Shown here: in pieces, positions 1 to 33,566 of the stretch
How positions within the stretch are numbered: the first letter of the stretch is position 1
How the letters are laid out: every line of letters starts with the position of its first letter
Source of the DNA: an uncultured Eubacteriales bacterium
GTDB taxonomy: Bacteria > Bacillota > Clostridia > Peptostreptococcales > Anaerovoracaceae
Direction of reading: 5' to 3'
DNA: 33,566 nucleotides
Assembly (NCBI GenBank): GCA_900315125.1
Contig: OMXT01000043.1
Coordinates: forward strand, 1 to 33,566
Translations under genes and position numbers: made by a program
Notes under the pieces: generated by a model
Told to the model about the DNA's origin: nothing
The model's database searches: none
The model's input: only the letters and a program-made list of their open reading frames with translations

Positions 1-80
1 GTTTCCGTGGCAACGCCGCAAGCGGATTCGCGAAAACCCATGATCTCGCCGTTTGAATGGCCGCATCGCCACGGGATCCG

Positions 81-109
81 ATAATTCTCTAGAGCAGCCC
101 CTCTGTCAA
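81..109 (-). promoter_or_regulatory. Possible leftward promoter for a gene off the left edge
   Basis: On the minus strand a perfect TTGACA (109-104) is followed after 17 bases by AATTAT (86-81), a 4/6 match to the -10 consensus. An ATG at 41-39 opens a frame that runs off the window edge (MGFRESACG...), but no good ribosome binding site precedes it and I do not recognise the protein. The promoter is plausible; the partial gene is only a possibility. Confidence 0.35.
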
Positions 110-160
110 CCCTTGAACTGTAACGCGTCATGTCCGTCAGACCGGGATAAGTTTTCGCTT

Positions 161-340
161 TCAGTCCTTCTTCAGCACCTCCGGCACTGCCACATCATCG
201 GTAATAATACGCATATTTCCCTCATCGTTCGCTTCGGGCTGGTCGATCTCCGGCTCGTCAGAATTGATGCGGATCTCCGGAATCGCGCTGGTTTCACCGA
301 AATCAAAATGAGGTTTCCTGTGTTTCTTTTTGTCTGTCAT
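161..340 (-). CDS. Small acidic protein of unknown function, 59 aa
   Basis: The ATG at 340 is chosen because GAAGGAG lies 10 bases upstream; a GTG at 349 is also in frame but touches the Shine-Dalgarno and is unlikely. The protein is hydrophilic, with a basic N-terminus (TDKKKHRKPHFDFG) and a strongly acidic middle (NSDEPEIDQPEANDEG), with no signal peptide and no membrane segment, so it is probably cytoplasmic and perhaps partly disordered. It follows the GltS-type permease by 29 bases on the same strand and is the last recognisable gene of the leftward gene set. I do not recognise the family. A role as a small partner of the permease is speculation from position alone. Confidence 0.6.
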   Translation of the reverse strand: MTDKKKHRKPHFDFGETSAIPEIRINSDEPEIDQPEANDEGNMRIITDDVAVPEVLKKD

Positions 341-369
341 GTCTCTCACGCTCCTTCATTAATACAGTC

Positions 370-1542
370 TCAGTGCAGGAAGTTTATAAAGAATGTTACC
401 GTCAGGCTGTTCAGGAAATCGGCGAACATGCTCCCGACGATGGGCACCAGCAGGTAAGCCTTGACGGAGGGAACATACTTGGCTGTGATCGCCTGCATGT
501 TAGCCATGGCGTTGGGCGTAGCGCCCATGCCGAATCCGCAGATACCGGCTGTGAGGACCGCCGCGTCGTAATCGTGACCCATAACATTGAAGACCACGTA
601 GCGGGCAAAGATATACATAAATATCGTCTGTCCCAGAAGCAGTACAAACAGCGGAAGTGCCAGATCCGCAAGCTGCCAGAGCTTGAGCGTGATCATGGCG
701 ATGCCGAGGAAGAGGGACAGACAGATGCCGCCCAGGTCGTTGATCTCGCCCATGTGGATCTGGAAGGCGCCGGTATATTCACTGATATTCCTCATGATTG
801 CCGCGATGATCATGGCTCCGATATACACCGGGAATGTCATGCCTGTCATAGACAGGAAATAGGAGACCACCGTACCCAGTCCGGCTGCAATCGCCAGCTG
901 ATACATAGCCGGCGCGTACATGGAAACGGAACGATGATGCTTCTCTTCCTCCTCTACAAGCAAAGTGTCGTCCTCCGGGACCGCTGTCTTCACCAGATCC
1001 TTCTTCATGATCAGGCGGTTGGAAATCGGGCCGCCCATGAGGGAACCTGCAATCAGACCGAATGTAGCGGCTGCTGTCGCCAGTGTCGTCGCTCCCGTAA
1101 CGTTCATATCCTCCAGCAGAGGTCCGAACGCGCCCGCCGTGCCGTGGCCGCCGATCATAGGAATGGAGCCTGTGCACATACCGATCAGCGGATCGATGCC
1201 CAGTACTTTGGACAGCCCTGTGGCAAGGCCGTTCTGGCAGACGATCAGGACAAACACTGCGATCAGGAAGATCAGCAGATCCTTGCCGCCGCTCTTCAGC
1301 ACCTTCATGTTCGCCTGGAATCCGACGGATGTAAAGAACAGCACCATGCACACGTTCTTGATGGTCTCATCAAACTCCAGGTCCATGATCCCTGCGACAT
1401 ATAATACGCATGTGATTATGGCAAAGACCAGTCCGCCGATGACCGGAGCTGGGATGCAGAAGGCCTCCAGGAAGTGGATGCGCCTGCGCAGATAAGCTCC
1501 GACGAAGAGAGCAACAACGGCCAGGGCCATAGTCTGGTACAT
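370..1542 (-). CDS. GltS-type sodium:glutamate symporter domain, in frame with the upstream TAXI gene
   Basis: A 390-residue polytopic membrane protein of the ESS/GltS family (Na+-coupled glutamate uptake in characterised members). The glycine-rich re-entrant signatures are visible as GSIPMIGGHGTAGAFG in the first half and AGICGFGMGATPNAMANM in the second, the inverted-repeat layout of the family; a charged cytoplasmic loop (EDDTLLVEEEEKHHRS) separates the halves. Length is close to the usual 400. The first ATG (1542) has no Shine-Dalgarno. The frame is open upstream to the TAG of the TAXI gene at 1630-1632, adding 29 residues (KYYEKEGI...SRIYSLD). This suggests that the protein arises by fusion, read-through or re-initiation from the TAXI reading frame. 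Substrate is inferred from family; it could carry another acidic amino acid or carboxylate. Confidence 0.85.
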   Translation of the reverse strand: MYQTMALAVVALFVGAYLRRRIHFLEAFCIPAPVIGGLVFAIITCVLYVAGIMDLEFDETIKNVCMVLFFTSVGFQANMKVLKSGGKDLLIFLIAVFVLIVCQNGLATGLSKVLGIDPLIGMCTGSIPMIGGHGTAGAFGPLLEDMNVTGATTLATAAATFGLIAGSLMGGPISNRLIMKKDLVKTAVPEDDTLLVEEEEKHHRSVSMYAPAMYQLAIAAGLGTVVSYFLSMTGMTFPVYIGAMIIAAIMRNISEYTGAFQIHMGEINDLGGICLSLFLGIAMITLKLWQLADLALPLFVLLLGQTIFMYIFARYVVFNVMGHDYDAAVLTAGICGFGMGATPNAMANMQAITAKYVPSVKAYLLVPIVGSMFADFLNSLTVTFFINFLH

Positions 1543-1629
1543 GTCCAGGCTGTAGATCCGGCTGCCGTTCTCTGAACGCGCGGGTTCATCCCCGGCGGAT
1601 ACCGTAATGCCTTCCTTCTCGTAATATTT

Positions 1630-2562
1630 CTACGCCGCCTTGGCAAAGGGCGCGGCGATCCCTGACGATGCGTACTTCGGCGTCATTTCATCGGTCTGAG
1701 CAGTTAGCGTCTGCAGTTTATCGCTGTTCTTAAACAGACTGGTGATCACCGCAGTGACCGCATCGGGGTCTGTATCGGTATTGGTGACGAGCACTGCCTT
1801 GATGCCGATCGTCTGAATATCGTCGGTCTGGCCTTTGTACGTGCCCGCAGGAATCTCAGCCACGCTGTAGCCGTCATATTTCTGCTGGATCTGGGAAAGA
1901 GAACGTTTATCCAGGGAAACCAGCCGGATGTCCATATCCTCCGCAAGCTCAGAAACCGCAGTTGTGGGTGCTGACGCCGTACAGAAGAAGGCGTCGATCT
2001 TTCCCCTCTTCAGCGCACTGGCAGATGCGTCAAAGGACAGATTGACCGATTCAATATCCTTAGCTGACAGACCATAAGTCGCCAGGATCTGCTCCGCGTT
2101 GCTCTGGACGCCTGATTCCTTCGATCCAATAGAAACCCGCTTCCCCTTCAGGTCGCTCACCGTCCTGATGTCAGAGTTCTTCGCCGCAACGATCTGGCAG
2201 GACTCGGTGTACAGTCCGGCAATTGCTCGAATCTCCGCAAGGGGTCCATCCTCAGAAAACTCACCGGTGCCCTCCACCGCGTCCTTCAGCGTATCATTCT
2301 GTACGATAGCCAGATCTGCCAGACCGTTGGAAAGCAGCCGCAGGTTAGACGCGGAACCAGCCGTAGACTGGACATGAACGGAACCGGCCGCCTTCTCATC
2401 CGCGAGAATCTTCTTTAGTTCTTTTCCATACTTGTAGTAAGTACCTCCTTTTCCCCCGGTACCCAAGGTCAGCTCATCGCCGGACGAATCCCCGCAGCCA
2501 GCCAGACTAAAGTCGGCGAGACAAACGATCAGAATGAGCAGCATCAGTTTCTTTCTGTTCAA
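1630..2562 (-). CDS. TAXI-family solute-binding lipoprotein, cut by an in-frame TAG
   Basis: Periplasmic-type binding protein of the TAXI family, here an exported lipoprotein. The start is taken as TTG at 2562 because AAAGGAG lies 8 bases upstream, giving MNRKKLMLL, a hydrophobic signal and the lipobox SLAGC. Family motifs follow: LGTGGKGGTYYKYG near the N-terminus, QSTAGSASNLRLL, the LADLAIVQND strand and DLKGKRVSIGSKESG. The reading ends ...SGIAAPFAKAA then TAG; the next codons read KYYEKEGI, which is what the C-terminus of TAXI proteins normally looks like. The stop therefore falls where the family continues, and the same frame then enters the GltS permease. TAXI proteins usually work with TRAP membrane subunits of the fused 4TM-12TM type; none is here, so the GltS protein is the likely partner. 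About 220 bases separate it from the LUD gene. Confidence 0.85.
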   Translation of the reverse strand: MNRKKLMLLILIVCLADFSLAGCGDSSGDELTLGTGGKGGTYYKYGKELKKILADEKAAGSVHVQSTAGSASNLRLLSNGLADLAIVQNDTLKDAVEGTGEFSEDGPLAEIRAIAGLYTESCQIVAAKNSDIRTVSDLKGKRVSIGSKESGVQSNAEQILATYGLSAKDIESVNLSFDASASALKRGKIDAFFCTASAPTTAVSELAEDMDIRLVSLDKRSLSQIQQKYDGYSVAEIPAGTYKGQTDDIQTIGIKAVLVTNTDTDPDAVTAVITSLFKNSDKLQTLTAQTDEMTPKYASSGIAAPFAKAA

Positions 2563-2783
2563 ACCCCTGTTCTCCTTTCTCTCAGCACAAACCATGCTTG
2601 TCGAGTTCGTTCCTCCCTATCGCCGGAAAATCCCCTGTGTACCAGCCAGTTGTACTTCAAAAAGACCACAGGAATCCAGACCGTCCCGTGATCTCCCAGG
2701 AATTTTCCAGAGCCTGTACCAGCCCTGCGTATACCGTACTTACTCTAACCCAATTTTATCATCAAATGACCGCCTGTGCCATA

Positions 2784-3512
2784 TCAGAATCCCAATTCTT
2801 CTCCAATCAATATCACATGGAAATCCGACTCGATCGGTGCCCTGTGGATTATCGTCGTGATGTTGCATATCCTCTCTGGTGAATTGCAGGATGGGCAGGT
2901 GCCAGACTTAACTGCTGCACACTCATCGCTGTATTTTATATTATCCATCGGAGCAGCAATAAAGTGTATCCGCGCCCGGGCAGCCTGTTCATCAGGTACC
3001 AGCTTGTTGATACCTGCCACAACGATGATCCGGTCTGCTCCATATAAGCTTCCGGCGATCCTGTTGCCTACTCCGTCAACATTCACTATTTCCCCTTCCA
3101 TAGTGATTGCATTTGCGCCGAGTACAAAGACATTGCTTGTCAGGTAATCCGCCAGGATCTGCCTCGCCTCCTCCCGGGTCTGCGCTTTAATGTATCCATA
3201 GGAATCACTGTGGTAACTGTGGAGATTCAATGCCGCGATATTAGGAATGGCGTAGCAGTTTTTCGCCTCCAGATCATCATCAAGATCCATGGCATAAACC
3301 GTATGAGAGTCGCCCACACCTACTGTAGAGCCATCCGGTATAAGTGAAAGAAGATAAGTTTTGGCTTCAGAAAGTTCCGGAAAATATTCCGCCTTGAACC
3401 CGTTTCTGCGCAGCCGCATCACTGCGCTCTTCCCCTTTTTATCACGAAACTCCCGGCGGATAGCTTCCACATCGTATTGTGCATCTCTTATTTTGAAATT
3501 CTTCTTTCTCAT
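2784..3512 (-). CDS. LUD-domain (LutC/DUF162-like) protein
   Basis: A 242-residue protein of the LUD/DUF162 family, whose characterised members (LutB/LutC) take part in L-lactate oxidation. The start at 3512 is chosen because GGGAG precedes the ATG by 7 bases; a longer reading to 3578 has no such site. Visible family features are the SEAKTYLLSLIPDGSTVGVGDS segment, FVLGANAITMEGEIVNVDGVGNRIA, and YGADRIIVVAGINKLV. A C-terminal CPSC...C cysteine group resembles the end of stand-alone LUD proteins rather than the ferredoxin-fused LutB. There is no LutA or LutB neighbour, so lactate oxidation cannot be inferred. It follows a hairpin terminator after dctP and precedes the TAXI gene. Confidence 0.8.
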   Translation of the reverse strand: MRKKNFKIRDAQYDVEAIRREFRDKKGKSAVMRLRRNGFKAEYFPELSEAKTYLLSLIPDGSTVGVGDSHTVYAMDLDDDLEAKNCYAIPNIAALNLHSYHSDSYGYIKAQTREEARQILADYLTSNVFVLGANAITMEGEIVNVDGVGNRIAGSLYGADRIIVVAGINKLVPDEQAARARIHFIAAPMDNIKYSDECAAVKSGTCPSCNSPERICNITTIIHRAPIESDFHVILIGEELGF

Positions 3513-3554
3513 CACTTTTCTCCCTCTGGGTAAGACATACCCTGTCATGCATAT

Positions 3555-3599
3555 AAAAACATATGGCCTGTACCACAACTTTACAGTGCGATACAGGCC
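3555..3599 (-). terminator. Intrinsic terminator or attenuator after dctP
   Basis: Minus-strand inverted repeat GGCCTGTA (3599-3592) and TACAGGCC (3572-3565) with a 19-base loop that itself can pair CAC with GTG, followed five bases later by a run of five T (3559-3555). It sits 24 bases after the dctP stop and would lower expression of the LUD, TAXI and GltS genes relative to the TRAP genes. Confidence 0.65.
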
Positions 3600-3623
3600 T
3601 AAGCGTTATTTCAGTAAATACAG

Positions 3624-4706
3624 TTATTTATTCTCGTGATCAATATCTTCCTGAAGCAGGTCAAGGAACTTCTGTCCGTCTTCACCGGCATCCTTCAGGT
3701 AAACCTTTTTCGCCTTTTCGCCGGCAGTCTTTGCCCATGTATTGATCTGGTCATCGGACATTTCTATGATCTTCATGTCCGGCTTTGCCTTCTTGATTGT
3801 CTCAAGCGCTTCTTTATCTGTCTTGTCGCGGTCTTTGATCGCCTCAGCATTCGTCTTGTTAAATACTTCCTGAATCTTTTCTTTGTCGCTGTCAGACAGG
3901 CTCTTCCAAAGTGACGGGCTGACGCAGCTTACATCCAGTACACACTCATGATGGGTAAGGAGCATGTATTTCTGTACTTCATAATATTTGTTGGCTGCAA
4001 TGATCGAAGGCGGATTCATCTGGCCGTCAACAGTACCTAACTGTAGTCCGCTGTAAATCTCACTGTAATCCAGTGTCTGCGCAGAAGCGCCGAATCCTTC
4101 CGCGTTAGCTACATCGATGGAAGAATTCATAGCACGGATCTTCTGACCCTTCAGGCTGCTCATGTCTGTGGTGAGTTTCTTGTTACTGGTGATGCAGCTG
4201 TAGGATTCCGGATACCATGCAAGGGCCTGATAACCCTTGTCAGCCAGAAGACCATTGAGGTACTTGATTGCCTTGCCGTCCTGAACAACATATGTCAGTT
4301 TATCAGAATCCTGAGGGAGGATATAGTTTATTCCAAGTCCTTCTGCTGCAGGTACGGAAGATCCCAGCTCGAGGAAGAGGAACTGTGCGAACTCCACGCC
4401 GTCATCGTGAACAAGCTCCATGCGCTGTGATTCGTTTCCGAGCTTGGCATTGCCGGAGAGCTTCAGCGTAACATTCGGGAATTCCGCTTCCATATTCTTC
4501 TTGAGCAGTTTGGCATACTGGTCGATCGCATCTCCATTACGTCCGGTGTGAGCGTATGTCCAGGTAATATCTCCCTGATCTGCTATACTCTTTGCGTCCG
4601 ATGAACCTGAACTGGAACTGCTGCTGCTCGAAGAACTTCCGCAGGCAGCCAGGACCAGAGCCATAGAAAGAATCAATCCAACTACTAATAAAACCTTCTT
4701 CTTCAT
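3624..4706 (-). CDS. dctP: TRAP transporter solute-binding lipoprotein (DctP family)
   Basis: Extracellular receptor of the TRAP transporter. The ATG at 4706 is preceded by GGAGG with 8-base spacing and gives MKKKVLLVVGLIL, a signal peptide ending in the lipobox LAAC. After the lipid-anchored Cys comes a linker of ten consecutive serines. The mature part has the DctP pattern: ITWTYAHTGRNGDAIDQYAKLLKKNMEAE at the N-terminus, LKGQKIRAMNS containing the conserved substrate-binding Arg of the family, and SEIYSGLQLGTVDGQMNP. It is the last of three TRAP genes (dctQ, dctM, dctP in transcription order). The ligand is unknown: most DctP proteins bind organic acids, and the enzyme genes upstream suggest a nitrogen-bearing carboxylate. 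Family assignment is firm; substrate is inference. Confidence 0.92.
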   Translation of the reverse strand: MKKKVLLVVGLILSMALVLAACGSSSSSSSSSSGSSDAKSIADQGDITWTYAHTGRNGDAIDQYAKLLKKNMEAEFPNVTLKLSGNAKLGNESQRMELVHDDGVEFAQFLFLELGSSVPAAEGLGINYILPQDSDKLTYVVQDGKAIKYLNGLLADKGYQALAWYPESYSCITSNKKLTTDMSSLKGQKIRAMNSSIDVANAEGFGASAQTLDYSEIYSGLQLGTVDGQMNPPSIIAANKYYEVQKYMLLTHHECVLDVSCVSPSLWKSLSDSDKEKIQEVFNKTNAEAIKDRDKTDKEALETIKKAKPDMKIIEMSDDQINTWAKTAGEKAKKVYLKDAGEDGQKFLDLLQEDIDHENK

Positions 4707-4755
4707 CTTTCTGTCCTCCATGTGATAACAACTTGACTTAAGATATAACGTAATC

Positions 4756-6030
4756 TCAACGATAAATTAACGCAAGATCCGGAAATACAATATATATAAC
4801 CGAAATGATCAGCAAAATGATTAAATAGGGCGGCAGTCCCTTAATGATGTCAACATAGGACCTCTTGAATGCCGCGCATGCAACAAAGATATTCGAGCCG
4901 AAGGGCGGAGTGATGAATCCAATTGCCGACTGAAGACATACCAGGACGCCGACATAAATCGGATCCATTCCCATAGCGGTTGCCATGGGGAATACCAGAG
5001 GCACAAGCAGAATCATCGCAACGATCTGGTCCATCAGCATACATGCGATCCAGAAAGCAACCGAAATAAGGATAGCCATGCCAAGAGGCGTTGAAATATG
5101 CTTCAAAGCAATCTCTGTTACTGCAGTCGGAATATCGAAATATCCGAGAACCCATGAGAATCCCTGGCCAAGTCCAATCAGGATGAAGATGGCACTTGTC
5201 ATGATTCCGCTGCTCTCCGTAATGGAGAATAGATCCCTGATCTTTACCGTTCTGTAGATAAGCATCTCGCAGATCATAGCATAGATTACGGAAGCTGCCG
5301 CTGCTTCTGTCGGCGTAAATATTCCGGAATAAATGCCGCCTACAATCAGAACAGGAAAACCCAATGCCAGAATAGACTTCTTGAAGACCTTCCATCTTCC
5401 CGGCCAGTCGACACGCTCGCTTCTCGAGATATCATGTTTTCTGGCATAGATGTAATTATATACCGAGAAGAACAGGAAACAGATGATCCCCGGAATGATC
5501 CCGGCGATAAACATCTCTCCTACGGAAGCGTTCGTCAGTACGCAGTACATGATCATGTTGATGCTGGGCGGAATCAATGTAGCGATGGTTGCGGAGCTGC
5601 AGATCAGCGCATCTGTATTCTGTGCATCATATCCGCTGGAAATCATCCGTGAACGGAGCGGTTTGCCTATTGCCACAACGGTGGCATTTCCGGAACCGGA
5701 AATCGCGCCGAAAACAGTACAGGCGCCGGCAACGGTGATGGCAAGTCCTCCGTAGAGATGTCCGCAGAAGGCTTTGATAAAATCCACAAGATGATTTGCC
5801 GTCATTCCATAACTCATAATATCCGCTGCAAGGATAAACATGGGTATGGCTACAAGAGTAAACGTGGATACCCCTGCTATATCCTGCTGGACCAGAAACA
5901 TCATATTGAGGTTTGGATTCAGCGCAAAGATCATGCCCAGCGCTCCAAAAGTGAACGACGCAATCATCGGGAACCCCGCCAGAAGCAGGAGAAGCATGAT
6001 AATCAGCACAATTGCAATGCTTATACCCAT
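4756..6030 (-). CDS. dctM: TRAP transporter large permease (DctM)
   Basis: Polytopic membrane subunit that carries the ion-coupled transport step of the TRAP system. About twelve hydrophobic segments are seen over 424 residues, the normal size. Family features include FTFGALGMIFALN near the start, the MFILAADIMSYGMTANHLVDFIKAFCGHLYGGLA segment, GAISGSGNATVVAIGKPL, and FVPL-type C-terminal motif FITPPFGSNIFVACA. The ATG at 6030 is preferred: AAAGGAGG lies 10 bases upstream, whereas the GTG at 6039, which overlaps the dctQ stop, lies only one base from that site. It is translationally close-coupled to dctQ (5-base gap). Confidence 0.93.
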   Translation of the reverse strand: MGISIAIVLIIMLLLLLAGFPMIASFTFGALGMIFALNPNLNMMFLVQQDIAGVSTFTLVAIPMFILAADIMSYGMTANHLVDFIKAFCGHLYGGLAITVAGACTVFGAISGSGNATVVAIGKPLRSRMISSGYDAQNTDALICSSATIATLIPPSINMIMYCVLTNASVGEMFIAGIIPGIICFLFFSVYNYIYARKHDISRSERVDWPGRWKVFKKSILALGFPVLIVGGIYSGIFTPTEAAAASVIYAMICEMLIYRTVKIRDLFSITESSGIMTSAIFILIGLGQGFSWVLGYFDIPTAVTEIALKHISTPLGMAILISVAFWIACMLMDQIVAMILLVPLVFPMATAMGMDPIYVGVLVCLQSAIGFITPPFGSNIFVACAAFKRSYVDIIKGLPPYLIILLIISVIYIVFPDLALIYR

Positions 6031-6035
6031 GAGAG

Positions 6036-6587
6036 TCACGCCTCCTTTCCCTTTTCTGCCGTAATTTCATCCGTCTTGAGGAGCGGTTCACGGCCAACAT
6101 AAATTTTATCTTTCTGGCTTACGGTAAGAAGAAACAGGATGAGATACTCCAAAGCAAGAAGCAGCATCCCTGCGCCTACAATATAGTAACCTATTGATGT
6201 AGGGATTTTCATTACCTGGGTTACCCGCCCCTGTGCCTGGGCTGTCATCGCATATTCAAAACCGATATACGCCATATATCCTGCAAGTATGACCATGGCG
6301 ATATTGATCACCATGGACCATATCCGCTTGACGCTCCACTTTGCTCTGTCAAACAGATACGAAATCTTGATCTGGCCATCGCTCCTTGCCACCAGTGCGG
6401 CACACCCGAAGGTCACAAGCAGGATGCACTCATAGCAGACTTCCGAGGAAAATACAAGACTGCCATTAAATGCAAAACGAAGTACAACTTCAGCAAACAG
6501 CAGCACAGCCATAACGAGCATGCTTGCCACAATAACGGCTTTCATAATTATTTCTATAGCGCGGTCAATTGTTTTTAGTATTAGCAT
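6036..6587 (-). CDS. dctQ: TRAP transporter small permease (DctQ)
   Basis: A 183-residue membrane protein with four predicted helices: residues about 14-34, 48-66, 87-107 and 129-150. This is the DctQ layout. The ATG at 6587 follows GGGAG by 6 bases. The mid-protein segment VTFGCAALVARSDGQIKISYLFDRAKW matches the DctQ pattern in which a helix ends before a polar loop with conserved basic residues. The charged C-terminal tail (KTDEITAEKGKEA) is cytoplasmic. It lies between the racemase-family gene (53-base gap) and dctM. DctQ forms the membrane complex with DctM and is needed for transport in characterised systems. Confidence 0.9.
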   Translation of the reverse strand: MLILKTIDRAIEIIMKAVIVASMLVMAVLLFAEVVLRFAFNGSLVFSSEVCYECILLVTFGCAALVARSDGQIKISYLFDRAKWSVKRIWSMVINIAMVILAGYMAYIGFEYAMTAQAQGRVTQVMKIPTSIGYYIVGAGMLLLALEYLILFLLTVSQKDKIYVGREPLLKTDEITAEKGKEA

Positions 6588-6640
6588 TGAATTCTCCCGC
6601 TTTCATAGTTAGATGATTTCTATAAAGACAAACCGGCTGA

Positions 6641-7417
6641 TCATAGGTAATTAAACAGTGATCCATACCCCCTGATTTCACCCTGATAACCTATTTTTCT
6701 AAGAGCCGCAAATAAAGAAACCTGGTTGCTGGAAAGAATGGGGATCCCCAGTTTCTTTTCCAGCACATCGATGATCTCAATCGTTCTGGAGTTGGTGCAG
6801 CTGATAAATGTACCGTCGACATCCGGTGATTTATCGTACATTTCCAATACTGATTCTGCGAATCGCGCAGGGCTGACCCGTACGATCTCCGTATCTAATG
6901 CACATTGTTCGCCAATCAGGTTCTCCACAGTTACGCCTTTTGCTTCAACAAATTTCTTTTCTTCAACATTGACTGCGTCTTCATAAGGCGTCGCCATATT
7001 GATTTTCTTGCAGCCGGTACACTGAAGAGCCTGCAGGAGACCTGATGATGTTGTCGTGGCCGGGATTCCGCCAGCTGCATCCGATATGCGCTTTGCCAGC
7101 TTCTCATCCCACCCCGGACCTCCGAGGAAACTTCCTGCCGTACATGCAAACACGATAACGTCTACCTCGCAGGAAGCAAGCTGCTTTGCCAACTTTTCCA
7201 CTGCATTGGAATTCACCATATTCCAGATATCTTCCTTTTCTGCAGAATCGCCGTCTATAGAAATCCGAGCCACATGGAAGGATACATCATCGGGCAGAGC
7301 CATGTGCCACTCTTTTTCCAGAGACAGGCTGGAAGCGATGTATATAACGCCGATCTTCGCAGCCCATTCCGACCTTTTCCTTACTGCCGCAAGTTCCTTT
7401 TCTGTCAGTCTGGTCAT
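6641..7417 (-). CDS. Asp/Glu racemase superfamily enzyme (maleate isomerase / arylmalonate decarboxylase-like)
   Basis: A 258-residue enzyme with the two catalytic-cysteine motifs of the Asp/Glu racemase superfamily, VFACTAGSFLGG in the N-terminal half and FISCTNSRT in the C-terminal half. The overall pattern (IGVIYIASS...W, TTTSSGLLQAL, MATPYEDAVNVEEKKF, ILSSNQVSLFAALRKIGY) is that of the maleate cis-trans isomerase and arylmalonate decarboxylase branch, not the true amino acid racemases. The ATG at 7417, with AGAGG upstream, starts 10 bases after the stop of the ureohydrolase gene, so the two are surely cotranscribed. Reaction and substrate cannot be told from sequence; candidates are isomerisation, racemisation or decarboxylation of a small dicarboxylate or hydantoin-derived acid. 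Confidence 0.82.
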   Translation of the reverse strand: MTRLTEKELAAVRKRSEWAAKIGVIYIASSLSLEKEWHMALPDDVSFHVARISIDGDSAEKEDIWNMVNSNAVEKLAKQLASCEVDVIVFACTAGSFLGGPGWDEKLAKRISDAAGGIPATTTSSGLLQALQCTGCKKINMATPYEDAVNVEEKKFVEAKGVTVENLIGEQCALDTEIVRVSPARFAESVLEMYDKSPDVDGTFISCTNSRTIEIIDVLEKKLGIPILSSNQVSLFAALRKIGYQGEIRGYGSLFNYL

Positions 7418-7427
7418 ACCCTGCCTC

Positions 7428-8324
7428 TTACTTTTCCGCGGCTCCGTAGTACGCTCCGGCAATGTAATCAAGGATCAGATTCGCTGCAACATGGCTTGTG
7501 AGTTCGTTATGATCCGTCATGGGATTAACTTCGACAAAATCAATAGCATCAACATAAGGCGCCAGATACTTTATCATGGCAGACAGCTGGAAATGATTCA
7601 GTCCCTTCGGCTCCTGACCGCCGCTTCCCAGGGCATAAGCCATATCCAGGGCATCGATGTCTACCGTCATGTAGATATAATCCGTGTCTTTCCTTGCGAT
7701 TTCCAGCACCTTCTCCGCGGTCCTCTGCGCGCCCTCTGCGTAAACCTCATCCGGTGTGATAATTGTGATCCCGCTTTCTTTAATAAAATGGTAATGCTCC
7801 GGATAATTGTATCCTCTCGGACCAATCTCAACGATATTTTTCGGATCGTACTTTTCCATTTCCGTTGCGCGCCGGATTTCACTGCTTCCGGAATAATTAC
7901 CCTGTACCGGCGTACCAATCTGCAGATCCAGATGGGCATCGAAATCAATGATTCCTATCTTTCCCTGGGCAAATTCATGCATCGCCATAAAACCGGCATT
8001 CGTCGTAGAATGATCGCCGCCGAGAATAAGGGGCTTATATCCTTCTTTGAATACCTTCAGTATCTCCGCTGCCATATTCTGCTGGGCTTTCAGATTATCA
8101 TAGTGGCAAATATTATCCGTATTTCCAAAGTCCTTCAGGTCGATCTGGTTATAATCTACCAGGCAGTTTCGATTCACATCGAACAGGAAGCCATTTTCCA
8201 TCCGGTTCATGATTCCAGCCATCATCTTTCTTATGCTGTCCGGCGCATATCGCGCTCCAGGCCATCCTCTGCCTGCCTCTGTATCATAGTTTAACCCGAT
8301 CATTCCCAACTTAAGCTTATCCAT
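7428..8324 (-). CDS. Ureohydrolase (agmatinase/arginase/guanidino-acid hydrolase family)
   Basis: A 298-residue enzyme of the Mn2+-dependent ureohydrolase family, which cleaves guanidino compounds to an amine and urea. Metal ligands are visible as GGDHS, DAHLD and the third motif DIDALD. The third motif continues MAYALGSGGQEPKGL, whereas agmatinases and arginases normally have DP.(F/Y)APGTG-type text, so the substrate loop differs from both. The ATG at 8324 is preceded by GAAGGAG with 8-base spacing. It is the first gene of the leftward set, about 70 bases downstream of a sigma-54 promoter. Agmatine, guanidinobutyrate, guanidinoacetate, arginine or formimidoylglutamate are all possible; I do not assign speB. 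Confidence 0.85.
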   Translation of the reverse strand: MDKLKLGMIGLNYDTEAGRGWPGARYAPDSIRKMMAGIMNRMENGFLFDVNRNCLVDYNQIDLKDFGNTDNICHYDNLKAQQNMAAEILKVFKEGYKPLILGGDHSTTNAGFMAMHEFAQGKIGIIDFDAHLDLQIGTPVQGNYSGSSEIRRATEMEKYDPKNIVEIGPRGYNYPEHYHFIKESGITIITPDEVYAEGAQRTAEKVLEIARKDTDYIYMTVDIDALDMAYALGSGGQEPKGLNHFQLSAMIKYLAPYVDAIDFVEVNPMTDHNELTSHVAANLILDYIAGAYYGAAEK

Positions 8325-8400
8325 TCCTAATTCTCCTTCGTTGCAGAACATTAAAGTGTTAACTCATTCCTGAGATGCATCACGAATATGCGAATATAAC

Positions 8401-8417
8401 AAGCATCAGGCGTGCCA
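8401..8417 (-). promoter_or_regulatory. Sigma-54 (RpoN) promoter, leftward
   Basis: On the minus strand TGGCACGCCTGATGCTT (8417-8401) has the invariant GG and GC separated by ten bases and matches the TGGCACG-N4-TTGCW consensus except at one position. It lies 77 bases upstream of the ureohydrolase ATG, and the divergent neighbour encodes a sigma-54 activator, so a functional link is very likely. Confidence 0.85.
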
Positions 8418-8581
8418 GATCGGAATCCCGCCAGAATTATTTTATTTCTCCAAACAGGCAGCTCGTTGAAATCGTTGAAAAGAGCGTTGTTTTTTATTCA
8501 ACTTAATTAATTTTATTGCGTTGTTAACTACTTACTAGTCATGAATCTTTTCCGAAACGGTAAACAAATCAAAGACATATC

Positions 8582-8615
8582 GTCTAGTATTTTTTCTATT
8601 TGTCTACTATTTTTT
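8582..8615 (+). repeat. Two direct repeats GTCTAnTATTTTTT, 20 bp apart
   Basis: GTCTAGTATTTTTT (8582-8595) and GTCTACTATTTTTT (8602-8615) start exactly 20 bp apart, two helical turns, so a protein would bind both on the same face of the DNA. The second copy overlaps the -35 box of the activator gene. They are candidate binding sites for the activator, serving both as enhancer for the leftward operon and as autorepression site. A related inverted TACTAGTC lies near 8531. Confidence 0.5.
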
Positions 8616-8641
8616 ACACTATTGTGATATGATAATATAAT
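8613..8641 (+). promoter_or_regulatory. Promoter of the sigma-54 activator gene
   Basis: TTTACA (8613-8618), a 17-base spacer and a perfect TATAAT (8636-8641) form a strong housekeeping promoter. The start of transcription would fall near 8648, some 60 bases before the ATG at 8708. Confidence 0.75.
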
Positions 8642-8707
8642 CTTATAAAGCAATTTGTTTTATTATACGACATTATATAAATTTTCAACATACTGAGAGG
8701 CTTTACC

Positions 8708-10165
8708 ATGAACAGCAAAACGAAAGATTCCTATGCAAAAGTAGTCATGGACAGCGCGATCCGGGATATTTTCACCCAGACTGACCTGATTCTGATCATA
8801 GACACTAACGGCAAGGTAATGTATTACGAAGACTTTAATGATGAAATAAACATGCTGCGGTACGAGAATGTCATCGGCCGCTCTATTTTCGATCTATATC
8901 CATTTTTCCGCCGCGAGGATTTTACGATTTTCCAGGCTATGGATCAGCAAAAGGCAATTTTGAATAAGCTCCAGCAGTTTGAAGTAAACGGTGTTCCGAA
9001 GAAAGTACTGAATTCTGCCTATCCACTGATAAATGATACCGGCCTTGTAGGCGGCCTGGTAATGTCCGTCCAACTTGAGAACCGTTGGTCCGGCCGCGTA
9101 AGAAATCACATATCACAGGCCAAATACAACTTCAGCGATATCATTACACAGAACAAAGCCTTTCTTGAAAGCTTCGTCAAACTGCAGCGTATCGCTAACG
9201 GGAATGCGAATGTTCTTATTTACGGCGAAACCGGTACCGGAAAGGAATTGATTGCTCACACGATACACGCAAACAGCCCCCGAAGGAACAAGCCCTTCAT
9301 CATACAGAACTGCGCTGCCATACCGCCGAACCTGATGGAATCTATTTTATATGGTTCAGCAAAAGGCAGTTTTACCGGTGCCATTGATAAAGCCGGGTTA
9401 TTTGAGGTTGCGGAAGGCGGGACTCTCTATCTGGACGAAGTAAATTCCATGCCCCTGGAGCAGCAGGGCAAACTCCTCCGGGCACTGGAAAACCACTCTA
9501 TCCGCCGCGTAGGCGAAAACTTTGAACGGCAGATTGATGTCCGCGTCATTGCATCCACAAATGAGATGCTGGACAAGATGATAGAGCGCGGAGAATTTCG
9601 CCGAGATCTACTGTACCGTCTGAATGTTGCCAGTTTTACAATACCGCCTCTGCGCAAGCGGCCCGATGATATACCACTGCTCTGTGAACATTACATCCAG
9701 CACTATGATGCACTGCTGAACCGCAGCATCATCGGCCTCTCAGACGAAGTTTTGAACTTTTTTATGCGCTATCCCTGGGAGGGAAATGTCCGCGAACTGA
9801 AGAACGTATGCGAGTATGTATGCAATATCAAAACGCGGGGTGAGGTCACAATGGATGATATCCCGGAATACATGTTTCGGAGTTCATCGCCTATTACCAA
9901 TTTTCTTGCTAACGATCTGTCTCAAGATATGCAGGATCCAAACAATTCTGCTGAACCATCCATTAGGTCTTTGTCCCCGATAGATTCCTCAGCCGGTATG
10001 ATCCAGCCCGGACAGACCCTCGCACAGCAAATGGATGCTTTTGAAAAAGAGATCCTTGCCCAGGCTTACGTAAGGAACAGATATAATATCACCCATGCAG
10101 CCAAAGAATTATCTATTTCTCGCCAGACTTTGTACAACAAATTAAAAAAGCACGGAATACTTTAA
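8708..10165 (+). CDS. Sigma-54-dependent transcriptional activator with PAS-like sensor
   Basis: A 485-residue enhancer-binding protein. Residues about 15-130 form a PAS-like sensory domain (LILIIDTNGKVMYYED...NVIGRSIFDLYP). The AAA+ domain follows, with Walker A GETGTGKE at 173-180, the sigma-54 contact loop GSFTGA at 220-225 (Ser replaces the usual first Ala), Walker B LYLDE at about 240-244, and the arginine-finger region FRRDLLYRLNV. The C-terminus carries a Fis-type helix-turn-helix (AAKELSISRQTLYNKLKKHG). There is no receiver domain, so it senses a small ligand or partner directly. It is divergent from the ureohydrolase-TRAP set, which begins with a sigma-54 promoter, so it is the probable activator of that set. 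GAGAGG precedes the ATG by 7 bases. Confidence 0.93.
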   Translation: MNSKTKDSYAKVVMDSAIRDIFTQTDLILIIDTNGKVMYYEDFNDEINMLRYENVIGRSIFDLYPFFRREDFTIFQAMDQQKAILNKLQQFEVNGVPKKVLNSAYPLINDTGLVGGLVMSVQLENRWSGRVRNHISQAKYNFSDIITQNKAFLESFVKLQRIANGNANVLIYGETGTGKELIAHTIHANSPRRNKPFIIQNCAAIPPNLMESILYGSAKGSFTGAIDKAGLFEVAEGGTLYLDEVNSMPLEQQGKLLRALENHSIRRVGENFERQIDVRVIASTNEMLDKMIERGEFRRDLLYRLNVASFTIPPLRKRPDDIPLLCEHYIQHYDALLNRSIIGLSDEVLNFFMRYPWEGNVRELKNVCEYVCNIKTRGEVTMDDIPEYMFRSSSPITNFLANDLSQDMQDPNNSAEPSIRSLSPIDSSAGMIQPGQTLAQQMDAFEKEILAQAYVRNRYNITHAAKELSISRQTLYNKLKKHGIL

Positions 10166-10229
10166 CGCATCCGTGTGGGTTTTCCCCTTCTGTGCTATAA
10201 TACTGTAATCAATTCGAAAGGGGAAATTT

Positions 10230-10667
10230 ATGGAAAGCATACTATACTCACTGGTCATGTTCATCGCCCGCATCCATGCCTGGCTGATGAATATCAACAA
10301 TGTCAGAGGATATAACTATACAGACAAGCAGCTGCACTTTATCGTCATTGGTCTGCTGGGCGGAGCGATGGTGCTGATCCTGCACCCGATCTTCCTGTGG
10401 CTCAGCCGCCGGGGAATGACCATCGTCATCACGTTCCTCTATGTCTTCACCGTGCTCGTGGGGATCACCTTCGCCATAGAGATCGGTCAGGGACTCACGG
10501 GTACAGGAAATATGGAGTTCGGCGATATCGTGTCCGGACTCACCGGCTTCCTGGTCGTTTTCGTGATATACTGCATCGGCCTGGGCATATTTACGTTGCT
10601 GAAGAGGGGCCTTGGCGGAGGCCGGGAGCAGGAGCAGTACGGAAGGCACGATCGTCAGCGCCGGTAA
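10230..10667 (+). CDS. VanZ-like membrane protein
   Basis: A 145-residue protein with four hydrophobic segments (about 2-20, 35-55, 62-85 and 100-125) and the polar signature of VanZ-like proteins: DKQLHF at the start of helix 2, FAIEIGQ at the end of helix 3, and TGTGNMEFGDIVSGLTGF, which fits the usual D..N..G motif. The basic C-terminal tail is cytoplasmic. The ATG follows AAAGGGG by 6 bases. It starts 64 bases after the activator gene; the interval has a CACGGA/TCCGTG stem and a TATAAT (10195-10200) with no good -35, so independent transcription is possible. Function of this family is unknown apart from teicoplanin resistance for VanZ itself, which should not be inferred here. Confidence 0.7.
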   Translation: MESILYSLVMFIARIHAWLMNINNVRGYNYTDKQLHFIVIGLLGGAMVLILHPIFLWLSRRGMTIVITFLYVFTVLVGITFAIEIGQGLTGTGNMEFGDIVSGLTGFLVVFVIYCIGLGIFTLLKRGLGGGREQEQYGRHDRQRR

Positions 10668-10727
10668 CAAAGCCCCGGCTGGACCGTCCTCCCGATATGC
10701 ACCGATGCCCCATCTTCTGAGACGCCT

Positions 10728-11153
10728 TCACCCGCTGATCTTTACGTAGACTGTCCTGCGCCGGGCGCCGTCATATTCCAGGAAATAGATCCCCTGCCAT
10801 GTTCCCAGCACCAGGCTGCCGCCATGGATGATCAGCGTTTCCGAGAATCCCATCATGGAAGCCTTGAGATGAGCGGCGACATTGCCTTCTGCATGCTGAT
10901 AGTTGTCCTCCCAGGGGACGATCTTATTGATTTCCTTCATAAAATCAACCTGCACATTCTCATCCGCATTCTCGTTGATCGTCACCGCTGCCGTTGTGTG
11001 CGGGATGTATACCAGGCATGTTCCTTCCAGCACGCCGCTGTCAGAAACGATCTTCTGGATCTGCTCCGTCATGTCGATCATTTCGGTATGAGACGTGGTT
11101 CCCACATGGAACTGATACAGTCCGCTTCCCAGATTCTGATACCCGTAAGTCAT
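10728..11153 (-). CDS. yjbQ: YjbQ family protein (UPF0047)
   Basis: A 141-residue protein of the YjbQ/UPF0047 family, small cytoplasmic proteins forming a conserved beta-barrel-like fold. E. coli YjbQ has low thiamine phosphate synthase activity, but its true role is unsettled. The signature is complete: LVYIPHTTAAVTINENADENVQVDF, then HAEGNVAAHLKASMMGFSETLIIHGGSLVLGTWQGIYFLEYDGARRRTVYV, including the conserved His residues. The ATG at 11153 is preceded by AGGAGGT with 7-base spacing. It lies downstream of the PARG-ARH gene on the same strand with a 152-base gap and is convergent with the VanZ-like gene. Confidence 0.9.
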   Translation of the reverse strand: MTYGYQNLGSGLYQFHVGTTSHTEMIDMTEQIQKIVSDSGVLEGTCLVYIPHTTAAVTINENADENVQVDFMKEINKIVPWEDNYQHAEGNVAAHLKASMMGFSETLIIHGGSLVLGTWQGIYFLEYDGARRRTVYVKISG

Positions 11154-11305
11154 TCTTTCCACCTCCTGCAGATCAGGTCATCAACCCCTGCTGTTATTCT
11201 TATCGTTGTTAATGTCAGCAAATTTACTCAATTTGAACATAGTACTTTTCACAAAGCCTGTCAAGCCTGTTCCTCAGGAAGTACGTGTCTATAGGCGCCG
11301 TCCGG

Positions 11306-13510
11306 TCAGCCAAGTCCCCCGTTCCGCAGGAGCTCATTGATCTTGTCAAAATCCGAAGAGTTGATGAACGCCTCTGCATCGAATTCCTCATCAGACTCAT
11401 CTTCTTCTGCCTTCGGAAGACGTTCTGCTCCCGGCCTGTGCATCTCCATATACTTCGTCTCCCAGTTCGGATCCCAGTAAACAGTATACTCGTTCATGAT
11501 GCATCGATGGCACAGATCATCGGCGACCTCCTGAATCACATCTTTCAGTTCCAGATCCCGCGTCCACTTTTCCTCAATGCTGCTGAAGCCCAGCAGTGCG
11601 CCCAGGATATTTCCTGTGACTGCCCCGGTAGAGTCGCTGTCTCCGCTGTGGTTGACGGCGGCGATGACGCCTGCGGAAAAGTCATCCTGATGCCGCAAGC
11701 TGCAGTAGATGGCGATAGCCATGGTCTCCTCCGCGACCCAGCCTTCGCCCAGGCGCCGGATGTTTTCTCTGTCACCCTCCTCATTTTCCGAAAGACTGAT
11801 GGCCTGGTCGATAAGATCACAGACCGTCCCGATATGCTTATCATCCTTAAAGTACCGGCGAACCTTATCCCTGGCATCGATCACCATCGACTTAAGGGTT
11901 CGTTTCCTGCCGCCCTTGCCGAAGACGATCTGGTTTATGATCAGTGTGATCACAGCAGCCGGAATATAGCCCAGGGAGTTTCCATGGGTGATCGCCGCGA
12001 TCTCCGCTCCTTCCCGGGCCATGGATTTCTCATCTACATTATCGTAGTAAAGTGCCAGAGGAGCGACCCGCATGATCCCGCCGCATCCCTTGCTGTTATT
12101 CCGCGGATGATCGATGCTCTGCCCATTGCCCTCCCGGAATTCCTCCAGGGCAGTCAGGCATGTCGTTCCCGGCGCCCGCTGGCTGAAGAGTTCCGGTACA
12201 TCATTCAGCCATGTCCTCTGCCAGATTTCTTTGCGGCTGACCTTTCTCTGCCATTCCTGAATCGTCATTTCCTGCGTAGCGAGCCAGTCCAGGTAAGCGC
12301 CTGCCACGTAGTTGTGAGGATGCGCCCCTACTCCTCTCATGTGCAGTCTCGTATCACCCACCATGATCCCTGCAGCGGTATACAGCGTCATCTGGGTATC
12401 GTCAGAAATCAGGGCTTTGCCTGTCGCAGGATCAAGATCATAGGACTGGATCCCCGACCGCCCGTATTTCTGATCTATCGACCCTGAGTCCAGGAATTCC
12501 ACCGGATATCCCAGGGCGTCGCCCACAGCTCCGCCCAGCATGCAGCCGCGGATCTGGTCAAGATGAGCCTCCCTCGCCAGAACCCGGCTGCGAGCATCGT
12601 CATATTCTGCCTGATCCTCATCCCGGTAAAAATTGCTGAAATTCCGGGCAAACTCTCTGTAGTTGTACTGATCCCGCGAATGGTCCAGAACGGCGAAATC
12701 GATCCGCCGGAAGAAATCCTTCAGATGCATGTCGTTGTATTCGAACTCCTTCATTACCTGGTAGAAAATATCCGACACAACATGGGCGTCGTTATGGAAG
12801 GCGCCGCATCCGAAAGCCCCAAGGACCAGGACTCGGTACCCGTAAAAAGCCGCAGCCGTCAGCATCCCCCGGATCCTGCCGTACACCATCGCCTCATACT
12901 GCTCCTGGGACAGGCCTTCTATCCCCCGGGACAGAGAAGGCGCTGCGCAGGTCATGACAGACACAATTACACTCTCGTCCAGCAGTTCGCCCTGCTCGTC
13001 CCGGATGATCTCCACATTGGGCGTTATAATTACAGCATCCGAGCCCATTCGAGTACGGAGACCGGCGTTGTACTCGTAATACGGCTGAGCATCCGAGCTC
13101 TCCAGCGCCGCAAGCAGGGAACTCCGGCGGCACAGCGACTCTTCCTGAGCCTGAGCGCCATTTCTCACTCCCCCGCCAGGATGCACTGGATTAGCCAGAT
13201 TGAGCACGAGAATATTCTTGTTCTCCTCGCCGTCAAACATGTACCAGCAGTCCTCATAGCGCTGCATTGCCAGTTCCAGAGCGTCTGCATTTTCCGCGCC
13301 CACGCCGCACCGCCCGGCGAAGAAGATCTTCTCCATGCTGTCATCTCCCTCGATCTCACGGATATCCTGCGGCAGCAGCACGATGGATTCCTCCATCTGC
13401 TCCCGGCTCAGCTCCAGTGCGGTCCGTCTTCCATCTTTTTCGTAATATCCCTTCTCCAGTATGTCCAGTGTTTCGTCCAGCATTCTGATATTTTCATCTC
13501 TTTTGCTCAT
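11306..13510 (-). CDS. Bacterial PARG-type domain fused to ADP-ribosylglycohydrolase (ARH) domain
   Basis: A 734-residue two-domain protein predicted to remove ADP-ribose from macromolecules. Residues about 20-290 match the microbial PARG family (DUF2263/TIGR02452), with the catalytic loop HPGGGVRNGAQAQEES: GGG at 112-114 and QEE at 122-124, as required for poly(ADP-ribose) glycohydrolase chemistry, and the phosphate loop GAFGCGAF near 231-238. Residues about 318-650 match the ARH/DraG family, with GCMLGGAVGDALGYPVEF, the Mg-binding SDDTQM at 369-374 and GDSDSTGA at 623-630. A low-complexity acidic segment (EEDESDEEFDAEAF) lies near the C-terminus. Both active sites look intact, so the enzyme could act on two kinds of ADP-ribose bond. 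AAGGAGG precedes the ATG by 7 bases. Confidence 0.92.
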   Translation of the reverse strand: MSKRDENIRMLDETLDILEKGYYEKDGRRTALELSREQMEESIVLLPQDIREIEGDDSMEKIFFAGRCGVGAENADALELAMQRYEDCWYMFDGEENKNILVLNLANPVHPGGGVRNGAQAQEESLCRRSSLLAALESSDAQPYYEYNAGLRTRMGSDAVIITPNVEIIRDEQGELLDESVIVSVMTCAAPSLSRGIEGLSQEQYEAMVYGRIRGMLTAAAFYGYRVLVLGAFGCGAFHNDAHVVSDIFYQVMKEFEYNDMHLKDFFRRIDFAVLDHSRDQYNYREFARNFSNFYRDEDQAEYDDARSRVLAREAHLDQIRGCMLGGAVGDALGYPVEFLDSGSIDQKYGRSGIQSYDLDPATGKALISDDTQMTLYTAAGIMVGDTRLHMRGVGAHPHNYVAGAYLDWLATQEMTIQEWQRKVSRKEIWQRTWLNDVPELFSQRAPGTTCLTALEEFREGNGQSIDHPRNNSKGCGGIMRVAPLALYYDNVDEKSMAREGAEIAAITHGNSLGYIPAAVITLIINQIVFGKGGRKRTLKSMVIDARDKVRRYFKDDKHIGTVCDLIDQAISLSENEEGDRENIRRLGEGWVAEETMAIAIYCSLRHQDDFSAGVIAAVNHSGDSDSTGAVTGNILGALLGFSSIEEKWTRDLELKDVIQEVADDLCHRCIMNEYTVYWDPNWETKYMEMHRPGAERLPKAEEDESDEEFDAEAFINSSDFDKINELLRNGGLG

Positions 13511-13612
13511 ATGCGTTCCTCCTTTTCTCTTCCAACAAAGGCCTGACCTGCCGTCTTTCTAACAGCAGAACGCCTCCTGATATGTCCTGCACCTTTATTA
13601 TGTACTGAGGAT

Positions 13613-13680
13613 ACACCAGAAGGCGGTGCCTGTGGTCGCCTGCCGGGCGACAATTGCAGATGCCGCTGCCGCCGCACACT
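13613..13680. repeat. Upstream segment shared with the second ARH gene (copy A)
   Basis: The stretch upstream of the PARG-ARH gene, from about 13590 to 13675, aligns without gaps over 83 bases with the stretch upstream of the second ARH gene (16074-16160); I count 59 identities by hand. The core is GTCGCC/GGCGAC flanking a five-base loop, then AATT. On the plus strand the reading CRATIADAAAAA resembles the first residues of a GNAT acetyltransferase, so it may be a gene remnant. It may equally be a shared control region. Confidence 0.5.
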
Positions 13681-14555
13681 CACAGGTCAAAGGCTTCCAT
13701 ATGCGCAAACATATAATCAATAAAGCGGCGGCTAGCTGCCGGCATCAGACGGCGATCCTTGGAAATCAGATAGATATCCCGGGTGATCAGCGGAACGATC
13801 GGCTTGACGGCGACCCGGTAGTCCACGTGATTCATTACCATGTAAGGGAGGATCGTCACGCCCAGACCGTCCTGAACCATGGACAGGATAGAAGGATCGT
13901 CTTCTACCTCAAGCCGGATCGTCGGTTCTATTCCCGCAGCGCTAAAAGCCTCCTGGACCGTTTGGCCGCCGATTTCCAACAGAAAACTCTCTTCAGACAG
14001 TTCTTCCAATGTCACATAAGGTCTGTCCGCCAGCGGATGATCCTGGGGAATCACTGCACAGAATTCACTTTTCTTGATGAGCTGTGTGTTCAATCCATTG
14101 CTGTTATCCGGTGCGGTAGTAAATCCAAAGTCCGCCTTGCCCGTTATTATCATTTCTTCTATAGTATCCAGAGTCCCGCTGGGAAGATAGAATTTCACAT
14201 TGGGATACTGTTTCCAGAAGCCACGGATCAGACCGGGCAGCCACCGGGACGAAACACTGGAGAACACAACGAGCCGGACTATGCCTGATTCCAGACCGTT
14301 GATCTCACCGGCAATCTCCTGTATAGACCGGTAATCGGCGATGGTCTGCTGTATGGCAGGATAAAGCTGTTCGCCCTCCGGGGTAAGACGGATACCATAG
14401 CGAGAACGGTCCAGGATCTTAACCTGAAGTTCCTTTTCCAGGGCAGTGACGCTCTGACTCAATGCAGGCTGTGTGTACCCCAGTTCTTCTGCTGCGCCGG
14501 TGAATGAACCCAGCTCGATGATTTTCTGAACAGCAATGCAGGAATTGATATTCAT
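13680..14555 (-). CDS. LysR family transcriptional regulator
   Basis: A 291-residue regulator. The N-terminal winged helix is clear (LGSFTGAAEELGYTQPALSQSVTALEKELQVKILDRSRYGIRLTPEG, residues 15-65). The effector-binding domain follows, with the first strand GIVRLVVFSSVSSRWLPGLIRGFWKQYP. This is the CysB-like co-inducer fold of the family. AGAAAGG precedes the ATG. It lies between the PARG-ARH gene (169-base gap downstream) and a divergent small membrane protein gene at 14860. LysR regulators usually control a divergent or adjacent gene, so the small membrane protein is the first candidate target. The ligand is unknown. Confidence 0.95.
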   Translation of the reverse strand: MNINSCIAVQKIIELGSFTGAAEELGYTQPALSQSVTALEKELQVKILDRSRYGIRLTPEGEQLYPAIQQTIADYRSIQEIAGEINGLESGIVRLVVFSSVSSRWLPGLIRGFWKQYPNVKFYLPSGTLDTIEEMIITGKADFGFTTAPDNSNGLNTQLIKKSEFCAVIPQDHPLADRPYVTLEELSEESFLLEIGGQTVQEAFSAAGIEPTIRLEVEDDPSILSMVQDGLGVTILPYMVMNHVDYRVAVKPIVPLITRDIYLISKDRRLMPAASRRFIDYMFAHMEAFDL

Positions 14556-14859
14556 ATAAGCCTTTCTTATACTATCATAATTTAAATAACAATGCTTATG
14601 CTCTCATATTAAGCCCGTGCAAGCTGAAATGCAATAAAAATCAACAGACCGCAGCCGATTTCACTTTAGCCGAATAAAATACATATAATAATATTTTATG
14701 TTAAACTAAAATACATTAATTTGACTTATTAAAATGCAGATGCTATTATCTGTTTGTCGAAAGGGAAGGAGCAGCAACAGAAGCGCAAGCCTCCTGAGGC
14801 CCTGACGAAGAAGATAAAGAAAATAATAAAGAACCCAACGTGGATAGAGGAGGTACATT
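14556..14859. promoter_or_regulatory. Divergent region between lysR and the small membrane protein gene
   Basis: No gene is seen here. A strong rightward promoter is present: TTGACT (14721-14726), 17-base spacer, TATTAT (14744-14749). It implies a 5' leader of about 105 bases, longer than needed, holding a short GCCTC/GAGGC stem near 14790-14802. The part near lysR is A+T-rich with repeated ATTTAAAT-like text where LysR binding would be expected. Confidence 0.55.
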
Positions 14860-15147
14860 ATGAAGGCTTTTAACACATTCTGCAGAAAACTCAACACCGT
14901 ATTAAACAGCATCAGCGCTGTTCGCTGGGCGGAACTTACGGCAATTTACTGGATCGCTCTGAACGCGGCGGCAACTCTGCTGACAGGAAGAACATCGACA
15001 TTCATCATGGCTATGGCAGGTATAGTCGTTTTCTGCCTGCTGCTGAGAAGAGACAGGGAAGCAAAGGCAGCTGCAAAAGCCACGGCTGCAAGAGGATCTG
15101 CGAAAACATGGACGTCCGCAGACCGTGATTACAAACAGGCAGCATAA
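14860..15147 (+). CDS. Small membrane protein of unknown function, 95 aa
   Basis: Two hydrophobic segments (about residues 25-42 and 46-63) are followed by a basic, alanine-rich cytoplasmic tail (REAKAAAKATAARGSAK). The ATG follows AGGAGG by 7 bases and a strong promoter lies 110 bases upstream, so I take it as a real gene although I do not recognise the family. It is divergent from lysR and ends at a long hairpin terminator. A target of the LysR regulator is a reasonable guess from position only. Confidence 0.65.
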   Translation: MKAFNTFCRKLNTVLNSISAVRWAELTAIYWIALNAAATLLTGRTSTFIMAMAGIVVFCLLLRRDREAKAAAKATAARGSAKTWTSADRDYKQAA

Positions 15148-15194
15148 TTATCCTGCCTGGAATCGACTGAACAATTGATTATTGCAAAAAAACG

Positions 15195-15244
15195 GAGCTG
15201 TCTCCGGAGGCAAGAATCATAGCCTCCGGAGACAGCTCTTTTTT
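15195..15244. terminator. Bidirectional intrinsic terminator with a perfect 17-bp stem
   Basis: Arms 15195-15211 and 15222-15238 pair perfectly over 17 bp (GAGCTGTCTCCGGAGGC) around a 10-base loop, with TTTTTT after the right arm and AAAAAAA before the left arm, so it can stop transcripts from both strands. The stop codon of the leftward ARH gene (15219-15217) lies in the loop, so the terminator also encodes the last residues of that protein (SCLRRL). Confidence 0.9.
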
Positions 15245-16038
15245 CTTAATATCCCGATCCGCTGCTCTGCCGCAAGCAGCGTGTCCCGAAGCTCCGGGGT
15301 CAGGTAGGTCAGGGCTCGGTTCCTGAGGTCAGCAGGGACGCCGTAGTAGGCCTGGGCTATCCCTCCGGCGATTGCGGATGTTGTATCGCAGTCCCCTCCA
15401 ATGGAGATACAGTTGCGGATGGTATCCTCGTAGCCCGTGGATTCGAAGAACCCTTCCAGCGCCTGAGGCATGGATGCCTGACAAGTTTCTGCACCGTGGA
15501 TATACGTAGGACGGATCTGTTCTAATGTAAAATCTATCGGGTAGAAGTTCTCCTCGATGTAAGCGCGGATCTCTTTCATACTCTTGCCATTCCTTGCCAG
15601 CCAGATCGCTGCTGCAGCCGCCTGGGCGCCCTTGATCCCCTCCGGATGGTTATGGGTCACGGAAGCGGTGATTTCCGCCATATCCAGCGCGTCCTGAAGG
15701 GACCTGGCGGCGAATCCGCAGGCGCTGACACGCATGGCAGAACCGTTCCCGCAGCTGTTGTAGGGCTGGGGATCATCACCGAACATCCAGCGGATGAACC
15801 GTCCGCCGTAGCCGCAGCCGGGGTAGTGCCTGCCGATCTCCTGCATGCAGCGGATGGTCAGCTCCGCCAGGTCGCTGCGGTCCGGGGCACAAAGGCTTAC
15901 TGCCTTGGCTACGGCAATGGTCATCACCGTATCATCGGTAAAATAACAGTCGTCTGCCAGGAACTCAAAGTCCTTCGTCTTAATATTATGGAATTCAAAT
16001 CGCGAACCTGCGATATCTCCTATGATCGCTCCTATCAT
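15217..16038 (-). CDS. ADP-ribosylglycohydrolase (ARH/DraG family)
   Basis: A 273-residue single-domain ARH protein, predicted to hydrolyse ADP-ribose from a modified side chain or from a small ADP-ribosyl compound. Motifs: MIGAIIGDIAGSRFEF at the start, metal-binding FTDDTVM at 33-39, NGSAMRVS at 98-105, THNHPEG and the second metal site GGDCDTT at 214-220. All ligand Asp residues are present. AGGAGG precedes the ATG by 9 bases. It shares a related upstream segment with the PARG-ARH gene, and follows the macro-domain gene by 124 bases on the same strand. The last residues are encoded by the left arm of a terminator, which probably extends the natural C-terminus. Confidence 0.93.
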   Translation of the reverse strand: MIGAIIGDIAGSRFEFHNIKTKDFEFLADDCYFTDDTVMTIAVAKAVSLCAPDRSDLAELTIRCMQEIGRHYPGCGYGGRFIRWMFGDDPQPYNSCGNGSAMRVSACGFAARSLQDALDMAEITASVTHNHPEGIKGAQAAAAAIWLARNGKSMKEIRAYIEENFYPIDFTLEQIRPTYIHGAETCQASMPQALEGFFESTGYEDTIRNCISIGGDCDTTSAIAGGIAQAYYGVPADLRNRALTYLTPELRDTLLAAEQRIGILRKKSCLRRL

Positions 16039-16095
16039 ATGATCTTACCTCCTGTTCTACTGGTGTATCTGCTTTCTTTATTCTGTGATAAGCAT

Positions 16096-16162
16096 ACGCC
16101 AGAAGAGCTCCGATATGGTCGTCCGGCAGGCGACAATTACGGATGCCTGCGCCGCCGCAGCG
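16096..16162. repeat. Upstream segment shared with the PARG-ARH gene (copy B)
   Basis: This is the second copy of the 83-base segment, about 60-125 bases upstream of the ARH start. Its hairpin is GTCGTC-CGGCA-GGCGAC on the plus strand, where copy A has GTCGCC-TGCCG-GGCGAC: the five-base loop is the exact reverse complement while the arms are conserved. The plus-strand reading MVVRQATITDACAAAALFL looks like the start of a GNAT acetyltransferase but is lost after about 20 residues. Confidence 0.5.
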
Positions 16163-17245
16163 CTATTTCTCACTGCTGAGCGTCGGCTGACCGTAGTTGA
16201 ACAGCGCAGCATCGATCGTATAAATGTTATAGTTTTTTTCTTTAACGAAATAAGAGATGATCAGATCGAATCTGCTGCTGGGGGACAAAGCAATCCCTGC
16301 CCTTGACAGGAGATCCTGCAATGCGGGCATATCCAGCTCCAGAGCAATCGCGAGAGCGACCGCTGTCTTCTTCGTCGGATGGTAATCTTTATTGCAGCGG
16401 ATGCGGGAGAAGAGCTTGCGGTCGATATTCGCTTTCTTATACACTGCCACGTCATCCATGCCCTTCTCGTCGATCAGCCGGAACAGCCGCTGCTGGAAGG
16501 TATCGCCGGTATTTTCCAGCAGTTCATCCAGGCTTTCGCCTCCTGCTGCCGGAGGTTTTCCGGCTGGCATGCCCTTCGCTGCCTGCAGATGAGCTGGCAG
16601 AGACATGCCCTCCTGCCCCTCGCCTCTCCGTTCAGCATCAGCAGCGACACGCAGCGCGTCCAGATACTCCCGCCGCCGGTCATTACCGCCCCGGTATTCT
16701 TCTCTGCCAATGCTGTGAACTCCGTTCTCATCGATGTATTCCGAGATATCGCTCATGAGCCTGCCGGAAAGTTCAAATGCCTTTCGGTCGAAGACGACCA
16801 GGATCACGTCCATGTCGCTGGTCAGCAGGAAACGGCTGATTTCAGCAAGTGCGATCTGCAGCGCCTCATCCTTCGGAAATCCATATACCCCCGTAGCGAT
16901 AAGCGGAAAGGCGATACTTCCGCACTTCAGCTCATCCGCCAGCTCCAGTGAATTCCGGTAGCAATCATGCAGGATCTCCCGTTCGCTGTGATTCCCGTCG
17001 ATCCACGCCGGTCCTACGGTATGGATCACATACCTGGCCTGCAGCTGAAAGGCGTCGGTGCTCCTCGCCTGTCCCGGCTCTATCACGCCGATCTTCTTTC
17101 GCTGGGCAAGGAGCTGCTTTTCTCCCGCAGCACTGTAAATCGCCCGATCCGTTCCGTCTCCTATGACAGGTTTGGGATTGGCGGTATTTACTATCGCATC
17201 GGCTTTTACTTTTGTAATATCATTTCTTATGATCTGAAAGGGCAT
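16163..17245 (-). CDS. Macro-domain protein with XRE-like C-terminal domain
   Basis: A 360-residue protein. Residues 1-170 form a macro domain, a module that binds ADP-ribose and in some families removes it: NDITKVKADAIVNTANP at 8-24, IGDGTDRAIYSAAG at 28-41 and LIATGVYGFP at 115-124. The first loop reads GDGTDRAIY where many macro domains have GGGVDxAIH, a recognised variant rather than damage. A low-complexity linker (about 180-240) leads to a C-terminal helix-turn-helix-like domain (YKKANIDRKLFSRIRCNKDYHPTKKTAVALAIALELD, then SPSSRFDLIISYFVKEKNY). This pairing suggests an ADP-ribose-responsive DNA-binding or adaptor protein. GAGGTG precedes the ATG. It ends in TAG. Confidence 0.88.
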   Translation of the reverse strand: MPFQIIRNDITKVKADAIVNTANPKPVIGDGTDRAIYSAAGEKQLLAQRKKIGVIEPGQARSTDAFQLQARYVIHTVGPAWIDGNHSEREILHDCYRNSLELADELKCGSIAFPLIATGVYGFPKDEALQIALAEISRFLLTSDMDVILVVFDRKAFELSGRLMSDISEYIDENGVHSIGREEYRGGNDRRREYLDALRVAADAERRGEGQEGMSLPAHLQAAKGMPAGKPPAAGGESLDELLENTGDTFQQRLFRLIDEKGMDDVAVYKKANIDRKLFSRIRCNKDYHPTKKTAVALAIALELDMPALQDLLSRAGIALSPSSRFDLIISYFVKEKNYNIYTIDAALFNYGQPTLSSEK

Positions 17246-17272
17246 AGGTTCACCTCATATCGCAATATAATA

Positions 17273-18862
17273 TTATTTGTCAGCAGAAATTCTCCATTCG
17301 CCGAGCGTCCTCTGTTCTTCAGAGAACGATGCTCCGATCTTTATCACCGTCCTCGCATCCGCCCCATAAGGCCGGGCATAGCCGCGCTGGTCGATCTGCT
17401 GCAGAGCCTCTTCCGCAGTCTTCCCCTTTTTAAATTCAAATATATACACGTATTTCTCATTTTCGACGATGCAGTCGCTGCGTCCCCCTGCCGAATGAAC
17501 TTCAGCGTGAACATACTGCCCCAGAACAGTGAAAACGGCATAGATTACATTTCGCCACTCCTGTTCATTATCCGGCGCTTTTCCTTCATGATAAGGGATG
17601 CCTGCAAGCAGTGCCTGAAGCATCACCATAAATGACTGTGCATCGCCCTCTGAAAGGTAGCCTGTCATCTTTTCTGCACTGAAAGCACCGTCCGGTGCAG
17701 AGTATCGCGGACTGACCATAGGGATAAGTGATTCCAGGTATCCGTATTTTACCTCATCATTTGGATAGGAAAGGGTAAACGAGTGAAAACGTCGGTCATA
17801 TCCGGTGATCGTCAGATATCCGGACTGGTAATACAGCGGCACAAGATCTTCATCGTCTGCACGGTAATTGCTGATTCTCGCTTCCGTCGCGCTGACGCCG
17901 TCAGTAAACTCCTGAACCGGCCTCCCTGACTGCATCAGCTTCTTATACAGGAATTTCGGCGTTCCTGTTTCAAACCAATAGCTGCCGAATTCCTGATCGG
18001 ATAGGGCGTTCAGGATGCTGAAGGGATTGTAAATGCCCTCCATATTTTTACTGAAATGATACCCGTCGTACATTCTGGCCAGTTCAGCCTTTGTTTCTGC
18101 CTCGCTCATACCCTGCGCTTCCGCCATGGCGTCGATTTCAGGAGCAAAATTATCCGTCAGTTCTGTCTCTGTAATTCCGCAGATCGCAGAATAGGCAGGC
18201 AGCAGCGATATATCCCTCATCTGATTGAGGTCAGAGAAAATCGATGTTTTACTGAACTTCGTCACGCCTGTGATAAAAACAAATTTAAGATCGTCATCCG
18301 CGTCTTTCAGAATGCTGAAGAACGACTGGAATATTTCACGATTCTTCTCTTCCATTTCCGGATTATCAGCAGCATTCGCAAGAAGAGGCTTATCATACTC
18401 ATCCACAAGAACAACAACCGGCTGACCTGCGCTCTCATGCAGCGCGCTGATCAGGTTGCGAAACCTAACGGGCAGCGTCTGCCCTGTTATGGAGCCATCC
18501 GGAATGCCGTATTCCCGGGCTGACTTCCTCAGCACATTGCTGAGCTGATCCGGCAGTCCATCCGGTTCGCTGTACGCCCCGCCGGACAGACTGAAACGGA
18601 TCACCGGATATTCCGTCCACGGTTCCCCGTTCTGTTCTCTGAGCCTTTCCGCAGCAAGGCCGCAGAAAAGTTCTTTCCGCCCCCTGAAATACGCTTCCAT
18701 CGCGGAGACAAGCAGACTTTTCCCGAAACGCCTTGGACGGCTCAGAAAGTATGATTTGCCGGCAAAAGCCAGCTTCCAGATATATTCGGTTTTATCGACA
18801 TACAGGTATCCATTCCTGCGGATATCCTCAAAGGACTGAATTCCGATCGGCAGCTTTCTCAT
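17273..18862 (-). CDS. AAA-ATPase-like protein with C-terminal PD-(D/E)XK nuclease domain (DUF1703 type)
   Basis: A 529-residue protein. The N-terminus has the AAA_ATPase_like pattern LPIGIQSFEDIRRNGYLYVDKTEYIWKL and a P-loop variant SRPRRFGKSLLVSAMEAYF (about 41-60). The ATPase continues with VVLVDEYDKPLL (Walker B) and FVFITGVTKFSKTSIFSDLNQM. The C-terminus has a PD-(D/E)XK nuclease core: HSAGGRSDCIV, then YIFEFKKGKTAEEALQQI. The family is abundant in many copies in gut Clostridia and Bacteroidetes and its function is unknown; mobile-element or defence roles are only suggestions. It is 27 bases upstream of the macro-domain gene on the same strand. GGGGAG precedes the ATG by 6 bases. Confidence 0.9.
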   Translation of the reverse strand: MRKLPIGIQSFEDIRRNGYLYVDKTEYIWKLAFAGKSYFLSRPRRFGKSLLVSAMEAYFRGRKELFCGLAAERLREQNGEPWTEYPVIRFSLSGGAYSEPDGLPDQLSNVLRKSAREYGIPDGSITGQTLPVRFRNLISALHESAGQPVVVLVDEYDKPLLANAADNPEMEEKNREIFQSFFSILKDADDDLKFVFITGVTKFSKTSIFSDLNQMRDISLLPAYSAICGITETELTDNFAPEIDAMAEAQGMSEAETKAELARMYDGYHFSKNMEGIYNPFSILNALSDQEFGSYWFETGTPKFLYKKLMQSGRPVQEFTDGVSATEARISNYRADDEDLVPLYYQSGYLTITGYDRRFHSFTLSYPNDEVKYGYLESLIPMVSPRYSAPDGAFSAEKMTGYLSEGDAQSFMVMLQALLAGIPYHEGKAPDNEQEWRNVIYAVFTVLGQYVHAEVHSAGGRSDCIVENEKYVYIFEFKKGKTAEEALQQIDQRGYARPYGADARTVIKIGASFSEEQRTLGEWRISADK

Positions 18863-18927
18863 CGCTTTCTCCCCGCTTTACAATAGATTTCAATATCCTT
18901 ATTGTAGCACAGATACCTGTTTTAGTC

Positions 18928-20595
18928 CTATGCGAGAATCAATTCTATGGCGCGGTTCAGCAGCCGGGGCGTGCGCTCACAGAGGTCCGTCTTATTCACA
19001 CGCTCCGTCACTTTGTGGAAATCCTTTCCCCAGGGTCCTATATTGATGCAGGGCATGGAGATCGCTTCGATCGCATCCACCGGAAGATCGTAGTAATGCC
19101 CCAGCAGAGGCATGGACTCCTCCAGCGCCTGGTAGATCTCCTGTCCGTCCGTTATGCTGGAGAAGGAGAGATCGCAGATTCCTGTATAGAAGTATTCCCT
19201 GTTGTAATGCTGACCGAAATTTTCTTCCGCATAGCGGTTCAGGTCATCATAGAGGTTCTCAGCCGCAGGATCCATTCCTTGGAAATAAATATTCGATACA
19301 CTGGGATAATAGGGCGGGATCAGCCCGTACACGACCCGGGGGGAAAGATCATCGATGTACTCATATACGAACTCCACGATCTTCAGGTTGCTCTGGATCA
19401 GGTCAAGCTCCCCGTCCGCAACCTGCTGGAGGATCTCGCCCATCCGGGATTTGTAGTCATTGCGGAAACGCTCGCCGTAGGTGTTTTCTGCTTCCGCAAA
19501 CAGCTCATTAAAATCCATCACCTTCGTCTTCCAGGGAAGCGCCTGTGCCACAGGCTTCGCCGCCTCGCAGAATCTGCGGTAACTCTCGTTCATATCCTGA
19601 ATCACCGCGTCGAAAGACTCTTCGCAGATTTTCTTCACTCTGGAAAGGACAGCGGAAGGCCGCTGGTTCAGCGTCAGTATGCTGAAGCAGCCGTAGGAGG
19701 AAATAGGCATGGAAACGTCATAGTGCGTCTTGCTGTCTTTCATACAAAGCCATGTTGGCGGAGGCGCGCACTCATCGCCCACTACATCGGAAAAGTCGAT
19801 ATTCAGCTCCGTGCGTCGGACGATCTCGCTGAGCAGATTGACCGGGTTCAGTCCCTCATAGACCTTTCCGATATGGGACAGATAACCCCTGACATATACA
19901 AAGGGCATGATCTTCCCTACAGTTCCTTCGGAAAATACGCCGGTTTCCGGGTCCTTCCGCTGGTGAGGCTCGGAGTTGATCATCATCTTGTATTCCAGGC
20001 CGTATTTCTCCTTCAGTTCAGCCAGCAGCTTCACAGCCGCCCGCATGCCTGCGGACATGTTCTCTTCGTCAGGGACTGCAGTGACGATCACGTTCCCCCG
20101 GAAATCCTTCAGCCGGGAATACCGCTCCAGCAGGCTGAACTGGATGGAGCCGCCGCCCTTCATGTCGCAGCCGCCCCTGCCGAAGAGCCAGTCTCCGGAA
20201 GCCAGATCCTGCCGGGCATCTTCCGGGAGGGAGCCGCTGATCTTCTTCAGTTCCTCCCCCAGCTCATCCGGCGAGAATGCCAGAGGCTTAAGAAGCTTAT
20301 AGTCTTCCACGTCCACTACATCGTTGTGATGGATCAGGACCACCGTATCATTTCCCGTTCCCCTGACCATGGCATAGGAGACTTTTCTGTCAAAGGGATC
20401 GCCTTCGATACCATAGGTGCCGTAGAATTCCGGGTGTTCCCGGAAATAGGGGATCTTTCCCAGCCTGTCCATCAGATAATATTCCGCCTCTTTCTCCCCC
20501 GGCGTATAGGTCAGGCTCTTTGCGCCGATATACCCGTAGAGAAAATCCTTAATATCCGTTCCAATGTTCTTCAGCACGTTCGTTTCTTCTATCAC
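18928..20595 (-). CDS. RocB-like M20 family peptidase
   Basis: A 555-residue cytoplasmic protein of the M20 metallopeptidase family, closest in layout to RocB, named for the arginine utilisation operon of Bacillus, whose biochemical activity is not defined. Metal-site motifs: LIHHNDVVDVEDY (His90, Asp92), GRGGCDMKGG (Asp144) and PDEENMSAG (Glu177-Glu178). The start is GTG at 20595 with AAGGTGG upstream, only three bases after the stop of the small Nif11-like gene, so the two are tightly coupled. Length matches RocB (about 560). The stop is TAG. Hydrolysis of a peptide, acyl-amino acid or similar amide is likely; the substrate is unknown. Confidence 0.88.
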   Translation of the reverse strand: MIEETNVLKNIGTDIKDFLYGYIGAKSLTYTPGEKEAEYYLMDRLGKIPYFREHPEFYGTYGIEGDPFDRKVSYAMVRGTGNDTVVLIHHNDVVDVEDYKLLKPLAFSPDELGEELKKISGSLPEDARQDLASGDWLFGRGGCDMKGGGSIQFSLLERYSRLKDFRGNVIVTAVPDEENMSAGMRAAVKLLAELKEKYGLEYKMMINSEPHQRKDPETGVFSEGTVGKIMPFVYVRGYLSHIGKVYEGLNPVNLLSEIVRRTELNIDFSDVVGDECAPPPTWLCMKDSKTHYDVSMPISSYGCFSILTLNQRPSAVLSRVKKICEESFDAVIQDMNESYRRFCEAAKPVAQALPWKTKVMDFNELFAEAENTYGERFRNDYKSRMGEILQQVADGELDLIQSNLKIVEFVYEYIDDLSPRVVYGLIPPYYPSVSNIYFQGMDPAAENLYDDLNRYAEENFGQHYNREYFYTGICDLSFSSITDGQEIYQALEESMPLLGHYYDLPVDAIEAISMPCINIGPWGKDFHKVTERVNKTDLCERTPRLLNRAIELILA

Positions 20596-20598
20596 TTC

Positions 20599-20916
20599 TT
20601 ACCACCTTCTGCCGCCAGCTGCGGGCTGCTCCATCGTCTCCAGATCCTTCATAAACTGCTCGTAATAATCGTCTTCGCCCAAAAGATCCGGATGATTTTC
20701 CCCGCCGCCGTTTATGCTGCGCTTCATCTGGGCGATCATCTCCTCTCCGGCGCACACCAGATCCATGGGGTAGATCTCATATCCAAGATCTCTGCTTACG
20801 CGGCAGAATGCCGTCACCGGATCCTTCTCCCTGCGGCTGTCCAGCAGCCTCTGCCTTATTTCCGGATCTTTCCGCGCCATTTTCCTGAGTTCAAAAAGAC
20901 AGCTGCCTGCATCCAT
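20599..20916 (-). CDS. Small Nif11-like protein of unknown function, 105 aa
   Basis: The ATG at 20916 is chosen because AAGGAG lies 7 bases upstream; that site is formed by the last codons of yoeB, whose TAA ends one base before this ATG. The N-terminal half (LFELRKMARKDPEIRQRLLDSRREKDPVTAFCRVSRDLGYEI) is helical and resembles a Nif11-type segment. It is followed by SINGGGENHPDLLGEDDYYEQFMKDLE, which looks like a conserved family-specific tail. There is no signal or membrane segment. It is three bases upstream of the RocB-like peptidase gene, which suggests a functional pair. The Nif11 match is by eye and weak; a double-glycine leader of a modified peptide is conceivable but not shown. Confidence 0.6.
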   Translation of the reverse strand: MDAGSCLFELRKMARKDPEIRQRLLDSRREKDPVTAFCRVSRDLGYEIYPMDLVCAGEEMIAQMKRSINGGGENHPDLLGEDDYYEQFMKDLETMEQPAAGGRRW

Positions 20917-20917
20917 T

Positions 20918-21181
20918 TTAGTTCTCCTTACAGTGATACCTGCATCCGAGAATATAAATATTCTCTTCATCAATTCGATAAATCAAACGTTCTTTGTCAT
21001 TGATCCGACGGCTCCAGAATCCTGATAAATCGCCAACCAGCGGTTCTGGCTTTCCCAGCCCTTCATTTCCATTTCGGGAAATATCCTCAAGCAGCTGATT
21101 TATCTTTTTTAAAGTCTTTCGATCCTCCGTCTGCCAATACACATAATCCTTCCAGCCATTATGCGTAAATACTTTATTCAT
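20918..21181 (-). CDS. yoeB: YoeB-type mRNA interferase toxin
   Basis: An 87-residue RelE/YoeB-fold ribosome-dependent mRNA endonuclease. The start MNKVFTHNGWKDYVYWQTEDRKTLKKINQLLEDI is the standard YoeB opening. The catalytic text SGFWSRRINDKERLIYRI and the final CRYHCKEN, with the essential His and the aromatic residue, are all present, so the toxin looks active. The ATG at 21181 overlaps the antitoxin gene by 8 bases, typical of translational coupling. A longer start at 21196 is unlikely. The end of the gene supplies the Shine-Dalgarno for the next gene. Confidence 0.93.
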   Translation of the reverse strand: MNKVFTHNGWKDYVYWQTEDRKTLKKINQLLEDISRNGNEGLGKPEPLVGDLSGFWSRRINDKERLIYRIDEENIYILGCRYHCKEN

Positions 21182-21440
21182 CGGATTCTGCCTCAATCAG
21201 ACCGTGGACGGATACCATTCCCTTTTCCAACTGCTTTTTTGATTCCATAAGCCAGTCATAGTTCGCCTGACTTCCCATCACATAAATATTTTCCATCAGA
21301 TTGTTGTAGGATTCTTCTGACATCATGACAACATTCCGGTTATCCTTTCTCGTGACAACCAGTGTTTCATAGTCATCGTTTACACGGTCCATATAGCTTT
21401 TCATGTTTTCACGAAGATTTGTATAGTTTACTGCCAGCAT
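21174..21440 (-). CDS. yefM: YefM-type antitoxin (Phd/YefM family)
   Basis: An 88-residue antitoxin that neutralises YoeB and represses its own promoter. The N-terminal DNA-binding fold is complete (MLAVNYTNLRENMKSYMDRVNDDYETLVVTRKDNRNVVMMSEESYNNLMEN), followed by a disordered acidic toxin-binding tail ending in EAESDE. AGGAGG precedes the ATG by 9 bases. Upstream lies a promoter with a GTACAG/CTGTAC palindrome between its boxes. The antitoxin comes first, as in other YefM-YoeB pairs. Confidence 0.94.
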   Translation of the reverse strand: MLAVNYTNLRENMKSYMDRVNDDYETLVVTRKDNRNVVMMSEESYNNLMENIYVMGSQANYDWLMESKKQLEKGMVSVHGLIEAESDE

Positions 21441-21468
21441 CGTTCCATACCTCCTCGGTTTTTATTAT

Positions 21469-21497
21469 ATTATAACGTACAGTTTTCTGTACTTCAA
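21469..21497 (-). promoter_or_regulatory. yefM-yoeB promoter with operator palindrome
   Basis: On the minus strand TTGAAG (21497-21492), 17-base spacer, TATAAT (21474-21469). The spacer holds the inverted repeat GTACAG-AAAA-CTGTAC (21492-21477). YefM-YoeB of E. coli recognises TGTACA-like cores, so this palindrome is the likely autoregulatory operator and would block RNA polymerase directly. Confidence 0.8.
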
Positions 21498-21629
21498 TTG
21501 TTATTTAACATTTACGCGCGGGACTTTCTCTTAATGATATTTTCACAACAAAGGACAGCCTTCCCCGCGGGATAAGCTGCCCTTTCTGTCAGATGATTAT
21601 TCAATTCGCCCATTCGCGGCAAATCGAAT

Positions 21630-22844
21630 TTAAATGTGATATGCCTCTTCGTGATGGAGTGCTTCGTCCAGTCCTTCCTCTTCCGCTTCTTCCGAGACAC
21701 GGACGGGCAGGAAGCAGTTGACCACCTTCAGGATCAGCCATGTGACGGCAAAGGCATAGACGCCGGCAAATACGGTTGCGCCGAGCTGGATCAGGAACTG
21801 GTGAACGTCTCCTTCGATCAGGCCGCTGACGCCATTGACAGAGGAAGCTGCGAACACGCCGGTCAGGATGGTTCCCAGAATGCCGCCTACGCCGTGAACA
21901 CCCCATACGTCCAGCGCGTCGTCCCAGCCCCTGCGATTCTTAAACTGAACCGCATAGTAACATACGATACCAGCAGCGAGACCGACGATGACTGCTGACC
22001 AGGGCTTGATGTAGCCCGCTGCCGGAGTTACTGTGGCAAGTCCTGCCAGAGCGCCTGTCATGACTCCTACGAAACTGGGCTTTCCATCCTTGATCCAGGA
22101 AATGATCAGCCAGGAGATCATGGCGAAGGATGCGCCGAGATCTGTATTGACAAACGCGATAGCGGCCAGGCCGTTTGCGCCCAGAGCGCCGCCTGCGTTG
22201 AATCCGAACCAGCCGAACCACAGGAGGCCGGTTCCCAGTGCTACATGAGTGACGTTATGAGGTTCCAGGTCATCCTTGCTCTGGACATGACGTTTACCTA
22301 CAAAGAATACGGATGCCAGGGCTGCCATACCTGCGCTGGCATGTACAACGATGCCGCCGGCGAAGTCAACGACGCCAAGCTGTCCCAGGAATCCGCCGCC
22401 CCATACCCAGTGGCACAGGGGAGCATAAATAAGGATGCTCCAGAACACAAGGAACACGAGGTAACTCTTAAAATTAACCCGGTCCGCAAAGGCGCCGGTT
22501 ATCAGCGCCGGAGTCAGGATCGCAAACATCTCCTGATAACTGAAATAGGTAAAGAACGGGATCGTCTTGCTGTAAGCGGGATTCGGATCCATTCCCACCG
22601 CGTTCAGGAAACAGTATTTGGCGCCTCCGATAATTCCGCCGATATCCGGTCCGAAAGCCATGGAAAATCCGAAAATAAACCAGATGATAGTTACAACGCC
22701 CATGGATATAAAGCTCTGCATCATAATCGTCAGAACGTTTTTCTTGTTAACAAGGCCGCCGTAGAAGAACGCGACGCCCGGCGTCATAATAAATACCAGG
22801 GCTGCACATACCATCATAAAGGCAGTATCACCGTGATCGATCAT
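21630..22844 (-). CDS. amt: Ammonium transporter (Amt/MEP/Rh family)
   Basis: A 404-residue, 11-helix membrane protein that moves ammonium into the cell. The helix-1 text MTPGVAFFYGGLVNKKNVL, the Phe-gate segment LTPALITGAFADR, HWVWGGGFL (conserved Trp), VDFAGGIVVHASAG with the first twin His at 168, and VWGVHGVGGILGT with the second at 317 are all intact, so transport should be functional. The C-terminal tail (EEAEEEGLDEALHHEEAYHI) is acidic; no glnK/glnB gene for a PII partner is adjacent. AAAGGAG precedes the ATG by 9 bases. It lies downstream of the Amt-kinase and response-regulator genes, separated by a terminator hairpin. Confidence 0.96.
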   Translation of the reverse strand: MIDHGDTAFMMVCAALVFIMTPGVAFFYGGLVNKKNVLTIMMQSFISMGVVTIIWFIFGFSMAFGPDIGGIIGGAKYCFLNAVGMDPNPAYSKTIPFFTYFSYQEMFAILTPALITGAFADRVNFKSYLVFLVFWSILIYAPLCHWVWGGGFLGQLGVVDFAGGIVVHASAGMAALASVFFVGKRHVQSKDDLEPHNVTHVALGTGLLWFGWFGFNAGGALGANGLAAIAFVNTDLGASFAMISWLIISWIKDGKPSFVGVMTGALAGLATVTPAAGYIKPWSAVIVGLAAGIVCYYAVQFKNRRGWDDALDVWGVHGVGGILGTILTGVFAASSVNGVSGLIEGDVHQFLIQLGATVFAGVYAFAVTWLILKVVNCFLPVRVSEEAEEEGLDEALHHEEAYHI

Positions 22845-22893
22845 TTTTTCTCACTCCTTTCAATGATTCTCTCTCAACTTCTATATATAGTTT

Positions 22894-22930
22894 AAAAAAA
22901 AGGAGCTTTACGAACCATCCGTAAAACTCC
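22894..22930 (-). terminator. Strong intrinsic terminator between the response regulator and amt
   Basis: On the minus strand GGAGTTTTACG (22930-22920) pairs with CGTAAAGCTCC (22912-22902) with one mismatch and a 7-base loop, followed by eight T (22901-22894). It ends 49 bases before the amt ATG. It can end the kinase-regulator transcript or act as an attenuator in the amt leader; a direct repeat of GGAGTTTT just upstream (near 22945) could form an alternative pairing. Confidence 0.8.
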
Positions 22931-22964
22931 CTATTTTTTCGGGGAAAACTCCTCATTTTAATGA

Positions 22965-22999
22965 GCAGGAATAAAGGCCGGTCAGGGCTTTGTTCCTGC
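22965..22999. repeat. Hairpin carrying the AACAAAGCCC motif after the response regulator gene
   Basis: The 35-base inverted repeat pairs GCAGGAA with TTCCTGC, then AAAG with CTTT, around GGTCA. It starts four bases after the stop of the leftward response regulator gene. The minus-strand reading GGAACAAAGCCCTGACCGG recurs almost unchanged at 27865 and 33438. Confidence 0.6.
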
Positions 23000-23002
23000 A
23001 TC

Positions 23003-23644
23003 TTAAACTTCTATGATATGATTGCGCACGGCATAGAGCACCAGATCCGTGATGTTGCGGAAGTGATGCTTATGCATGATACTGGCCCGGTGGTTCTCCA
23101 CGGTCTTCACAGAAATAGACAGAATATCCGCGATCTCCTTATTGCTGTGGCCCTCCGCAAGGAGTTTCAGCACTTCCATTTCCCGGCCGGACAGGTCTTT
23201 GCCCTGGCGCTCATTTTCCATGAATCCGCTGAGCAGTATGGGTGCAAGTTCCCGGGATACAAAGACCTGACCGTCCTTTACCGTGCGGATGGCCTGAGCC
23301 AGCTCTTCGAAGGCATTTTCCTTCAGCACATATCCCTTCGCCCCGTGGAAGAATGCCTCCGCCAGCATGTCCTCATTCTTATGCATGGTCAGCATGATCG
23401 TTTTGACCGAGGGCCAACTCTTCTGCACCTGCCGGGCCACTTCCAATCCATTTACCGTCGGCATGGAGACGTCCAGGAGTAGGATATCTGTATCTGTTTT
23501 CTCAAGAAGCTGCAGGCACTCTGCTCCATCCGCCGCCTGACCTGCTACGGTAAAGTCGTCTTCCATCTCAAGGAGCATGCACAGAGACTCCCGGAGCATT
23601 TTATGATCATCCGCAATAAAGATCCTGATTTTCTCACCGTCCAT
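23003..23644 (-). CDS. NarL/FixJ-type response regulator
   Basis: A 213-residue response regulator. The receiver domain (1-120) has the acidic pair ADDHK at 11-15, the phospho-acceptor Asp58 in DILLLDVSMP, the conserved Thr (IMLTMHKN) and Lys (KGYVLKENAF). The LuxR-type helix-turn-helix (LSGREMEVLKLLAEGHSNKEIADILSISVKTVENH) occupies about 145-200. The ATG overlaps the end of the Amt-kinase gene by 11 bases and GGAGG lies upstream, so kinase and regulator are produced together and form a cognate pair. The downstream amt gene is the most likely target. Confidence 0.95.
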   Translation of the reverse strand: MDGEKIRIFIADDHKMLRESLCMLLEMEDDFTVAGQAADGAECLQLLEKTDTDILLLDVSMPTVNGLEVARQVQKSWPSVKTIMLTMHKNEDMLAEAFFHGAKGYVLKENAFEELAQAIRTVKDGQVFVSRELAPILLSGFMENERQGKDLSGREMEVLKLLAEGHSNKEIADILSISVKTVENHRASIMHKHHFRNITDLVLYAVRNHIIEV

Positions 23645-25427
23645 TAAGAGGCACCTCCACCGTAATTTTCGTTCCTTCTCCCTGGCGGGAATCTATGGAC
23701 ACGGTCCCGCCCACCATCGCCGCCCGCTCTCTCATAGAGTCCAGCCCGATCCCATGCCGCTGTCTGGCTGCGTCAAATCCCCTGCCATTGTCCTCAACAG
23801 TAATGAGAAACCGCTCCTCTTCCGTCCGGCACCAGACCCGGGCTTCTGCCGCCCCGCTGTGTTTGACCACATTGGTCAGCGCTTCCTGTACAAGACGGTA
23901 CAGATTCAGGCTCTGGGTCTCATCGAAATCGGGCAGGTCACCATCCTGCCTGTAAGAACAGGTGAGCTGCGGCAGCTGAGAGAGCTCCGCTGCCATTGTT
24001 TTCAGTCCGCTGCCCAGTCCGTCTTTCAGCCCCGCAGGCGCCAGATCGTTCAGGATGCTTCTCATCTCGCTGATGCTGTTTTCCGCCAGCTCCAGAGCCT
24101 TCTCCTGACTCTTGTCCGTCTTCATTTTCAGTACGAGTTTCAGCGCGGCCAGACTCTGTCCCAGACTGTCGTGAAGCTCCCGGGCAAGCTTTTTTCTCTC
24201 AACATCTTCTGTCTCAGCCAGCAGCCGGGACTGCTGACTCAGAACCTTGTTCTGCTCATTGATCTCTGCCTCATAGGAGGACACTTCCATATAATATTCC
24301 CAGGAGTAGAGATCGTTGAATTCTACAATGTTCTGTCCCTTTTCTTCTTCCTCCGGTGTTACCCGCACGCCGCTCACCTTGTCGATGATCCGGAACATCA
24401 GATAAGACAGCAGGAATGTCCAGCCCAGGTTCACCAGGACGCCGACAAACTGAATGCCCAGCTGCTCCATGAGATTGCCGGTAATAAGTTCCGAATGAGG
24501 GCATACAAAGGGGAGCAGCAGTATGCCCACGACGCCCCCTGTCAGATGGACCGGAACCGCATTGACAATGTCATCGATCTGAAGTTTCTCCATCAGCACC
24601 TGCGTCCAGTCCGCACAGACGCCTGCAGCAAAACCGATGATGACAGCGCCCATAATGCCGGTATAGCCGGAAACAGCGGTGACCGCAACAAGACCCCCGA
24701 GAACACCATTAAAGATAGAGATCAGGTAGCGCCCCTTCCGTCTGAAAAGCAGATTGGAAAGCAGCGCCCCGGCCATGCCGCAAGATGCCGCCATGGTCGT
24801 ATTAAAGAACACCATGCCTGCCTGAGACGGCTCTGCCCGGCCTCCGTTAAATCCCATCCAGCCAAACCAGAGGATGAACACGCCAAGGGTGGCAAGGGGT
24901 ATGTTGGACTTGCCCTTTTTCATCTCCCTGCGGCGGCCGACCACAAGGAGTCCTGCCAGCGCCATGGCGCCTGCCGTCATATGGATAACTGACGCGCCGG
25001 CGAAATCCATATACCCCATGGCAGCAAGCCATCCGCTGCCCGCAGCGCCTGCCTGTCCCCAGGCCCATCGGCCGAACATCGGATAAATCAATGCACTGGC
25101 AAAAACACTGCCCACCAGCAGCGCAGACAACTTGGTCCTCTCAGCCATAGAACCCGCAAAAATCGTAACACTGACCGCGGCAAACATCATATCGAGAAAC
25201 AGGTCCGGGATCTGATTCGTGCTGAGTTCAAAGACCGTCTCTCCGTACATGATCGGAAACCCGATAAACGTATATAAAACAACCGTGATCATAAACGTCA
25301 GCAGGTTCTCTATGGCTACGGCGATCACATTCTTGCTCTGTACGAATCCCGCTTCATGGCAGGTAAAACCCGCCTGCATAAAAAACACCATGGCGCCGCA
25401 GATCAGCGTCCATGCCGGATCATTCAT
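23634..25427 (-). CDS. Amt-type ammonium sensor fused to a histidine kinase
   Basis: A 597-residue membrane protein with an Amt domain (about 1-360) and a NarX-like kinase (about 385-597). The Amt part keeps the key residues: FFMQAGFTCHEAGFVQSKNV in helix 1, RWAWG, MDFAGASVIHMTAG with twin His149 and MDF Asp141, and VPVHLTGG with His294. After a charged coiled-coil linker comes the HisKA_3 motif RKKLARELHDSLGQSLAALKL (phospho-acceptor His419), the N box EALTNVVKHSG (Asn519) and ATP-binding DNGRGFD and GIGLDSM. Such Amt-sensor kinases are known from a few bacteria and are thought to couple ammonium binding or flux to autophosphorylation. It overlaps its response regulator gene. GAGGAAG precedes the ATG. 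Confidence 0.95.
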   Translation of the reverse strand: MNDPAWTLICGAMVFFMQAGFTCHEAGFVQSKNVIAVAIENLLTFMITVVLYTFIGFPIMYGETVFELSTNQIPDLFLDMMFAAVSVTIFAGSMAERTKLSALLVGSVFASALIYPMFGRWAWGQAGAAGSGWLAAMGYMDFAGASVIHMTAGAMALAGLLVVGRRREMKKGKSNIPLATLGVFILWFGWMGFNGGRAEPSQAGMVFFNTTMAASCGMAGALLSNLLFRRKGRYLISIFNGVLGGLVAVTAVSGYTGIMGAVIIGFAAGVCADWTQVLMEKLQIDDIVNAVPVHLTGGVVGILLLPFVCPHSELITGNLMEQLGIQFVGVLVNLGWTFLLSYLMFRIIDKVSGVRVTPEEEEKGQNIVEFNDLYSWEYYMEVSSYEAEINEQNKVLSQQSRLLAETEDVERKKLARELHDSLGQSLAALKLVLKMKTDKSQEKALELAENSISEMRSILNDLAPAGLKDGLGSGLKTMAAELSQLPQLTCSYRQDGDLPDFDETQSLNLYRLVQEALTNVVKHSGAAEARVWCRTEEERFLITVEDNGRGFDAARQRHGIGLDSMRERAAMVGGTVSIDSRQGEGTKITVEVPLNGR

Positions 25428-25559
25428 ATTTCTTCCTCACTCAAAATTCATACTTATAAACTGCAGCTGACTCATGATACTTGCTGCATTTCTTCGCGGA
25501 ATACCGCTTTTCTTTTATATTATACTTTACTTTCCCGCCGAATTCCACATGCCGCCCAA

Positions 25560-25595
25560 CAGAAAAGGACCGGCTATGAGACCGATCCCCTTCTG
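25560..25595. other. Long hairpin between the radical SAM and Amt-kinase genes
   Basis: Arms 25560-25573 and 25582-25595 pair over 14 bp, three of them G-T, around an 8-base loop. No T run follows on either strand, so it may be a factor-assisted terminator or an RNA processing or stability element. A TATAAT about 45 bases further left on the minus strand could start the kinase transcript. Confidence 0.5.
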
Positions 25596-25625
25596 CTTAT
25601 AGTATACTATTGCAATATATGGATT

Positions 25626-27104
25626 TTACGCGTGTTTCTTTCCTTCTTTTGCCGTCTGAATCTCTACCCGGGTCAGGTGCTCGCAGCTTTCCTGGATCAG
25701 AGGCCGGACCTGCTCTGTGACCGTTCCGTCCATGTCCCGGTCACCTGCCTGATAGTGTTTCAGTTTCCAGTAGGACGTCGCCTTCACGTGTTTTGAACAG
25801 AAATGAGCTGCCCATACGCCCAGGCGGCACATAAAGGCAAGTCCCCATCTCCTCCGTCCGTATTCCTTCCCGAATATCTTTCCGATCTCCTTGGAAGATT
25901 TGAAATCATAAAAGTATTTCAATGAGCTGTAGAACTGCTCCTGCAGTTCCCAGGGCGTCATATTCGCCGGCTGGAACGTTACGTTCATCATGTCAAACTG
26001 ACTCCAGTCGTGGGTGATCATTCGATTACCCTCTTCAAAGGACTGGAAGACCGGTGTACCGGGATAGGGTGTCAGGATTGCGGGCTGCAGCTGATAGGCA
26101 TGGATCTCTCTGGCGAAGTCCACACTGCGCCGAATGTCCTCTGCCGTGTCGTCATCCAGACCGAGCACAATACTTGCGATGATCCGTATCCCGTACTTCT
26201 CGCATGCCTTGCCTGCATCCCGGATATCCTGCACCTTCTGTCCCTTATGTATGGAATTTAGCGCTTTCTGATTCAGGGATTCGATGCCGATCAAAACCCT
26301 GGTCAGATGTGCGTCATGGAGGAGCTGCAGCAGTTCTTCATCGTTGGCCATATCTGTTCTGCCGAAGAAAAAAGATTCCTTAAATACGAGGTTTTCCCTG
26401 ATCATCCGGCGGCAGATCTCCTTGGCCCGTTCTTTGTCCGCGGTGAAGTTGTCGTCCTCAAAATTCATGTATCGGAACCCCATGTTTTTATACATGCGGA
26501 TCTCTTCGATTACGTTGTCTACCGAGCGCTGCCTGTAGGGCGAGAACATTCTGGACGTGGTGCAGAATGTACAGCGATAGGGGCAGCCCCTTGTGGAAAT
26601 CACATTAGCCGCCACACAGGGCGTCTTCAGTATGGAATAATCCGGATAGGGCACCTCGTCCAGATCGCTGATGGGAATGCCCGTCACGACTTTGTCCCTT
26701 ATGCGTCCCTCGATCACATCCAGGATCACCTTTTCCCCTTCGCCTATGATCACCTGGTCCGCGTGCCGCAGAGCCTCGTCGGGCAGCCAGGAAGCATGCA
26801 TGCCTCCCATGACAACGCGCGCCCCGGATTCCCTGTGGATCTGATCCCCCAGGTCGTAAGCCCGGGGCGCGTTGGATGTCATAATGGAGAAGCAGAAGAC
26901 ATCTGTGGTCTTCAGCAGTTTTCGCATATTGATACCGCCGTTCAGCTCTTCGTAAACCTCTACGTGGTGGCCCCCTCTCTTCAGGATCCCTCCCAGGATC
27001 AGCGGCCCGGTTACGGAATTGGACTGACCGTATATTTTTCCGCCCCAGCGGTAAAACGGTATCCGTCTAAGACCGGGCGCCGGCGTTATGAAAACGATAT
27101 TCAT
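25626..27104 (-). CDS. B12-binding domain radical SAM protein
   Basis: A 492-residue protein. The ATG at 27104 follows GAGGG by 6 bases; a longer reading exists but lacks a ribosome site. The N-terminal third (about 1-140) is a cobalamin-binding-like fold (MNIVFITPAPG, GPLILGGILKRGGHHVEVYEE, VVMGGMHASWLPDEAL, VIIGEGEKVI). The radical SAM core has the cluster motif GCPYRCTFC (Cys174, 178, 181), GFRYMNFEDDNFT, and IGIESLNQKALNSI. A C-terminal extension of about 120 residues (ending KEGKKHA) follows. The layout resembles the BchE/anaerobic Mg-protoporphyrin cyclase and related methyltransferase or hopanoid enzymes; the reaction is unknown. It stands divergent from a TetR regulator gene and probably is controlled by it. 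Confidence 0.9.
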   Translation of the reverse strand: MNIVFITPAPGLRRIPFYRWGGKIYGQSNSVTGPLILGGILKRGGHHVEVYEELNGGINMRKLLKTTDVFCFSIMTSNAPRAYDLGDQIHRESGARVVMGGMHASWLPDEALRHADQVIIGEGEKVILDVIEGRIRDKVVTGIPISDLDEVPYPDYSILKTPCVAANVISTRGCPYRCTFCTTSRMFSPYRQRSVDNVIEEIRMYKNMGFRYMNFEDDNFTADKERAKEICRRMIRENLVFKESFFFGRTDMANDEELLQLLHDAHLTRVLIGIESLNQKALNSIHKGQKVQDIRDAGKACEKYGIRIIASIVLGLDDDTAEDIRRSVDFAREIHAYQLQPAILTPYPGTPVFQSFEEGNRMITHDWSQFDMMNVTFQPANMTPWELQEQFYSSLKYFYDFKSSKEIGKIFGKEYGRRRWGLAFMCRLGVWAAHFCSKHVKATSYWKLKHYQAGDRDMDGTVTEQVRPLIQESCEHLTRVEIQTAKEGKKHA

Positions 27105-27135
27105 CAGATTCCCTCTAATTACTTTCCATATCCCT

Positions 27136-27164
27136 TTGCTAATTTTGCATTGCAAGTGTATAAT
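27136..27164 (+). promoter_or_regulatory. Promoter of the tetR gene
   Basis: TTGCTA (27136-27141), 17-base spacer and TATAAT (27159-27164) form a good rightward promoter. The predicted start lies near 27171, inside the palindrome CTGTAA-AC-TTACAG (27167-27180), so a bound repressor would block initiation. Confidence 0.65.
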
Positions 27165-27166
27165 TA

Positions 27167-27250
27167 CTGTAAACTTACAGGAAAATCAAAAAACACACAA
27201 TGACAGGTCAGGTGTTCTGACTATTTATTGATACAATTTCAGGAAATTGT
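27167..27250. promoter_or_regulatory. Two palindromes in the radical SAM / tetR intergenic region
   Basis: CTGTAA-AC-TTACAG (27167-27180) and ACAATTTC-AG-GAAATTGT (27233-27250) are perfect inverted repeats. TetR-family proteins bind such dyads. The first overlaps the tetR start of transcription; the second lies in the tetR leader and about 130 bases upstream of the radical SAM start. Confidence 0.6.
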
Positions 27251-27282
27251 TGTTATGTTTAATCAGGAAAGGCACTGTTATT

Positions 27283-27879
27283 ATGGAAGATCGCAGAATC
27301 GTAAAAACAAAAGCAAATCTTAAGCAGACGCTGTGCAATATGCTGGCCCGGATGCCCTTCGACCGCATCCGCGTTACGGATCTGTGTAAGGAAGCCAACA
27401 CCAGCAGAATCACATTTTACACATACTATGATGATAAGTATGAACTGCTGGACGCTGTTTTTGAAGACATGTTCCAGGAGATGAAGTCCGCTTTCCTCGA
27501 ACTGCAGCTGAAGGAAAATCCCGCGAACGACCTGCGCCTGACGTGCCGCCATCTCGTCATGACCCTTGTCCGCCAGCACAGGGAATACCCCTGGTTTTTC
27601 CGCAGGCTGAACGTCCAGGACAACATGGATCTCTCCCTGTCTTACTACTCCTATATGCTGAATAAAATTGAGGAGTTTGAGATAGAATACCACATTGACG
27701 GACGACATGCCTACGATACCCGCCAGCTCAGCGCCTTCCTCACCCTGGGCTTCTGGGGATATTACACTGCGTCCATGAAAGAGAAGAAACCGGAGGACCA
27801 GATCGCTGAAGGAGCACTGGAGCTCGTGGATGAGCTGGTGAGTTCGGCGGTGATCACGGATTCAGGAACAAAGTCCTGA
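27283..27879 (+). CDS. TetR/AcrR family transcriptional regulator
   Basis: A 198-residue regulator. The N-terminal HTH is typical (RIVKTKANLKQTLCNMLARMPFDRIRVTDLCKEANTSRITFYTYYDDKYELL), and the C-terminal region (AFLTLGFWGYYTASMKEKKPEDQIAEGALELVDEL) resembles the TetR_C_8 group common in Firmicutes. The ATG at 27283 has AGGAAAGG about 10 bases upstream; the earlier ATG at 27247 lies inside the operator palindrome and is unlikely. The stop codon falls inside the recurrent GGAACAAAG(C/T)CCTGACC motif. It is divergent from the radical SAM gene and probably controls itself and that gene. Confidence 0.9.
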   Translation: MEDRRIVKTKANLKQTLCNMLARMPFDRIRVTDLCKEANTSRITFYTYYDDKYELLDAVFEDMFQEMKSAFLELQLKENPANDLRLTCRHLVMTLVRQHREYPWFFRRLNVQDNMDLSLSYYSYMLNKIEEFEIEYHIDGRHAYDTRQLSAFLTLGFWGYYTASMKEKKPEDQIAEGALELVDELVSSAVITDSGTKS

Positions 27880-27885
27880 CCGGCC
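27863..27885 (+). repeat. Recurrent AACAAAGCCC-type motif at the end of tetR
   Basis: CAGGAACAAAGTCCTGACCGG overlaps the last codons and stop of tetR and can fold as CAGGA/TCCTG. It matches the motif at 22976-22999 and 33436-33455 (other strand) in nearly every position. Confidence 0.55.
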
Positions 27886-27994
27886 CGCTGTCGGATGCTT
27901 CTGCGTTCCGCGCAGCACTTGAAATGTCAGGCAGTAAATGCTAGAATATTAAAAAAATTACAGATGGATTCACAGTTTAGAGGAGGCGGTGAAT

Positions 27995-28909
27995 TTGAAA
28001 CTCGTAACGTTTAAAACAGAAGGTAAGGTACGCTCCGGATGGATCGCTGCAGACGGCGGCATCGTAGATATGGCCAAGGCAAGCGGCGGCGAACTGCCGG
28101 ATACCATCAGTGCATTTATTGAAGACAACGAGAAGTATATGCCGATCCTGAAGAAAAAATATCAGGATGCAAAAGCGGACTATGCTTTGGAGGATGTTGA
28201 ACTGCTCTGTCCTCTTCCCATGCCGGCATCTTTCCGTGACTTTATGTCTTTCAAGGAGCATACAGAACATTCCGCGCAGCTTTTCAACATGAAAGTTCCT
28301 GAATATTACTATAAAAAGCCGGTTTTCTATTTCAGCAACAGCAAGTCCTTCGTGGGACCGGAGGCTGAGGTGAAGAGACCTGACGGCTGTCAGCGCATGG
28401 ATTACGAATGCGAGCTGGCAGCGATCATCGGCAAATCAGGTAAAGATATTTCTGCAGAGTCCGCCGACGACTATATCTTCGGCTATTCCGTACTGAACGA
28501 CTGGTCCGCCAGAGACCTGCAGGCGCCGGAGATCGGCTGCGGCCTTGGACCTGCCAAGGGCAAGGACTTCGCTACCTCCATGGGGCCCTGCATCGTCACA
28601 AAAGATGAGTTTGAACAGTACAGGACAGCGGACGGCCGCTTTGACGTGCCGATGACAGTACATATCAACGGAAAAAAGATCACCGACGGCAACTATAAGA
28701 CCGTACTTCACACATTCCCGGCGATCATAGAGCACGTCTCTAAGAATGTTACAATCTACCCGAACGAAGTGCTGGGTTCCGGCACCGTTGGCAACGGCTG
28801 CCTGCTGGAGCTGGGCGTAACAGATCCGAATCACTTCTGGCTTGAGCCCGGGGACGAAGTCGTTATGGAGATCGGCGGCATCGGCGTACTGCGGAATAAG
28901 ATCATATAA
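27995..28909 (+). CDS. Fumarylacetoacetate hydrolase (FAH) family protein
   Basis: A 304-residue enzyme of the FAH superfamily, which cleaves C-C bonds or decarboxylates/hydrolyses beta-dicarbonyl acids. The start is taken as TTG at 27995 (AGGAGG with 8-base spacing, giving MKLVTFKTEG); the GTG at 27989 is only two bases from that site. The family text is clear: DFMSFKEHTEHSAQL, the metal-binding MDYECELAAIIGKSGKDI, GYSVLNDWSARDLQ, GPAKGKDFATSMGP, and TVGNGCLLELG near the C-terminus. The next gene, a cyclase-family enzyme, begins 12 bases later, so the two act in one pathway. The specific substrate is unknown; a ring-cleavage or keto-acid product is likely. Confidence 0.9.
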   Translation: MKLVTFKTEGKVRSGWIAADGGIVDMAKASGGELPDTISAFIEDNEKYMPILKKKYQDAKADYALEDVELLCPLPMPASFRDFMSFKEHTEHSAQLFNMKVPEYYYKKPVFYFSNSKSFVGPEAEVKRPDGCQRMDYECELAAIIGKSGKDISAESADDYIFGYSVLNDWSARDLQAPEIGCGLGPAKGKDFATSMGPCIVTKDEFEQYRTADGRFDVPMTVHINGKKITDGNYKTVLHTFPAIIEHVSKNVTIYPNEVLGSGTVGNGCLLELGVTDPNHFWLEPGDEVVMEIGGIGVLRNKII

Positions 28910-28921
28910 GGAGAGCAGATT

Positions 28922-29701
28922 ATGAAAATCAAGAAGATCATTGATATCAGCATGCTGTTAGAAGAAGATGTCCCCAGCGATCCGGAGCAGCAGATTCCGC
29001 ATATCCAGCGAATGGATCATAAAGAAACAGCGCCAGGAATGACGAACTTCTTCCCCGGGGCCAGTATGGATGACCTCCCGGAAGGCAATGGATGGGCCAT
29101 CGATTTCGTTCAGCTCTGCACCCATTCCGGTACCCACCTGGATGCTCCCTGGCACTACTATCCGACCATGAACGGCGGGGAGAAGGCCTGGACCATCGAT
29201 CAGGTTCCTCTGGAATGGTGCATCGGAAACGGCGTTAAGGTAGATATGCGCGACAAACCCGACGGATATCGCATCATGCCAGCTGACTTTGAAGAGTATT
29301 TCGAGAAGGTCGGCTATGACCTGCAGCCCGGAGATATTCTCCTGCTGAACACTGGAGCAGATAAGCGCTGGGGCACACCGGAATACCTTACCGCAGGATG
29401 CGGCGTCAGCAAAGAAGCCACGCTGTGGATGATAGACAAAGGCGTACATGTCTGCGGTACGGACGCCTGGAGCTGGGACGTTCCCCTGCCCTATGAGGCC
29501 AAGATGTTCAACGAAACCGGCGACGCCTCCATCATCTGGGAAGGACACCGGGCAGGCGCCGAAGCAGCCTACTGCCATATGGAAAAGCTGACGAACCTGG
29601 AAGCTCTTCCCGTAACCGGCTATACGGTCTGCTGCTTCCCCGTGAAGATCAAGGCAGCCTCCGCCGGCTGGGCAAGAGTTGTGGCGCTTTTTGAGGAATA
29701 G
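28922..29701 (+). CDS. Cyclase family protein (kynurenine formamidase-like)
   Basis: A 259-residue metal-dependent hydrolase of the cyclase/kynurenine formamidase family. The metal-binding motif HSGTHLDAPWHY (about 66-77) is complete, followed by GDILLLNTGADKRWG, GCGVSKEATLWMIDKGVHVCGTDAWSWD and HRAGAEAAYCHMEKLTNLEALP. AGGAGAG precedes the ATG by 7 bases. It is coupled to the FAH-family gene, a pairing that suggests stepwise hydrolysis of a cyclic or N-acyl compound. Kynurenine itself is not supported because no other tryptophan-catabolism gene is in view. It ends in TAG. Confidence 0.9.
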   Translation: MKIKKIIDISMLLEEDVPSDPEQQIPHIQRMDHKETAPGMTNFFPGASMDDLPEGNGWAIDFVQLCTHSGTHLDAPWHYYPTMNGGEKAWTIDQVPLEWCIGNGVKVDMRDKPDGYRIMPADFEEYFEKVGYDLQPGDILLLNTGADKRWGTPEYLTAGCGVSKEATLWMIDKGVHVCGTDAWSWDVPLPYEAKMFNETGDASIIWEGHRAGAEAAYCHMEKLTNLEALPVTGYTVCCFPVKIKAASAGWARVVALFEE

Positions 29702-29745
29702 CCCCCACGCCGGCAGCTGGTTTACAAACTAATCCATTATATTCA

Positions 29746-29827
29746 CGCTGATCCTTAGGTAAAGGGCGACCTTTGCGAGTACGCTCTTTACGGGTGCGCC
29801 CCTTGCACAGGATCAGCGCTTCTTTGT
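29746..29827 (+). other. Branched hairpin, possible terminator or structured RNA
   Basis: CGCTGATCCT (29746-29755) pairs perfectly with AGGATCAGCG (29809-29818). Inside, GTAAAGgGCG pairs with CGCtCTTTAC and a small GGG-TGCG-CCC stem can form, giving a three-way shape. CTTCTTTG follows the outer arm. It lies 45 bases after the cyclase gene and may end its transcript. Confidence 0.55.
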
Positions 29828-29951
29828 GTCTGACGCAATATATCGCGCTGCTGCATAAATTGCGACCCTTACGAATGCGGCCCTCTCGTGAGATTGCGAA
29901 TCAAAGTACTTGGGCACAAATTGGCTATCCCGCCATGTAAACTCGCACCCA

Positions 29952-30287
29952 GGTAGACCCAGCGGGCAGTACAGGTCTACCTTCGTGTTCTAGACAGGCT
30001 GCGGTAGACAACCCTGGTGGCGATTTGACATCAGGGTAGACACAGCGGGCAATACAGGTCTACCATCACGTTCTGGACAGGCCGCGGTAGACAACCCTGG
30101 CCGCGATTTGACATCTGGGTAGACCCAGGAGGGCGGTTTAGGTCTACCATTGCGTTCTGGACAGGCTGCGGTAGACAACCCTGGCCGCGATTTGACATCT
30201 GGGTAGACCCAGAAGGGTCGTTTAGGTCTACCATCACGTTCTGGACAGGCTGCGGTAGACAACCCTGGCCGCAATTGAGCGTCAGGG
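29952..30287. repeat. Four tandem repeats of 83-84 bp
   Basis: The unit starts at 29952, 30035, 30118 and 30202. Each carries GGTAGAC(C), about 14 variable bases, (G)GTCTACC, then TTCTGGACAGGCTGCGGTAGACAACCCTGG-like text (given here only as motif; 29990-30015 in copy 1). GTCTACC can pair with the GGTAGAC before it or the one after it. The arms are conserved while the loop between them varies. Confidence 0.9.
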
Positions 30288-30356
30288 CAATGAAACGGAC
30301 TGCCTCTTTTATTTGGAACCCCACTCCTTAGATCAATTAAATTCGCATTTATTTCA

Positions 30357-30385
30357 TTGCAATTAATTTCCAATATCGGTATACT
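30357..30385 (+). promoter_or_regulatory. Promoter of the alpha/beta hydrolase gene
   Basis: TTGCAA (30357-30362), a 17-base spacer and TATACT (30380-30385) lie 67 bases before the ATG. Confidence 0.65.
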
Positions 30386-30452
30386 GAGGACAGTGAGATT
30401 TGAACGTTACGTAAAATATTCAGTCTATTGACAAGGACGGGGAGAGAATTGT

Positions 30453-31514
30453 ATGAAGAGACAGAATTTTACCTTTCAGTCAGCAACTGGTGTGTGCACC
30501 ATTGCCGCAAGCTGCTATTCGCCGGACAGAACGGCTGGGGGCGGCTGCGCTGACATTTCCGGCGCTGTCGGTTCCAATGCCAACCCAGTGGTCACAAATT
30601 CTGCGGGCGGCGACCCAGCAGGATCCAATGCGATCGACACTGATCCTGCCGTCATTGACCCGGCAGAAACTGTCCTCGTGATCAACCACGGCATGGCGGA
30701 GCATCAGGAGCGGTACCTGGGATTTATCACGTTCCTGACGGAGCACGGCATCACCGTATATATGCATGACATGGCGAACCACGGCATGTCCAACGAAAAC
30801 CTGCGGGACGGCGGATGGTTCGGTGAACGGGACGGTTACCGGGGACTCGTGGATGACCTGCGGATCATGGTGCTCCGGGCCCGGGCAGAGCATCCTGGCG
30901 CCCGCCTCATCGTCATGGGTCATTCCATGGGTTCCTTCCTCTGCCGCCTCTATACATCCTGGTATCCGGACAATCCCTTTGACGGCGCGATCTACATGGG
31001 GACTGGCGGTCCTAACCCTGCGGCGGGTACGGGACTCGCGGCAGCTTCCGTGATCGCGAAACTGAAAGGTAAAAAACACAAGAGCAAAACCATGGACAAA
31101 CTGGCCTTCGGCAGCTATGGCAAGCGGTTCGAGCACCGAACTGCCTTCGACTGGCTGACCCGGGATCAGGAGATCGTTGACCGCTATGTATCCGATCCCT
31201 ACTGCGGTTTTCTCTTTACCGTCCAGGGCATGCATGACCTGGTGCAGTGCAATAAAGAGTCCAATGAGCCTAAATGGTTCAAGGATGTACCGAAAGACCT
31301 GTCCATTCTCCTCGTCAGCGGCGCGGAAGACCCTGTGGGGGACTATGGCAAAGGCATAGATGACGTTGCCGCTAAGCTGCGGGCTGCAGGTCATACAAAC
31401 GTAACAGAGAAGCTCTATGCCGGCGACCGCCATGAAATATTGAACGAATTAAATAAGGAGGAAGTCATGAATGACATCCTCCAGTGGATCGAACAGGTGA
31501 AGCCGGGGCGGTAA
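30453..31514 (+). CDS. Alpha/beta hydrolase (monoacylglycerol lipase-like) with an N-terminal insert
   Basis: A 353-residue serine hydrolase of the lysophospholipase/monoacylglycerol lipase group. The family opening VLVINHGMAEHQERYLGFITFLTEHGITVYMHDMANHG, the nucleophile GHSMG (Ser158), SGAEDPVGDYGKGI with the acid residue and GDRHEILNE with the catalytic His are all present. Residues about 25-72 are an insert of Gly, Ala, Asn, Asp, Pro and Thr (AGGGCADISGAVGSNANP...) where relatives pass directly from the first beta strand to the next, so it would form an exposed loop. GGGGAG precedes the ATG by 8 bases. The substrate is probably a lipid or ester; it is cytoplasmic, with no signal peptide. 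Confidence 0.88.
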   Translation: MKRQNFTFQSATGVCTIAASCYSPDRTAGGGCADISGAVGSNANPVVTNSAGGDPAGSNAIDTDPAVIDPAETVLVINHGMAEHQERYLGFITFLTEHGITVYMHDMANHGMSNENLRDGGWFGERDGYRGLVDDLRIMVLRARAEHPGARLIVMGHSMGSFLCRLYTSWYPDNPFDGAIYMGTGGPNPAAGTGLAAASVIAKLKGKKHKSKTMDKLAFGSYGKRFEHRTAFDWLTRDQEIVDRYVSDPYCGFLFTVQGMHDLVQCNKESNEPKWFKDVPKDLSILLVSGAEDPVGDYGKGIDDVAAKLRAAGHTNVTEKLYAGDRHEILNELNKEEVMNDILQWIEQVKPGR

Positions 31515-31523
31515 ACAGCCGTA

Positions 31524-31561
31524 AAACAGCCCGCCCGGGCTTTGTTCTCTAACGGCGGGCT
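31524..31561. terminator. Terminator between convergent genes
   Basis: AGCCC-GCCC-GGGCT followed by TTGTTCT could end the rightward alpha/beta hydrolase transcript, and a longer stem GCCCGCC/GGCGGGC spans the same place. It overlaps the stop of the leftward hexapeptide-repeat gene and contains the AACAAAGCCC motif on the minus strand. Confidence 0.6.
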
Positions 31562-32235
31562 ACAACTGCGCCGTTATTTTTTACGATGGAATTCCCCGGG
31601 ATCACGCCCCGCACGCATGTGGTGGGATAGACGTTCGTATGGGGTCCGATGACCGTACCCGGATTGCAAACCGCGTTGCAGCCCAGGTCCGCGTAGTTGC
31701 CCAGGAATGCTCCCACCTTGCGGCGCCCGGTCTCGAGGGAAATCGCTTCCTCACCGGGAGCATCCGGAGCACCGCCGCGGATCACTACATTCTTATTGTC
31801 AGCCTTGACATTGGATGTGATGCTCCCGGCGCCCATGTGAGCGTGGTAACCGAGGATGCTGTCCCCTACATAATTATAATGAGGCACCTGAACGTGATCG
31901 AACAGGATCACGTTTTTCAGTTCCACGGAATTTCCGACGACGCAGTCGCAGCCCACCAGCGCGCTGCCCCGGACGAATGCTCCGTGGCGCACCTGGGTGT
32001 TCGGCCCGATGATGCAGGGTGCTCCCAGATAGGCAGATGGAAAAACCTTCGCCGTGCGATGAACCCATACATGTTCGCTGACTTCTTCGTAATCATCTCC
32101 CAGCTGAGCGCCCAGAGCCAGGATCATATCGCTGATCCCCTCCAGCGCCTCCCAGGGGTATGTAAACTGCTGAAGATATTCCTTCGCCTGAGTATGCTCC
32201 AGGTCGTATAATTCACTGATCGTAAGACTTGCCAT
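31549..32235 (-). CDS. Left-handed beta-helix (hexapeptide repeat) protein, GlmU C-terminal-like
   Basis: A 228-residue protein. After a helical N-terminus (residues 1-50), hexapeptide repeats form a left-handed beta helix: VWVHRTAKVFPSAYLGAPCIIGPNTQVRHGAFVRGSALVGCDCVVGNSVELKNVILFDHVQVPHYNYVGDSILG. It continues with HMGAGSITSNVKADNKNV and GAFLGNYADLGCNAVCNPGTVIGPHTNVYPTTCVRGVIPGNSIVKN. This resembles the acetyltransferase half of GlmU and related sugar-nucleotide acyltransferases, without the uridylyltransferase half. The proximity of galE supports a role in nucleotide sugars, though the two genes are separated by 59 bases. GGGAGG precedes the ATG. It ends in TAG. Confidence 0.88.
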   Translation of the reverse strand: MASLTISELYDLEHTQAKEYLQQFTYPWEALEGISDMILALGAQLGDDYEEVSEHVWVHRTAKVFPSAYLGAPCIIGPNTQVRHGAFVRGSALVGCDCVVGNSVELKNVILFDHVQVPHYNYVGDSILGYHAHMGAGSITSNVKADNKNVVIRGGAPDAPGEEAISLETGRRKVGAFLGNYADLGCNAVCNPGTVIGPHTNVYPTTCVRGVIPGNSIVKNNGAVVARR

Positions 32236-32294
32236 TTCTTCCTCCCTTTCCGTATCTTTTATTATGGCACAAAGCCCTGTCTGCCGGCAAGCCG

Positions 32295-33320
32295 TTATAT
32301 CCTGCCGCCCCGGTATCCTTCCGGGTTATTTTTCTGCCAGTTCCACGTATCACGGCACATTTCGCCGATGCCGCGGCCCGCCTGCCAGCCCAGGACCGCC
32401 CTGGCTTTGTCTGCGTTTGCCCAGAACTGCGGAAGATCTCCATCCCTGCGGGGACCGATGACATAGGGAATGCTGACGCCGCTTGCCTCTTCAAAGGCAT
32501 GGACCAGCTCCAGCACGCTGCATGGTTTCCCTGTACCGAGATTAAATATCTCCACGCCCCTGTGCTCATGGGCATATTCCACCGCCAGCCGATGACCCTC
32601 TGCCAGGTCGCAGACATGGATGTAGTCCCGGCGGCACGTGCCGTCCGGCGTATCGTAGTCATCGCCGAAAATGGTCAGATGCTCCCGGCGCCCGACAGCT
32701 ACCTGAGCGATATAGGGCATCAGGTTGTTCGGGATACCCTGGGGATCCTCGCCGATCAATCCCGAGGGATGGGCCCCGATGGGATTGAAATACCGCAGCA
32801 GCACCACAGAAAGTTCCGGATCCGCCGCAGCTGCATCCGTCAGGATCTGCTCCATCATGGATTTCGTCCATCCATAGGGACTGGAACAGCTGCCCTTCTT
32901 CATGGTTTCCAGATAGGGTATCGGATTCTCCTCTCCGTAGACCGTAGCCGACGATGAGAAAACGAAGTCATGTACCCCCGTTTCTCTCATGACTTCCAGC
33001 AGCGATAATGTGGTATCTATGTTGTTTCTGTAATATTCTATGGGATTGCGCACCGATTCACCGACTGCCTTCAGCCCTGCCAGGTGAATGACACAGTCCA
33101 CCGGCTTTTCGCGAAAAATGCGGAGCAGCGTATCCCGGTCTTTTACATCCGCCTGAAAGCAGTCAGCCTTCCGCCCCGCGATCTGCTCTATTCTGCGGAC
33201 CGCCTCCGGGCAGCTGTTTGCGTAATTATCAACGATCGTGACGTCGTGACCCGCTTGCAGCAGGCAAACCGCCGTGTGGGATCCAATATAGCCGGCGCCG
33301 CCGGCAAGTAATATTCTCAT
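32295..33320 (-). CDS. galE: UDP-glucose 4-epimerase
   Basis: A 341-residue short-chain dehydrogenase/reductase that interconverts UDP-glucose and UDP-galactose, with NAD+ bound in the Rossmann fold. The start MRILLAGGAGYIGSHTAVCLLQAGHDV carries the GxxGxxG motif. SSSATVYGE and SPYGWTKSMMEQIL hold the catalytic Ser/Thr and YxxxK residues. The substrate-binding segment RYFNPIGAHPSGLIGEDPQGIPNNLMPYIAQVAVGRREHLTIFGDDYDTPDGTCRRDYIHV is standard. The ATG has AAAGGAG 12 bases upstream. The gene has its own promoter region to the right. Confidence 0.97.
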   Translation of the reverse strand: MRILLAGGAGYIGSHTAVCLLQAGHDVTIVDNYANSCPEAVRRIEQIAGRKADCFQADVKDRDTLLRIFREKPVDCVIHLAGLKAVGESVRNPIEYYRNNIDTTLSLLEVMRETGVHDFVFSSSATVYGEENPIPYLETMKKGSCSSPYGWTKSMMEQILTDAAAADPELSVVLLRYFNPIGAHPSGLIGEDPQGIPNNLMPYIAQVAVGRREHLTIFGDDYDTPDGTCRRDYIHVCDLAEGHRLAVEYAHEHRGVEIFNLGTGKPCSVLELVHAFEEASGVSIPYVIGPRRDGDLPQFWANADKARAVLGWQAGRGIGEMCRDTWNWQKNNPEGYRGGRI

Positions 33321-33566
33321 GATCGATCTCTGTCTCCTTTACTGTAGAACTCCGACTTTCTATTATCTTCTGTCAGGCACTCTGACTTCTTATTATCTTC
33401 CGTATCGGGCGATTCGTCAAGTCTGTTTGGAAAATGGGCGGTCAGGGCTTTGTTCCCCGGCTCCCCATATGTTATCATGTGGTAGTGTCAAGTGAAATAT
33501 GAAAACGGTGGTCCTGGGAGATCAGGGCTGATAGGAACTTAGAAAAGTGTATAAAGTAGTCTGAGA
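33321..33566. promoter_or_regulatory. Upstream region of galE
   Basis: No gene is seen. A 30-bp near-duplication (33349-33408, core GACTTnnTATTATCTTC) lies just upstream of galE. Further right are a copy of the AACAAAGCCC motif (33436-33455) and a leftward TTGACA (33491-33486) with TATGGG (33469-33464) 16 bases away. This promoter would give galE a leader of about 135 bases. Confidence 0.5.

Follow-up and report, generated by a model that had tools for sequence, protein, structure and literature searches.

TAXI receptors normally serve TRAP membrane subunits. A different arrangement is described in the sections of Jaques et al. (2025; PMC12344293) considered here, which present TAXI-GltS as a novel class of secondary transporters that depend on a binding protein. 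These sections report that BP0403 of the Bordetella pertussis pair BP0402/BP0403 binds L-glutamate, and that its gene overlaps gltS by 3 bp. Direct fusions of the two proteins account for 14 of about 10,000 GltS entries in InterPro, the majority of them from Lachnospiraceae, with Lachnoanaerobaculum saburreum given as an example, and functional coupling is said to need experimental proof (PMC12344293). Our literature search for TAXI-GltS found only this paper. Since the architecture is published, the locus analyzed here represents a further, interrupted member.

The window, i.e., the whole stretch of DNA that was analyzed (33,566 nucleotides of contig OMXT01000043.1, assembly GCA_900315125.1, from an uncultured Eubacteriales bacterium), carries the following features at the locus:

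1630 to 2562, minus strand: TAXI lipoprotein frame of 310 codons and TAG, with a truncated C-terminal helix; PF16868, TIGR02122, TAXI fold
1630 to 1632, minus strand: TAG stop, codon 311 of the TAXI frame, inside the domain and in the modelled helix 308-316
1543 to 1629, minus strand: 29 open codons after the TAG, made up of the TAXI end (KYYEKEGI) and a linker to GltS
370 to 1542, minus strand: GltS sodium/glutamate symporter of 390 codons and stop; PF03616, TIGR00210; without a start site like that of its unfused relatives
161 to 340, minus strand: small ORF of 59 codons and stop (coding 164 to 340, stop 161 to 163) with two A-x-P-E motifs; ribosome site −9.2

The TAXI frame starts at a TTG at 2562 with a strong ribosome site (anti-SD energy −8.7), contains the lipobox LAGC with Cys 23, and runs down the minus strand to 1630, where the C-terminal letters PFAKAA are followed by the TAG. 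Beyond the stop, the frame continues unshifted through 29 sense codons (KYYEKEGITVSAGDEPARSENGSRIYSLD) up to the GltS ATG at 1542 and from there to the stop at 370-372. The TAXI half was matched by PF16868 (E 2.1e-73) and by TIGR02122 over its cut-off (Pfam, NCBIfam). The GltS half, the sole PF03616 match in the genome, reached an E of 4.2e-110, and TIGR00210 was likewise over its cut-off. The original prediction of a single TAG splitting one TAXI-GltS frame was therefore borne out by the in-frame continuation into GltS. Both parts lie on the minus strand, which had been left unstated. The predicted fusion length of about 741 residues did not hold for the window, with about 730 residues when read through, but uninterrupted orthologues of 731 to 762 codons do exist. 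As both domains share one strand and one frame, and this frame is interrupted by the TAG at 1630-1632, the window was filed as an interrupted relative and not as a working TAXI-GltS fusion.

We read the locus as a TAXI-GltS fusion gene with a stop that lies outside its design, caused either by a recent nonsense mutation in the strain or by an assembly error, and assign this reading a probability of roughly 0.7. The N-terminus of GltS lies outside. In the intact design, a lipid-anchored receptor would sit outside the membrane and be connected by a short linker to this outer N-terminus of an elevator-type symporter, a membrane side that is suggested by the lipobox, by an Arg-Arg-Arg after the first hydrophobic stretch and by the GltS topology. 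Judging from families and fold, the receptor substrate is probably glutamate, and uptake would be Na+-coupled. With a genuine TAG, the gene would mainly yield a TAXI receptor without most of its last helix and, for want of its own start site, GltS would be translated weakly if at all. We infer both the recency of the stop and the loss of function from the comparisons given below. One point against this reading is that an open in-frame junction of 29 codons would, by our own estimate, occur by chance about one time in ten.

The position of the TAG was compared in 80 out of 95 TAXI loci. In 79 of these, the frame extends past the point aligned with the TAG as far as an aromatic residue (73 recognized by pattern and 6 by eye), while the 80th, L096, is cut by a contig end. 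The Tyr of KYY is invariant in a nine-row alignment, and five solved TAXI chains among the matches listed share the C-terminal end HPGA..[YF][YF]KE.G. Relatives and solved structures rule out that the TAG is the natural TAXI end, and agree with the original view that KYYEKEGI is the expected end of the domain. An AlphaFold2 model of the window TAXI with its read-on end, built from 31 rows, had a pLDDT of 89.9 and a pTM of 0.86. In this model, the last helix comprises residues 308-316, and the block 311-320 has a mean pLDDT of 98; the TAG, codon 311, sits inside the TAXI domain and cuts this confidently modelled last helix. The best Foldseek matches of the model were the glutamate TAXI structures 8u79, 1us4, 9ibo and 8s4j (TMq 0.84-0.85). 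A model of the whole read-through protein from a four-row alignment was discarded at a pLDDT of 40.1. Separately, a TAXI gene of a goat caecum assembly (L069) was seen to contain one in-frame TGA at codon 114, counted from position 5001, with the frame otherwise open.

Uninterrupted TAXI-GltS orthologues, which the original prediction had proposed to look for, were found among the nearest GltS relatives. Intact fusions of 731 to 762 codons are present in all six genomes of one genus (L163, L164, L193-L196), and none of the six has a stop at the TAG position. The closest GltS relatives found include intact fusions with 76-78% identity to the window. Within the Anaerobutyricum hallii family, 43 of the 397 genomes drawn had a GltS match, and two genomes carry the uninterrupted frame with 731 codons. 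With 76-77% identity, these two held the nearest GltS relatives of that search, and the genus with six intact fusions is that of one of them. The matches listed for the window's own family, with 349 genomes, and for its order (393 genomes drawn) include no frame of fusion length. GltS of any kind occurred in 17 of 111 loci, the window record L001 included; in seven of the 110 non-window loci TAXI lies directly before GltS, each time as two frames. A GltS-type permease as the receptor's partner, as originally proposed, is thus recurrent in these loci and has been published for other bacteria. In a genome with an intact fusion, about 2 kb from this fusion, a second piece (L197, G627:C1:384439-384597) matches the last 53 GltS residues with 89% identity and is perhaps a remnant of a duplication.

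For the trees, nine repeat loci were omitted. In the GltS tree (85 rows), the window groups with both fusions present (SH-aLRT 96), inside a clade of 23 rows (SH-aLRT 99) that holds the window, the two fusions, 18 TAXI-adjacent members and two without TAXI. The latter, L116 and L171, have a GltS of the same clade with no TAXI gene detected adjacent, and a small two-motif ORF behind it. In the TAXI tree (22 rows), the window is nearest by path to L115, a relative from the same family with two separate genes, at a node that lacks resolution. Common descent with the known fusions is accordingly suggested by the GltS half of the sequence only, and, since the TAXI tree does not group it with the fusions, the window may have acquired its fusion independently. 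L115 has TAXI and GltS in one frame with a short gap between them, so that a fusion of this kind could arise through a small deletion.

The age of the stop was estimated from conservation on both of its sides. The window GltS keeps 181 of 183 columns that are invariant in nine relatives, and its unique changes against seven outgroups (18-27) compare with 22-34 in the intact fusion L163. Since the rate of change in GltS does not exceed that of an intact fusion, a recent origin of the stop is probable, unless it is an assembly error; this fits the original suggestion of a fusion disabled recently. Of 27 columns invariant across 19 relatives, the window TAXI retains 26, with the long branches L175 and L186 left out of the count. 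The exception is a lost His, four codons ahead of the TAG, which could be a mild sign that the TAXI end has been loose for longer. Within the main reading, the sub-case that the TAG exists in the assembly only, as a base error or minority allele, and that the fusion of the organism is intact, appears rather unlikely, though well worth keeping in mind. It would explain why about 730 codons are open and conserved apart from a single lesion, the draft consists of 101 contigs with many tRNAs missing, and the six intact fusions are free of the stop. However, no direct sign of an error was seen, base errors that create exactly one stop are a priori rare, and the lost invariant His adjoins the TAG.

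Start signals bear on the next alternative, an ordinary two-gene operon in which the TAG is the working TAXI stop, and translational coupling lets GltS start at ATG 1542 or at a rare start codon within the junction. The ATG at 1542 has an energy of −3.3, and among the 30 rows scored in the window (28 genes, two of them with a second start) only an alternative DctP start was weaker; four of the guessed starts lie off ATG, GTG or TTG, and their energies mean little. The weak start is in line with the original observation of a GltS ATG without ribosome binding site. In each of the 20 unfused clade members, an ATG precedes the GltS MYQ motif by 6-7 codons, with energies from −3.9 to −11.6, whereas the window has none at this place and only ATG 1542. 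The intact fusions L163 and L164 gave −0.6 at the GltS start and −0.7 at a TTG. The stretch between PF.KAA and the Met of MYQ measures 30 codons in the window, with the TAG counted, versus 29 in L163. A GltS without its own start site is what a fusion has and a two-gene operon has not, and the complete TAXI end before the stop that would go with two genes is absent in the window.

The two-gene alternative gains from the 18 clade members with TAXI and GltS as separate genes, from the one-frame arrangement of L115 and its position nearest to the window in the TAXI tree, from the likewise weak site of the window's LysR gene (−3.5) and from an in-frame ATT at 1608 with an energy of −5.7. However, the TAG removes the conserved TAXI end and lies 87 bases ahead of ATG 1542, there is no start codon where all unfused members have one, and the GltS groups with the fusions, and we judge this alternative to be improbable. 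The original prediction had named, as the finding that would count against it, relatives with two separate genes and own start sites but no homology in the 29 codons after the TAG. The separate genes were indeed found in the 18 two-gene relatives, but the TAXI relatives do show homology just past the TAG. A programmed stop, at which read-through or re-initiation would yield mostly free and some tethered receptor, as had also been proposed, is very improbable: although the TAG lies near the domain boundary with in-frame conservation on either side, and no alternative way of translating GltS is evident, the stop cuts the last receptor helix instead of following the domain, the six intact fusions all lack a stop at this position, TAG terminates four of the 27 other window genes scored, and a tRNA with the anticodon CTA was absent among the 21 Rfam tRNA hits of an incomplete draft, a set that is also without common tRNAs. 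Recoding of TAG is unsupported because of these four genes, and one suppressor tRNA candidate, a single pattern match, is not a tRNA according to ARAGORN.

The small ORF lies directly after GltS on the same strand and aligns with 13 ORFs at the same place in relatives, in which A.PE is invariant twice; the motif consensus is near [YF]-[DE]-N-[VL]-A-[IVM]-P-E-[VI]-H. Within 300 bases after GltS, at least one motif was found in 17 of 23 clade loci compared to two of 59 other GltS loci, and two motifs in 15 of 23 compared to none of 59. This count skipped L144, L146 and L120, which have too little DNA after GltS; the group of 23 includes two of the six intact fusions, and the group of 59 includes L186, a TAXI-adjacent but motif-free GltS outside the clade. 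A profile search of 22 genomes recovered the small ORF in 17 (E 0.004 or better), always beside GltS. As 14 of the 17 supplied rows of the profile and match by construction, what counts in this result is that good copies are lacking elsewhere. Strong matches within the family of the window were obtained in four of 349 genomes, all of them profile members with a close GltS, and the profile did not match in G001, the fifth family genome with a close GltS. Weak matches in G321, G189 and G224 (E 0.007-0.022) and two in G857 (E 0.25 and 0.67) were taken as chance, with those of G321 and G857 having been inspected. None of the six intact fusions is followed by the small ORF, which is also absent in L060, L114, L174 and L175. 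In L166 and L172, a single motif begins the next gene after GltS, encoding a NUDIX protein and an isochorismatase-domain protein, respectively, as if it were a portable tag. No model of Pfam or NCBIfam matches the small proteins, and a small third component is not mentioned, under the terms searched, in the portion of the PMC12344293 text that was covered.

Its conservation makes the small ORF a candidate for an additional, perhaps cytosolic, component of the TAXI-GltS system. We tentatively propose, with the odds somewhat against us, that this third part in the clade is a small, probably cytosolic, two-motif protein that might dock partners at the GltS dimer. Because the ORF is missing behind the six intact fusions, covalent tethering and its loss may be linked. 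If the proposal is true, the window would combine a fusion-type GltS and a broken tether with the small protein still present.

Other genes of the window were recorded as well. A DctP-DctM-DctQ TRAP set lies beside an Amdase-family (PF17645) and an arginase-family (PF00491) gene (3624-8351, minus strand), with a sigma-54 activator at 8708 on the opposite strand. Three close genes of ADP-ribose families (11306-17245, minus strand) comprise PARG and ADP-ribosylglycohydrolase in one frame, a second ADP-ribosylglycohydrolase and a Macro domain protein. An ammonium transporter domain is joined to a histidine kinase at 23634-25427 on the minus strand; this gene is overlapped by a response regulator (23003-23644), and a separate ammonium transporter is located at 21630-22844.

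The first description of TAXI-GltS dates from 2025. Provided that it is real, a fusion interrupted in nature would directly test whether the receptor has to be tethered, in a lineage related to intact fusions. The fusions in the part of PMC12344293 considered here and the window are alike in their N-terminal TAXI, C-terminal GltS and single frame. The six fusions of one genus (L163, L164, L193-L196) are uninterrupted and have no small ORF behind them, whereas the window has the TAG in its TAXI end and the small ORF. Two-gene operons such as that of Anaerobutyricum hallii (L032) show the same families adjacent on one strand, as in the window. Unlike the window, however, the 18 two-gene clade loci have a GltS with its own ATG and ribosome site, and their TAXI ends later. 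In Bordetella pertussis, gltS comes first and the TAXI protein is elongated, according to the same part of PMC12344293, while the order in the window is TAXI and then GltS. Finally, the TRAP-linked TAXI receptors 1us4, 8u79, 8s4j and 9ibo, the titles of which name glutamate, have their fold in common with the window TAXI. In contrast to TRAP-serving TAXI proteins, the window TAXI has GltS as its neighbor, and the TRAP operon of the window (3624-6587) has its own DctP receptor.
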